64,000 bases of DNA from Ilyonectria destructans (taxonomy: Eukaryota > Ascomycota > Sordariomycetes > Hypocreales > Nectriaceae). The stretch is taken from contig JAHEWK010000013.1 of assembly GCA_020740775.1 (NCBI GenBank), positions 1,488,001 to 1,552,000 of the forward strand. The letters run 5' to 3'. The notes under the pieces were generated by a model that saw only the letters and a program-made list of their open reading frames with translations, was not told the origin of the DNA and made no database searches. Of this stretch, positions 1 to 64,000 are shown in pieces. How positions within the stretch are numbered: the stretch's first letter is position 1; each line of letters opens with the position of its first letter. The position numbers were made by a program, and so were the translations under genes.

Positions 1-545
1 TCTTCGTCGTCGTCCTGCTCAGGGAAGAAGCGGCTAGTGCGGAGGACCAGGACCGGCATGTTGGTCTGCTTGTGCACAAGGAAGCACATATCCTCGGCGG
101 CAACCTTGGTGGCGCCATATATGTTTTTAGGGATGGGAACGACTGACTCTTCGATCCAGGCGGCAGGCGATCCTGGTTTGGGGCTCAGCGCGGCGCCAAA
201 GCTGCTTGTTGTGCTGAAGAAGACGAAGCTATCGACTTGCTTCTTGGCAGCCTCCTCCAGCAGAACCAAGGTTCCCGAGATGTTGGTGTCGATAAAGTCC
301 TGCTTGGAGTGGCTTTCGACATGAGGTTTGTGGAGAGTCGCAGCGTGAAGGACGTGTCGAATGGGGTTCTTTTCCAGGATCGAGGCTACAAATTCCCGAT
401 CCGAGATCGACCCGATGTGGTGAGTGTTATCGGAAGCTAAGATGTCGATGCCAAGAGGTGTGAAGCCCAACGCTGGCAGCGCAAGCATGAGAGCGGTGCC
501 GAGGTGGCCGGACGAACCAGTGACGAGAACATTGTAGGAATCCAT
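1..545 (-). CDS. NAD-dependent epimerase/dehydratase (extended SDR), 5' part only
   Basis: The gene runs off the left edge; the ATG is at 545-543 and about 181 codons are open to base 1. The N-terminus MDSYNVLVTGSSGHLG carries the GxxGxxG dinucleotide-binding turn of a Rossmann fold. A YGATK motif near residue 143 fits the catalytic YxxxK of short-chain dehydrogenases, and FFSTTSSFG just before it supplies the serine. Family knowledge: such proteins oxidise, epimerise or dehydrate nucleotide sugars or related carbonyl compounds in the cytosol. The substrate cannot be told from this half. No intron is needed in the visible part. Confidence 0.85.
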   Translation of the reverse strand, partial: MDSYNVLVTGSSGHLGTALMLALPALGFTPLGIDILASDNTHHIGSISDREFVASILEKNPIRHVLHAATLHKPHVESHSKQDFIDTNISGTLVLLEEAAKKQVDSFVFFSTTSSFGAALSPKPGSPAAWIEESVVPIPKNIYGATKVAAEDMCFLVHKQTNMPVLVLRTSRFFPEQDDDE

Positions 546-2724
546 TTTGGAGAGTTGCGGTGGAGGAGAAAGATGAATGAGGAGGTTGAATATGTAGGCG
601 GGGTGGGCGGCTCATCGGCGAATGACTCAACTCGACGGCGCCGACTTGCCAAGCCGCAACGGGTTGCGTTCCGAGGGCAAACGCGGAAGCAAAGATTGAA
701 AGACAAAACGAAGTCTTGTGGGCGAATATTCCGAAGTGACACGGCCACAGACACCGACTGTGATTCACAGACGAACGGTTGCATGCATGCGCCGGGCTAC
801 ATCGTCTGATTGTGGGAGGAGTGCCCGGGTTGATTCAATAGCCGACCTAAGCGACGATTGCTCTGGAGTCTGCCCATCAACTTCAATGGATCTGTAATAC
901 CTGTTGTCGTACACCTTGCGTTGCGTGCGACTCGAGCAATATTGTGTGCGATTCGGTGATGCAGGCCACGCCTCGGGGTAGACGAGAGGAAGGAGGCTTG
1001 ATCTTTGTCGCGGAGGGATTTCGGAAACAAAACGAGTCTTGGGAGTGGCGAGATCGTTCTTGAAAATGAAGGGCTCGTCTACGACATCACCCTTGACGCT
1101 AACGTTCGCAGAACGAGAGCGAGGAGTGCGGTCGGGGTGCCACGATGAGAAGGCTTGATGCCCTTGTTGAGACAACGCAAATGAGAGCCGTTTATCAGAC
1201 CACTGTCGGCAACCAAGCTGACGTCCACTGAAAGCTGCTGAGAGGCAGAAGTTTAGGTGTATACCTAAACATAATGATAATCTTTTAGGGCATATCTTAA
1301 ATAAATGCTAGCTAAAGATAAATAAACCTACCACCCTCGGGTTCTTGCGCGAGATCAGATGAAGCAAGTGTGAACTTGAACCCCGTCTGAAATCTCTTTT
1401 TCAAGAGCATGTTTCTCTGCACAGATGTGTGTGTGTTCAGACATATGATGAACTCTGGCTAGGTCAACGCCACAGAAATGTCAATCGAATGTTCCAATAG
1501 TGCTCCTACCCTTGCCAGAATGCATCAACAACATGAGCTATTCCGTACCAGTTCATCATAGTATTAGATAGTGTAGCTTTATTTAGTTAGCGCTGTAGTC
1601 CTATAGCATGTTATTGAAAGCGGACACGACAAAGTCATGGTGCGTCTGTACTGAGGTAGAGGCATTCTTAGCCGTGAAGCAACTATTTGGTGAGTTCAGG
1701 GAGTGCTGATAAGGTAAATAAATGAGATGGGAATTTATTTAACCCTTTTCGTGCGGCATACCTGAGCATCCATTATTGTAAATTATTGACCATGGTTATA
1801 AGTTGCCTGAGGCAATACAAAAGGGGCGTCTTCAACTTGAAATGTGACATTTTGGATTTTGAGACTCGACAAATCCAACAACCACCATTTGAGACCCGCG
1901 TGGTCCAAAGTCAGTCAAAGTTCGGATCCGTCTATTCTAAAAATAATAGTTGCTGCGAGACGGAAACTGTGTACGCTCAGTGGTCCTCTCAAGTCGCCTC
2001 AGCTAAATACTACAGACAACAAAGTCCCATTGAGATGGAGAATTGCATTGCATGTCTCCAATTAGGAGGAGCGACTTCAATCCCTCGTAGACAAGCTTGT
2101 AGCACAGGCAGTTCTAGGACAACCTCGTTCCTTTCTTTCGGTCGCACTCTACTTGCCACCGCCGGTTTGTGCTACCATGGGGCAAACACGAAGCATGCCG
2201 GGTAACAGAAGAAACAAGTGAGAATTCACATTCGGTATGGATGTTTGACACATTCAAAGCTTTGTATGTGCACGTGCATAAGTTGTTCCACAGCTTCGGC
2301 AAACGTGGTTGCTCATTTCGAAGCCTGGTCAACTCTTCATTTCTTTACTTCTCTGCTCGATTAAAAATGACATCCCCTATTACTGAGACTCTCTAATTTA
2401 TCACGATTTATTCTTCCTCCCCACTCTGGTTCTGCTTTCCTTTGCAAATGCCTTCTTAGTGACCTTAAGCAGTGCAGTGTTGGCAGCCGCCGGCATCTGA
2501 CGGCTATGGAGGATGGGGTTGGATGGCTGCCCTCCCAACAAGCCCTGCCCTGATTCACCCTCCACTCCCACACTCCCACACCCCCTCTTCAAACCTCCCA
2601 CCATCACCATTTACCCTTAATCGTCTCCTCCTGCACACTTCACGATACGCACCCTTTCCAACACCATTCGACCTTCGTGTCGGCCTAGTTCGACTTCGTC
2701 GCTCTGATTCCCGCTTCTTCTCTG
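546..2724. other. Intergenic: epimerase promoter, AT-rich island, helicase 5' flank
   Basis: I see no supportable gene here. The left part is the promoter of the epimerase. 1250-1330 is a TA-rich patch of the RIP-like kind found elsewhere in the window. 2540-2720 is pyrimidine-rich, as expected before a fungal transcription start. Open frames here are short and overlap without codon character. Confidence 0.6.
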
Positions 2725-2780
2725 GTATGACCCTCCTTCCAGTGGACCGGTGCTGCTGGTCGCTTCTAACATTGTGACAG
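2725..2780 (+). other. Probable 5'-UTR intron of the helicase gene
   Basis: The donor GTATGA at 2725 pairs with a branch-like CTAAC at 2766-2770 and the acceptor ACAG ending at 2780. The helicase ATG follows 3 nt later at 2784. The 56-nt length is typical of this genome. An additional upstream coding exon is possible but no convincing one is seen. Confidence 0.5.
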
Positions 2781-2783
2781 ACG

Positions 2784-5700
2784 ATGGCATTCCTTCGGCG
2801 GCCCACGAGAATGAACCACCAGGTGGCCCTGTGTCTTGACCAAGGTGACCTCGTCTTCCTCGGGGACGACCTGTTTCCCGGTACCAAGATCCAAGTCACG
2901 ATCAGATCCGACACCCCTACTCAAAACGACGCGTTTTTTGCCATCGTACTTTCTGTTCCTATGGATCGGCCAAAGGGAACGGGATACAGTTACTTGTCGA
3001 GCAACGATAAGGCAGACCGCCAAGAAATCCTCATCAAGATGCCGCTGGGGAAGTTCGACGCCAAGATCAAACCCCTGAGCGTGGAGTCTGCTGAAAGACT
3101 CTTGCCTCAAATGGCCATGCAAACCCCTGTCCCCCTTGGTGTCATCACTATCACCCTCCACAAGGATGCTCCTCTTCCTCGCGTTGACGGATTTCGACAG
3201 CCATTTGCCAGCACTGATGCCCAAGTCCATTCTTGGATGAACGAGGACACACCGATCCTGGGAGTTTGTTCTCTCTCCCAGCTCCTTCGTGGTCGACGCT
3301 TCCTCCTGATCTGCAAAGAGGCGGTGGGTGTCCGCGACTTGTTGCCCGCGGCTACCAATCCTATTCAATGGGCTGGATACCCGTTCAGCCCTCATTGAGT
3401 GTTGAAGGAATCTCCGCTCTGGTGGTTGCTAACCTGACACAGGAATCATTGGGACATGCAGAGGTACAGAAAAGAGATTCCCATCAACCTCGGCATGCAA
3501 TACCGACCTGTCTACACCTGGGACTCCATCACCAACATGATCAAAACCCTTTCCATGCCGTACGCCGCTGACGCGTTTTGGTTGATCTCGGACGCCGAGG
3601 CACTGGGAAAGATGATGTTCAGAGCGGCGTTCGTGCCGCTCAACCAGAAAGATGTCGGGCGCAACAATGTCAGCGAATTCTATTGCTATGTGGCGATTCC
3701 CGAGAAACTGGTAAGCGACTTCTTTGCATCTCAGTTGCCTCATCCATTCTGTATAAACTAACTGTGTGTAGAAACATGAGTTCAACGAAACCTGGCCTCG
3801 GATGTTCCACACCACCCAGACGCTTGGGGTTCACATCGTGAGGCCGAATTTTGAATTCGTTTGGAACGCCGTCATCGACCAAGACGCACCCCCATGGTTC
3901 GTCCGAAACGACATCTATGTTCTGCGAGTCCGACCGGCATCTCAAAGCGAAAAGTTTGCGCCCGCATCCTTCGGCAGTTACAAACAAGCGGAGTGCAACC
4001 CACAGATGTAGGAATCTGTCAAGCTCTCGTTCCACAACTCGTTGATCACACCGGAGAAACGCGAGAAGGTGAGGGTTTCCAACCTAGAGAAGAACGAAAG
4101 AAAGCGCGTGGATGCTCTCAACGCACTCGATTTTGTACCAGATCCCACCCTGGTTGAAGAGAATGGAACCCAGGAAGACGAGCATGCCAGAGCCAAAGTT
4201 TGGACCTTTAATGTTCTCAGGGCTCTTGACCGAGACTTCAAGCGAGGAAGAGGGTTTTGGTTTTCGCTCAATGGTATTCCAGCTCCTCCCCCCATCGACA
4301 TGCTTCCGTCTTGGGCACAGTCTTTGGTCCCTGATGACAAGGATTCCTTTGGCCTTCTTCCCGTCCGCAACATCTTCTCTGTCCCGGATGATCTTCGAGA
4401 AACGATTCTTTCGCGGTTCAACCCTGAAGTGCGAGACGAGATTGTCGAATACATCGAATCTGCCACCATGGCTCAGTTGGCATTCGTCGGTTTCGCGGGC
4501 GCAGGCAAGACGGAGTTGCTCGGCACTTCAGCCTGCATTCTGCTAGAAAACCCTGACATAACATCCATCTACGTCTCAGCACCAACCAATGTTGCCACCA
4601 GCAATATTTGCGATCGCATTGCCAAGATTCATGGTGAAATAGTGGAGGACTTCAACAAGTTCCATACTCGCAAAATACGACAAAGACTCATCCTTCGCGG
4701 GTATTCCGACGAGTCTGAGATGAAAGCCTTTTGGAGTATTCTGCAGCGACGCAACACCACCAACTTCGACAGGGGCGTCAACAATCCATGGCAAGGCGGT
4801 GCATGGGACTTACCACACTCTCTTGCCTTCCACGCTCTTCAGCTGTTTGGGTACGTCGATGCGAACGTGCCGGCTCTTTCCACCAACTGCAGCGAGGCTT
4901 TCGCTACCCTCCAGAACAAGTACAAAGACAAGGTGGAATATGCTGGTATTTTTGACTATGCGAGAGGCACAAGGCAGGGAAACGGCGCCGAATTTGACAA
5001 GAAGCTTCTGGTGCATGTCGTTCGAGACATCCTTTCAGCTGCGGACCTTGTCTGTACTACACCAATGATGGCGGCAGACGACTTCTACAGACCCAAAAAT
5101 CTCGCTTGCGACGCGGTGATTCTCGACGAGGCTGGAGCAATGTGCATGGGCGATGCTGAACTTGTCAGAGGAAACACGATGAAGCCTTGCATTCTCGGAG
5201 GAGATTACAGACAACTTCCGCCCGTCATCATGTCAGCCAGGGACGTGGAGCTTGCACCACCCACGGTTTCCAACAACAGATCAACAGCCATTCAGGCAGC
5301 GAAGGATAGGCGACGTCTCGGAAAGCCTCGCAATCGCTTTGCGCAATATGGTGAAGTATCGACTCTGGAGTATCTCGGTCGCAGTGGATGGCCCATCTTT
5401 CCTCTCAGCATTCAGTATCGCATGGTCAATGGTCTTTTTGACATGTCGCAGAGCATCTTTTATTCTGACCTGAACGATCGCTTCTCCTATGGACCAACTT
5501 CAGCGGTCGAAAACCACCCCGTCGCAAGCCAGATCGAGCAGTGGGTCAAGAGGAAGTTCTCCGTCTCTTCCCCGAGGGAACAGATATATCCTCTGTTCAT
5601 CTCTGTATCAATATCACAATGCATCCAGGATGGCAGTTCGCGATACAACCCTGCTCATAACCTGTGTGCCCTCAACCTGGTTCGTGAGTTGATGACCGAT

Positions 5701-6141
5701 CTTTCGCTGGGCGTCAGCAGTTTCGGCATCATTACCATGTACAGCCGGAACAAACGGGCGCTGGAAGAAATGACCGAAGCAGATCCCAGGCTCAAAGGAA
5801 TTGAATGCAGCACGGTGGACTCTTTCCAAGGTCGCGAAGCTCAGATCATCATTCTGGTTCTTGTTGTCACCGCCAAAACTGGACCTGGTTTCACTTCGCA
5901 TCGCCAACGACTGAATGTCGCCACGAGCCGACAACAAGATTATATGTTCATAGTGGGAGACTGGCTTACAACGCACGCTTCTGGTGGAGATGGTGGCATG
6001 GATGAAGCTATGCGAAAAATGTTCAAGTGGTTCAAGACAAACAACCGCATTGTCGACACCTCGTCTGCTTTACGTGGCAGCTCTCTGGTCAGAAACTCCA
6101 TGCATTCTGGGGATATAGCGGACTTGCAAAGTTGGTGGTAG
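2784..6141 (+). CDS. UPF1/DNA2-like superfamily 1 helicase, with an in-frame TAG at 4009
   Basis: Model: 2784-3382, 3443-3710, 3772-6141, about 1078 residues if the internal TAG is ignored. Intron 1 (60 nt, GTTCAG...CTAACCTGACACAG) and intron 2 (61 nt) both keep frame. The C-terminal two thirds shows the SF1 motifs in order: Walker A GFAGAGKTE (near 4492), Walker B DEAG (near 5128), GGDYRQLPP (motif III), SIQYRM (motif IV), TVDSFQGREAQ (motif V) and NVATSRQQ (motif VI). Family knowledge: ATP-driven 5'-3' RNA or DNA unwinding; this divergent fungal branch has no assigned role. The N-terminal ~400 residues match no domain I know. A TAG at 4009-4011 interrupts a frame that otherwise stays open on both sides. 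It may be a nonsense mutation, a sequencing error or a hidden intron with poor signals; I could not choose. If the break is real, two proteins or a pseudogene result. Confidence 0.75.
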
Positions 6142-6354
6142 ATGGAAAGATTGTGGCGGTATGTGCATTGGGATGTGCAAAAGTCCAGACAAAATGGCAT
6201 GTACTTGAGCTAAGCCGGTCACCGTCATGGTGAAGGATGTACATCACGAGGCTAACTGCTTACCAGCATTGGAGATGCAGTCATGTATGTAAAGTAATGT
6301 ATATTGTGCGAATACAAATGCTTCCAAAAATAAATTGAACGTCCAGATCGTGAA

Positions 6355-8110
6355 TTACATTAAAAATATCCTCGCCTGTGGGAGTAGACTCGTCCATCTG
6401 TCTCCTAGACTCCTCCTAGTCCAAATCACCCGGAGATGCTGAAGTCCTCTCAACACATTTACGAAGCCGCTTCTCATATAATAGCGCAGCAATAGATGTT
6501 CAAAAAATGATTTGTGCTCCTCTAGAACACAGTCGGACGCTGCCATGAAGCTGGCCCAAATTAGAACTTGCTCTCCGGGTGACCCAGGGGGGAACGTTTC
6601 GAGCGTCTCCTTGAAACGCTCCACACGGCTGATGGAATCGGAGACGCTGTCTGTCGGTATTGGGGGGCCATACGACGAGTCCCAGATTGCTTGTCGAAGG
6701 TAGATTTCGTGCGCCTGCCCTATCAAGGTCGTGATGTGTGCGACAGCTGCGGCGTGGCCGGGTCGTTGTTGGGAGCAATAGTTGAGACAATCGAAAAGCT
6801 GCGCCATTTGAGCTTGAGAAGAAAGGGTCTGGAGACCACTCTGTTCACTGAGTAGTGGTGCCGCATAGACTCGCATCCTGGTCCGTCAGTATTGTCTGAA
6901 GATTTTGCGAGGATGCAGGTGTTGGTTAATCTTATCCTCACTCAAGGGAAGACGATCTGATTGAAACAACTTACTTGCGGATTTGCCGTATCATGAAGTC
7001 GGCCAACTCGCCACCACCCAGGCCATCCTCCCCGCCAATCGTCTCAAGCGCAGCTTGCAACATGTGGAATAATACTGGGAAATCTTCAGAGGCTGTCACC
7101 ATGGCGGCAGTCAGGAGAACAAGTATCGCTAGTAGAACCGAGTGCCTAGTGGAAGGATCGCAGCCTCTTAGTTCTTGTCGCTGCCGCAGACCCATGATGG
7201 TGCGGGCATAGAGACGGTCGGCATCGGTTTCCTGGTGTGGCTGGAGTAGTGATTCGACTGCAGATCCAGCTAGAAGAGCTTGCATATTCTGCTTCTTGGA
7301 CTCTGTGACTGACAAGTGGAATGCAGAGACAGATAGAACCGCGTTCATAACCAATGTATCGGCATGGGCGATCGGAAGCACTAGGTGGCGCCAGCCATTG
7401 TGAAGGCCATCTATGGCGACCATCTCTTGTGCGATATGATCCGAGACTTGAGACAATTAGCGAAGAGCTTCAAAGTCGGGAGGTGACAAACAATGTAAAA
7501 GGAGAAGTCTCTCCCATGGAGAACCGCTACTCGGTGACGGCTGGGAGATCATATGAGCGGGGTAGGTGAGCGAGTGGGTATCAGGATGCATCGGGTTGAC
7601 CGCGACGGATAACTCGTCGCATTCATTAAGGGACCCTATTGAGAAGTCGTCCGAGTTTGGGTATACTTCGGCGGTGATGTCTTCAACCAGGACGTCTTCA
7701 CACGACACAAGTTGGACGCTTCTCGTGGGTTCAGCGACGTCCGCGGTTGATGAGTAGTGTTGGAAGGCTATTGGCAAATTCGCTGTCTCCAGTAGCTTCC
7801 CAGGTGTTGAATCTTGCGAGTTCAAGTCACGAATTTGAGGCACCTGTTCTCTTCTGGACATGTCAGTCCTGGATGCTGAATGCGACCGGGCCTCATACTC
7901 ATCTACACAAGGGGCTGTCTTGCCCGCCCACTTGCCCCTAGCAGCGATTCCATCATTGAAACGATGGCGAATGCCGAGGCCACTGCATTCTATACCCCTG
8001 GAGGCACATTTCTGGCACTGCGGAGTGGCACGGTCGCAGCTTATGCGACGTTGTGAGCACTCATAGCAGCCTTTGATCTTGGGCCTGTAAGCTCGATGCT
8101 TGCGCGGCAT
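6355..8110 (-). CDS. Zn2Cys6 fungal transcription factor
   Basis: Exons on the minus strand: 8110-7492, 7446-6975, 6877-6355, giving 537 residues. Intron 1 is only 45 nt (GTTTGT...GCTAATTGTCTCAAG); removing it joins LLLLH to FSDHIAQEM, the start of a typical fungal-specific TF domain (Fungal_trans_2 type). Intron 2 is 97 nt with an ACTGAC branch site. Residues 15-42 form the binuclear zinc cluster C-x2-C-x6-C-x6-C-x2-C-x6-C. Helical regulatory sequence fills the rest. It is transcribed away from the FAD oxidase at 8585, sharing a ~470-nt upstream region, so it is the obvious candidate regulator of that enzyme. This is inference; such pairs are common in fungal catabolic loci. Confidence 0.88.
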
Positions 8111-8584
8111 AATTGCCTACTAGGTCCACTGGCTTCAGCGTTTGGGCGATAGCCCCATCGTATGTTTGTCTCGCGACTCACTGAGCAGTCAATAGCGACA
8201 CGGGTCTCAGTGTAATTGGGATGTGGTGGTCTGTGAGTTTCTCCATGAGAGAGGAAATGGAAACTCAAAAGAGACCCAGTGCGTCGCGATCTAGACCTAC
8301 AAGCGGACTAGGCGTATCGTTGGAGATGTGGAGATGTGGAGATGATCTTGGACGCAGCCACTTGCCCAAACTAGGCTTCTATAATGAGACCACACTCATG
8401 TGAACGCTCTCGTACAACTTCCCAATTAGGCTTGAATAATGAGACCAGCCCGCAGACTCATAGGTTTACTTGACAATATATTTACCATGACTTCCATGTT
8501 GGAGCCGTTGAGCATATTCCTCCTTCATGTCCGCACCCAATCTGTTGACTACACCACTTCCTTTCTTCAATTTATCCTATTAAA
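8111..8584. promoter_or_regulatory. Shared divergent promoter of the Zn2Cys6 factor and FAD oxidase
   Basis: This 474-nt gap separates two head-to-head genes. A short direct repeat, GGAGATGTGGAGATGTGGAG, lies near 8323-8342. A pyrimidine-rich stretch precedes the oxidase ATG. No CGG-N-CCG dyad typical of Zn2Cys6 binding was picked out with confidence. Confidence 0.45.
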
Positions 8585-10000
8585 ATGTCTGGCTCACCAG
8601 ACGGCGTTTATGAGCCGGGAATCATCGATCCCGGTGTCCCTGTTGAGAACTCTACAAACTCATTTTGGCTGTCCTCCCCGCACCCGCTCGCCAACCATCA
8701 ATCTCCATGGCCGACTACTGTGGACATTGTCATCATCGGCTCGGGCATTTCCGGTACAAGCATCGCACAAACCATCACATCCAAACGTCCAGATCTCAAA
8801 GTCACCCTCATTGATGCGCGGTCCCTGTGCTCCGGCGCGACAGGCCGAAATGGCGGGCACATCAAGACCATGGCATTTGCCGTCTGGGAGGACCGTAAAC
8901 GGGCTTTTGGTATTGATGAAGCCATCAAAATTACCGCCTTTGAGCATAGCCACCTTGATGCGATGACAGATGCAATCCACGATAATTCTCTCGACTGCAA
9001 CCTTCTCCCCACTGAAGGTGTCGACGTCTACTATGACCAGAAGACATTCGACAAGGCTGTCGCTGCTCTCAGCGATATGCGAGCACACATTCCACACCTG
9101 GCTGATAAATACAAGGTGTACACGGATCAAGCTACTTTACGGAAAATTATGAAGCTGTCTCCGCGTTGTGTGGGAGCCATCGTTGTCCCCGCCGCTTCAG
9201 TCTGGCCATACAAAATGGTCACTGGCTTGCTAGGCGGCATGATTGAGTCTGGAAAGCTCAACGTTCAAACAAACACCAAAGTACAGAAAATCGACGACTT
9301 TGAAGGTGATTTTGCCGTTGTCCATACCGACCGCGGGGATATCAAGGCCATGCATGTTGTGCACGCTACCAACGGCTGGATGGGTCACCTGCTACCAGAG
9401 ATGCGGCCATTCCTGTCACCCGTCCGGGGCAATGTTGTGCGCTACGGATCTGTGGGGAGCGACAACGATATGGAGGCCGGAACAGGAACATCGCCAATGG
9501 GCATCGATAAGAGATTCTCATTCTGGTTACGCTATTCCGAGCACGACTACGACTACCTGATCCAGCGTGCCCCGGGCGATGTTGTGGTTGGGCGAGCCAA
9601 CACCGGCCGCAAAGCAACTGGTGATGATAGCGAGACTGACTTGCAACCTCATGCGCATCTGCGTGGCTTCCCCGCTGAAGCCTTTAGCTCACCCGATCGA
9701 GGTTCGTCTGCGCACATTACACACGCCTGGTCTGGTATCCTAGGATTTACCCAGGACGCCATGCCTTTTGTGGGTCGGCTACCTTTCCCAGGTCGGAGTC
9801 ACCAGTGGGTATGCGGTGGCTATCATGGGATTGGAATGGTCAAAGCCTTCAGGACAGGCCAAATGGCTGCTTTGATGATCCTTGGGGAGGAATTGAGTGA
9901 TGACTACCCTAGATCGATGCTGGTCACGGAAGAGAGGATCAAGGCACTAAGGAGGTCGCTCGATGTTGGCACAGGCAGCGCGGTCAAGGCCAAGCTATGA
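8585..10000 (+). CDS. FAD-dependent oxidoreductase (DAO family; amine/amino-acid oxidase-like)
   Basis: Single exon, 471 residues. After a ~45-residue leader, DIVIIGSGISGTSIAQ is the GxGxxG FAD-binding strand-turn-helix. CSGATGRNGGHIK follows, the second FAD contact typical of the D-amino-acid oxidase / sarcosine oxidase / glycine oxidase superfamily. Near the C-terminus HAWSGILGFTQDAMPFVG and CGGYHGIGMVKAF match the family's conserved end (W.G.....D..P.vG and G..G.G). Family knowledge: oxidative deamination or demethylation of an amine or amino acid with H2O2 release. No signal peptide or peroxisomal tripeptide is seen (it ends KAKL, which is only loosely like PTS1 SKL). The divergent Zn2Cys6 gene is its likely regulator. 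Confidence 0.88.
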   Translation: MSGSPDGVYEPGIIDPGVPVENSTNSFWLSSPHPLANHQSPWPTTVDIVIIGSGISGTSIAQTITSKRPDLKVTLIDARSLCSGATGRNGGHIKTMAFAVWEDRKRAFGIDEAIKITAFEHSHLDAMTDAIHDNSLDCNLLPTEGVDVYYDQKTFDKAVAALSDMRAHIPHLADKYKVYTDQATLRKIMKLSPRCVGAIVVPAASVWPYKMVTGLLGGMIESGKLNVQTNTKVQKIDDFEGDFAVVHTDRGDIKAMHVVHATNGWMGHLLPEMRPFLSPVRGNVVRYGSVGSDNDMEAGTGTSPMGIDKRFSFWLRYSEHDYDYLIQRAPGDVVVGRANTGRKATGDDSETDLQPHAHLRGFPAEAFSSPDRGSSAHITHAWSGILGFTQDAMPFVGRLPFPGRSHQWVCGGYHGIGMVKAFRTGQMAALMILGEELSDDYPRSMLVTEERIKALRRSLDVGTGSAVKAKL

Positions 10001-10390
10001 AGAAGCCCTCTCCCTGTTTTATGCAGTGTGCCTCTCATTCCGATGACCATAATGGGATTTTCTAAATTGGACTACACAATGCACATGTAATGACTCCGAT
10101 TTGCGCGATGAATGTCCCCAAAGCGGTCGTGACTTTGAGAATAACATGAAAAGTAGAACGCGTCATATGAGGCTTCAAGATGCATGATACCAATTTTTTT
10201 GTTTTGTCTACTATCTCCCTTCAGTTCAACTGAATATTAATACGCCAACATCCGTAAAGCCATCGCCAAGCACAATACCAGCGCGGGCATTGATTCTCAA
10301 CTCCATAATGGTGTTGAACCATCGCAGAGAGCCGTGCATTAATCATACAATTTTCCGCCGCGTCGCGTTGTTTAGCCCAAACTCAATCAC
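10001..10390. other. Convergent 3' flanks, no gene seen
   Basis: The 3' ends of the FAD oxidase (+) and the CAP gene (-) face each other. AT-rich stretches fit polyadenylation regions. Nothing else is visible. Confidence 0.6.
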
Positions 10391-11191
10391 TCAGTAAGGC
10401 CTCAAACCACCGATGTTTCCGGGCTTCGAATATCGAGCAACTGTGTAGTATCCACCCTTTCCGTTGGAGGCACTTGCGATACCCAGCCTGGTGCTCGTAT
10501 TCCACATGACCTGAGCTGGACTAGAGTTAACAATAGTCACCACACTTGAAGTTATATCTTACTATAATGGCCGTATGCAGCAAAGTCTCCCTTTGGAATG
10601 ATTTCGTTGTGGTATTTCGGTTTTTCGGCGATCCTAGAAATGATGAGTATATTCAATTGTGAGATTGACGAGATGCTCACCATCCTTTAGTACCGACAAC
10701 CCCGGGTTGTTTGATAGGCACCGACGACCTGGATAAATAAGCATGTGGTTCTTGTACATTTCACGCAACACCTACTCTGAATATGCTAAATTCTCGCCCT
10801 GGTTGATTCGGTCGTCATACGCAGAGTGCGCCAGTTTGCCACTCTTGGCGAGCTTCTTGGCATAGGTAAGGGCGTACCTTGCGAGCGTGGGGGACCAAAC
10901 CATTGCCCCGACTTTCTTCTTCTTGCGTTCGACGTTGTGCAAACGGAGGGATTCTTTCTGATCTGCGTTAATGGCCCTAGGGAATATGTCCCTCCGCTCT
11001 GGGAGTTCGGGGCCTATCAGTGATCTTTTCGAGTCGGGTTTGACGAGCTCTGGGCCTCCCAGGATGACCACCAAGTCGGAACACGTAGAATCAGCTTGCA
11101 CATCCCTGCTGTCGATGGGGATTAGACCCGCCATGACAACGGACGGGACGCTGAAGAGGAGCAGGTTCGCGGAGACTGTGGAAAACAACAT
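10391..11191 (-). CDS. Secreted CAP/SCP (PR-1-like) domain protein
   Basis: Minus-strand exons 11191-10776, 10728-10681, 10633-10563, 10515-10391; 219 residues. All three introns are exactly 47 nt. Residues 1-21 (MLFSTVSANLL...VVMA) form a signal peptide. The CAP domain starts at LRLHNVERKKK and continues LAHSAYDDRINQGENLAYSE, WIAEKPKYHNEI and GHYTQVMWNTSTRLGIA. The last matches the CAP signature GHYTQ-V-W and retains the histidine/glutamate cavity pattern. Family knowledge: extracellular proteins that bind sterols, fatty acids or divalent ions, in fungi tied to host contact and lipid export. The protein ends after the signature and is short compared with family members that carry long C-terminal tails. 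Confidence 0.85.
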
Positions 11192-12552
11192 TTTGATGGA
11201 GAAGTAGGATTTCTGAGACAGTAGGTTTGTAGAATATAGGGGAACTTATAAAGATATTGTTAAATGATTGTGAGACAGGAACATTCTTCACGAGAATCTC
11301 AGACTTTATGTATCGGATGCGGTTGAGACGCATTGTAGCCCGTAGCCGAGGTGTGTCACATTAGTAGTCGTGTGGCTAATCACGGAATCGAGACCTCCGC
11401 GACAAGACGTCAATCCCCATAACCTTATCTTAGTTTCTACGTCGTGTGGTGGCGGTCCAGACGCACTTAGTGTACGTATCAGGCTCTTGAAGAAGTTCAG
11501 GGTCTGTTTTAGGTTAGCTACATTGAGCCACCGTTCCAGTGAATGCACCATCGCCACTTCCACGATAGATTCGTTCTAGACTGTATTGCTGATAATTCTT
11601 AAAGCGCACTGGTAGACATTCAATGCAGTTTATTGATTGTTGAATTATTCTGTGTTCAGCCAAGAATGACTCAGTTGTTGCCCGGTGATTGGTGAGAATG
11701 CCAAGGGTGAGACAATCAATGCAGCGTGCCCTTGTCGGAATGCCATGTTTCCGATCTACTGTTGTCTCTCCCTCGCCACAATGACGAAAATGCAATATCA
11801 CATTTCTATAGAACCTGCTGTAGCCATTACCATAGTGTATTACCATAGTGATGAAATCATACCTAACCAATACCCGGTAATCCAGTGTTGTCTTTGACCT
11901 CATCTTGAGACAAGTTAACCGTTTTGAGACGGGTGAATTCCAACGCGCCACACTACCCATTCAGCCTCCCCACCCTGTGACATATTAGTAGCTGTCAATT
12001 GACCATGTGCCGGGAACGTTGACGATCTAAAAGCCAAGCTGAAAGAAGGTGGAGTTTGACAACGCTAATCTGGTATCTACACAACGGCGTCGATGAGGAT
12101 ACCTGGCTGCTTTGGCCAATGGTCTTGGCTCTCGCCAATCCGGACGGACGGTTGCCGCGTTAGATTTAGGCTTCCCCGTCGATTACTAGTCTGAGTATGG
12201 AAAATCTAGGCGAGGAGGAACGGTAAATAAACCTAGAATCGTACTACGTATTGCATTAACTACAACGAGAGCGTCTTCCGAAAGTCAACTCTTAGCTGAA
12301 TCTCGACGCGCGGCATTGCCTCGAAAGGCAGCATGTCAAAGAAGCGAATAACCTCACGTCATGTTAGATTCCTGGGTCTCGTCGATCACTTGAATCCAGT
12401 ACAGTGTCGACGTCGGATCTACGTTGTTTTGTGTTGATGCATCATCGAAGTTCGAGGTGATCGATGATCGGTCATCAGTGCATCTCCTTGTACGTGGCGA
12501 ATACGCTCTCGATTACGTAGCCATATTCTATCTCATACACTTTTTGTCTATC
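11192..12552. other. Intergenic 1.36 kb, no gene seen
   Basis: This is the promoter of the CAP gene on its left part and the 3' flank of the MATE gene on its right. The region is moderately AT-rich; minus-strand open frames near 11514-11960 have no domain or splice support. Confidence 0.55.
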
Positions 12553-14091
12553 CTACTCAATCCCCTCCGATTCTCTCTCTTTGGCCTCGTCTACGCAATC
12601 CTGCCAGTTTATCCATTTCATATACAAACATTCAATAACTGCAATCAACACCATGCCGCATCCAAGTCCAATCCAGATACCGTTAACCTTCAGATATGGG
12701 CTTCCAAGTTCCAACCAGATAGCCAAAGGAACGGCGCCGAGATAATTCACAGCCAGAACTACCCATGCAGCTACTGACTGTCGGCCGAGCCCCCGTAGCA
12801 TGGCATTGCACCCGGCGATGAGGGAATCGATAATCTGGAACGCAGCCACAGTGAACATGGCGTTTGTCGCTATCTCAACCACTTCTGGATCATTCGAGAA
12901 GAGAGAAGTTAGTTGATGACGGAAGAGGAAGATGACTAGTCCATCAAAGATGCCAACAACGAGAAAGACGATGGAATATAGTGCCGCTTCTCGGCGGGCC
13001 AGACGGAGAAGTCCTGCGCCGATGAAAGTCCCTAAACGTGTGCTTACAGCCACGCTGACTGAAAATGGAATGTGCCATGTGATGATTGAAATGGTGCTGA
13101 GAATCGTCTGCGCAGCGAGGTGGTTCGTGTCGATATACGACGTGCTAACCATGAGAATTTCAAATGCTCCCCACTCTGCCATATTCAGAGCTGTCCCAGC
13201 GGCCGAGAGGCTTATCAAGATGCCCCATGAGCTAAAGGCTTCTCGTGACCAGCCACCCCAGCACTTGAAAGACTCCGGAGCAAAGAAGATGATGTAAAGA
13301 AGCAAAAGCAATGGCCGGAGGTCGTTACACAGAGCTTGAGCCAGCGCAGCGCCAGGGAGACCCATGTCCAACTTGATCGTAAAGAGCCAGCTAAGCACAA
13401 CATTGAGCGGAGTGCATATGAGGAGCACTACAGTACCAGCTTTGAAATCCCCCTGGGCTTGGAGGAAACGTTTGCCTGCTTCGAAAAAGGCATATCCAGG
13501 AAGGCCAATGAGGCTGACTTGAAGAAACACGCCGGCGTTGACAGCCAATTGAGGCTGGTTGACAACGAGGGGCAAGATCCAAGGGGAACACATCCAAAAA
13601 ATCCCAATCGGGACCATGGTAACGGCCATCAATACGAGCATACGCTGAACGTACAGTCCCACATTGGTCAGGCGACCCGAACCATACGCCTGGGCACACA
13701 AGGTGTCGAGAGCGGTGGCCATACCTTCAATCATGGCGTAGCCGATAATGTTCATCGTCGTGAGGCCAATGCTTGCAGCACCGAGATCATCGGGACTGAG
13801 GTGTCCAGCCACAATGGTCGTGATGACAGTCGACGAGTATTGGAGGAGATATGTGATGATTAGAGGCACCGAGTATTGAAAGATGAGCCATACTTCCGAC
13901 CATACGCTGGTATGGCTGGCGATTTGTTGCTCATCGCATGCCTGTCGAAGTAGTGGTGATGACTCGTCTGGGGAACAATCTAGGGAATCGCCCGAGGAAT
14001 CATCCCGTTGATTGAGTCTAGCCTGCAAGGTCATGGTGTGGATTGAGCTAGTCGCGGCGTGAATGATGGTGAAGCCTTGATGGAATTTCAC
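12553..14091 (-). CDS. MATE family multidrug/toxin efflux transporter
   Basis: Uninterrupted frame of 512 residues. The start may instead be the second Met (codon at 14034, MTLQARLN), since the first 19 residues are unlike a transporter N-terminus. After an acidic hydrophilic N-terminus come about twelve membrane segments. They include FQYSVPLIITYLLQYSSTVITTIVAGHLS, GAASIGLTTMNIIGYAMIEGMATALDTLCAQAYG and, in the second half, WHIPFSVSVAVSTRLGTFIGAG. The ALDTLCAQAYGSG and VAVSTRLGTFIGAG segments are the paired signatures of the eukaryotic MATE fold. Family knowledge: proton- or sodium-coupled export of organic cations or metabolites at the plasma or vacuolar membrane. No partner genes adjoin it. 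Confidence 0.93.
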   Translation of the reverse strand: MKFHQGFTIIHAATSSIHTMTLQARLNQRDDSSGDSLDCSPDESSPLLRQACDEQQIASHTSVWSEVWLIFQYSVPLIITYLLQYSSTVITTIVAGHLSPDDLGAASIGLTTMNIIGYAMIEGMATALDTLCAQAYGSGRLTNVGLYVQRMLVLMAVTMVPIGIFWMCSPWILPLVVNQPQLAVNAGVFLQVSLIGLPGYAFFEAGKRFLQAQGDFKAGTVVLLICTPLNVVLSWLFTIKLDMGLPGAALAQALCNDLRPLLLLLYIIFFAPESFKCWGGWSREAFSSWGILISLSAAGTALNMAEWGAFEILMVSTSYIDTNHLAAQTILSTISIITWHIPFSVSVAVSTRLGTFIGAGLLRLARREAALYSIVFLVVGIFDGLVIFLFRHQLTSLFSNDPEVVEIATNAMFTVAAFQIIDSLIAGCNAMLRGLGRQSVAAWVVLAVNYLGAVPLAIWLELGSPYLKVNGIWIGLGCGMVLIAVIECLYMKWINWQDCVDEAKERESEGIE

Positions 14092-15135
14092 GCGGCAGGA
14101 TGGATATTTTCAGTCAGCGCCAATCAACTGATATGACTCAAGTTCATTTTTTGACGACCCACAACGGTATTACTTGCGATTGGCTAATATAGTCACGCTC
14201 TGATCCAGAATACGGTGAAGTAAATAGACCGAATAAGCCCAACAATACTTGGAATAAATAGAAGTAAATACCTAAAATGGTTCACGATCTTCTGGGAAGT
14301 TGGCATGTTACTGAGAAGGGATTAGATAATCTTACCAAAGGGTAGATGAACAAGAAGGCAAATGGCTACACCTGAATAATCCCCTTGGCAGAAATTAAAA
14401 TAAGTACAAGTAAATTCTAGAGAAATTGAAATAATCTTACCTAAAGTCATCCTCTTATTCATAAGGAATTTAGTTAATTCAGCGTGGTCGGACGATCCGC
14501 CACTGGCAGTCCAGTGAGAGGATGGAATAGGATGCTCACTTGCTGCTGCCAGCGTTGAAACACCCCAGCGATGAGATCCTTGCGATACTGCCTGGTGCAG
14601 ACAAGTCCGTGCAACTGACGATGCCTGCTATTGAGCTGTACAATGGTTAATGTCTATGCTGGTGCTATTACTCTCGCACCTTATTGGAATCGTGGGTTCA
14701 GAAATATGCCAGTCGACACGTTACTCACTCTAATGGACGAAGAGAGCTATGGGACGCTATGAATATCGGGCTGTCTGCTGACACTGGAGCAGGCATCACA
14801 ATTTTCCCAGTCCGCACTCCTAATGCACGACGGGCCCGTTTAGTTATAGTCCCCTAATTCATCCGAAGATTCCGTCCCACACTATCAAGGTCCGCCTGAA
14901 CAAGCTCTTAGAGTCGCTATCCCACGGGTTGATGTTAAGCTGTGGTATTCAACCAGCGAAGAGATAGCCAAGGCTGAGAGCCATTTTATAAGCGCAATGA
15001 AAATGTTATCATTGTTTGCCGGCATGTCTGTTCTGTGTTATTCTCGGCCATGCATCTGATCCCAAACTTTGCTCCTCCTTAGAGCCAAGCTCTCGCGGCA
15101 TAAATCTGTATATACTGCATACAATTGATAAGGAA
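14092..15135. other. Intergenic 1.0 kb with AT-rich island
   Basis: This contains the MATE promoter. 14210-14480 is TA-rich with repeated TAAATAGA / AGTAAATA-type words. Around 14841-14860 a lone TAGTTATAGTCCCCTAATTC resembles one degenerate unit of the dispersed AGCCCCTAA repeat seen elsewhere in the window. Confidence 0.5.
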
Positions 15136-15963
15136 CTACTGTCTGATCCTTACGCGAACCACCAATCCCCATCCCGTTTTGCTCTCCCAGATGCCGAATT
15201 CATTCTCCCGCCGAAATGTCACTTCCTCCGCCTTGACCGTCATCAAAACCTCGTCTTCCTCGTTTCGAGGTGCCCGAGGTGCTGGCGGTGGTGGAGGTGT
15301 TGACTCGGCCTTTCTGAACATGCCCCAACCACTCGACTTCTTGGGTTGAACTGGTGGAGCAACGGGTGGAGGTGCAGCTCTCCTCGGCCGATCTGGTTGT
15401 AGATACCTGGCCAGACGAGAAGCCATCTCGTCGTCACTCCACCAAAGGGATTCCCGGGAGGTACTGGAAGACGGTTCATCCCATCTTCCCCAGTCATCAA
15501 ACGCCCTCTGTTGGGGCGCTGCTGTGTATTTCTCCTCTTTGCGGTCTCCCTTTGTCTTGGTATTCTCACGAACCCGAACAACCTTGCGGGTCTGATCCTC
15601 ATCACTGAATATCCATTCCGTTCCCACTGAGCCTTCCGGGACCATGGTCATCTCCACTAACCTTGGAGGAGGATCCATGGCAGTGATTGTCTGGAGAAGC
15701 TCCTCGACATGAGGGACCAGAATGGCCAACGTCTCGCTATCCCGCTCATCGCGTTCCGATGTCCGGGCGGCTCGAGCTGACAAGATACGAGAAGGAAGGG
15801 TGCTAAGGTGGGAGGAGAAAAGTGAGGGGATCGCTTGTGATGAGGGGATTGTCTGTGGCGAGGGACTTGTGGGAGAATATGGCGGCGGCAAGTCCTCATC
15901 GAGGGTATCTTGGCTTTGTTTGGACATGGTGAATGAACTTGCAGAGTTGACTAAGATCGACAC
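15136..15963 (-). CDS. Proline/serine-rich protein of unknown function
   Basis: Open frame of 275 residues; the start is perhaps Met13 (MSKQSQDTLDEDLPPPYSP, codon at 15927). I do not recognise a named domain. It begins with a PPPYSP motif (PY-type, a possible WW-domain or Rsp5 ligand) and has a low-complexity N-terminus. A more ordered middle follows (LAILVPHVEELLQTITAMDPPPRLVEMTMVPEGSVG), then charged linkers and a proline cluster. The conserved-looking C-terminus contains MTVKAEEVTFRRENEFG. It is likely cytosolic, with no signal peptide or membrane segment. Compositionally it behaves like a real gene: the frame is open throughout and its minus-strand codons are GC3-rich. Confidence 0.65.
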   Translation of the reverse strand: MSILVNSASSFTMSKQSQDTLDEDLPPPYSPTSPSPQTIPSSQAIPSLFSSHLSTLPSRILSARAARTSERDERDSETLAILVPHVEELLQTITAMDPPPRLVEMTMVPEGSVGTEWIFSDEDQTRKVVRVRENTKTKGDRKEEKYTAAPQQRAFDDWGRWDEPSSSTSRESLWWSDDEMASRLARYLQPDRPRRAAPPPVAPPVQPKKSSGWGMFRKAESTPPPPPAPRAPRNEEDEVLMTVKAEEVTFRRENEFGIWESKTGWGLVVRVRIRQ

Positions 15964-16130
15964 TGAAGACTGAGACGCTCAAAGCACCGAACCATATGTC
16001 AGATGCAGAGTCACGCCTTGCCAAGGCATTCGGATCAGCCTCGTGATTGTCAATCAGTAGTTTTGTCGGCGCTTGGCGGCAAGGCAGTCCAATGATTAAG
16101 TGTAAAATGCTGCAGCCTTCCAGGTTGGGC

Positions 16131-16995
16131 GGGGTGGGGTGATGGTGAGGCTTTTGAGGAGGCGCAGCAGCTGAACCAAGTAATGTGACAATTCCACCCG
16201 AATGGCTTAGCGCGATTAGCATTAGGCTTTCAGTGAGGCAATGACATTGAAGACAGTAACTTTTTCGAGAGGAACAGCTTCCATTCTCAGTTTCGATGCA
16301 GTGGATGAATCACTGTAGCCAAGTTGATGCCAAGAATTCATCGTCTGTTGTCCAATCAAACTTCTCCTTATCTTACATGGGCTTTGCGTATGGGCTTCTG
16401 GCGCGCCCCGTCCCCCATGATATTCGTAGACGCGCTGCACGAGAGATGGCACATTTGGAGGGGCAACCGAACTTACTCCTCAATACGGAGTATTGGAACA
16501 CGGTTGAAAATCTACGAATGCCGGTGTCACGAATGAATACATTGGTGACATTGGAACCGACGTTTGGGGCCTTCGTCTTGAATCCGCTCCGATGCCTGGC
16601 ATGAAACATAGGCTTGACTTCGCGGACACTCTTTACCAAAAGCCAAAAGGCAGTCACACGCCCAAAGATCGGAATGGAGCCGCAATGGCCATAGGACCAT
16701 ACAGTTAGTTCACTTAACCCCTGAATATTAGCGCTTAGCCCCTAGTTTCTAGTGCACTCAGCCCTTGATCCCTAGGTAGGCTTGACGTTGCGAGCACTCA
16801 TTGGTACCAAGGCCAAATGAACGCACCATTTCACAGCTGTGTGTGAGTGCGGCTTTGACCTTCGGTGTTCCTTAGGCGGGGCCGGGTGATGGTGTGAGGC
16901 TGATGAGGCGCAGCAAAGATTATGACAATTTCCACCCGAATGGCTTGGCTGGAATTGGCGTTGGGCTCTCAGCGAGGCACTGACAAAGATGTAAA
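16131..16995. repeat. Two diverged direct copies of a ~120-bp segment
   Basis: 16131-16260 and 16870-16995 share the same order of words: GGCGGGG...GGGTGATGGTG, GAGGCGCAGCA, TGACAATT, CCACCCGAATGGCTT, TTAGGCTTTCAGTGAGGCA / TTGGGCTCTCAGCGAGGCA, then TGACA. By eye about three quarters of positions agree. A second pair, GGCTTGAC...GCACTC near 16613 and 16780, suggests that the duplicated segment is longer. No protein is encoded. Confidence 0.6.
16714..16776 (+). repeat. Dispersed ~21-bp repeat array, locus 1
   Basis: Three tandem degenerate units of 19-23 bp: TTAACCCCTGAATATTAGCGC, then TTAGCCCCTAG..., then TCAGCCCTTGATCCCTAGG. The shared core is AGCCCCTAATTTTTAGCGC. Confidence 0.7.
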
Positions 16996-18116
16996 CTCGC
17001 TAAATATTGTTTGAGTATGCAGATGGGGAAATCAACGCATGCACGTGGTCATTCATGATTTATGATTGCTGTGAAGCTCAGTGATGTGATGGTTCGGTCA
17101 AGCAGAGAGGATAGCCCGAGTATGACGCGCCAACCAACACAACACAACACGAGGAAGCCGCACTGTAGCAGGGCGCTGTCATCCTTGCATTACGGAGCGA
17201 CGATCCCCCATACTCAAACACCCAATGCATCCACTGCAATGCTGTCTCCATTCGGATCCCGGCACGCAATTACTAGCCAAGTGGTTGCGACAATATCCGT
17301 TGGAGGGAAGCATTGCGACGTGGGCAGGCGGGCGATTGGCCGTAGCGCTGTGGGGACGCCCGTCACAGGGCTGTGTGGAGGAGCAGAAGCCACTAATTCC
17401 GCTGATGAACCGCTAAAACAGCGGCTGTAACCTCCTCGCTAATATCCCCGACAGTATACCACTCAACAGTGTCTGGGCGTCAGGCCGCTAATCGCCGGCT
17501 TCTGCATGTGGATATTGCCGACAGCACTCTGCCTCATCGCATGTTGGTTGCAGCATCAAGGTTGATGATCCTCAAGGTTGGTGGCAAGTCACGAGTTCTT
17601 TCACAGCCTTGCGGGAGGATCACGAGATCTGGACATGCTTCTGGGGCGAGAGTAGGCCAGAGTATGACGCCCATTCAGGAACCCTTCTGGAAGAACTGGA
17701 ACAAACAATGCCGCAACTAGCATCTGAGCTCCAACACTGCCACCGCCGCCCGACCTTGGCGAGGCACAACTGTGACCCAACCACGCCCGAGGACCAATGA
17801 CTGTCAATAGCTGAATGACTGACAAGGTGTCGGAATGAATACCTTGCAAATGAATGCCTAGCACGGCCGCAGACCCGGTGCTGGTTGGGTACAACCGGGT
17901 GGTGGCTGATGCGCACATAAAGAGGCGCTGCCCTCCTCCGTTTCACCTGGCATACACTCTTCACCTCAAGTCATTGGTTCTTGAGCTCGACGATTCACTG
18001 TTATAAGAGCAATTCCTGGCTTCTTACTCTCAACTCCATCATCGATAGCCACTGATCTTAGTCACTGATCATCGACCACCTCCAATCTCTTACGACTACC
18101 ACTCACCACCGCCATC

Positions 18117-19753
18117 ATGACGTACAGAATCTCTGCCCCCGATGAGTACCTTGCCATTACTGGTATGGGCATCCCGACAGTCAAAATCACAAAAGCGACT
18201 TGGGTATGGCCACTCCAGCGATGCACCCGCTTTAGGTAAGCCCCACCTTTTCGGATCCGGTCCGGCCCCGCCCCCGGCCCCGGATTTCAAGTGCTCAACT
18301 AACACCCAACAGCGTCCAACCTCAGGATTATGCCATGGATTTGCAGGCCATGACCAAGGAAAAGCTCCAGTTTAGCTTGCCTGTGGTTTTCACCGTCGGC
18401 CCTGACGTTAACCAACGCGGCGCCAACACCCGTGATCCCGGAGATGACGACGATGTTGAGAACGCCGGGCACCGCGAGGACCGCGGCGACGCTCTCCTGA
18501 AGTATGCCATGCTTCTGGCTAACTCTGATAACAATGAGCGCTCAGACCAACGGGTTCACGTAGCAAATATTGTCAAGGGTATCATTGAGGGTGAAACTCG
18601 TGTCATCGTCTCCAGCATGACCATGGAGGAAATCTTCACCGAGCGCGAGGTCTTCAAGAAGCGCATCTTCCGCAACATTCAAGGCGAATTGGACCAGTTT
18701 GGTTTGAAGATCTGGAACAGCAATGTAAAGGAACTCAAGGACGCGCCCAACTCGAATTATTTTGAGTCGTTGTCTCGCAAGGCCCATGAGGGTGCCACCA
18801 ACCAGGCCCGTATCGATGTGGCCGAGGCTCAGCTCCGCGGTAACGTCGGAGAGTCCCAGCGCAAGGGTGAGCAGGAGCGAGAGATTGCCAAGATCAATGC
18901 CGAGACGGCAGTGGCAAAGACGGAGCGAGATATTGAGAGGGCTACGGCTGAGGCTCAACTCGACACCAAGCGCACTGCGCTTACACGAGATGTCGACATC
19001 GCCAAGATCACCGCCAAGCGTACTCTCGAGTCCAAGGACGAGGATCTCAAGAAAGAAGTCGAAATGAAGCGTGCTGGAGCCGAGATTGAGCGTCTGCGTG
19101 CTACCGATGTCGTCAAGGCCACCATCTCTCGCGAGAGCAAGCAGCAAGCCGCCGACGCCGCCGCGTACGCGGTCGAGGCCGACGCTCGCGCCAACCAGGA
19201 GGCCAGCCAGCGCATGGCCGATGCCGCCGCGTATCAGACCAAGATCTCTACCGAGGCCGAGGCCGAGGCTCATTTCCAGCAGACAACCAAGAACACCGAT
19301 GCCGCCACTTACAAGACGCGCAACGATGCTGAGGCCTGGAGCTTTGCCGCCCAGAAGCGCGCCGAGGCCGAGCTTGTCCAGAAGCTCAAGGAGGCTGAGG
19401 GTATCTCCGCCATGGCTGATGCCTATGGCAAGCTGTCCCAGGCCTTTGGCGGCCCCGCTGGTCTGCTGCAGTACATGATGATCGAGAAGGGTACCTACGT
19501 CGAGTTGGCCAAGGCCAATGCTACGGCCATCAAGGGCATGGAGCCCAAGATTAGCGTCTGGAACACGGGTAACCAGCAGGGTCAGGGCAGCGATGCGGCC
19601 GATACCATGCGCAATGTCTATCAGATGCTTCCCCCTCTGATGACTACTATCAACGAGCAGACCGGCATCACCCTGCCCGAGTGGCAGTTTGGTCGCCTCA
19701 ACGCCGGTGTGCAGGCTGTGAACCAGGAGAGCAAGGTTAACGGATCCAAGTAA
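18117..19753 (+). CDS. floA: Flotillin-like SPFH/band-7 membrane scaffold protein
   Basis: Exons 18117-18235 and 18313-19753 (77-nt intron with CTCAACTAACACCCAACAG 3' end); 519 residues. The N-terminus [20 protein letters not shown] is the start of fungal flotillins. The SPFH domain covers roughly residues 10-200, with [19 protein letters not shown] and [33 protein letters not shown] long charged coiled coil (about 215-400) rich in [19 protein letters not shown] follows, then the flotillin C-terminal [20 protein letters not shown]. Family knowledge: a peripheral inner-leaflet protein organising sterol-rich domains, in Aspergillus named FloA and tied to hyphal-tip polarity. Its long GC-rich frame casts a 243-codon open frame on the opposite strand, which is not a gene. 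Confidence 0.93.
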
Positions 19754-21372
19754 TGATTGACGGTCGGGGGTTTACTGATTATGCATTCGCTGCCATCTTT
19801 CCTTTGTACAATAGTTTGCACTAAGATACCATTTCATATTACAGAATGACATGAACTTTATAGAATTAACCTGAATTGTACCTTATTTTCTAAGCACTCA
19901 TTGCAATTTGTCAACAAGCCTCAATCCTAAAAATAATTAATAATAAGCCCAACATAGCAATTTGGATTGAACAAGACTTTTTTTAGTATGTATCTAGGTA
20001 TTCTAGAGTGCATATTCCATCTATTACACTCCACTAACAGCGGTCTGCGTTGTTAACCCCATTCACTTAAACAACATAAATCCGAGAATCGTGTGATTTC
20101 TACTTATAATCTTGGTACAAGTGACGGGTCGAATGCGTAATGAGCCCCAACGAGCTTGGAGAAGTTGAGAAGAGCCTCCCTAGAGGGCATGACGAATACT
20201 ACTACGCGTCGCGTTGCATAAATAAATTCTCGGAATAGCGGCGACATGGCAGTCAAATCTGAGCAAAGAACTTCGTTGCATCTCGAGTCTTAAACTTGCA
20301 CACGGCAGAGGCCGTCTCTATTTAGATTCTATCCATTGGCGAGTAGGTAAAGAGTAGCTAAGGTGAGTTCCTTCTATATTTATTTATAAAATTTAAAAAG
20401 TAGACATAGATTTGCTGTAACTATTTATTTATAATTCTTATATAACTACTTAATCTTTTTCTTAAGTAGAAGGAGCGACTCGTTGCGAAAGGTATTGCAA
20501 CCTGAGCGCAAGACTATTTGCACCCAGGTCAGGGTATTTTCATAGGCCCCTTTGCTTCCATTTATCTGCCTGCGAAGAGAGAGAAGATAAAGTATTAAAG
20601 CACCGTACAGCTGGAACAATTTTGGGGGCTTTCTTTATACAATACGTCAATGACTCCAACTATTCTACTACTAAAATCCTCTGCATCCGAGTTTGATCAG
20701 TCTCTTGACTTAAAACTCCCGCAAGTCTGATGGTCGATCCAGCTTGATGCCTGCGAAAGATGCGATGGCCACATCAATTAAAAATGAGTATCGCTATTCG
20801 CACACAGGTACAAGCTTCTTTTCTAAAGCATCAACTTGCCTAAGGTAAGTACCTATCTGCCTTATTTATAAGGTAGTCAGAGATAGTACTAAGTGCCTGC
20901 CTTTCTTATTAAATTAGACCTAATAAATAAAATAAAATATTATTACTATAAAGAATAAATACTAAATATTAATCTTTAGAAAAGTTATCTTTTAGACTGC
21001 TCTAGGAGGATATTTTATAATTATTAGTAGGATTAAGAATATAGTTATATATGCAAATAGCAATAAGTATGTATGCGAATAGCAATACTCCTAAAAATTG
21101 AGGGTTTGGAACCCTTCCCAACTTCCTTGCCTAGCGTCAACTTCCACTCGATGGTCAAAGGCTCCCAAAGGCACGGTAAGGCCACGGAGAATACGAAAGC
21201 CTCTCCACGGTCGAAGCATAATGATGTGGATGTGGAGGGCAGTCGACAGCTTTTGGAGCGTCCATCCATTCTTTGACGTGTTCGTAGGCCCCTTGACAAT
21301 ACCCATGAGGTGTCTCGATCTCCCCCAACTCTGGCAGCCAGAGCAGACTGAACATGTAGAAATAGGACCTAC

Positions 21373-21401
21373 GCTTAGCCCCTGATTTTTAGCGTTTCAG
21401 C
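21373..21401 (+). repeat. Dispersed ~21-bp repeat, locus 2
   Basis: One clear unit, CTTAGCCCCTGATTTTTAGC followed by GTTTCAGC, matches the shared core AGCCCCTAATTTTTAGCGC. Confidence 0.6.
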
Positions 21402-21639
21402 TCGGATGTCGGGGCTCTACGCTGTGCCAGGAGAAGGTTTTGGTCTCGAGCCTGCAGGTGGTAGAAGGCATCGTGATGGACCTGACTTTGCCTCTTCTGA
21501 AGAACAACTGGAGCACCAAGTCTACACACTATCTTCTCCTGATATTCAGTTCTACGAATACTGCCAAAATTGTCTCATCGAGCTATTTAGTGGAGAATTC
21601 ATGCAGGCCAGCATCTCGACAAAGCTAAAAGATTGTCTC

Positions 21640-21845
21640 AGACGTTGGGTATACTGAAGTGTCATCTGGCCGGACGACCCTCCCACGTCTGTCCCTTTTA
21701 CTTCCAAGACGAAGCACTCCCAGCACACCAACGTATCTTTAAGTATAATACGTTCTGGGCATTGTATCACATGGAGGTTCATCTAAGATCGCAGTCGGCA
21801 GTCGGAGAACAATGTGCAAAAATCTTGTCCGAACATATGCATTGA
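21640..21845 (+). pseudogene. Possible remnant of a zinc-finger-like coding sequence
   Basis: The plus-strand frame reading VCPFYFQDEALPAHQRIFKY then FWALYHMEVH is suggestive of the C-terminal finger region of fungal FluG/DUF3435-type proteins, with an incomplete Cys/His set. There is no start, no upstream continuation in frame, and AT-rich debris on both sides. This is a weak call. Confidence 0.2.
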
Positions 21846-22060
21846 AACATGCGAGGCAGGGTGAGAAAAGTGAACACCGAAAGATCAGATGGAAGAATAA
21901 GACTAAGAATAAAAATAAAGCCTAAGTCAGATAGTATAAGCTTTATCTTTAGTCTTTATTTTATTAATAATGGATTTATATAATATAAGTAAATGGGGTG
22001 AACAACGCAGATGGTCACAGTGGACGAAATCCCAAAACCCGTGACGCACCCTCAGTTCAG

Positions 22061-22128
22061 TCAGCCCCTAATTTCAGCGCATGTAGCCCCTCAGATTTAG
22101 CGCATAGACCCCTAAAATATTAGCGCTT
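22061..22128 (+). repeat. Dispersed ~21-bp repeat array, locus 3
   Basis: Three units in tandem: TCAGCCCCTAATTTCAGCGC, TAGCCCCTCAGATTTAGCGC and TAGACCCCTAAAATATTAGC followed by GCTT. This is the cleanest array in the window. Confidence 0.75.
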
Positions 22129-22450
22129 TCAGTGGGTATATTTAGTCCATCCCTTGTCCCAGATTTGGGAGGGGATCGCGACACTTCACGGGCATGGCCT
22201 AGTTGCCAACGAAAACGTCAAATAATTGATGCACGCTGTCTAAAAGCTATTGATTGCAATTTAGGTTAAATAAGATTGTCATTAGGTCGCCCGACCGAAC
22301 AGTCGGGTTTTCATTTCAGTGTACGAGTCTCACGTGACAAGTCTAAATGTTTAAGATTTATGCCACCCCCTGGCCTTAATCTATCGTCTATTTAAATCCG
22401 GTACTCTTACACCACCAACAACCCGTTTATCCCCGAATCATTAAGCAGGT

Positions 22451-23613
22451 TTAAGCAGAGATTTCTACTCCTCCAGTGGCGCCCATGGCCTTCTTCAAAT
22501 CGCCATAGATGGCGAACTGACCGGCAGTAAGAGTACCGACCATGAAGAGACGAGCACCGATACCAGTGTAAGATCCCCTGAGGCCGAGCTCCTTGGCGAT
22601 CTTGATCAGGCGGCTGGTGGTGCCCTCACCGGGAAGACCCTTGGTCTTGTTGATCTTGGAGAGCATGGTGTCGGCGGGCTGGGAGACGATGGCGGCGGCG
22701 AAACCGGCAATCAGACCAGAGCCCAGGTTGACAGTGGTCTGCATGCCGTTGGAGAGGTCCTTCTTGGGGAACTGGCGGAAGAGAGCCTCGGAGACCTTCT
22801 CGAAGACGACGAACTTGGCCATGGTGTAGGGGATCCTGGAATCACGGTTAGGACAGTCTTTAAAGACAAGGGCAAGTAACTTACTGCTTGAACAGGATGG
22901 GTCCGAAACCGGCGTAGAAGGCACCAATACCCTCGTTCTTCAGCATCTTGCTGAAGCCACCGATAAGGCCGTTGGCGTAGGTGGGCTCAGAGACGAGACG
23001 AATACGGGTAGCCTCAAGGGGGCAGAGGGCAATATCGGCGAAGAACTCGGCAGTGGCGGAAGAAGCCAGGTAAATGGCAGTCCGGTTCTGCGAAGCAGTC
23101 TCAAGACCAAGCTGGTCAATCCACTGCTTCTTGAAGAACTCGTATCCACCGAACTTGAAGGCGCCCTGGAGGAAGTAACCGGCAAAGGTAGGGCCGGCAC
23201 CGGTGAGGAGAGCACCAGCACCCTCGTTCTGGACAACCTGTCGGAAGGCGGAGATCATGCCACGGTTGTAGGTGGCGGGGTCGAGCTGGATACGGGTCTT
23301 GACGCTGTAGACAGGTGTTAGCATTGCTCAGTCATGTCTTGAGTTTCCTTTCGCATGGTCCAGATTGCGCAACGGCGACCGGACAGTATCCAGGCCCAGC
23401 AGTATCCAGGCCCGGCGGTATCCAGGCCGCCACGACAACAATTGAAGGCGAGAAAGGGCCCATAGTAGGGAAAACGTACACATCGACGGGGGTAAGACCA
23501 CCGTGGGTGAGGGAGCAGCAGACGGCACCGGCGAGGGCGAATCGCGAGTAGAGCGCGATGCCAGACAGCGGCGCGGGGGCCGTATCGACCTTGGAAACCT
23601 GAACGGCAGCCAT
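22451..23613 (-). CDS. mir1: Mitochondrial phosphate carrier (SLC25 family)
   Basis: Minus-strand exons 23613-23480, 23304-22885, 22835-22451; 312 residues. Introns are 175 and 49 nt. The three tandem carrier repeats show their Px[DE]xx[KR] signatures: [19 protein letters not shown] and [37 protein letters not shown] and [21 protein letters not shown] are characteristic of the phosphate carrier subgroup. Family knowledge: imports inorganic phosphate with protons across the inner mitochondrial membrane for ATP synthesis. Yeast Mir1 is the model; the second yeast isoform Pic2 (also a copper carrier) is less likely from the motif context, but a tree would settle it. Codon usage is strongly C-ending, as in highly expressed genes. 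The first intron is long for this genome. Confidence 0.94.
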
Positions 23614-24823
23614 TGTGAGGAAAGAGAATCAGACGAAAGGACTGAGTGGAGAGAGTCCGAATTGAGGCGATTCGGACTGAGTGGTGACGACTGTCGGAGG
23701 GGTGGTTGAAGAAGGAAAAAAAAAAGTGTTTGGGTTCTGGAGGTGAGTCCTTTTCCTACTCGGGCCGGGCGGTTTGGAGAGGCAGGGAAAAATAATGGCT
23801 CCTGGGCGGTCGGAAATACTCGGATAATCGGCGCCGGTGGCCGCACGGACCGGGCCAAGGGGGCAAACCTGGGAGCGCGCCTACGCAAGTAACGACCATT
23901 TGACACAGCACTAGCAGCGCACAACGGGGAAAGATCCGGGGCGCGGAAGCGCCATCGATACCGCCTTTCTTTGTTCTTCCTTTTGCGCGGCGTCTCACTG
24001 GCTGGGCGCATGGCGGCATCTGTATTGCTGACGAGGCTAGGAGTAACGTATCCAGTTGATGGTACTTGTGTCTTTGCTGTTGATCGCTTTCGAGACCGTG
24101 AAACTAGTCTCGCCTCGGTTTGATGGCTCCCTTCTCTGTCCGCTGTTCGGCCCAGATATGCATCTTCCATTCTTTCCCGCTTCTATCTCCCCCACAATGG
24201 CTATCCGTACATACCCATCCACATGTCCTCCATTCCTTGAGGTCTTTCTATTCCCCTTCCTCCGCCATCATCAAGATCTCAATCGAGAGACAAATTTCAT
24301 CCCTTGCCGTTGGCGTAAATTAACCAACTAGCCTGAATTTATTTGAAGCCCGGTGAAAAAAACCGTTCTGATCTGCGAGCCGGCTACTTCCTCGGCAAGG
24401 GCCCACCATTCACCAATCGCTTCCCAACGTGCGTCTCTGGTTGGTCGGTTCGGGGTTGCCGATACGGGATTGGCTGGTGGGCACTCCGGTAGTTATCTTC
24501 ACAACAGGATGCATTTTTCGGGTTCCTTCCCGGTACAAATTGCCTCCACCGTATCAATGTGACTTGTGTCCGATGATGACATATTCTCAGCCATTGTCGC
24601 CTCATTCTTCGCATCCGTTACATAAAATCAGCAACTGTGTGCTTGTCTCGCCTTTCCGATTGCCGGACAAGCATAGGCCTCCTCCTGGCCCGCGAAAATG
24701 CACCCCGCCAATCTCAGATCATGCAGATTTGCTCTATACCAACTCGGTAGCCTCCCTGCAATTGACCAAACAGAAGCTCGACACTTTGCTGTGAACACCC
24801 CTCATATCATGCCACTTCATATC
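23614..24823. other. Phosphate carrier promoter and NLR 3' flank
   Basis: 1.2 kb without a gene. A poly-A run near 23717-23726 (a poly-T tract on the carrier's strand) lies about 105 bp upstream of its ATG. The rest is mixed-composition sequence with no supportable frame. Confidence 0.55.
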
Positions 24824-27800
24824 TCACCTGCAGACACCATCATCGCTACCCTGCATCGCATTTGAGGTGTCCAGCTCAAACATGGCCAACACTGAGGTGT
24901 TGTCGTGCATCGCCGCCATGTCCAAACTGGTCCGCCCTTCAATATCCTCGAGGAGTGGATCAACTCCCCGGGCCACAATCTGCTTGAAGATATACACGTT
25001 GCTGCTCGCCATAAAATGCAAGGCTGTCCTCCCCATGCTATCCCGTGCATGCCAGTCCGTCTCTAGATCGTCTAGCATCGTCATCGATGTGTCAAACTCA
25101 CTCTCTTCAAATTCGGATCCCCAGAGGCTCATACTGCGCATTCTGGCTTCAATATCGGAGCAGAGGAAGTGTATAGGTGTCTGCCCCGCCTGGTTCTGCC
25201 CATTGACATCAACACCCAACCCCGCGATGCGTTTAAAAAGACTTTGTGCATGCTCAACCAACAAGCCTTCTCGGGGCTCTGTAAGCCCGGAGGCAAGGTA
25301 GTGAAGCATATTGTTCCCATGGCCATCCAAAACGGCCACGTCCGCGCTGCGAGAGAGAAGATGATCTATCCAAATAGGAGCCCCGGGCCGAACACGCGTT
25401 ACGTCGGATACGGTGACACCGAAAGATGATAAGCCGTAATGCAGAGGGTAATATCCGAAGTTATCAGGCTGGTTGATAAGGGTCAAAATGACGCTTTCGA
25501 GATGCTTCAGTGAGGTCGATTTGTCTTCAAAACGCATTGCACTTCCTAATAAGTGGTGCAGTACGTTTCTGCCAGAGTTGTCCACGGCGGCTGGATCTGC
25601 CCCTCGCTTGAGAAGTAGCGAGAGAGCCTTGGTCGCTTCAACCATTCTAGAAACCGACGTTAATCTGCAGGATGCTAGCAACAGGGTCGCCCCAGAAGCG
25701 TCCCGGCGCTCTAACTCAAGACCGGGCATATCTAGGATTGGTTCACAGATTCGATTGTTGCTCAACACCTCGTGAGCGATTGTTTTTTCGACCATGTGTT
25801 GGCTTGACGGTTCTGCTGATTGCTGAAGGTTGATACGGCCGCTGTGCCACACGCCACTGGCAACAAGATTGGGTGTGCTGGGCAGATGACTCAACATCGG
25901 AGGCTGATATCGATCGTCCATCGGCTCGAGATATGTGTCATATGGGCTCGCGCCTGCCTCCAAGAGAGCCTTCATGGCTTGTAATGCAACCATTCGATCT
26001 CCCAAGGTATTTTCGCCGGATATACAAATGCCATGGAAAGCCGCCAAGAGCAGGGGATGTCTGCGGTAGAAGCCCGCAGCCTGCCTCTTTTCGGTTCTGG
26101 GTGGAACCCTTAAGCCCCGAGTCCAGGATTTGGTCAAGTCTGAGGCCCCTTTTGCTGACAAGAGTGCTTTCAAAACAGCCAGGTCCGGTGGACGAAGGGC
26201 GTTCGCTATGGCCGTGGTACCGACCCTTGCCCCATAACTGATCAAGAGTTTGGTGAGGGCTTCGTCACCTCGAGATTTTGCGAGGAGGTTGATTCCAAAG
26301 CCATCGGTGGCATTGGGATCGGCACCAAGCTCCAGCAATGCTCTTGCTGCATCTCGGACCATTATCTTCCTAGCCAGCCGCGGATTCCCCCAAACTACCT
26401 GGAGCGGTGTCTCGCCCGAGACGTTGCGAGCCTCTATATTCGCGCCTTGAGACACTAGATACGGAATTGCCTCGGCTACTTGCCACCAATTTGTCGCCCC
26501 TGCAAGGACGTGGAGTGGAGTGTTGCCCCCGTGGGCACTATCGCGGGTATTGACATTCGCTCCTTTCTTCTCGACCAGTAAACGAAGCATATCCATGTTT
26601 GGGAGCATGCGCTCGCACGCCACCAACACCAGGGGCCTAAGCTTACGCTGAATCTTCTGCTCCGGGTCGTCAAACATTGCAACATCTTCCGGAGAACAGC
26701 ATCCATCCAACAAGTCGGTCAGACCACATTCGACGAACCCTTGCAGGATGGGTTGGTCGTCTTCGTCTCTGCCATGCATCGTGAAATTAGCCCCTGACTT
26801 GTGAAGATCCTTGATCAAAGAGTATTGGCGGTCGACGAGAAACATCTGAACTGTGTCCCAATTGGCTTCTCCAACTTTCACCGGGTTTGTTTCACGAAGA
26901 ATCCTTGTGTCGGATTGCCGGCGAGCCTTGCTCATCAAGATGGCATTGTACAAGGGGTCTGGGGTTTCCGCTCCCTGGATCTCATCGTGGAGCCTGCAGA
27001 GAAGTTCGGTGACATAGTCATCTCGATGCCGTGCCGCGTGTGCCATTGCTCCAAAAATAGCCGCGTCGCCCCATTGGGATTTCGTGTACAGGCTTCCTCC
27101 AGCCTTTAGAAGCATTCGAATGATTTCCTCACATCGTGCAGTGTGGTGCAGTCGGTGGAATAACATTACTGATGGGCGGATTTCGTCATCATTGTACTCG
27201 TCAAAAGGTCGACTCTTGTCCTTGATAGTCAGCCCATGGGCGCCCAGACTCTGTTCATCTGTGCAAACTCCCCACAGACTTTGCTCCGACTGGAAGAAAG
27301 CGCACTGGAAAATGGGAGGGAACCACGGTTCTCCAATCTGGATCCGACGAGACTTGCTGAAGCTGGGTTCAACCTCTGCACCTTCCTCGAGCAACAACGC
27401 AACTGACTCTGGCCTACCCGAGCGACAGGCGTAGTGTAGCGGAGTGTGTTCGGCGAGGTCTTTTTGGTTGGCCGATTCCATTGCCCTCGATGGGTCTAAA
27501 TCCTTCATCCAAAAGAGAATGCGCCCGAGAATATTACTTCTTCTACACCTCGACGCGATATGAAGTGCATTCATGCCATCTTGTGTTGAAACAAATGGGT
27601 CTGCCCCCGCCTGCAGCAGAATATCCACGGAATATTCGGAGAGGGAAGCAGCGTAGTGGATGGGCCTAAGACCTCGCGAGTCCGCCGTATCAATGGCTTT
27701 GGACCTCGCTAGCAGCCACTTAAGGCATGAGGTTGTCCCCGCTCCATACTTTACAATTCGCAGCTGACATGCGAGGTGTACGGGAGTCTGTCCGGCAAGA

Positions 27801-30800
27801 TTTGGTTGATCCATGTTCACGCCAGCTCCAGTGATCTCTTCGAGCATCTCAGTTGGATCTGACAATGAGTCCCAATAACGTAGCCTTGCAATTTCATGGT
27901 ACAAGGTGTTTCCTGCAAAGTCCACCGCAAATGGGGAGACTCCACGGTGAACAAGATACCGATACGCCGCCAGATTCGACTCGCTTCCGATAGACTTTAG
28001 AAGTGATCCAAGGAGCTCGTGGAGAAGAGTCCGACCCAGATTATCAACCACATCCAGACTGGCAGATGCTGAATGGAAAACTTGCATTTGTGAGCAGAGG
28101 GCTTGCCCAGGGGCGCTGCCAATGATTCTGAACAAAGGGGTACGGCCATGCGAATCGCGGGCATCAATTTTTGCACCGTGACTGATAAGAAGACGAAGAA
28201 GTTCTTCATAAGCATTGACTCCCAAGGAACCGCAGAAGCCAAAATAAGATGAGGAGCAAGCTAGGACATGCAGTGGTGTCTCGCCGTTGCCGTTTCTTAA
28301 ATTTGGGTCAGCGCCGTTCGAGATGAGAGCTGAGAGCAAGGTTTGCAGTTGGTCTTTCTCGCGGGCCATCAAGGCTTGATGCAATGGCCCGTTCCCATCG
28401 TAGTCTGTAACAGTGCAATCCGGCTTGTATTCGAGCATATTCAGTGCGAGATGGAAGTTTGTCTTGATAGCGGTTAGCAGGGGTGTTTTCCCTGTGGAAC
28501 GTTCCCTTCTGTTTAGATCGGCCCCTCTCTCCATGAGAAGCTTTAGGCACGCATCGCCCTCATCTTGCCCTTCGGGAAAACAATGAAGCACCGTCTCTCC
28601 GTTTTCTGTCTCTGCATTGGGATCCGCTCCGGCTTGGAGAAGCAGCTTGAAAACTTCCAAGCTGCGTGTAAGGTGTAGCGGGGCAATCCCGTTGACTGCT
28701 TTTGCATTCACATCCGCCCCAGCCCGAAGTAGGAGAGAGAAGCCACGCTGGAACTGAGCAGGATCTGACTCATTATCTGAGTCTTGATTAATGCAGAGTG
28801 AGTCCCTAGTGCAGAATGCCTCCAGAGCCGTTGATGAAGGTGTAAGTTTAAGTAGCCCAGTGTCATGGATGTATCCAAGGGGGACCATGCACTGGATGGA
28901 AGCATCAGCACCACCATCGACCAAAGCCTCCATACAATCAACATCTCCCGCCAAGGCGGAAACAAAGAGCGGCGGTCGCCCTTCGAACCTTGCGTTGGGA
29001 TTGACTTCAGGCTCTCGAAGCAGTCGCCTCACAATTCGAGCGCGACCTGCATCCACAGCCCAGTGAAGTGCGAGCTGCTTAGCATCCAGCGTGAGGTGTG
29101 GTAAAAATGCCTCCAAAACATCAAAGTGGCCATTATCACAGGCGTACTGAAGTGGTGTGTATCCGACCTGCTCGAACCGTTGCTGTCTGGAACCACTCAG
29201 GTACGCATCGCTTGTCCGAGGGGTCAACGGATCAACACCAGCTTCTAGGAGCAGCCTCGTGATATTACTACTACCGTTTGCCGCAGCTTGATGCAGAGGC
29301 TTCACGCCCTCAAAATCTTCGATATCGGCTCCGGCACCAGCCTGGAGAAGGACGTTGACTGTTCGAGTGAAACGGCGTTGTACGGCCCACCATAACGACG
29401 TCCTTTCATCATAATCCCGTACATCTATATCGGAACTCCCATGATGATCAAAGAATTTCGAAAGGTAGCTATCAAGTCCACAGAATGCCGCGATATGGAG
29501 GTTCGACAGTTTTTGATTGTATTCGGGGCCGTAGCCGGTATCAACTTCACCACCGCTCCAACATAGGCTCAGCCAGTTGGCCCGGACAAGAGTGTCTGAG
29601 AGGAATATGTCAAACTGCCGAGACAACTGATCTCCAGAGATTCCAGACCAATTACACTTTGCGGCATGTTCATGCCAATTCTCTACAGCGTATGTGGAGA
29701 ATGGAAATTTAAGCGCCATATTCTTTGCAGCACTCATGTATCGGCTGTCCAGCTCATTCAGACAGCCGCAGTGCATATAGAGCAAACAAGCGACTGCAAG
29801 CTGAGCGTGGGTTGATTCAAAGTCCAGAACTGGAAACCCTGTCGAGTTTGGTTGCCTGGTGTCCCCAGTCAGGAATTCTGTTAGAGAATGGTGAACGACA
29901 CTGATAGTCTCATCGGGAAGAATCTCCAGCAATGGTCCGCACGCAGCGCGGACCAGGGTTTTGTTGTCCTTCAAGCCAAGGTCGCTTTTATCTGATGTTG
30001 ACTTGATCAAATCCGCCAGCTCCAATAGTCGAAGGGGCCGGATCGCATGGGTAACCCATTGCAAAATCTGCAATTGAGTTGTTTCGGAGATTCCAGATCT
30101 CCGAGCATGTTCCCTCAGGATGCCAGAATACATGTCGTCCAAGTTGAGAGGTAGTTTCTGGAGAATGCTTGCGATATTGACGTTTGGTTCAAGAAACGAG
30201 TTCATGGCCAGCTTGGCGTAGAGAAACAGGCCGCTGGCTCGCCCTGGGACTGCCCTTCGAATAGCTTCTTTGTCGCTCTCTTTCAGGGAACACTGCTCCA
30301 AAGTGTGTTGGACGTAGGTGGCAATGTCGACATCCACGAGAGACTCTTCCATGCGAATGTCAATGGAATCAATGCGTCTCATTGGGGTTTCCACAGCGGC
30401 AACTGGTCGGCTGGTCATGAGGACTTTGGTGTGAGATGGGCGCCAGTGACCAAGGTCCGCGAGCATGCGAATAAACTCGTCATTTCCCTGGTCCATTTCA
30501 TCCAAGGCATCGACCACACAGTAGGTCAACGGAAGTTGAGCTAACGCTGTGCGAAGGTGTTTCCAAAGATCCTCCATGGGCACGCTGTCGAGAGAGCGGT
30601 GGGTCTCTACATATTCCTTGAGAATGGCTTGCAAAGGGGGGCTGTAGACGAGAATCTGGTCCAGCCAGTCACGGATGAGATTGATGGGTTGATGATTTGC
30701 GTCGATGATCTGGCGGAAGAAGAAGAAGAGAACAGGGACACCTTCTTCAGCAAGCATCTGAGCCAGCGTGGCAGCAAATACGGACTTTCCAGACCCCGGG

Positions 30801-31135
30801 ATCCCTTTGATCCACAACAGACCATGGTTTGGGCTGTTGTGCCACTGCTGGTATTTCTGGAGAGATGGTAGCCATGTTCCTGTGCCAGCGAGGTGTGATG
30901 CGAGGTGCTTGTGATACTCGCTGCTTCCGAGTTTGTATTCCGTGGGCCTCAACCAGTCTCGAATTCGGGCAGTGGTTTCTGGTGACTCGGGGAGGATGCT
31001 GTCGTCGTTGTAGTTGCTGACATCGTCTCGGCCGATAACGACGATATCCTCCTCGCTGGGCGATTGGGACTGGCGCGGAGACATGGCTAGTACCGTAGCG
31101 CTGGCCAAGTCGATAGATGAAGTTAGGATTACCAA
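24824..31135 (-). CDS. Giant NLR-type protein: NACHT NTPase with long ankyrin array
   Basis: One uninterrupted frame of 2103 codons; Met18 (codon at 31084, MSPRQSQSP) is the more likely start. After a ~65-residue acidic leader, DWLRPTEYKLGSSEYHKH and GTGTWLPSLQKYQQW lead into the NACHT domain. It has Walker A GIPGSGKS (about residues 111-118), Walker B YCVVDALDEM (205-214) and KVLMTSRP (sensor 1). A winged-helix-like helical region follows to about residue 530. From there to the end run more than 20 ankyrin repeats (for example TPLHYACRSGRPESVALLLE, TPLHVLAG, TALHFMASSN). Family knowledge: fungal STAND proteins act as non-self sensors, with the repeats sensing and an N-terminal domain killing or signalling. 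Here the N-terminal effector is very short; no HET, HeLo, PFD-like or lipase domain is visible. The array is much longer than usual. Confidence 0.92.
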   Translation of the reverse strand: MVILTSSIDLASATVLAMSPRQSQSPSEEDIVVIGRDDVSNYNDDSILPESPETTARIRDWLRPTEYKLGSSEYHKHLASHLAGTGTWLPSLQKYQQWHNSPNHGLLWIKGIPGSGKSVFAATLAQMLAEEGVPVLFFFFRQIIDANHQPINLIRDWLDQILVYSPPLQAILKEYVETHRSLDSVPMEDLWKHLRTALAQLPLTYCVVDALDEMDQGNDEFIRMLADLGHWRPSHTKVLMTSRPVAAVETPMRRIDSIDIRMEESLVDVDIATYVQHTLEQCSLKESDKEAIRRAVPGRASGLFLYAKLAMNSFLEPNVNIASILQKLPLNLDDMYSGILREHARRSGISETTQLQILQWVTHAIRPLRLLELADLIKSTSDKSDLGLKDNKTLVRAACGPLLEILPDETISVVHHSLTEFLTGDTRQPNSTGFPVLDFESTHAQLAVACLLYMHCGCLNELDSRYMSAAKNMALKFPFSTYAVENWHEHAAKCNWSGISGDQLSRQFDIFLSDTLVRANWLSLCWSGGEVDTGYGPEYNQKLSNLHIAAFCGLDSYLSKFFDHHGSSDIDVRDYDERTSLWWAVQRRFTRTVNVLLQAGAGADIEDFEGVKPLHQAAANGSSNITRLLLEAGVDPLTPRTSDAYLSGSRQQRFEQVGYTPLQYACDNGHFDVLEAFLPHLTLDAKQLALHWAVDAGRARIVRRLLREPEVNPNARFEGRPPLFVSALAGDVDCMEALVDGGADASIQCMVPLGYIHDTGLLKLTPSSTALEAFCTRDSLCINQDSDNESDPAQFQRGFSLLLRAGADVNAKAVNGIAPLHLTRSLEVFKLLLQAGADPNAETENGETVLHCFPEGQDEGDACLKLLMERGADLNRRERSTGKTPLLTAIKTNFHLALNMLEYKPDCTVTDYDGNGPLHQALMAREKDQLQTLLSALISNGADPNLRNGNGETPLHVLACSSSYFGFCGSLGVNAYEELLRLLISHGAKIDARDSHGRTPLFRIIGSAPGQALCSQMQVFHSASASLDVVDNLGRTLLHELLGSLLKSIGSESNLAAYRYLVHRGVSPFAVDFAGNTLYHEIARLRYWDSLSDPTEMLEEITGAGVNMDQPNLAGQTPVHLACQLRIVKYGAGTTSCLKWLLARSKAIDTADSRGLRPIHYAASLSEYSVDILLQAGADPFVSTQDGMNALHIASRCRRSNILGRILFWMKDLDPSRAMESANQKDLAEHTPLHYACRSGRPESVALLLEEGAEVEPSFSKSRRIQIGEPWFPPIFQCAFFQSEQSLWGVCTDEQSLGAHGLTIKDKSRPFDEYNDDEIRPSVMLFHRLHHTARCEEIIRMLLKAGGSLYTKSQWGDAAIFGAMAHAARHRDDYVTELLCRLHDEIQGAETPDPLYNAILMSKARRQSDTRILRETNPVKVGEANWDTVQMFLVDRQYSLIKDLHKSGANFTMHGRDEDDQPILQGFVECGLTDLLDGCCSPEDVAMFDDPEQKIQRKLRPLVLVACERMLPNMDMLRLLVEKKGANVNTRDSAHGGNTPLHVLAGATNWWQVAEAIPYLVSQGANIEARNVSGETPLQVVWGNPRLARKIMVRDAARALLELGADPNATDGFGINLLAKSRGDEALTKLLISYGARVGTTAIANALRPPDLAVLKALLSAKGASDLTKSWTRGLRVPPRTEKRQAAGFYRRHPLLLAAFHGICISGENTLGDRMVALQAMKALLEAGASPYDTYLEPMDDRYQPPMLSHLPSTPNLVASGVWHSGRINLQQSAEPSSQHMVEKTIAHEVLSNNRICEPILDMPGLELERRDASGATLLLASCRLTSVSRMVEATKALSLLLKRGADPAAVDNSGRNVLHHLLGSAMRFEDKSTSLKHLESVILTLINQPDNFGYYPLHYGLSSFGVTVSDVTRVRPGAPIWIDHLLSRSADVAVLDGHGNNMLHYLASGLTEPREGLLVEHAQSLFKRIAGLGVDVNGQNQAGQTPIHFLCSDIEARMRSMSLWGSEFEESEFDTSMTMLDDLETDWHARDSMGRTALHFMASSNVYIFKQIVARGVDPLLEDIEGRTSLDMAAMHDNTSVLAMFELDTSNAMQGSDDGVCR

Positions 31136-31711
31136 TTCGATGACACTGGGGAAGTGCGCCAGCCGATGAATCTGGGAATCAATGTTGTTTTGTACAGATG
31201 CTGACGATGCTTGTGAATCCGCCTCAGCCTCACTCTACACGCTACGTCGCAGGCAGCCATGCAGGTGCAAAAGCGGGGTTCCACTGACAGCATTGATCGC
31301 GCATCAACTTTCCAGTTGATTGGATGATGTGGTACGAAATGATACCGGGAACTCATTTAGTTGATCAAGGGTAGGGTACGATGCAGGAAAGGCGCTGGAG
31401 ACCTTGAGCGCCTGGGTGGTTCGCCAACAGGGAGCAGCTGCCTTGGGAATAGGAGCGCAGGTAAGAGTCACACGGTCAACACCAAACGGCGATGTCAACA
31501 AGAAAATTGTGAAGACGAGATAGAGTCTATAATACATTTGAATCATTTAAATCCGCCATGCGCAAATCGCTTCAAGTCGTTGCCCGCCCAAATATATTCG
31601 TAACCCAAAGCCAACCCAGCGCCATAATACAGTGGTGCAATCTGCACTAGCCACACCAGTGGCTTCTAATCCTCGCCATATTCATACACATCATTGGAGA
31701 AGGCCAAGCAC
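31136..31711. other. NLR promoter region
   Basis: 576 nt upstream of the NLR and downstream of the small gene at 31712-31995. Nothing specific is recognised. Confidence 0.5.
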
Positions 31712-31995
31712 TTAACTACGGTTACGTGCTTGATTGAACTGGATTTCCCAGTCTGCCATTTTCCCAGCCTGATGAAAATATCCTCGTCCAGTATTGGTAC
31801 CGTCAACATAGAAGCGCTCGGTCGTGTCGGTCGAGCCAGCCCAGGTGCTGAGCGTGCTGCTAGTGCTCGAGCTTTGCCTGTGTCCACCCGTGGAAGAGGT
31901 GTTGCGAGTGCTGCTCGTCCTAGATTCACAGTTAACAACGAGATCGTATACCAATGACAGGGCTTGTCTTACTGGTTGCGAGGTTGAGAGTTCAT
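31712..31995 (-). CDS. Small spliced gene, 76-residue protein of unknown function
   Basis: Exon 1 is 31995-31973 (only MNSQPRNQ), exon 2 is 31919-31712. The 53-nt intron has donor GTAAGA, branch GTTAAC and acceptor CTAG, and splicing keeps frame. The protein is Ser/Thr-rich (TSSTRNTSSTGGHRQSSSTS) and ends with GRGYFHQAGKMADWEIQFNQ, a hydrophilic, amphipathic-looking tail. There is no signal peptide or membrane segment. I do not recognise it. The splice signals and the sudden change of composition after the intron argue for a real gene; the small size and lack of homologue knowledge keep confidence moderate. Confidence 0.5.
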
Positions 31996-34615
31996 TTTTA
32001 AAGGATTATTTGGAATATTGGTTGCGAGTTGGCTAGGACAACAAGTGTTGGTAGCGTATTTGGTGATGGTGCGGTTGGTGGTTGGCGGTTGGTGGCGCGT
32101 GGGTTGATGGGTTGGGTCGGGTTGGTAGGCCGCTCTCAACGTCGTGGACAAGTAGTTGTTGGTGCGATGGATGGATTGAACAGCTATGGTAAGAATGATT
32201 TAAATAAAACACTACCGGGAAATCGCTTTTATAATAAACTGAAGTTCCAAAGACCACCCGAAGCGTCACAAACGTGAAGTGGAAAAAAAGGATAACGGGG
32301 CTTGCAACAGCCCCATTGAGCAAATGGGCCATTGCGCAGAGTAAACTGGAATTAGGCACGCCGCCTCGCACAAGCTACTTTCGATCGCAAGTCCATCGCA
32401 ACCACCGTCATCAGAGTTTCGCCGTTACCAACACAACCCGGCTGGGGTCTAGGACGTGTGGGCCAACGGGGATGGGGGCGGGGAGGGTGTGGCGCGATTG
32501 GAAATTTCGCTCGGGTGAAACTCCCACGTCCAACTACAAGACAGAACACAGTATGTGCGTGGAAACCAGAGGGGCAACGAACCACTCTGCGAGTGACTGG
32601 GACCTGCGCGAAGGCTGCGGTGCGACAATGCGGCGGGCTGCGCAGGGGTTTCTCAATTGCAAAGCCGAAAAACTCACGCGCAAAGTGCTGCTCATGGGAA
32701 CTACGCAACTGCGCACCGCGGGGGTGAGATTGGAATGGCCATGAGCATGGTAACGAGGGGCAATCATTGGGCCAGCATCGCGTCGCCTCGTAGGGCGGCG
32801 CTATTGACTGCATTCGCCACATCACAGGCTGCGCCGGCCGAGACCCTAGAGCTACGAGTGGCTGACGTGGGAAAGGTGAAAAGTGCAGGTTTCAGGTGAT
32901 GCTCGGCATTGGTATTGGGGCAGAGCAATTGGAAAAGCCGAACGGTGGCCATTCAGGTCCACAACACTATGGACGTTGATGTGTAGTAACTGCGGGTTGA
33001 GAGACACTGGGGCTTCACTGACCTCACCTCGCCTTGTTCTTGTGTGGCGGAGCTGGGCGTCGGCCTGGCGGCGGTCTTTGACCTCAACTTCGGCACGGTG
33101 GCCCGGGGATTTGAGCATCGCCATTGTAATATCCTAGAAGATATGATTGTCTTCTCCCGTCCTTGTGTGGTCCCAATTGATCTCGTTCCCAGTCTTGGAC
33201 TGCAATCTCGAAGAGGGGTTGATCGCATTGGACAATTGGGAATCTGCATGGATGCCTGGGACAGGTGTCACGCGGAGCCAGGTAATTCTCCGAATGAGAT
33301 TTCCAAAAAACCCCTCACCAACTGGAAAAAGGGATGACATTCAGAGCCATCCTGAGAAACTGGAACACGGTGGTTAGCGGTGTCTCAGGCCAAAAGTCGC
33401 TGCACGTTCATGACGACCACCGTAAGGCCAGGACTCGCCCCAGGACTCGAAGGACTTGACCAGGGTGGCGTTTTCGGCGTGCCCTGGCTATCGGCTGAGC
33501 GGGTGGGGCTGTACAGCATCCAAACTGGACAAATTCATTTCCCGCGCTTCACTTTCGGAGATTTATCAGCGCAATATAGGCGATTGTTCCGGCTGCGCCC
33601 AGATCGTGGGTTGTATCCATTCGCGATTGAGTCATAACGGTACGAAGTACACCATCTCAACTGCGCAGCGGCGGGCGTCAGTGGAACGCTATTGTGCGCA
33701 AGAAACGAGGCAACTCCCACCTGATTGTTCGTCAAACAAAACAAGTGCGTGGCTGCAAGACACAAAGACGGAGTCATCTTGAAACTAAAACGTATTTGTT
33801 TCAGGTCGTTGTCTGTCGTCATCGTCAAGTCTCTCGAGATGTGGTTGAATGGGTAGCTGCCTAATCAGGTTGTCACGTGGGCCCCAGGCAGCGAACTTGG
33901 TGGTTCTGGTTGTCCTCGGCACATCTGGTGCAAAATCAACAGCAATTGAGCGCTTGCCAAGTGATCCTAGCCATTTTCAATGGCGAAATAATGATCCATC
34001 CCACGGCCCGATCTCCTCAACCGGATTACGGGGATCAGATGTTACCAATTGTAAAAACACCGCTGGCCCTTACTGCCTTCCTACAGGATAGGGCCCCGGG
34101 AAGTCAGTGCTAAAAATTAGGGCCTTTAGGGGCTTGAGGGCGGCTTAAGTGCTAAATTCTAGAGAGGCTAGGCACTAAGAGCGCTGAATATTAGGGGAGC
34201 TAATTAGGGCCTTGGGGTAAATATGGTAATCCAAATTGACCGACTTGTTAATTCACATTCAGGTTTTTATTGAGATGTTCGTACAGCAAATCAATCAAGC
34301 CAAGCGCTCTAGGTACTAGGACTCGGCCAAGGGGCTTGTAGGTATGGACATAGCTCTTGTTGGCATCAAGGTGACTAGCAGACAGTTTGTTGAGACTGTC
34401 CCATGTGTACGTCAATATCTTCACCAAGAATCGGTCATGGGTATTATGCAGTCTATTGGGTATATATTCTAAGAGCAATGCCTAAGTCACCGCTTCTCCG
34501 TCGAGGACCGCCCTGCAGTCAATTCAACAGGAGAAGCAATTTCCCATGCTTGACAAAGTTGCGAGGTGCTACAGTAATGTTTTGGCGCTAAGAAAGACAG
34601 AAGCCCCGATGGCAT
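31996..34615. other. Intergenic 2.6 kb, with one reversed dispersed-repeat array
   Basis: The left 400 nt are the promoter of the small gene. 32280-33850 has balanced composition but no frame with domain or splice support. 34105-34213 is a reverse-oriented array of the AGCCCCTAA repeat. The right end is the 3' flank of the phosphate permease. Confidence 0.5.
34105..34213 (-). repeat. Dispersed ~21-bp repeat array, locus 4 (reverse orientation)
   Basis: Read on the minus strand the array gives units such as CTCCCCTAATATTCAGCGC, TTAGTGCCTAGCC followed by TCTCTAGAATTTAGCAC, and GGCCCTAATTTTTAGCAC. These are degenerate copies of the shared core with G/A changes in the GCGC end. Confidence 0.6.
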
Positions 34616-36438
34616 TTACCAGTGGGGAGCAAAGGTGATGAAGCCCATGAGGCAACCGGCAGTGAGACCGGCAACGGGAACGGTGATGAACCATCCCATG
34701 TAGATCCAGCCGACCATGCGCCAGTTGATAGAGCGCCAGTCACCGTTGCAGAGACCAACACCGACAATGGCACCAGTGATGCACTGAGTAGTGGAGACGG
34801 GAAGCTCTGTGTAATGGTTAGTATATACAATCATGGCAAGTAAAATTCAAGACTTACTTAGGCGGGTAGCGAGAATGATGGTGATGACGGAGCCCAACTC
34901 CATACAGAAACCACGAGCGGGAGACATGAGAGTGACACGGTTACCCAGGTTAGCCATGATGTTGTATCCGTAAGTCCAGAGACCAATGACGATAGCAATA
35001 CCACCAAAAGCGAGGATCCAAATAGGGACCTCAGCCGTGGCGCCAGAAATCTTGCCGGTGTTCCAGATCTGGTAGATGGAAGCGTAGGGGCCGATAGCGT
35101 TGGCAACATCGTTGGCACCGTGGACGAAAGAGGCGGCGGCGGAGGTCATGATCTGGAGGAAGGTGTAAAGGAACTCGGTGCGGTTGTCAAAGTGCTCAGC
35201 ACGGGCGTGGATTTCCTCAACATCGCCAGCAACGACAGACTTCTGGCTCTGGGAGCTGACAATGTCCTTGTCAACACCGTGAAGGATAGCGAACTTGATA
35301 GCCCACCAAATGAACTGCTTGCTGTACCAAGGACCCGAGGGCTTGGGGCCGATCATGGACTTGTGTGTGGGGGCTGTCTGCTCAGGAACCTCCTCGGAGG
35401 TGTTGTCACTGACGTTCTTCTCGTGTTGACCCTCAATATCCTCAGTGACAGTGGCAGCACGCTGAGCTTGTCGGGCGTCGAGCTCCTCGCGGGTAAGGTG
35501 GCCCTCGTAGAAATCGCGGACGATACCCTGGAAGTTGGCAGGGGGAGGGGGGACGGGACCGCGGCGGAGCAGGAGGGGGCCCTGGAGGATGTGGTACCAC
35601 TTGATCTGCCAGTCCTCCTTGATGACGACACGGTACAGCCAGGGGACAAGGGTGACAGCCATGAGAAGACCCCAAGCGGCACCAGCAGCGACGATAACAC
35701 CAGGGATCTGCGCCTCGGTGAGGTTGACCTTGTATGAACCACCCTTCCAGATGAGAAGCATGGTAATGAGAGATCCAGTAACCCAGAAGTAGACGGGGAC
35801 AAGGAAGAGACCAATCATGGCAGGCTTCTTGCGAAGGAGGACACCATACTTTGTCAAGAGGAAGAGGGCAGCTCCGAAGAAGCCAGAGAGCATAGGAGCG
35901 ATGATCCATGCGAGGAAGACCTAGCGACGGTGTTAGCAGACAGATGCGATGGGGCTTGAATGAGTTTACTAACCTGGACGACACCCTGCTGGATATCAAT
36001 AGAGCCATTGTCCTTGTAGCCAACCCAGGTAATACCACTGCCACCAAGGGCACCAACACCCATACCGAGGACACCGCCAAGAATAGAGTGGGTAGTGGAG
36101 ACGGGGAAACCGAAGCGAGTAGCGAACGTAAGATAGACAGCAGAGGCAATGACGGCGCAGACCATACCGAGCATGAGAAGCTCAGGCTTGTCCTCGAAGG
36201 CGTCGATGTCGACAATCTGGGTTCGGATAGTGTCGGCAACACGGCCACCGACACCGAGGGCACCAGTGAACTCCATGGCGGAGGCACCGATCATGGCCTG
36301 GAGGTAGGTGATGGATCGCGACGAGACGGAACTGGCCCACGAGTTGGCGACATCGTTAGCACCGATGTTCCAAGCATCAAGGAAGGCGAAGATTGTGCCG
36401 ATGGCAAGGAGGTAGTCGTATTGGGAGAGGACGGCCAT
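34616..36438 (-). CDS. pho-4: Phosphate:cation symporter, PHO-4/PHO89 (PiT) family
   Basis: Minus-strand exons 36438-35974, 35920-34858, 34806-34616; 572 residues. Introns are 53 and 51 nt. The duplicated PiT signature is visible in both halves: AWNIGANDVANSWASSVSS near residue 25 and FVHGANDVANAIGPYASIY in the second half. FGFPVSTTHSILGGVLGMG and LKLPVSTTQCITGAIVGVG form the matching second pair. About ten to twelve membrane segments flank a ~150-residue hydrophilic loop (ANFQGIVRDFYEGHLTREEL onward) that is probably cytosolic. Family knowledge: high-affinity Na+ or H+-coupled phosphate uptake at the plasma membrane, induced by phosphate starvation through NUC-1/Pho4 binding CACGTG. One CACGTG lies at 37204-37209, about 0.77 kb upstream. 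A 14-nt tandem repeat lies just upstream of the start. Confidence 0.93.
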
Positions 36439-39400
36439 TGTATCAACTTGTGTCCGGAGACGGTGCTAGACCAAAATAATGCTGTGGAGGGGCCCAAAGA
36501 GAGCAGGAATCTGATTGCTACCTATAAGACAGGAGCGAGAAGGAAGAGTCTTGAGTGCTGGTTGTTGAGTGCTGGCTGTTGAGTGCTGGTTGTTGAGTGA
36601 CCTGGAGAGTAAGAGGAAGGACAGAAGGGGAGCGAAAATAGGAAGCTATATATCTAGAAACGAGCAGCTCTAGATGAAGAGAATTCCCACAGCCATTGCA
36701 CTTCGCCCAGGTAAGAACGATAGTCACACGTCCACCCACACACCCTCAGCTTTGACCGTCGAGACATGGCCACTGGCGTTGGTGTTGTGTGTGGAGTCAT
36801 CTGAGTGCCAAGAGTGGAACTTCTGGATGCTACGAGTGGGAACACAAGTCGTGCCCAGTTCCGTAAAACGGCGTCTCGGTCGGCAAGGGAGCAAGCCAAG
36901 GATGAGCCCTGGTCAGCGTCTTGGAAGAATCCAACAATCGATCCAGGCTGGGAGGCGTCCCCTCTCTCTGCTGGCACTTGTTGAAACGGGTTCGCTGTCG
37001 ACGAGGTGGAGCGTCCTCCATACAACGAGAAAGAAGAGAGGAGTTCCTCGGAGCTGGACCCAAAGGAATAAGCTTAATGATTGAGTGTGGGCGCAAAGGA
37101 TTCAAGCTCACGGATGTGGGCTTGTGCATTAACTTTGACGTCGTGTCTCGTCTATTCCTATCCTGACGACAATCGTTTCTCCTCGACCAGGAAACAACTC
37201 AGCCACGTGCAACCTCAATGCGAGCACGCGACACAATTCCCAATGCGTCACCGGCGCTGCAAAGAGGCGTTGCAAAAATACGGTGGCTGCAGACCAGGGT
37301 TGGCTGCAACTAAAGCCGCGACGGCTTCTGGATCATCGGGTGGCATCACATCCATCCGCGGTAGAGTTTGACGGGCGACGCTGCATGCTCGATCCCAGAT
37401 CCACCGGCCCGAGCGACTTGTGGCCCGCATCCTGCTCATACTTCCGGTATTTTCGTCGTCAAAGGTCCCGCAGGTCCTCGTAGATTGCTCGGGGACTCCT
37501 TAGTCGGGTATCATATGGTGGTATTCGCCCTCGTGGGAGGTTTGAGCTTTCTGATCGGTCAAGTTGGATAGCAAGCCCCCGCTTTGGACGGAGGCCAATC
37601 CTTGGGGAAGAGATTTTATTGCATCCCAGTGGATGCCAGGCTGAAGATCGAATGGGGTCCTGAATGAGAGCCACGGCACGCGACTCCTCTCCTCATACGG
37701 CGTGGGGTTCCCGAACGACGAGGATGGGCCAATTGGACCTGCGCCACGCGCCCAGCTTCCATCTCGCAGAAGCTTCGGTGCCCTAATCAAGGCAAGATCC
37801 AATAGCCAGGAGGGTCTTTACAACCCTGGACAACTGACGACGTGAGGTGGAAGAGTGGATGGGTAGAACGGTGGAAAGGTGGAAGATGGAAGATGGAAGA
37901 GGGTGGTGTCAAACATGCAGGGTATCGATTGTGGGTGAGCGGATGGACCCGCCAAGACCCCAAGGCCGCGCTAATTCCTCCACTAAACCCCCATGGCTTC
38001 AGAGGCAAAACGCAACTTTATCCCGGATAGAGTCAGTGGAGGCTTCTAAACGGCTTAGCGGGGAAGGACGTGCTGGGCGCACGAGCCACCATCGGGGTTA
38101 AGAGCAGGACTGGAGCCTCCCACACACGCTGCAACGTTGAAGGATCTTTAAAACATCCCGGTATCTTGGCAACAACACTATTCTTGTATTGCAACTTCAA
38201 TTCTCATATTGCTAACACGTCTCCATAGGACTGCCCGCCATTCGCTGATGCTCTACATCCCTCATCCACGTCCAGTGACCTGAACCGCCAAGACCTGAAC
38301 TGCCAAGAAACACACAGATCTCCCCGACCAGCCAGATTGCGTGTCTCACCCACGTTGCCAATCGATGACTCTCTCCTCGGCTGACTTCTCCACCATCGAC
38401 GCGGCCTCCCTCCATGCTCGCATATCCCGCAGCGCGGCTCGGTCGACTCGTCGGTATCCAAACAGGGATGGCGCCCGCCGAGCTCTGTCTATCAACACAC
38501 CCATGCGCCATGACACGCCTCAACCTTGTCTTGACGCCGAGCAAACGCAAAGCTTTGTTTTCTCCACATGAATTCGGTATGTCGATCTTCCTAGCCAAGA
38601 GACAAGCTGAAACGGGAAGACAACCAAGATCACCATCCCCATGCAATAAGAGTCGGCTATGCCTCAAGATGCCACGCGTATAGCCATGTAGCAATCGCCA
38701 GGAAAGATCTTCCATCGTGGGTCCATGGAAGGCTTGGGCGAATGACCCTTCTGAAGCCAAGACGGAACTTCCGTGTCCGATACTTTGACTTTGGTCTACA
38801 AGATCGTCAACCAAGCTCCGTCCAATTCCCAAACTGCCCGCCACGGGTGGCTACCACTCTAACGATATCCGTGTCGACTCGTTGACTATTTTAGGCTTGA
38901 TCAATCCACTATCGGTTAGTTGTTCGCGTTGCCTTCCGTGCGGGTCTCGTCAAGCATCTCCATCCGCAAATGCTCCTTCGAGACCATCTCGGTCAGCGTA
39001 TAGTGCCACGGGTAGCTTTGCCCCAGCTCCATGTCCGCTCACGAAATGTCTTGCAGCCGGTCCGATTAGCCTAGTTCGCATGATCCCCATTACTTCCAAG
39101 GGCGTAATTCTTTGATCCGGCCAAGAGGGAGTACCCTGGCCTAGTCTTGTTTAACCCCGGTGTGGACTGTTGAAGCTTTCGGTCCACATGGATCTTCCAT
39201 TGGCTGACACTTGACACATGGCTTTAATTATTTAAGACGGCAAAGCAGAAATACCATGTTGGTGACTGGACAAACATGTGTTTCTTGTTCGCCCCAGTCA
39301 TCGGGGACACCACCACCCGCGTTTCCAACTTAAAATTTCTGCCTCAGTGCGCGTTTCAACCCATGATTATGTTACGAGAAACATATCCGGGCCATCGTCA

Positions 39401-40373
39401 AGATACATTCCACGACAAGAACGTGAAAGGCTGAAGGACTTGTTCAGGGACCCGTCCTTGTATTTTTTGAGGCCGTTAGACTTGGTCTCCTGCGAGTCAA
39501 TCACCTCCGACGTCGACAGATCGGCACACCTCGCCTGGCCAAGCAACGGTATTGAGCTAAAACAGCTTTCGAGATTTACCCATTGACGTCAATGGACTTG
39601 GCCGACGCGGTTTGTTCAAGACAAGACCTGGACAGTGTATTGAATGACAGCACGCTTGAGCCAGATGAACGGAACCGAACCGAGACGCAGCATTCACTTG
39701 AATGCATTTTCGGCGAACGAGCACAAATCGGACCGTTGACAGAAAGAGATCTCTCTATATACTTAACTCCCCTTCGACGACACCTGACAGGCACTCCCAC
39801 AAGTGTCATGGACCAGGTTCGATTGGCCTTCTTTGTGGTAAAGCAAGGCTCTGCGAAAGGCTGGTGGACATGTCAGATATCGTGTCTTGGATTCGATCGG
39901 CCACTTTCACGTGGTGATAGTGTTGAGTGACCATGTCTTGGGAGTAAGATCTGTTTGGCAGACGCCTCTCGTCGACGACAATGGTGTCGTTTTTTCCATG
40001 GATTCCTGACTGTAAACCGTTCGTGAATGTAGGCTCTAGGTGAGCTCTGGGATCGAACCTGGTAGTCGCAGCTGCTGGCGACCTCGAATCGTAGAAACCG
40101 AGTCTCGTAGTAAACCCACAGGAGGAATATTGTTGGTCGTCGTCCAGAAAACTGCTCGTCTCAGTAACAACCGCATCATACTCGCCTCCTCACTTGACAA
40201 CACCTGTCCACGTGCCCTTTTACCCAACTTGATGACAGAGCCAAAGCCCCTGCCCTGCAGATAGAGAGCCAACCCAAGGGACGACATAAAGCCTTGGCGA
40301 TTGTGCAAAATCTTGGCGTGCGGCGAAGCCGGGGGCTTTTGTACTCCCCTGGCGGATACGCTAGCACGCCTAA
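36439..40373. other. Intergenic 3.9 kb, no secure gene
   Basis: The first kilobase is the PHO-4 permease promoter. Long but featureless open frames exist (38212-38844 minus; 39583-39930 plus) without start, splice or domain support. 37848-37905 is a GGAAGATGGAAGA-type purine-rich stretch. Confidence 0.45.
36551..36600 (+). repeat. 14-nt tandem repeat, about 3.5 copies
   Basis: The unit TTGAGTGCTGGTTG is repeated with one C/T change, about 110 nt upstream of the PHO-4 permease start, inside its probable 5' leader. Confidence 0.8.
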
Positions 40374-40631
40374 GCCTGTGCCAACGTAGCCGAGGCGCTC
40401 TGGTGGGACATCTTCCGGCACATTGTTCCCGAACCACTGGCCAGTAATAATAAGCTGTGGATGAACGTGGGCGCTTTAGGGAAGTCTGCCAAGGTCGCTG
40501 TGAAGGATGAGGAGGAGCTCGGTGAGGAAGTTGAGATGAATGAGGATTGCAGTCTGGAGATCACGGAACATCGGCATCGGATCTCGTTATCTCGCCAGGG
40601 ACAAAGGACAACTATTGTTTTGGGAGATTAG
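40374..40631 (+). other. Orphan open segment, possible last exon
   Basis: Between a TAA near 40371 and a TAG at 40629-40631 a plus-strand frame has protein-like composition: NVAEALWWDIFRHIVPEP, then NNKLWMNVGALGKSAKVAV, then an acidic run EEELGEEVEMNEDC and a basic end. The only ATG is late (52 residues), so if real it is a 3' exon or relic whose upstream part I could not find. I do not recognise the family. Confidence 0.25.
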
Positions 40632-41208
40632 TAATTTGAGCTATAAATGATGACGATTACTTGCGATTAGTCCCGTCGTTGTTAATCATTGAGTTGAACG
40701 GCGGAGTGGTTGTGAAGGTGTGTAGGGTAAGTATATCATCCAGGATCTTTTTATTGCAGTCGTTGAAGAGATGTAGGGAACTGGAGGACTTCATGTGAAA
40801 TGATAATGGAGTATAATTACTGTAATAAAATGCGCTTGTGAGGTCTGACGTGTAAAGCTGAGTGCAAATAAGTGGTGGCTTGAAGTTGTATTTTGTGACT
40901 TCGTAAGCCTCCTTCTACAAAAGTCGACGCGTTTGTGTGTATTAATTTTTTTTGGTCTGCCTGTCCCTCGCTTGCATTGTCAAGCATACCCCCTATGAGG
41001 CAAGTAATCATCTCTATAAACCTCTATTCTATTGGCATATCCGACTTGTTCACTTCGTCTTGGTCATCGTGCGTACCGAGAGGCACATTCTTAGGCTAAA
41101 AGCTTACCTTAATTATTATATCTAACCTAGGAAATAAACCTTATTCTTAAGATAAATAAATACTATGAATATTCTTATTTAAATTTTATTTTCTCAACTG
41201 CTGTGGGA
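40632..41208. other. Intergenic, AT-rich 3' flank of the transporter
   Basis: 41090-41200 is strongly AT-rich (TAAGATAAATAAATA-like words) and directly abuts the stop of the siderophore-type transporter. No gene is seen. Confidence 0.55.
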
Positions 41209-42993
41209 TCAAATGACATGTCCTTTGACCTGCTTGATGCCATTGACATTGATGTCTCGCCACATAAACGTGGCTACAAAACCAACAGCCCAAACAGCAG
41301 TACCAGCAATCAACATCATCTTCTGGGCATCACCGTAAGCATGCTGAATAGCGATACGGGTAGCCGATTCCATTGGGTACATGAGTTGTGTAGTTAAGTC
41401 GGCATAGATGGTGGCCAAGTTGGGCAGCTCTTCAGCGGGAAGATATTCGGCGAGCTTCTTTGGGAAGACATCCTGCCAGATTGAGGCCGCTACGGTAAGA
41501 CCGATAGCACCACCAATTTCCGAGAACATGGCCTCGACAGCCAAGACGACAGCAACGTGCTGATGCGAAGCGGCGGCCATGGCAGCGATCTGGTCGCAAA
41601 TGATGATAGCACCACTAGCAAACCCGACGAAAATTAGACACATGACGATGTATCCAATCTTGTCGTCAGGCTGCAGAAAGTTGATCATAAGGCCTAGACC
41701 AAGGATGTGCAGAGGAACAGCACACCACAGCGAGACGGGCTTGAAGCGACCAGTCTGGCGGATCATCCAACCCACGGCGAGCGCCCAAAGGGGACTACCG
41801 ACACTATAGGCGTTAAAGACATAGGTAGAGTCAGTAACGCTTAGATCGTGAACAACCATCAAGAAGGAGCTGAAATAGCTGGCCCAGCAGTAATAGCTAA
41901 CAAAAAGCGTCGCTGAAAGAACGCAGGCGCCGAGGACTGTGCGATCTAGCAGTAGAGAGTAGGGAATAAACGTAATAGATGCAAAGAACTTTTCCCAAAG
42001 GATAAAGACGACGATAAGAGTAAATCCAAAGACAATCAGGCATATAATAAGGGGAGAACGCCATCCTTGCTCTTGCATAGAGTAGATATTAAATGGTAAG
42101 AGGAAAAGCGCCAAGCCAGCAGAGATTAAAAAAAGACCAACTGCATCGAACTCGCGGCAATAGTAGGCAAAGGACTGCCAGGGCGTTCGTTGACTTTCGC
42201 GCTTAGGAACAAGCCCTTGCTTCTTGGCCTTGTTGAAATTATACACAAATAAGCCGAACAGTGGAAGGGTAATGATGGGTACGACAATCGAGAAGGTTCC
42301 AAAGGCCCAGCGCCAGCCTGGTCCCCTAAGGTAGGCTTCGGAAATTGGGCCAGATAGCCAGGTGGTGATGAGATTGGGGGAAGACGCGAAAGCGATCATG
42401 AACCCTCGGTTGCGTAATGACGTTGTATCTGCAATAAAGATGGAGATGCTATAAAGCAAGGCATTCTGGCCAACTGTATAGAAGACTTGAGCTGCGGCAT
42501 ATAGCTCGACCGTGTTACATGCGGCCATCATGATGAGTCCAAGTGTGGTCAAGATAATAGAGAGTAAATATCCTTGGGGTCGACCAAAAACGTCGAGGAT
42601 CTTGGCGAGAGTGAGCTTAAAGACACCGCCAATGATACTGCTGATAACAGTGACGGTGGGCGTGAGTGAGTGCTCTTGGAAGGCGGAGGTCACAAAGGGA
42701 GTCAAGGCTGCTAGGGCGCCTTGCTGCATGAGCATGACGAAGTAGATGACCCAGATCATCACATAAGCGATGATCAGGGACTTGGTCGACCACACTGAGG
42801 TGACAGCCTCGATGTTCTGCACACCAGCCTGAGCATCGGCATGGACTGGCTCTTCGTCATTGGAGCTCGAGTGTGCGTCACGATCATGACCCGAGTCGCT
42901 GAAGACCACGTTAGACTTATCCACGATAGAACCATAAGCTCGTGGTGGCGCTGGTGGCAGCAACACAGCCTCATGGTCCTGGACCGAGCCCAT
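41209..42993 (-). CDS. Siderophore-type MFS transporter (SIT/ARN family), isocyanide cluster
   Basis: The open frame extends upstream to 43185, but Met at 42993 (MGSVQDHEAVLLPPAPPRAYG) is the likely start, giving 594 residues. After a ~65-residue hydrophilic N-terminus come about 14 membrane segments. Family marks include QNIEAVTSVWSTKSLIIAYV, LAKILDVFGRPQGYLLSI (the MFS loop 2-3 motif), NRGFMIAFASSPNLITTWLSGPISE, and a C-terminal amphipathic stretch LPNLATIYADLTTQLMYPME typical of Sit1/MirB-like carriers. Family knowledge: proton-coupled uptake of ferric siderophores. It is divergent from the NRPS-like gene and shares an ~850-nt promoter with it. In this setting it may instead carry a copper-isonitrile complex or export the product; that is inference. 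Confidence 0.9.
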   Translation of the reverse strand: MGSVQDHEAVLLPPAPPRAYGSIVDKSNVVFSDSGHDRDAHSSSNDEEPVHADAQAGVQNIEAVTSVWSTKSLIIAYVMIWVIYFVMLMQQGALAALTPFVTSAFQEHSLTPTVTVISSIIGGVFKLTLAKILDVFGRPQGYLLSIILTTLGLIMMAACNTVELYAAAQVFYTVGQNALLYSISIFIADTTSLRNRGFMIAFASSPNLITTWLSGPISEAYLRGPGWRWAFGTFSIVVPIITLPLFGLFVYNFNKAKKQGLVPKRESQRTPWQSFAYYCREFDAVGLFLISAGLALFLLPFNIYSMQEQGWRSPLIICLIVFGFTLIVVFILWEKFFASITFIPYSLLLDRTVLGACVLSATLFVSYYCWASYFSSFLMVVHDLSVTDSTYVFNAYSVGSPLWALAVGWMIRQTGRFKPVSLWCAVPLHILGLGLMINFLQPDDKIGYIVMCLIFVGFASGAIIICDQIAAMAAASHQHVAVVLAVEAMFSEIGGAIGLTVAASIWQDVFPKKLAEYLPAEELPNLATIYADLTTQLMYPMESATRIAIQHAYGDAQKMMLIAGTAVWAVGFVATFMWRDINVNGIKQVKGHVI

Positions 42994-43233
42994 GGTAAAT
43001 TTGGCAATCAGTAAGCTTGGATAGGATGAAAAGAAACGACGTGCTGTGGAGAAAGAATAAAGTGTTGAGGACGGAAGTGAAAGAGACGCCAAGAATGAGC
43101 GGAGCCTTAAAGATAGCGACGGTGACAAGGATCGAGGACAAGAGCGGACCGCGGAAAGCAGCCTGCTTACAGCATAAACGACCAACTAACATCTGCCGCT
43201 CTCATCCCTCTTACACAGTGGGTTGCAAAAGAA

Positions 43234-43241
43234 CTTGCTCA
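43234..43241 (+). promoter_or_regulatory. Mac1-like copper-response element candidate (CTTGCTCA)
   Basis: CTTGCTCA differs at one base from the yeast Mac1 element TTTGC[T/G]CA. It lies 241 bp upstream of the transporter ATG and 0.6 kb upstream of the NRPS-like ATG. Confidence 0.35.
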
Positions 43242-43660
43242 AATACAGCCGCCCACCCTATTGTGGGTTGTATCGTGTCAGCAGCGCGCATACGAGGCAC
43301 TTCACACACGGATAACTCATCGATCTGATCAACGGAGTATTCGCGGATCGCGTATGCTCCAACTTACTACATGAAAGAGTATGAAGCAAATCGGCACGAG
43401 AATTGAACGTAAATACGTCCATATTGTAAGGAGTTGTTACAGTCGCGCGTGTATGTTTTGAGCCCATGTCAAGCTACGTTGGGTCTAGAAGCCGCACTGT
43501 TGCAGCGGGATTGCCCGAGAAGACAATACGAACAGGGACGGGATCCTCATGAGCCCCGAGATACAGGCATGCTGACTAGAGGGCTGCACATAAGCCTGTC
43601 GTTCGTATACCCCTGTATGGGTGGTGGCTCGGCACGTTTGAACCCATTTTTGAGCGAGTA

Positions 43661-43668
43661 TGAGCAAC
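43661..43668 (-). promoter_or_regulatory. Mac1-like copper-response element candidate (GTTGCTCA)
   Basis: On the minus strand it reads GTTGCTCA, 172 bp upstream of the NRPS-like start. It shares the TTGCTCA core with the other cluster promoters. Confidence 0.35.
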
Positions 43669-43839
43669 TTTTTTCGCGAATGGTAGTCGGCCAGGGTCAA
43701 CACGGACATGGCACCTCTCTGCATATGTACTGTATGAACTCTACGCTGTTGCCTTATCATTCGCCAGTGCTATAGCTCAATCATCCCAACGATATCGACT
43801 TGCTTCTCGCTTGAACAGCTTCCCTGGGGATTTGCGGCC

Positions 43840-46800
43840 ATGTCCACCTCAACCGATTACGGCAAGAGGCTCATTCCTCAAATCCTGGACGGCCTGGCTT
43901 CTTCCGAGCCGAACCGTATCATATACTCGGTAGCGACGTCTTCGGACATTTCTCAGGGATTTCGGGAGGTATCTGCTCGTGCCTTTGCGAAGGCGGTCGA
44001 CAAAACTGCTTGGCTGCTCCATAACCAGATTGGACAAAGCCCGACAATACAGACGGTTGGCTATATCGGACCTCGTAAGTTGGAAACTAAAATGAGCCCC
44101 ATGATATACCCATGTCTTCTTGAACTCTCAATTGACATACTCAGATGATCTTCGGCACATTCTGTTGACGTACGCCTGTGTCAAGGCTGGTTGCACGGTA
44201 CGTTGTAGTCTCTCATACCACAAGCAGGACGCACAGTTCTCTTGCTAATTCTGCTCATTCTTTCCGCACAGGCCTTGTTTCTTTCTCCCAAAAACAGTAT
44301 TGAAGGGGCGCTAGCGGTCCTTGAGGCAGCAAAATGCAAGACTTGGGTCAAGCCTAGCGGGAAGACTTATCCCCTGGTGGAAGATTTCCTACAACAACGC
44401 GCCATGAAAGTCCTTGATCTCCCTGGACTTGACGAACTTCTCGATGCTGAATCAGCTGAGCCGTATCCGTATGATAAGGCGTTTGATGAAGCTACACAGG
44501 ACCCATTCTGCCTCCTACATACTTCTGGTTCGACAGGATTACCCAAGCCGATAGCATGGTCCAACGGTCTCATTGGCACAATGGATGCCGTGCGCCTGCT
44601 TCCGCCAACCGAAGGCGATGGCGGCATGGTCCCTTGGACGTCAGATTGGAATGAAGGTGATAGGATATACTCATCGTTCCCTATGAGTCATGTATGTGTC
44701 TTCCCTGACTGTCTTGAAGAGTGCCTAACGTGTTGAGCTTATAGGGAGCTGGTATTATTATGAATATCCTCTTGCCTTCCCTCTTCGGGTTGCACTGCAT
44801 TATGGGGCCTGCAGGCGTAATACCTAACATGAATCTCATTGAGTCTCTTGCAGAGGATGCGAGAATTGATATCTGGAGTATGATTCCGTCGCTAGTTGAT
44901 GAGCTCGGCGAGACCCCCGATGTCTTGGCCAAGTTTAGGCCGTCGAAGTTCATTTGTGCATCAGGTGGTAAGCACATTCCTCCATCATAGGCCGCTAAAC
45001 TCTCTATTCTTCGCGATCAAAACTAACGTATTATTCAGGTCCTGTCAGTCCGATTAGTGCTTCTAAAGTGAACGACACAATTCGGGTCCTCAATTTGACA
45101 GGCACAACAGAGGGTCTATTCATTGGTAATCTTTGGGTAGATAGGGAAGATTGGCTCTACTTTGCCTTCCATCCCTTCTCTGGCTTTGAATTCAAGGAGG
45201 TTGAGCCTGGTATGTTTGAGCACTGGGTAAATCGCAACGAGCATGCGCCACTGTTCCAAGGCATCTTCCACACGTTTCCGGATCAAAAGACTATCAACCT
45301 CAAGGACCTCTACGTTCGGCATCCTACCAAGCCAGATCTTTGGGCTTACAAGGGAAGAAACGATGACATCATTGTCCTATCCAATGGCTATAAGATATCA
45401 CCCTTGGACACGGAGGCCTTGATTACAGCCCACCCTGCGATTGAGGGCTGCCTTATGGTAAGTAACCCCAAAGCGCACCCAGCCTTGTTCTATAGATGAG
45501 AGCCATATAGCTGACCGGAATGCCTACAGATCGGATCAGGAAAGCCCCAGGCCGGCCTGCTTATTGAGTTGAAAGATCCATCATCCGGCAACGACGAGTT
45601 GTTTAACAGCATCTGGTCCACGGTAGAGAGAGCCAACGCGGCGTCTCTGCACAAGAACCAACTACAGAGAGACTACATCGCCTTTGCAGAGCCGGACAAG
45701 CCCTTCGTTCGCACCGACAAGAGAACCGTTAAGCGACGCGCCACCATGGCACTGTACGCTGATTATATCGACCGCTTTTTCAGCTCTCGGTTAGAGGATG
45801 AGGATGCGCAGTTTCTGACGATTGACACGACCTCGATTGAGTCCATTACCCGCGCCATTCGCCACATTTTCGGTTCCGTGTTGCCGGAGCTCAAAAACGT
45901 CTCACCGGATGAGGATCTGTTTAGTCTCGGACTTGACTCGCTCCTCGTGTTTCGCGTCGTCAAATCCATCCGTGCTGCTACTGGTCTGCGCGATCGGCTC
46001 TCTCCTCGACATCTCTACGCAAGTCCAACCCTTGCCAAATTCGCCGCCACTATTGTACGGCTGGTAGCTGAGGCGAAAAAGGCAGAAACCAACGATTCGT
46101 CGGATGAGCCCGCTGATCCGGTTGTCGCCAAGATGAGGAAAATGATGGACTCGCATAAGTCGCGACTCTCGGCCAAGGTCAACCCATGTGATCTGATGAA
46201 CCCCAACATCTACGTGGGAATGAAGTTTTATTTTCCCCTGCGTGAAGGAGCCCGCTTCGAACAAGTATTTACGAGATTACAAGATGGCCTCCGCCGCGCG
46301 ATTCAGCTGATTCCAGAGCTCGAGGGCAAGGTAATGCGTTGCTCTGAGCACGAAATGGGATACAAGAAAGGTGACCTCCGCATCACCCTTCCCCTCCTTC
46401 CATCGACGGCCACCTACGACAGCAATTCTACGGACTCCTCTACGGGTCCGAGACAACTGCGCTTTAAGGATCTATCCGACAGCCTCCCATCATTCGAGGA
46501 GCTGCAGGCTGCCGGATTCGTATCTTCAGCGTTCAAAGACGAGGTTGTCCTTGAATGTCCGTGGTTTCCGCCGCTGCCCGCCGACGTCCTGATCGCACAA
46601 GCCAACTTTGTCAAGGGCGGATGTATCCTCGCCATCAACGTTCACCATGCCGGATTCGATGGTGTTGGTGTCATCACTGCTTTGAGAGTATGGGCTGAGA
46701 GCTGCAGATATGTCCAAGGCGATACTTCAGCGATGTGCAAGTGGTTAGACCCCGAGAGCCTGAACCGCGAGTTGCTGCACGTTCTATATGAGCTAGAAGG

Positions 46801-47713
46801 ATATGCTAAGCCAGCTCACGAAGTAGATCCCAACGTCTGGGGATTCCTGGGATTTCCAAACCCAGCCGAGCTTCAGAATGGAAACGGAGCTGTCAAGGCG
46901 AAGACTCCTCCAAGGGAATCAACTCTCCCTGCACCACCTCCTTTTCCTCGGAAGTTTGCCTGGCCACCCCTTCCTCCCGTGGATGGCAGACCCATGAGGT
47001 CTACCACGTTCCTCATTCCGCCCGAGAATGTAGAGAAGCTGAAACAGGAGGTGTTTGCTGACCCGGAAGCCAAGGGGGTAGTAACATCTATCAGCGACAT
47101 TGTCCAAGCCTTCTTCTGGCGCGCGGCGATGAAGGCCCGATATCGCGTGGCAAAGCTCCAGGGAGAAACCTTCGGACCTGACGATATCTCCATTGTGGAG
47201 ATGCCCATCGACGCCCGCCCGTACTTCTCTTCGCTACTCCCGTCGTCGTACATGGGCAGCTGCCTTGTAACAAATCGACCCTACATGCCCGTAGAGGAGC
47301 TCTGTGGACCGGAGACGAGTCTCGGGAAAATCGCACATCTTTTCCGCGAGGCTGCCACAAAAATCACCCCATCTCTGGTGCACGATGCCTTCACGCTCCT
47401 CCAGTCTGTACCCGACTACAGCATGCTCACCAACGCCTGCATGGGCCTCGCAGGAATGCATTCTATGATGAACAACATGATACTCTTCCAGACGAGTGAA
47501 ATCTCGTTTGGTGGTGAGTTCTTCGCTAATGAAGGCGTTCCCGACACGATGCGAGTGCAGATGGATCGGTTTAATACAGCGTTTCGGCTATTGATTATCC
47601 ACCCAATGCGCGCAGATGGTGGTGTTGAGCTGCTACTGGGTACACTCCCTGAAGAGTTTGACATGTTGACAACGGATGAAGAATTCACCAAGTACGCTAG
47701 GTTTATGGGATAG
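43840..47713 (+). CDS. NRPS-like enzyme: adenylation, thiolation, C-terminal acyltransferase (A-T-Tr)
   Basis: Exons 43840-44074, 44145-44197, 44272-44691, 44745-44967, 45039-45457, 45530-47713; 1177 residues. All five introns (70, 74, 53, 71, 72 nt) keep frame and have GTA[A/C/T]G donors. The adenylation domain covers about residues 1-540: LLHTSGSTGLPKP (A3, ~177-189), FPMSHGAGI (A4), LNLTGTTEG (A5), LKDLYVRHPTKPDLWAYKGR (A7/A8, with a divergent A7), VRTDKRTVKRRAT (A10 lysine). The carrier domain has LFSLGLDSLLVFR with the phosphopantetheine serine near residue 587. From ~650 a BAHD-type transferase has HHAGFDG (H823-x3-D827). The usual DFGWG is not evident. Family knowledge: A. fumigatus CrmA has the same A-T-transferase order after an N-terminal isocyanide synthase. 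Here that domain is missing and a separate synthase gene follows downstream. Proposed role: load an isonitrile acid on the carrier and pass it to an alcohol acceptor. Confidence 0.9.
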
Positions 47714-48268
47714 CCCTAAGGCTAATGATACGTCCCTGGGTTAGTTAGTACGATTAAAAAACTTGCCAATGCTCTATATACTTCGTAATTGATGAGTGAT
47801 AAACGTTTGCTCTCCAGGAACTCATCAAAGACTGTGAGTCTAAGCAAAACTGGAACGCGCAGGTCGAGCCGCAGAGGCCTACTACGGCTATGGCTCTTCT
47901 GGCTCTACCTGTCAAAATACAACATATAGACATCATAACACCACAAGAGGAACAACCTACTACTGAAATTGACTCACTAGTTGCTGATTCAAAGTTTAGA
48001 GGAACTGATAGAAGGCCGAGAATCAAATTTTGCCACTGGGTGTACGGAGTGGAAATCTGTTTAAGCACTCATCTCACCAAAGTTGAAATCACAGAAACAC
48101 CCTCCTAGGATGAGTAACCTTAATGGTATGCTTACGCTGCCACGTCTTTCATCCAACGGCCACGCAGTGGCAGGACGCGCAAGCCCATGCACTAAGCCCC
48201 GGTCTGTCTCGACTGACCGTCTTCAGTCACGCCTGAAGAACGTCTTGGCGGTCCAACCGATCATTCAG

Positions 48269-48276
48269 TGAGCAAG
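48269..48276 (-). promoter_or_regulatory. Mac1-like copper-response element candidate (CTTGCTCA)
   Basis: It reads CTTGCTCA on the minus strand, identical to the site at 43234. It lies about 1.0 kb upstream of the isocyanide synthase start. Confidence 0.3.
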
Positions 48277-49010
48277 TTAGCGCAATATGATAACAGCCAT
48301 CACACCGTTGTTTCTTTCATCGCCCCATGCTTATACACTTAGTAATATGAGAAGGTTCACGGTCATTACTATTGGCCAGTTATCCGGCACAGTTCCCAAA
48401 TGGTTGTTGTACCTATACGGCCTTCCCGATCTACGAACCCTGTGCTGTCTCTTCCCCAGGCCCACAAGGCAGGCACAGTCAGCACAAACGAGGATGATAA
48501 GGACGGAATCATCTCCGGGGGCTTACTTCCTGGCTGGGGTAAACCAAACCCCAGTCCTCTCCCCTACGCAGGGTTCGTTTATTGAAACCTGCGCAAACTG
48601 CCGCCACTGGCGCTTGGTCTCGCCCCGGGCTGGCCCGAGAGTCTGCATAACCGTGGAGCGCTTAGCGTGATCAAGAATCAGAGGCTTATAACTAGACCTA
48701 ATAAGGAACCTACTTCGCACCATTTTCTGAGATATCCACGCACATCGCCGTGTTCTTCATTCCTTCAGCTACGCGATATTCAACTAGAATCATTCAGACT
48801 TAGCTTCATATGGGCTGACGAGGGTATCGACGAACCATGAATTTCCCTCAAATCTCGTGGCCTGATGCTGATAAATTTGCGCAAGGGATTGAGGTGGCGG
48901 AGCGCAGCGTCCATGCAAGGTGTAAGCAGCCTCGACAGATGTCACGGGGCTTGGTGTTGTAGTCGCATTTTTCATTGACGTTACAGGAAGTGTGAGAAAG
49001 GTAAGAAAAA

Positions 49011-49018
49011 TTTGCTCA
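49011..49018 (+). promoter_or_regulatory. Perfect yeast-type Mac1 copper-response element (TTTGCTCA)
   Basis: TTTGCTCA matches the yeast CuRE TTTGC[T/G]CA exactly and lies 268 bp upstream of the isocyanide synthase ATG, a usual distance for a fungal activator site. Confidence 0.45.
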
Positions 49019-49278
49019 GCCAAGGCCGTTGATGCGCAGGGCATCCGTGGATGGATTGAGTGCCCGAACCCCGGCCAGTATTGACTCTTGGATATCCCTC
49101 CTTCCTGCTTTCCTCTCCTTTCACTCATTCTTGAGATCTCTTCGATCTGTTCATCTCCTGGTTCATGTTGCCCATCATGCAAGTCCTCCCCCAAGTTATT
49201 CATCAACCCTTTTCCCAAGTTGCCACTATCAGACTGGCTCCGAGCTATGAAAACTCCACACTTGTCTCCCGTGGGCCG

Positions 49279-50467
49279 ATGGACGCGACGATGGAGGTGA
49301 CAGAGACTTCCTCCAAGATCTTGGCCATAATCTTTGAGTACGCCCTCAATAAGTTCGATGACACCGTTGAGCGGCTCGCTGCAGGCATGCCCAAGTTCCT
49401 ATCAGTCATTGACCAATTCGTCGTGTCAGGGAAGCAGGTTGATATGTGCCTTCCAGCGTTCCCATTCAAGTCAGCAAATAAGGTGTACAAAGTTTTTGGT
49501 ATTCTGCCAGATAAGGCCGAGGAATTGGCCTTGGACCGGTTAAATACTATGTGTGTGCGTATAGCAGAGGTGTATGCGCCAGGAGCTAAACTCACTATTA
49601 TCTCTGACGGCCTTGTTTATAATGGTTTGCAGAGCTATCCCTCTTACTGTGAATCATTGCTAATAGGTGTTTGCATTTCATAGACTTATTAAGCATACCT
49701 GATCGCGATACCTGGGCGTACGGGGAGGCTTTGCGCGCAATGGCCGTTGAGAATGGGTTTGTCCATATTGAATTCTCCAGACTTAAAGATCTTATCAAGT
49801 TCCCGCTGCCGGAGCGACTTGGAGAGATTACCTATGTCGCCAATGCTACCAACTTCCGTCGGTTTCTCCTCAATAAATATGGCAAGGAAGACCTCGATAT
49901 CGATCACGAAATAGCCACCGAGCCCGACACGCTAATGACCTACCGTGGATATCGAAGATTCCTCGAGTCAGACCTGCAATATATCTTCCCCACTGGCAAG
50001 AATAGAACAGGCAATGGTTACAAAAGAGATGTAAAGTATCTCGCCAAGGAGATGCTAATCCGAGGATACGTAAGTTTAATACGCCACTGCATTGTGTGGA
50101 ACTGCACTTTCAAGTATGCGCTAGCTAAATATCACCTAAACAGGCTTTCGCCAGAGCAGCTAAAGACGCTTTTCCGAGCCATCTACGACTCTCCATCCAT
50201 CAATCTACGGGCGAACAAAAGGTATCCATGAGTTTGCTCAACACTAAGACTGGATTCACGACTCCGTGGCATTGTAGCGTCGCTCTAATGGCGGATGGCG
50301 AGTGGCTAAGTGCGCCTATGGGTGAGTTCAAGAAGGATCCCAGACTAGAAATCGTCTATATGGATGGTCGGCCTAGTTATTTCAAGGAAAAGATGACTGA
50401 GTGCCATAAACCCATAAATGGCGAGCAACTGAAAGGAGTTTTCTCTTGGTTATACTCTTGGTCATAA
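49279..50467 (+). CDS. Stand-alone isocyanide synthase (DIT1/PvcA family)
   Basis: Exons 49279-49624, 49684-50069, 50144-50467; 351 residues. Introns of 59 and 74 nt restore the family's sequence across each junction (VYN|DLLSIPDRDTW and RGY|AFARAAKDAF). PAFPFKSAN (about residues 59-67) followed by VFGILPDKAEELALDRL, then LTIISDGLVYND, WAYGEALRAMA and NATNFRRFL run in the order of the Pfam DIT1_PvcA domain, which fills the whole protein. Family knowledge: converts an amino acid's amine to an isocyanide using ribulose-5-phosphate carbon (PvcA, IsnA, fungal ICS); yeast Dit1 is a relative. No fused dioxygenase, adenylation or thiolation domain is present, unlike CrmA-type or ICS-dioxygenase fusions. 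The start at 49279 (MDATMEVTE) was chosen as the first Met near the family N-terminus; 49291 is an alternative. Confidence 0.92.
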
Positions 50468-50937
50468 TAGATAATTGGCTTGTGCCTTAGGGGATTGTAG
50501 TGTATTGAGGCAGATGACATGGATTGAAGTGGTGAGACTTGGGGGATAAAAGGGAAGGCATATTTAGAGCTTAGTAATTATCGACTTCTCATTCAATTCG
50601 GTATTTTCCGTCTTTCTATTTGTTCCATTTGATGTGAAATTATTTACCTTTATGACAATCAAGATCCTTTCCATCTTTATTTGTGATTTCAGGGTCACAA
50701 CTATTTGGCCTTTTATATTGCTATTCAATACCACCTTCCTGTTGAGTTTATGTGGCATGCATGTAACAATGGTGAGCAAGTTTGCTCTGATATTGCGGTA
50801 TTATTCGTATTCTTGAGGGGCACATTATGTTATGGATCCTGCTTCTCCATTTAACGCCAGCACAATAAACACAAATTCCACGTCTTTCTTCCTTTACTCC
50901 AATATCTGTCGGTATCCTCACTGCCTCACTTAGCAAG
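50468..50937. promoter_or_regulatory. Intergenic, acyltransferase promoter
   Basis: 470 nt between the synthase stop and the acyltransferase ATG, AT-rich in the middle. It contains the inverted TTGCTC pair at 50773-50788. Confidence 0.55.
50773..50788 (+). promoter_or_regulatory. Inverted pair of copper-element half sites (TGAGCAAGTTTGCTCT)
   Basis: TGAGCAAG (minus-strand CTTGCTCA, the same octamer as at 43234 and 48269) abuts TTTGCTCT, giving a near-perfect palindrome 150-165 bp upstream of the acyltransferase ATG at 50938. Confidence 0.45.
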
Positions 50938-52493
50938 ATGCAAGCCTTGACTCGTTTGTATGGCTCACTATTCAACGTGACGCATTACCCGACAGTAGAA
51001 GCCGACGAGGTTTATCCACTGCATTTCCTTGACAATCTATCCACAGGACGCGTCATCGTTTTAAGCGAGACCTTGCGGTTCGATCAGGTGCTGGATGCCA
51101 ACAAGCTACATGATGGCCTCGCAAAGTTAATTCAACAAGGCCACTGGAGAAAGCTTGGCGGCCGACTTCGAATGCAGGTGAGAATCGATCTAGGTTTCTA
51201 CTGGTTTCTGGCGACTGATCACCACTCAAGCCTGATGGTTATCTCGAGATCCACGTGCCAAAAGAGTTCACTCAGGAGCGCCCAGCAATTCGATTCACCA
51301 CAGAGGTTTTTGACATCGCCATCGAAGAACACAACCTTGGAAGGCAACTGCCCAAGGCCACTGGTGGTCCTTCTCTACAACCAGGACCAACTACTTTCGA
51401 TCATTTCAGTGGTAGTTCGAACGGGCCACTTACATTGCAAGACTACCTCTGTGGCGATCACCCCATACTCGGTCTACACGTCACTTCTTTCACTGACTCA
51501 ACCCTTGTTGCTCTTGTCTGGCCACATGCAGTTGCCGGTGCCCTAGGGCTGAAAGAAATATTTTCAGCCTGGTCAAGGGCACTCCAAGATGAAAACGACG
51601 TGCCGGAGTTACTCGGAACTCACAAGGACGTCCTAGACGGTATCGGAACTGATAAAGACAACCCGTCACCATACTCTCTAGGACCGAATGAAATCAAAGG
51701 CTGGGGTTTTGCCAAGTTTGCTCTTCGACTGCTGTGGACTGTATTTTGGCGTCCAACAGTCGAGTCCCGTGCCATGTACCTACCCCGCCAATTCGTGTCA
51801 CAGCTAAGGTTAAGCTCGCTGAAAGAGCTTGAAACGGTACACGGGAAAGACAACGCTCTCTTTCTCAGCGATGGAGATGTACTGACGGCCTGGGCGGCGA
51901 GGTTTGTCGCCCAGTCTCGTGAAGGAACACGTCCAGCCTTGATATTCAACCCCCTTGATATCACGACTCGACTCAATGCACCTCTGGAGACTGGGGGAGT
52001 ATACGTGCAGAATATGGTTGGCGCCATGTATACCACGATTGATTCTGACACCTTGCGGAAGAAACCACTTGGGGAGCTGGCACATGCAGTGCGCTTGAGC
52101 ATTCAGCAACAGGCTACAGATGAGCAGATCCGTGCCCAACTGCGTATCTTCAGACAACTTGGACATAAGAAGAGTGAGCCACTATATGGAGACCCAAGTT
52201 CCCAGCTGGTGGCTTTTTCCAATTGGGCCAAGTTCGATATTTTCAATGCCATCGACTTCAGCCCTGCCTTATCTAAGACTTCGTCCCTCATTGACGCTGG
52301 ATCACTCGGGAAACCAGTGTATATGCACTGTCAATCCTTAGGAGAGAATCGATTCCAGAGAGATTGTTTTGCTATTACGGGGAAAGACTTGGGGGGTAAT
52401 TACTGGATCTCTGCATTTCTTTATCCCGAAGACTGGAAAGCGTTGGAAGACTACATGGAACAAACTTGGCAACGTTGTAGGTACACATTTTAA
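50938..52493 (+). CDS. BAHD-like acyltransferase (trichothecene 3-O-acetyltransferase type), isocyanide cluster
   Basis: Exons 50938-51177 and 51231-52493; 500 residues. The 53-nt intron joins GGRLRMQ to PDGYLEIHVPKEFT, a conserved N-terminal junction of this family. The sequence starts LFNVTHYPTVEADEVYPLHFLD and has a typical first-domain length. The catalytic region reads ALVWPHAVAGALGLKEIF: the histidine is present (near residue 179) but the Asp of HxxxD is glycine. The C-terminus (NYWISAFLYPEDWKALEDYM) is normal for the family. Family knowledge: CoA- or carrier-dependent acyl transfer to an alcohol or amine. Fungal relatives are often mislabelled LysR family regulatory protein. Same strand as the synthase, 470 nt behind it, so it is probably a tailoring enzyme. 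The lost Asp may alter activity. Confidence 0.85.
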
Positions 52494-53252
52494 ACTGTAG
52501 GAAATGGGTATACTTTTCCAGGCTGGAGTTAAGCTTGGCCGATGCTTCCTATTCCATCGCACTTTGAACCTCTTCATGTACCAAGATACTTAGTCTTAAA
52601 GACTAAGGACCTAATATTATTATGATCCACATCTGTGCCATTTCTTATTTTTTTTTTTGAAGCTGTTTAGGGTAGCGTCATATGATTTTTTCTGGCGTCT
52701 CGAGGAAACCATCTACATTCTACTTGCAAGCAGCCACTGTCACATGAGTCTCAGCAATTCATCGGCCATCACATACAACCGGACAGACCACTTAAGATGG
52801 AGCCGCAAACTCTCAAGTCTATGATTGATGTTTGAACGCATAAAAATGGACTATTATACAACCCTTCGGCTCAGATATCACCCGTCTGCCCACTCTAAGC
52901 TCTATCACAGGCAATCATGAGAAGAAACATAGTCCAAACCGCAAAAAGTCACGTTTCCAAACCATTTGGACCCTCTGGACTACCCCCGTGAGCCATACAC
53001 CGCCCGCTTCTATATGGAACAAGTGGAACAGCCAGGCTCCGGAGGCCCAGCTCTTAGGCTCTGTCAGGCCGCGCCCAAGGAACCACTCATCTAATCCCCC
53101 CCATTATATCTCAACGATTTAAGCAGGAATTTCTACTTCGCTCGCTCGAGGACAGACAGCGTCCCCTAACCCACCGCCAGCGCACTTGCAACTTTTCATA
53201 TAACCAACACATCGTGACATTGCTTGGATGATTCACAAGAGATGACGGCCCG

Positions 53253-53320
53253 AGGCCAGCTGGTTGGGCTAAATCCTAAACATGCGTTCGAGTACATAAA
53301 GACTCCTGGAGATGCAACAC
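53253..53320 (+). repeat. Promoter-like duplicated segment, copy 1
   Basis: GCTAAATCCTAAACATGC, then CGAGTACATAAAGACTCCTG, then GATGCAACACC, match the same words in the same order at 54330-54402. At its right end the match stops and the adenylation-domain fragment begins. Confidence 0.65.
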
Positions 53321-53373
53321 CGGGTAAATCGTAACGAGCATGCACCGCTGTTCCAAGGTATCTTCACACGTTT
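53318..53373 (+). pseudogene. 56-bp broken copy of the cluster's adenylation domain
   Basis: It aligns to 45221-45277 of the NRPS-like gene (HWVNRNEHAPLFQGIFHTF region) with 51 of 57 columns identical. The differences are five transitions and one deleted base, which shifts the frame. Neighbouring bases on both sides do not match the gene, so this is a small displaced fragment of it or of a lost paralogue. Confidence 0.75.
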
Positions 53374-54329
53374 GGTGGGCATGGAAGTGAAAGAACATAC
53401 AATAACATTACTTAAATAATCCTGTCGCATCTAGCAGATGGAAATGATCATGTGTGCGAGAAGCTCTTGATATTCTTCCTATCTAAAGAGGGTCTTTGGG
53501 TCAGTCTTATAGATGAAGAGACTGATGATGACCTCGGATGACCTCGGACAGCCGAGAGGCTCCGGATCCTTCGGAGTCTTTGGCTTCAGCTAGCTATAGA
53601 TAAAATCAAGGAAAAGCTAGGCCTAGGGCTTATCTGATGACGAGGCCGGTGACGAGGCAAGTGGCGATGGACGCCTGTGATGACAGAGGAAAAGCTTCAC
53701 TTCCGTCATAACCGCAGAAATCCGATATCCCGATACATGTGACAAATCCACAAATAACTGATGGTACAGTATTAAAGAGAGGATAGCCTGAGGCCAGCCA
53801 GTTATTTATTTATTTATTATACTTACTCTCTTTAACTAATACTAATTATCTAGAATATCTACTGTATCTAGGGTAGGAACTATATAGATCTAGCTAAAGT
53901 TAAGTTAACCTTTTCTATTCCTAGCCAGATAAGACCTCCCTCTGCTGAAATATCACACACCTTCGGACTAAGAGCAGCTCCTTAGCCAATTTATACCTAC
54001 TCTTACTGTAGGCCTATTCTATCTTGAGGCAGAATTGCCTCGAGCTCTCCTCTTCCTCGAGTCTCCCAGTTTAACTTCTCCGTGAATCATGCCCGGCGGC
54101 TGGGTGCCGGGCTTCCGGCCTTGACTCACGGTCACTGGGGTATATAGTCGTCGCCTGCCCCCGCCCTCGAGATCTTATGTTCCTCCCTTCCTCATCCCTG
54201 CTTTCAAGACAAGTCTCGACCCGACCTCGACCCTCAATTCGCCCTTCCTTCCTCGTTTATACCTCGATCTGGCCTCGGCCTAACCTCGACCAGATGTCGT
54301 CTGGTAGTGGTACCCTCGCAAGCGCGCCT

Positions 54330-54402
54330 GGCCGGCCAGTTAAGCTAAATCCTAAACATGCAGAATAAGCGAGTATTTAAAACTCCTGAAGATGCAACAC
54401 CT
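54330..54402 (+). repeat. Promoter-like duplicated segment, copy 2
   Basis: It contains GCTAAATCCTAAACATGC, GCGAGTATTTAAAACTCCTG (a good TATA-like TATTTAAA) and GATGCAACACC. It lies 164 bp upstream of the truncated gene at 54566, so it is plausibly that gene's promoter. Confidence 0.65.
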
Positions 54403-54565
54403 CTTCTTCTCTTCTGATTTATCTTCACTTGTGAATTTATTTTCGCCGTCTTCAACTACCACAAGAGGTAAGTTCTTTCGAATACTGTTATCGTATTCAG
54501 GCAATATTCTTACACACTCAGATATCGTGACAGATTGATACTACGGTCACAACGCTGTTGCAACA

Positions 54566-54821
54566 TGGAGACTGCCGATACAGTAAGTACTTCTCTAGAG
54601 TTGCACTTGTGCATGCGCTTATTTTTGGGCAGCCTCCGCCTAAGAAGAAGATTAAGGTGCCACACAAGGATCATGGAGAAATCACCGCAGTGAACTCACA
54701 CCTACCGTTCGAAATCCACGAACAGATTTGGAAGGAACTGGCCTTGGCTATTCATCGCCCGCTCACGGACAGACAGAGGGACGAGCCCGCCGTATGGAGT
54801 TTAGCTGGCCCTAAATATTAG
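54566..54821 (+). pseudogene. Truncated gene start with nuclear-signal-like and 2EXR-like sequence
   Basis: Exons 54566-54583 and 54633-54821 (49-nt intron GTAAGT...GGGCAG) give 68 residues. METADT is followed by PPPKKKIKV, which looks like a basic nuclear signal. HLPFEIHEQIWKELALAIHRP then resembles the opening of the fungal 2EXR/F-box-like domain (LPxEIRxxIWxxAL). The frame then runs into the dispersed repeat: the last codons and the TAG come from repeat locus 5. A full 2EXR protein is several hundred residues, so this is a 5' fragment cut by the repeat. It could still be transcribed. Confidence 0.5.
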
Positions 54822-54880
54822 CGCTTAGTCCCTAATTTCCAGCGCCTATTGCCCCTAACCTTTAGTGTATAGGTAGAGCC
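54801..54880 (+). repeat. Dispersed ~21-bp repeat array, locus 5
   Basis: Units: GGCCCTAAATATTAGCGC, TTAGTCCCTAATTTCCAGCG, TTGCCCCTAACCTTTAGTG and GTAGAGCCCTAAAGTAT. The first unit carries the stop codon of the truncated gene at 54566-54821. Confidence 0.7.
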
Positions 54881-55610
54881 CTAAAGTATCCATTCTGCCG
54901 CTGTCCTGATCAAATTCGTCGACGTGTCTGGATCGACGGCACCGTTGCTTTCTCAACTTCAACGCCGCGGTCGGCATCTGAATATCGATGCAGGGTTTAA
55001 AACACCATCGTCAGCCACGCGTTCGTTGATCATGTAACCAATAGGGATTATCTGCAGTGGATCGGATTGAGGCTTGCACCTGGATCGACAGGGCATTCGT
55101 CTGGCAGACAATATCCCCTCTCTTTATATAGAAGGAGACATTGATAGGGTTGTAGGAATAGAAAGAGAAAGTTGGAGAAGGAGCCGTAGAATATATATAT
55201 AATTCCGACCGCTCTTGGCAAATTAAATGGACAGCCTCGGTTGTTGTTTCTCTTGCCTTTCAATCATTTATCACTGTTACTCTTTCCGGTTTGCTCGCTT
55301 CCACCAACCAGTGATTTACGCGTCGCTTCAACGTCACCTTCAAACAGAAGCAAACACCAAACCGCGTGATTTCCAGAAAGGAAACAACCTACAGTCACAT
55401 TGCCGCGACTTAACATGAGGTCAGATGTAGGTAGCACGGTAGCGTGATGAGGTCACCGTGGGATCAATCCAAACCCCTTAGCTACATTATCAATCTCCCT
55501 CAAGAGATAACTTGTACACCTTTAATATGCGTGCCATATGCCTTTACCAATCCCTTCGCGTAATGCGAGACAATTCAACCGAAAAAATCGCCATAACTTC
55601 ATAGACCTCG
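54881..55610. other. Intergenic, no gene seen
   Basis: 730 nt of mixed composition with a short TA dinucleotide run near 55191-55202. It is the 3' flank of the 799-residue gene on its right. Confidence 0.5.
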
Positions 55611-58369
55611 TTATTCATCACTGACATATTCCTGTCCTTCTACCAGGATCACCACTGTCAGCGTCGCCGCATACGCCTCTCGAATGGCGCAGGACATGCT
55701 GTTGCCATTTGTTAGCGTTTATAGATGACGGCAGTATCAATAGCCCACTTACCATGTCTTGCGAATGTCGGCCACCACAGCGCTGAGTCCCCAGTGAGAA
55801 CACCATGCTCGCGCCAGAACCTCATTGTCCCGCACACCAAAAGCCTCAACCACCAGTACCTTCTCGTCATCATCATCCCCCTCCTCGTCCACTGCACCAT
55901 CATACATGCCATGCCCATTGTGAAATCCATGTCCGTTGCTAGGTCCATGGCCAAAGCTGTGGCTGAAGAGATCTCGGTAGGGCCCTCGCATCATGCCAGG
56001 CCCAGGGCTAGATCGCACGCTGTGTATTGGCGGTCCTCCGTAGAGACCCCCCCAATCACGGACACCAACGATAGAGTCGACGCGGATCGACGTGTAAACG
56101 TAGTCGAAAAAGAGTGGGTGTGGTCCGTCAGAGCATGGCCACGCAGCCACAAAAGACACGTCGTACATGAGTCTAAGTGGCCACGACACGCCATCGATGG
56201 CAAACTGCACAGTTGCGTCAAACAACCTTGGGCCCCCAACGGTTAGTGTCGTGTCATCGGGCCGGTCTGCCGCCTTGAGGGTCAGCAGCTCAATCCGTAC
56301 TGTATCAACGGCTTCATCAACACCCCGCGGAGCCACGAGCTGGTACTCGTCTACGGGGTACACTTCACCCGGGGGCCCGAGTGGGTCCGATCGCTCTCCC
56401 ATAGACTCAACATCCTCAGGTCCCATGCGCTGCTTCGGCCGTCGGCTCCGGATCCGGGCGATTTGTGACCGGCCGAGATCCGTCGTGGGTCGTGCCGGAC
56501 CCACCCACCCGGCCACCGAGTGGCAGGTTGGTGCCAACACCTTGCCTACAATGCAGGTGGAGGACCAATAGGTGTAACTATTTCGATACTGGAATCCAGA
56601 GTGGGGGTGGTTGTGAGAAAGGAGTGCTAGGTCGTCGGTGGTGTCGGGATCAAGATCCAAGAGTGTGTTCATGATGAGGAATGGAAAGGTTGGCTGTCAG
56701 TTGTTAGCCCTCCTCAATGGGAAATCTCGCTTATTGACAAGCGAGTCCTCGAACCGCTGTTCGTGAAATGTGGTCAACACTTACACCTGGAAGTATCACA
56801 CCGCTGAAAAAAGAAAAGGCATCGGAGCTGATGTCGTCCAGAGCCATCTCCGAATCCTTCCGCTTCATATTGTCCAGAGTGGCTGCCAGGTTGGGCCATT
56901 TCATCATCTGGGCGAAGCGCTTGAGCATTTTGATCTGACGCTTTTTAAGCTTGTATCGAAGGAGGACTGTTTTCATGGTTAGAGATGCATTCGAGTACTC
57001 ATCCGTAGAGTTCCTCGTCTCCGCACACGTAAGGAACTGGATGGGACTTACTATCCTCGGGCGTCTTGCCAAAGTCGTCCACGCGGACATATTCACGCCA
57101 TCGACGAGCCAGAGCCAGGTTCCACTGAATGGTGGGCGGGATCTGCTGAAGAAGCTTCTCTTTGGCCCAGTCTCCATGCTGGTGGGACTGGATGCGCAAG
57201 TCAAGCTCGATGCTTAGGAGTAGCTGGTGGTAAAACTTGCGATACTGGTCACCGTTGGCCTTGGTGGCATCGAATATGAACCGAGTTGCAACCTGGTTGC
57301 GCACGTTGGTAAAGTCGATCCAGTCGGGCCGGGATAGGACGAGGATCAGGTCAGTTATTTGCTTGTCGAGAGTGCGATGAGGACTCAGGATCTTGTCCGG
57401 GTCACGCAGGATGCGCTTATAGAGGATACGGTAGAGCAGGGCTTCATCGTCGTCCTCGAGCCCGTAGCGTAGCTCCTGTAAGCGTTCAAAGATACGTTCA
57501 AGGTCCATGGGCCGGGGCATAACGCCCGAGTCGCGGAGTCCGATTGCCGGGGGTAGGAGACTGGACATGGAAGCCCATTGGTTGAGGGTGATGGTGCCGG
57601 GCAGATGGCCAAAGTAGAAGGAAAAGCTGGGCTGCTCCAGAGTCTCCCAGGGGTAGGTGGCACGACCAGAACTGAGTGTCCGCAAGGTCATGAACTGAGT
57701 CATGCCGTCGTGCAAGTTGGCAGCGTCGGTGCCGTCATGACGATTGCCGTTAGAGGTGGTGTAAAGGGCATAGTAGCTGTCAGCGGCATGGGGGATAGAC
57801 CGCTTGTGACCCTTGTGAGAGGGAGCACCGCGGGCGACGAGCTCGAGGGCATGCTGAGGCGGCAGCTCCTCATGACTGGACACGCCGCTGGGAGGCCACG
57901 ACGACAGGGTCCCGGGGGAGCGGAAGACGCGGCGGCTGGGTGGAACGGCCTTCCTAGCAGGTAAGCCGGATGGCTTGTCCGGGTCAATCTCCGACTGGGG
58001 CCGTCGGGGCCGGCGACGACCGGCGGGAGCCAGAGGGCCGTCAACCGGGCCGGAGCGACGTCTCTGGAGGTCCGGGACGAAGTCGGCCACGGGGTTGGAG
58101 ACGGCGCCGGGTTCGGCATCGCTGACACGGCGAGACTGGTCTCTTGGCTGGGCGGAGGTCAGCGGAGGTGAGCAGGCAGGGTTCAGAGGCTCAAGAAGTG
58201 ACAAGTGACAAGTGAGAGGAGAACAAAGGACAAAGGACAAAGAACAAAGGACAAAGAACAAAGGCCGAGTACGCACCGGAGGCTGTTTGGTCGAGGGCTT
58301 CCTGGCGACACTAGCCCGACGCAGCAGGCCACCCCAGAAACCCTTTTTGTCGTCGCCTTGATCAGCCAT
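55611..58369 (-). CDS. Conserved-looking fungal protein of unknown function, 799 residues, five exons
   Basis: Minus-strand exons 58369-58277, 58147-57052, 56966-56785, 56693-55753, 55698-55611; every junction keeps frame. Introns are 129, 85, 91 and 54 nt. It begins MADQGDDKKGFWGGLLRRAS, then a basic disordered segment rich in Arg/Pro to about residue 120. A well-ordered central part follows: FMTLRTLSSGRATYPWETLE, SFSFYFGHLPGTITLNQWAS and DLERIFERLQELRYGLEDDD, then a helical DWAKEKLLQQIPPTIQW. A beta-rich C-terminal half contains FQYRNSYTYWSSTCIVGKVL and a Gly/His repeat (GHGPSNGHGFHNGHG) before an acidic run. I do not recognise a named domain. No signal peptide or membrane segment is clear. 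Intron 1 contains a heptamer microsatellite. Splicing it into one gene rather than two rests on phase-consistent junctions. Confidence 0.75.
58219..58264 (+). repeat. ACAAAGG/ACAAAGA heptamer tandem repeat in an intron
   Basis: About six copies of a 7-nt unit lie in intron 1 of the 799-residue gene. On the transcribed strand this is a pyrimidine-rich CTTTGT tract upstream of the branch site. Confidence 0.8.
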
Positions 58370-60245
58370 GATGTCATCCGCAGTGGCCGGCGCAGCGACA
58401 GCGGCGGAAGGGCGCGAGCGTGGGTGAGAGGGCGGATGTGAGCCGGAGAGTGAGCCGGAGAATGGGCCGGAGGATGAGCGCGGGCAGAAGTGTAGATGTG
58501 CCAAGTGGCGACGGGCGGCAGTGCGAGCGCGTGTGTAAGTACGTCAGCCCAACGATGGTGAGGCCGCCCATGAGCGTCAGGCCCAGGCCGGGCTGAGAAT
58601 GCGATGTTGTTAGCTGTGTGCGGCCCGGTGCGATGGCTGATAGAGGCCGCCGTGGCACATGATCCAGCCCCGGTATGTCGAGTCCTCCGAGTCGCCCGCC
58701 CACGTGAGAGAAGAAATCGGGCAGGCGCATACGCGTCGTATCGCGAAAGGCGAGGCAGGCACTGGGTACTGCTTCGTGGTTGGGCAGGGCACGATAAGGG
58801 ATTGTTGGAGGGGAGAGGGAAAAAGGGAAGGGGAAAAACACGGCTGGATTCGTTCCCCGACCACCTGCACGCGTGCGTTGCGTAAATTGGTCGACGGCGA
58901 GGCGCAACCGCCCACGCAGCTGTGGGCAGGGATGGGATGCGTTGGTGTTATTAAAGACGTTGCTGTAGTGAAGTGTAACTAAAAGCCTAACGTTAGAGCG
59001 ACGGACCCGGTCAATCAACGTCAGTCCGCAGTCCGCAGTCCAGTACGGTGTAGCTTTCGCAGTTGACTCACCAACTCGTCACATCAGCCCGCGACTATTC
59101 AGCGAATGAATCCAACGAATCACCCCTGACGACGACGAAGAGGGGAATCTCGTGCAGAAAATTGCTCGGGGGACGAAGCGAGAAGGCAGGGATATGCACG
59201 ATATGCACTGCACCTCCTTAAGCCCTTAAAACACACGAGCACTCCTTGTCCCTTGCGTCCGTGTCCCGCCACGCCCGCCCCGTCACATCATATCGTGTCT
59301 CGGCCCAGTCATGATCAGCAGGTTCCGGTAGACGAGGGAACGCAGGAAAAAGAAAACCACGAGGAAATTTGCATATCGCAGAGCACCTTGATTGATCAAT
59401 CCATTGGGCTTCTTTCCACCCCTTCCCGCACACGGATATGTACGCATGCATAGGTAAATGAGATGGCCCCAAGTGGAGAACGAACTGCAGAAGCTGCAGC
59501 AGTTTGCCAGCGCACCCACAACGTCAACCTGCACCCCTAGTGCATGAGTCCAGACCTGACTGGCCCATTGCCTCGCATTGCTTTCGTACCTACAGATCTT
59601 AATTACAGAGATAAACTAGGCTTGAGTTTCGTAGCATGGCCATTCATTCGTCATCAGGCTTGGGGGTTTCATCAGCTTTAACTTGCTAGTGACATCACAG
59701 GCGATTGAATGGCTGGAGTTGTCCAATCCTCTTGGGGTTCTATAAGCGACAAGGATTAAAGATATTTACATATTCTCCGCGATACCCTTTGTTATCAACT
59801 TCCCTCTTTTATGACAGTCAGCACAATACAACAGTTCGACTACAACAATACGTGAGCATGCCCCCTGAATCAGGGAGGGTACTCGTAGATAATAATCTTT
59901 CACCTTTCCTCAGAACTCAAGGTACTGAGACTTTGATATGATTATCCTCGTCAAGCTGAGCAGAACCTAAACGAGTCAAATACACATCCACATCGTCGAG
60001 ATGAAATCCATCTTCTCGATGCCATGAAACCATTGCTTGAATTGACATACATCCTATCCATAGCCCCTATGTCCAGTCCTCAGCCATTCACCTCTCGCCC
60101 TGAGCAAATGCAAAACTCATACCGGCATTCAACGCCTCTGTATCGCTTCAACTCACAATACTATACAGTCTCTGATTTCGTTCTCCCACCTCTTATCAAT
60201 TTCCATCCCATGCAACCCGTCCATGCATACACCGCACATCTCAAA
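58370..60245. other. Promoter of the 799-residue gene and VTC4 3' flank
   Basis: 1.9 kb. A 214-codon minus-strand open frame (58374-59018) directly upstream of the ATG has repetitive Pro/Arg/Leu composition and is best read as 5' leader. Nothing else is seen. Confidence 0.5.
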
Positions 60246-62695
60246 CTACCGTAGATCCTCGCTAACGGGCTCATCCGGCACACCATCATGCATCCGCCCA
60301 AAGGCTTCCCGATACTGCGTTACAAGTTAGCATTCGTCTTCCACACTTTTGACATAAACTTACTGCGAAGAAAAAGTTGAGGAGCAGGGCCACTATCAAG
60401 GAAAAGCTGATAATGATAGGTCCAATCATGTTGTCAAAGTCCTTGCCGCTCCGCTCCAGAATCATGCTTCGTCGCGTCTGCATCATTCCATAGCCCCAGA
60501 GTCCTGCAAAGATGGCAATCAAGACGTAAGTGATGCCCATGATCTCAGCAACCGTGTTCTTGCCAGCTGCCGAGTACAGACCCATCGCCAGGCCACCCTG
60601 AAGGATGCAGATGTGCTGCCACTTGAGGAAAGTTCGCTCGTTGGCCAACCACACCTTGGGTTCCACCTTGAGCTCGCCCAAGTTCTTGATCCACTCCGTT
60701 GGCTTCACAACACCCTCGGGGAGCGCCGCTGAGGCCCGTTTAGCCTTGGAGTACTTGGACAGCGAGAACCCCGGAATCACCGACGAGAGTGTTCCGTAAC
60801 CCCTCTCCTGCTCCTCTGTCTGTCTGGAACTGCTCTCTCCCTCCTCTTCTCCGTTGTTCAGTCTCGATACCCGGTTGTTCAGGGAGTGGGACATCGAATC
60901 CTTCGACATGCGGTCCGCCAGGTACGATTTGCTCACGGGCGAGCTCTGCGCAGGTCTATATGAGGCCGACTTGCCACCAATTAGGCTGCCCACCGCCATA
61001 ACGTCCTCGGCGTGCTGGGCACGACGCTGCTCCTCTTCCTCAAATACCGCCTGGGGATCCTTGCGGATGTCCGTCTCCAAGTCGCTAAGCCAAAAGGGTA
61101 GGTTGTTGACATAGTCCTCAAACAGAGACGCCACACCGTGGACAAACTTGGAGAATCGTGGGGTGGAGTGGACCAGGTGGGATGCCATGAGGTCCTCAAC
61201 CCAAGAGGGGCGCTTTCGTTGGCCGTCCTCCTTGAGCTTAATCTCGAGGAGAGCGTAGGGGAACCGGTTAACCTCGCTCTGGTTCATCTTCTTGAATGGG
61301 AACGTCATCTCGCTGTCGTCAATGTCGAGGCGGTGCCACTCGTTGGGGTCACGGCAGGGGCGGTCCTGGTCTAGGGTGTCCTCACGGATGAAGGCAACAT
61401 TGGTATCGATGGCAATACGGATGCGGTCGTCGGCAGGCCTCTGGAACGCGGTTCGGAGGTAGTTGGCTCGGAGGACGGGGCTGAGGCCCTTTTGTTGCAC
61501 GAAATTTTGGATCGTCGAGACCGCCTTCTTGAATAGATCTTGCTGCTCCACCGTGTAGCCCTTCCTCTTCATCTTCTGGACGGCCTTGTCCAAGTCGTAG
61601 TCGCCGTCGATAAAAGTCTTGACGTACTTTTCCTTGATGGAGAACTTGAGCTCCTGGCTCTGGCCCTTGGCATCAATCGTCTTCTGCTCAATAAAAATCT
61701 CCGGGCGAGAGCCCAGCTGTCCGTACCACCGCATACGCAAGGATGAGGCCTCGGTCTGACGATTGACCTTTTCACCGTATAGATCGAATTTGGGGCTATC
61801 AAAGTAGAGCGAGGTGATGGTAGGAGAGTCGTTGCCGTCGAGCTCTTTGGCGGATTGCTCGCTGTAGACGAGGGAGGGCAAGTGTCGCAGGATGACAGTC
61901 TTGACTTCGAGGAGGTTATCGGGATGAACCCAGACTGCAAAGCGTGTTAGTGGATTGGACTCGATGGATTGTTAGGCACTCAAGGGTGACGAGAGACGTA
62001 CACTTGTGGGAGGTGTAGCGCTCGCCATTGTGAGTCTCGCCCTGGGTCTCGAGACCCAGAGGGGGAAGCTGGTCGGTACCATCCTCGAGCTGCTGGCGGA
62101 TTGCAAAGTACATGATAGAGAGCTTATTGAGGAGAGGCGAGTAGCCCTGCTCCGAGTTGAAGGGGCGCTGCGACAAGCTCAGCTGCATCATGGGGCGGAC
62201 CTTGTATCGGTCACCTCGCTTGCGGTCGTGCTTCTTGACAATCTTGAGAAAGCCAGTATAGTTGATGTTGCTGTACTTCTTCAGCTCGCGAACCTCGTTC
62301 GTAATGCCGTCGAGCTCGGTCTCGAGGGCGCGCAGGCGAGAGGCGGAGATGTCACCCTTCGGCCGGGGAGGTTCGGCTTGGGCACTGGCCTCAGCATCGT
62401 CGGTGGTGGACTCGGGGACGGGTTCGGGGGCGAGCTCCTTGAGCTTCTCGAAGGCAGAGTCGGCGCGGTGCTTTAGGGCATCTACTCGCTCCTCTTGGAA
62501 CTTGGCGACCTTGTCAAGCTGGACATTGAAGATTTCGTCGCAGAAGCGCTCCTCGTCATCGGCAGTCCAAGGCTGCTGGGCATCGTCATCGGCCGAGCGG
62601 TCCTCGCGGAGCAAGCTCTTGAGCTTGGTGTAGTCGATGTACTTATCCTTCCATTCCGGATAGACGGACTCGCGCAGAGTCCTACCGAAGCGCAT
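60246..62695 (-). CDS. vtc4: Vacuolar transporter chaperone polyphosphate polymerase, VTC4-like (SPX-VTC-DUF202)
   Basis: Minus-strand exons 62695-62002, 61934-60364, 60314-60246; 777 residues. Introns are 67 and 49 nt. The N-terminal SPX domain is MRFGRTLRESVYPEWKDKYI to about residue 180, with the lysine-rich KKYSNINYTGFLKIVKKHDRK (inositol-pyrophosphate pocket). The tunnel domain (about 225-560) includes SLYFDSPKFDLYGEKVNR, LRMRWYG, IFIEQKT and ALLEIKLK, the basic residues and glutamates expected of the catalytic Vtc4 type. Three C-terminal membrane segments form DUF202 (ICILQGGLAMGLYSAAGKN, GITYVLIAIFAGLWGYG, IIISFSLIVALLLNFFFA). Family knowledge: makes polyphosphate from ATP while moving it into the vacuole. 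Vtc2/Vtc3 share the layout but lack active-site residues; I favour Vtc4 by motif. Confidence 0.88.
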
Positions 62696-63493
62696 GGTCG
62701 ATGGGGATGCGTCTCGTTATTGTTGGGAATTGGGAATCGGCAATTGGGGCGAGATGCGAGGTGACGAAGGGTGTGGGTGGTTGAGGTGGTGTTGTTATGG
62801 TTGAGGCGCAGAATCACGAGGTCGGATCGAGTGACACAATGATGATGCCGACGCGGAGCAAAAGCGACGACAGCGGGAGAGAGGGAGAAAAGAGGAATTG
62901 GGACAGATTCCGAAGGGAGAAGAATTAGCCCACGATGCAAAAAGTATTTGCTTAAACGTCGGTCCCGCAGTCGCAGGTGCAGTTAGACGGGTCGCTGGAT
63001 TCTCGACGAGATGAGAGACAAAGGGTAGGAAACAGAGCGGGTGGCCGAGGACAGTGGAGTTGGTAGTGGACTGTGGGTCGGCGACAGTGGAGAGCACGGA
63101 GCACGGGTGGGTGTCGCCCACCTGAAGCACAGTTTTCAGAGCACTCACCCTCCAACCAGCCACTGACTTTCGCAGCCAGAGCTCCCCGTCACTGGGCGCC
63201 AGTGACCTACAGCAGCGCCATCGGCCCCGCTTGGCTGCGCTGAAGCTCGAGCTTAGCCTTTCGTGATGTAATTAGGCGAGCTCAGGCAGTGCGACTTTCA
63301 CTCCCAACTCCCGTCGCACAGTATTCTCGCGTCGTATCACCATGTTGCGCAGCTCTCCCGGCAGCTGCAGTCCCTGCTACAGTACGTATCAGCAGTACCT
63401 CCGTCTACCAGTAGGAACGAGGGATTGATCAAAAGAGGGTCCAGATTTCCAGGCCGTGACCGAGCCATTGTCCTATCAGAGACAAGTTTGCCG

Positions 63494-63914
63494 CACGTGC
63501 GTTCCAGGCCGCGTCCGAGTGGGCTACTGACGCAGCGGGTAGGCATGTAACCCGATTCCTCAAGATCCTGGAAGATCCCAGTTCTGTGTTACTGTGCGTT
63601 GCTGTGCGTTGCTGTGAGCTACTGTAAGCTACTGTGCGCACCCCAAGATTGCATCCCTGCGAATGACTTGGCGCACGTGAGGCCACTGCACGTTCTCGCG
63701 GGCCGCAGGCCATCCAGACTACGCATTTGGCCGGCTTCAACTAACCGAGAAAACGGAGCAGCTTTGATCTCGGTCAGCTCTCTCGACCTAGACAATCCAA
63801 TCCACCGCTGTATAATCACCCGAATCTAATCCCAATTCATCCCAGCTTCCCTGCACTGGCCCACACCCCTCCCTCCAGTCAGACGCGAGGAGTGACGTTG
63901 GTCAAGGGCACGTG
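63494..63914. promoter_or_regulatory. Three CACGTG (PHO-box / NUC-1 type) sites upstream of VTC4
   Basis: CACGTG at 63494-63499, 63674-63679 and 63909-63914, 0.8-1.2 kb upstream of the VTC4 ATG. CACGTG is the site of yeast Pho4 and Neurospora NUC-1, which switch on phosphate-starvation genes including VTC and PHO89/pho-4. Other bHLH factors also bind it. Confidence 0.4.
63591..63640 (+). repeat. 10-nt tandem repeat, five copies
   Basis: The units ACTGTGCGTT, GCTGTGCGTT, GCTGTGAGCT, ACTGTAAGCT and ACTGTGCGCA follow each other without gaps. Confidence 0.8.
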
Positions 63915-64000
63915 AGCAGTCTCATATCTCTGATCTCAATTGATGTGTGTTGAAGGGGCCAGGCTCTCCAGCTTAGTGGTTCAACCACATGCCTGGATTT

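Follow-up and report, generated by a model that had tools for sequence, protein, structure and literature searches.

We found that the four-gene locus at 41209-52493 of the window (the whole 64-kb stretch of DNA analysed) is best explained as a split form of a crm-type isocyanide cluster, a reading to which we give a probability of about 0.7. Fungi commonly carry isocyanide clusters, which crm connects with copper. The reading follows from domain content, homology to PvcA, alignment to Aspergillus fumigatus CrmA over both of its parts, the fold parts of the A-T-Tr enzyme and the fold of the BAHD enzyme, together with linkage in other fungi, Mac1-type sites for which copper-transporter (Ctr) genes served as a positive control, and a published cluster of Fusarium oxysporum. 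The gene content, intact motifs, homology, linkage elsewhere and promoter sites were all observed directly, and the interpretation in a first-pass annotation, that of an isocyanide locus with its own transporter, is supported overall. The genes of the locus are:

41209-42993, minus strand: SIT-like MFS transporter, one exon, 594 aa, divergent from the A-T-Tr gene
43840-47713, plus strand: A-T-transferase NRPS-like enzyme (A-T-Tr), 1177 aa, six exons (43840-44074, 44145-44197, 44272-44691, 44745-44967, 45039-45457, 45530-47713)
49165-50467, plus strand: monodomain DIT1/PvcA isocyanide synthase (ICS), 389 aa, three exons (49165-49624, 49684-50069, 50144-50467)
50938-52493, plus strand: BAHD-fold acyltransferase, 500 aa, two exons (50938-51177, 51231-52493)

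All four adjacent genes named in that annotation could be confirmed, and each gives an intact spliced model, with profile scores over the Pfam cut-offs for A-T-Tr, ICS and BAHD, and all eight introns are GT-AG and 53-74 bp long. The frame first reported for the transporter, 41209-43185, runs from stop to stop and has its first ATG at 42993. Support for the proposed cluster edges is partial: the AT-rich flank at 41090-41200 stands (GC 0.216, with 0.25% of 111-bp windows as low), and the relics after 52494 are putative. Neither of the two frames between 52494 and 60289 that we scanned with Pfam gave a match, one 32-bp direct repeat was found in 52494-60289, and the GC content of 52494-54000 is 0.449, versus 0.514 for the window.

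The DIT1_PvcA homology claimed for the synthase is borne out by a match of 332.8 bits (cut-off 26.4) over positions 1-271 of the 273 in the profile, and the protein also matches the solved PvcA structure 3e59 (E 7.9e-35). On sequence grounds we assign it to the DIT1/PvcA isocyanide synthases, and it is predicted to form an isonitrile from an amino acid. The A-T-Tr enzyme scores over the Pfam cut-offs for AMP-binding (82.7 bits), AMP-binding_C_3 (102.4), TRI-like_N (51.3), PP-binding (39.9) and Transferase (25.6), and it carries the motifs TSGSTG, SFPMSHGAG, GTTEG, RTDK, GLDSL and HHAGFDG, the A-domain motif SFPMSHGAG being common to it and CrmA. When searched against A. fumigatus CrmA (P0209, 1581 residues), the ICS and A-T-Tr aligned at residues 15-334 and 419-1577, with 68% and 60% identity, and together they cover nearly the whole of CrmA. 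The suggested comparison with crm therefore holds, although the parts that are fused in the single A. fumigatus protein are two genes in the window (43840-47713 and 49165-50467).

A dit-type spore-wall (dityrosine) gene group would fall in the same Pfam family, and several database relatives are named DIT1. However, no P450 is present among the four genes, and the genome's dit-like ICS, on contig C67 with P450 pieces nearby, aligns to the window ICS with a score of 208, versus 1291-1361 for those on C10 and C17, and we find a dit-type origin hardly credible. The genome has six ICS loci, and the four besides the window and C17 have other neighbours among the frames scanned. The C17 locus is a second split pair (C17:420270-426156) with divergent genes, its ICS 78% and its last A-T-Tr exon 59% identical to those of the window; the C17 ICS is also 99.4% identical to an Ilyonectria protein. 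On C10, a close ICS (78%) lacks an adjoining A-T-Tr, which counts against the crm-type reading. A search of the genome for a fused crmA came up empty; the last A-T-Tr exon, used as the query, matched over its whole length in the window and on C17 only.

The transporter scores 85.2 bits for MFS_1 and 33.3 bits for TRI12. It has paralogues on C74 and C6, in both cases about 3 kb from a siderophore-type acetyltransferase gene; these are two of the genome's four loci with an over-cut-off siderophore-type acetyltransferase, and the SIT label originally given to it would fit this neighborhood. An NCBIfam search with the transporter listed bacterial drug-efflux families far below cut-off, and a PDB sequence search gave no close relative of either it or the BAHD enzyme (BAHD versus TRI101, E 0.54). 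The BAHD enzyme scores 26.6 bits for Pfam Transferase (cut-off 22.7), and its relative P0242, with 75% identity, is modelled (mean pLDDT 89.1) with the TRI101/HCT fold, the model matching COSY, TRI101 and HCT (E 4e-23 to 3e-22). Judged from this model, the window protein is BAHD by fold and a putative acyltransferase. The HxxxD motif is missing, replaced by HAVAG (HxxxG, the Asp being absent), and this counts against the crm-type reading; among the 46 aligned of 120 listed BAHD relatives, 24 have H..G, 18 have H..D and 4 are other.

In other fungi, ICS and A-T-Tr rows come from contigs of equal length, apparently the same contig, in 24 cases, with consecutive locus tags in 11. By the same measure, BAHD relatives, among the best 120 of 140 matches, are apparently on the contig of an ICS row five times and of an A-T-Tr row five times; all three are apparently on a common contig in Niveomyces, and the Apiospora marii tags are 007517 (ICS) and 007519 (BAHD). 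No protein named crmB occurs in the BAHD list among the best 120 of 140 matches. Alternatively, the ICS and A-T-Tr may form a two-gene isocyanide pathway, with the MFS and BAHD genes being neighbours that act elsewhere. Deletion of crmB-D in A. fumigatus left CrmA products unaltered (PMC9381783), the genome's BAHD matches are on contigs other than C17, leaving the split pair there with no such relative nearby, and Xylographa has an ICS/A-T-Tr pair without a BAHD among the best 120 of 140, which also counts against the crm-type reading. We nonetheless consider a two-gene pathway unlikely, given that Mac1-type sites also lie between MFS and A-T-Tr and between ICS and BAHD, that several Sordariomycetes have BAHD relatives on contigs of ICS or A-T-Tr rows, and that crmB and crmC of F. 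oxysporum are copper-induced (PMC11563359).

The link to copper, a guess in the first-pass annotation, now has promoter support in the form of candidate Mac1/MacA sites:

43233-43241, plus strand: ACTTGCTCA, Mac1-type site between MFS and A-T-Tr
43661-43667, minus strand: TTGCTCA between MFS and A-T-Tr, outside the full DHNTGCTCA consensus
48269-48277, minus strand: ACTTGCTCA between A-T-Tr and ICS
49011-49018, plus strand: TTTGCTCA, 146 bp upstream of the start codon of the ICS
50773-50781, minus strand: ACTTGCTCA 5' of the BAHD start codon

What is new here is that all three intergenic regions of the cluster hold a single ACTTGCTCA, which also stands upstream of Ctr genes. These 3 copies of this form of the Mac1 site, a nine-letter form picked post hoc after the sequence was inspected, are the only ones in the window and compare with about 0.03-0.04 expected for the intergenic regions; the published consensus, DHNTGCTCA, occurs 4 times versus 1.11 expected, a mild enrichment that was reached by 32 of 1000 shuffles and that counts against the crm-type reading. 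In the positive control, the upstream regions of the four Ctr copper-transporter genes in the genome hold 5 copies of ACTTGCTCA versus 0.05 expected, at three of the four genes, and 11 of DHNTGCTCA versus 2.20 expected. One Ctr gene is on C3, minus strand. Dense ACTTGCTCA arrays occur at three places in the genome, on C11 and C1, both of which were read for ORFs, and, on C12, upstream of the Ctr gene. TTTGCTC occurs 19 times in the window versus 10.83 expected, and when the 1489 six-letter words are ordered by their excess in the intergenic DNA, TTGCTC comes 15th. An inverted copper-site pair, GAGCANNTTTGCTC, was dropped, as none of its 14 listed genome matches (two being one palindrome) lies within 1.5 kb of a Ctr gene.

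It is also conceivable that the locus is an isocyanide cluster of different chemistry, using another amino acid for a product unrelated to copper, with promoter sites that arose by chance or serve other genes. The post hoc choice of the nine-letter site would agree with this, as would TTKGCTCA, which is not enriched in the whole window (6 versus 5.90 expected), and a window A-T-Tr in a different deep clade from CrmA and the F. oxysporum enzyme. Yet the SFPMSHGAG motif is common to the window and CrmA, and ACTTGCTCA is found in 3/3 intergenic regions and upstream of 3/4 Ctr genes, and we judge a different chemistry quite improbable. Mac1-type sites are absent from the second split pair, on C17, in the stretch checked (L010:5101-5930), where no TGCTCA lies between its genes. 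Because only one of its two split copies has copper-type promoter sites, this genome offers a direct test of what copper control does; if copper-controlled and copper-independent copies do stand side by side, what copper control and fusion each add would become visible.

In the 122-row A-T-Tr tree, the window and F. oxysporum enzymes are in separate clades of 31 and 91 rows (100, starred), the window enzyme belonging to a deep clade whose members are all split and which includes neither the F. oxysporum enzyme nor fused CrmA. Three lichen-forming species of Xylographa are nested in this clade, and their position suggests horizontal transfer. Separate A-T-Tr genes occur in lichen-forming fungi, in Dothideomycetes and Leotiomycetes, and in several Sordariomycete groups. 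On this distribution, the split form seems to be the general background, with fused CrmA as one branch. On the ICS tree the fused label has to change 6 times, starred branches forcing 4 of these changes, while the 122-row A-T-Tr tree needs 3, with 2 forced. In the reduced A-T-Tr tree, for which the search was not optimal (in one test the constrained tree beat the free one by 35 log units), the 18 chosen of 44 fused rows form one clade (97, starred). A second fusion in Lojkania (P0141), hinted at by the ICS tree, was not upheld by the reduced tree. A single fusion event is plausible; as the roots are at the midpoint or on a very long dit-type branch, fusion rather than fission is the presumed direction. 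Tentatively, the split may be the old, widespread form of a copper-isocyanide system, fused CrmA one later fusion, and the window a separate deep lineage that has an HxxxG acyltransferase branch of its own and passed horizontally from Sordariomycetes to the lichen-forming Xylographa, and one genome could hold a copper-controlled and a copper-independent copy.

For CrmA, valine isocyanide and mannitol esters are known. In the pathway we propose, copper starvation would lead Mac1 (MacA) to bind TTGCTCA-type sites and turn on the four genes (step 1), a control known in F. oxysporum (PMC11563359) and A. fumigatus (PMC9381783, PMC5974471). The ICS would convert an amino acid to its alpha-isocyano acid, with valine, the CrmA substrate, the likeliest choice (step 2); this is the acid that the stand-alone A-T-Tr would activate and hold on its carrier domain, its TRI101-like domain passing it to an alcohol such as mannitol to give an isocyanide ester (step 3). 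The BAHD enzyme might add a further acyl group (step 4), and the SIT-like carrier might move the compound or its metal complex (step 5), with uptake our guess because SIT carriers are importers. We infer steps 4 and 5 as well as the order of steps 2 and 3, the latter because the A domain has SFPMSHGAG where amino-acid-activating domains carry Asp.

The crm cluster of A. fumigatus (CrmA, B, C and D) has the same enzyme parts, an acetyltransferase, a siderochrome-iron transporter and MacA control (PMC9381783, PMC5974471), CrmB and CrmC being likened here by description. Besides its fused CrmA, it differs in having a Ctr gene, crmD, whereas the window frames scanned gave no Ctr match. Nickles et al. 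present the split arrangement as narrowly confined to Fusarium: their GCF 8, described as Fusarium-specific, pairs a monodomain ICS with a separate NRPS of crm-like domain content and in most cases includes a terpene synthase (PMC10153163). The window likewise has a monodomain ICS beside a separate A-T-Tr, but no terpene synthase in the frames scanned. The lineage of FOXG_09770 (P0187), which has A-T-Tr domains and no ICS domain, is presumably GCF 8.

A split crm-type set under Mac1 is already known in F. oxysporum, where Mac1 binds a comparable gene set that copper starvation induces, and where crmA is termed an ICS-NRPS-like enzyme (PMC11563359), compared here by description. The F. oxysporum set differs from the window in an extra hydrolase gene and in an A-T-Tr that is 59% identical to the window's and in another deep clade, but the two are alike in having a siderophore-type transporter, a stand-alone A-T-Tr, an ICS gene, an acetyltransferase and Mac1 sites in their promoters.

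The four genes lie on contig C5 of an assembly of 74 contigs totalling 71.7 Mb (the window is G000:C5:1488001-1552000), and each is intact as a spliced model:

41209-42993, minus strand, SIT-like transporter (MFS)
43840-47713, plus strand, adenylation-thiolation-transferase enzyme (A-T-Tr)
49165-50467, plus strand, DIT1/PvcA isocyanide synthase (ICS)
50938-52493, plus strand, BAHD-fold acyltransferase (BAHD)

The first-pass annotation had read them as an isocyanide biosynthetic cluster, and this was right in kind, with all four genes intact and the ICS matching the Pfam profile DIT1_PvcA at 332.8 bits. The locus belongs to the known crm kind, to which we add a split form (ICS and A-T-Tr as two genes) in a deep separate clade, copper-site evidence, and the placement of Xylographa proteins. 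We found no prior description of the locus itself, or of a split isocyanide pair in lichens, among the listings of an open-access library, where absence is weak evidence. A PHO4 phosphate transporter gene (34850-36465) and VTC/SPX polyphosphate-type genes (60289-62716) lie on opposite sides of the cluster, a linkage that may be due to chance, and a 2136-aa frame (24827-31234, minus strand) with NACHT and many ankyrin repeats encodes an NLR-like protein.

The best PDB sequence match of the ICS was the solved PvcA. The A-T-Tr contains the Pfam domains AMP-binding, AMP-binding_C_3, PP-binding, TRI-like_N and Transferase, and the motifs TSGSTG, GTTEG, GLDSL and HHAGFDG were all found in it. The predicted model of its 83%-identical database relative P0121 (mean pLDDT 79.9, pTM 0.56) matched NRPS multi-domain structures first and TRI101 second, followed by acetyl-CoA synthetase, 4-coumarate ligase and EntE; proline-activating PltF was also within the first 50 matches. 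SFPMSHGAG is common to the window enzyme, Aspergillus fumigatus CrmA and 36 of 40 aligned relatives, the other four having close variants. In amino-acid-activating A domains the presumed corresponding position is occupied by Asp235, and for this reason we propose that the ICS would act first and that the A domain would then take the isocyano acid. The carrier-domain serine is present in 39 of the 40 relatives; the Fusarium sarcochroum A-T-Tr (P0159) has leucine there and may be inactive as a carrier. For the BAHD, the Pfam match was weak but the fold was clear from the model of a relative, and HxxxG replaces HxxxD. Its 46 aligned relatives divide into H..G (24), H..D (18) and other pairs (4), including P0272 of Apiospora hydei, with Asn instead of His. 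The tentative SIT label of the transporter is supported by genomic context, because the siderophore-type acetyltransferase genes on contigs C74 and C6 each have a paralogue of this MFS approximately 3 kb away; these are two of the four genome loci with an over-cut-off match to such an acetyltransferase; the C6 copy has stops in frame when read without regard to introns.

We counted Mac1-type sites in the three intergenic regions of the cluster (2767 bp) and upstream of four copper transporter (Ctr) genes (4 x 1500 bp), against 1000 shuffles. In the cluster, the published consensus DHNTGCTCA occurred 4 times versus 1.11 in shuffles (32/1000 reached 4), TTGCTCA 5 times versus 0.53 (0/1000), and ACTTGCTCA 3 times versus 0.04 (0/1000). 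Upstream of the Ctr genes, the respective counts were 11 versus 2.20, 8 versus 0.98, and 5 versus 0.05 (each 0/1000). The genome holds 723 copies of ACTTGCTCA (reversed control, 551), so that 0.028 would be expected in 2767 bp; its sole positions inside the window are 43233, 48269 and 50773, one per intergenic region. Because this nine-letter form was picked after looking at the data, a fair reading of these putative sites is that enrichment is mild for the published consensus and strong for the ACTTGCTCA form, which is present at three of the four Ctr genes. A triple array of ACTTGCTCA, TGCTCA and TTGCTCA, like the one preceding the C12 Ctr gene, lies at G000:C11:1102889-1102918 (stretch L027) and is a possible further Mac1 target; such arrays occur at three places in the genome.

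Further ICS loci are present in the genome (L-numbers are cut-out stretches):

G000:C17:420270-426156 (L010), divergent, second split ICS/A-T-Tr pair, nearly identical to an Ilyonectria pair
C67 (L012-L013), ICS locus neighboured by P450 pieces and a terpene synthase piece
C10 (L015-L016), ICS locus adjoining a PDR-type ABC transporter
C5 (L017-L018) and C1 (L019-L020), two ICS loci, both accompanied by FAD monooxygenase and MFS pieces

The C17 ICS shares 99.4% identity with P0008 over 324 residues, and the last C17 A-T-Tr exon 94.6% with P0151 over 737, both proteins being from Ilyonectria sp. MPI-CAGE-AT-0026, so the source fungus is probably a member of the Nectriaceae close to Ilyonectria. 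No Mac1-type sites were found in L010:5101-5930, which covers almost the whole interval separating the C17 pair. DHNTGCTCA matched once in the upstream DNA of the C10 ICS gene and once in that of the C67 gene, and the ICS genes on C5 (588 kb) and C1 had no upstream match.

Relatives were the best 120 of 975 hits for the ICS, 120 of 442 for the A-T-Tr and 120 of 140 for the BAHD, with only candidates sharing most words scored for the latter two; all trees were quick and built without bootstrap. In the 122-row A-T-Tr tree, the window enzyme fell within a 31-row, all-split clade (100*), the other, 91-row clade including every one of the set's 44 fused rows as well as the F. oxysporum enzyme, Dothideomycetes and lichens. 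The fused label required three changes: P0141 and P0183, both fused, branched outside the main group of fused rows, and that group contained a single JGI row that lacked an ICS match and may be a fragment. Eighteen selected fused rows formed one clade (97*) in a 50-row tree, where the constrained tree beat the free tree by 35 log units in one test, the search not being optimal. In the 167-row ICS tree the fused label required six changes, four of them forced by starred branches, and some of the mono rows are fragments, such as P0079, which carries the beginning of an A-T-Tr. Among the matches listed, 96 ICS rows set against 74 split A-T-Tr rows gave 24 pairs on equal-sized contigs, which point to the same contig and on long contigs do not imply adjacency. 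P0009 and P0161 (Ilyonectria) share one such contig yet fall in different lineages. Locus tags were consecutive in 11 of the 24 pairs (Xylographa 1, Fusarium 3, Plenodomus 1, lichen assemblies 6).

Three Xylographa A-T-Tr proteins lie inside the Sordariomycete clade. Holding 28 Sordariomycete-labelled rows (metagenomic and moss-record rows included) together without Xylographa cost 141.6 log-likelihood units (p-AU 1e-109), and forcing Xylographa with five other lichen rows cost 498 (p-AU 4e-11), the groups having been defined once the first tree was available. It is possible that contamination of lichen samples explains these proteins, although the gene is carried by three named Xylographa species; no Xylographa BAHD appeared among the best 120 of 140 BAHD hits. 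The placement suggests horizontal transfer as a lead. Separately, the moss record 'Sphagnum balticum' probably carries fungal contamination, since it holds both the A-T-Tr (P0163) and the BAHD (P0244) of this fungal cluster on contigs of equal size (91134).

Residues 15-334 of CrmA (P0209, 1581 aa) align to the window ICS at 68% identity, and residues 419-1577 to the A-T-Tr at 60%. Both queries were matched by 45 of 240 proteins compared, some of them partial, in the order ICS then A-T-Tr. PMC9381783 gives valine isocyanide as the CrmA product and describes A. fumigatus crmB as a predicted alcohol-O-acetyltransferase, crmC as a siderochrome-iron transporter and crmD as a Ctr. PMC10153163 distinguishes monodomain, ICS-TauD and ICS-NRPS-like proteins, names crm as the only fused family, proposes that a fusion took place, and describes GCF 8, called Fusarium-specific, in which a monodomain ICS adjoins an NRPS of the same domain make-up. 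In F. oxysporum, according to PMC11563359, the crm cluster has five genes, and Mac1 sites with the consensus DHNTGCTCA are present in all of their promoters apart from one that is shared; the genes are Mac1-bound and upregulated without copper, three of them varying strongly between repeats. FOXG_09770 of this cluster corresponds to our P0187, a stand-alone A-T-Tr.
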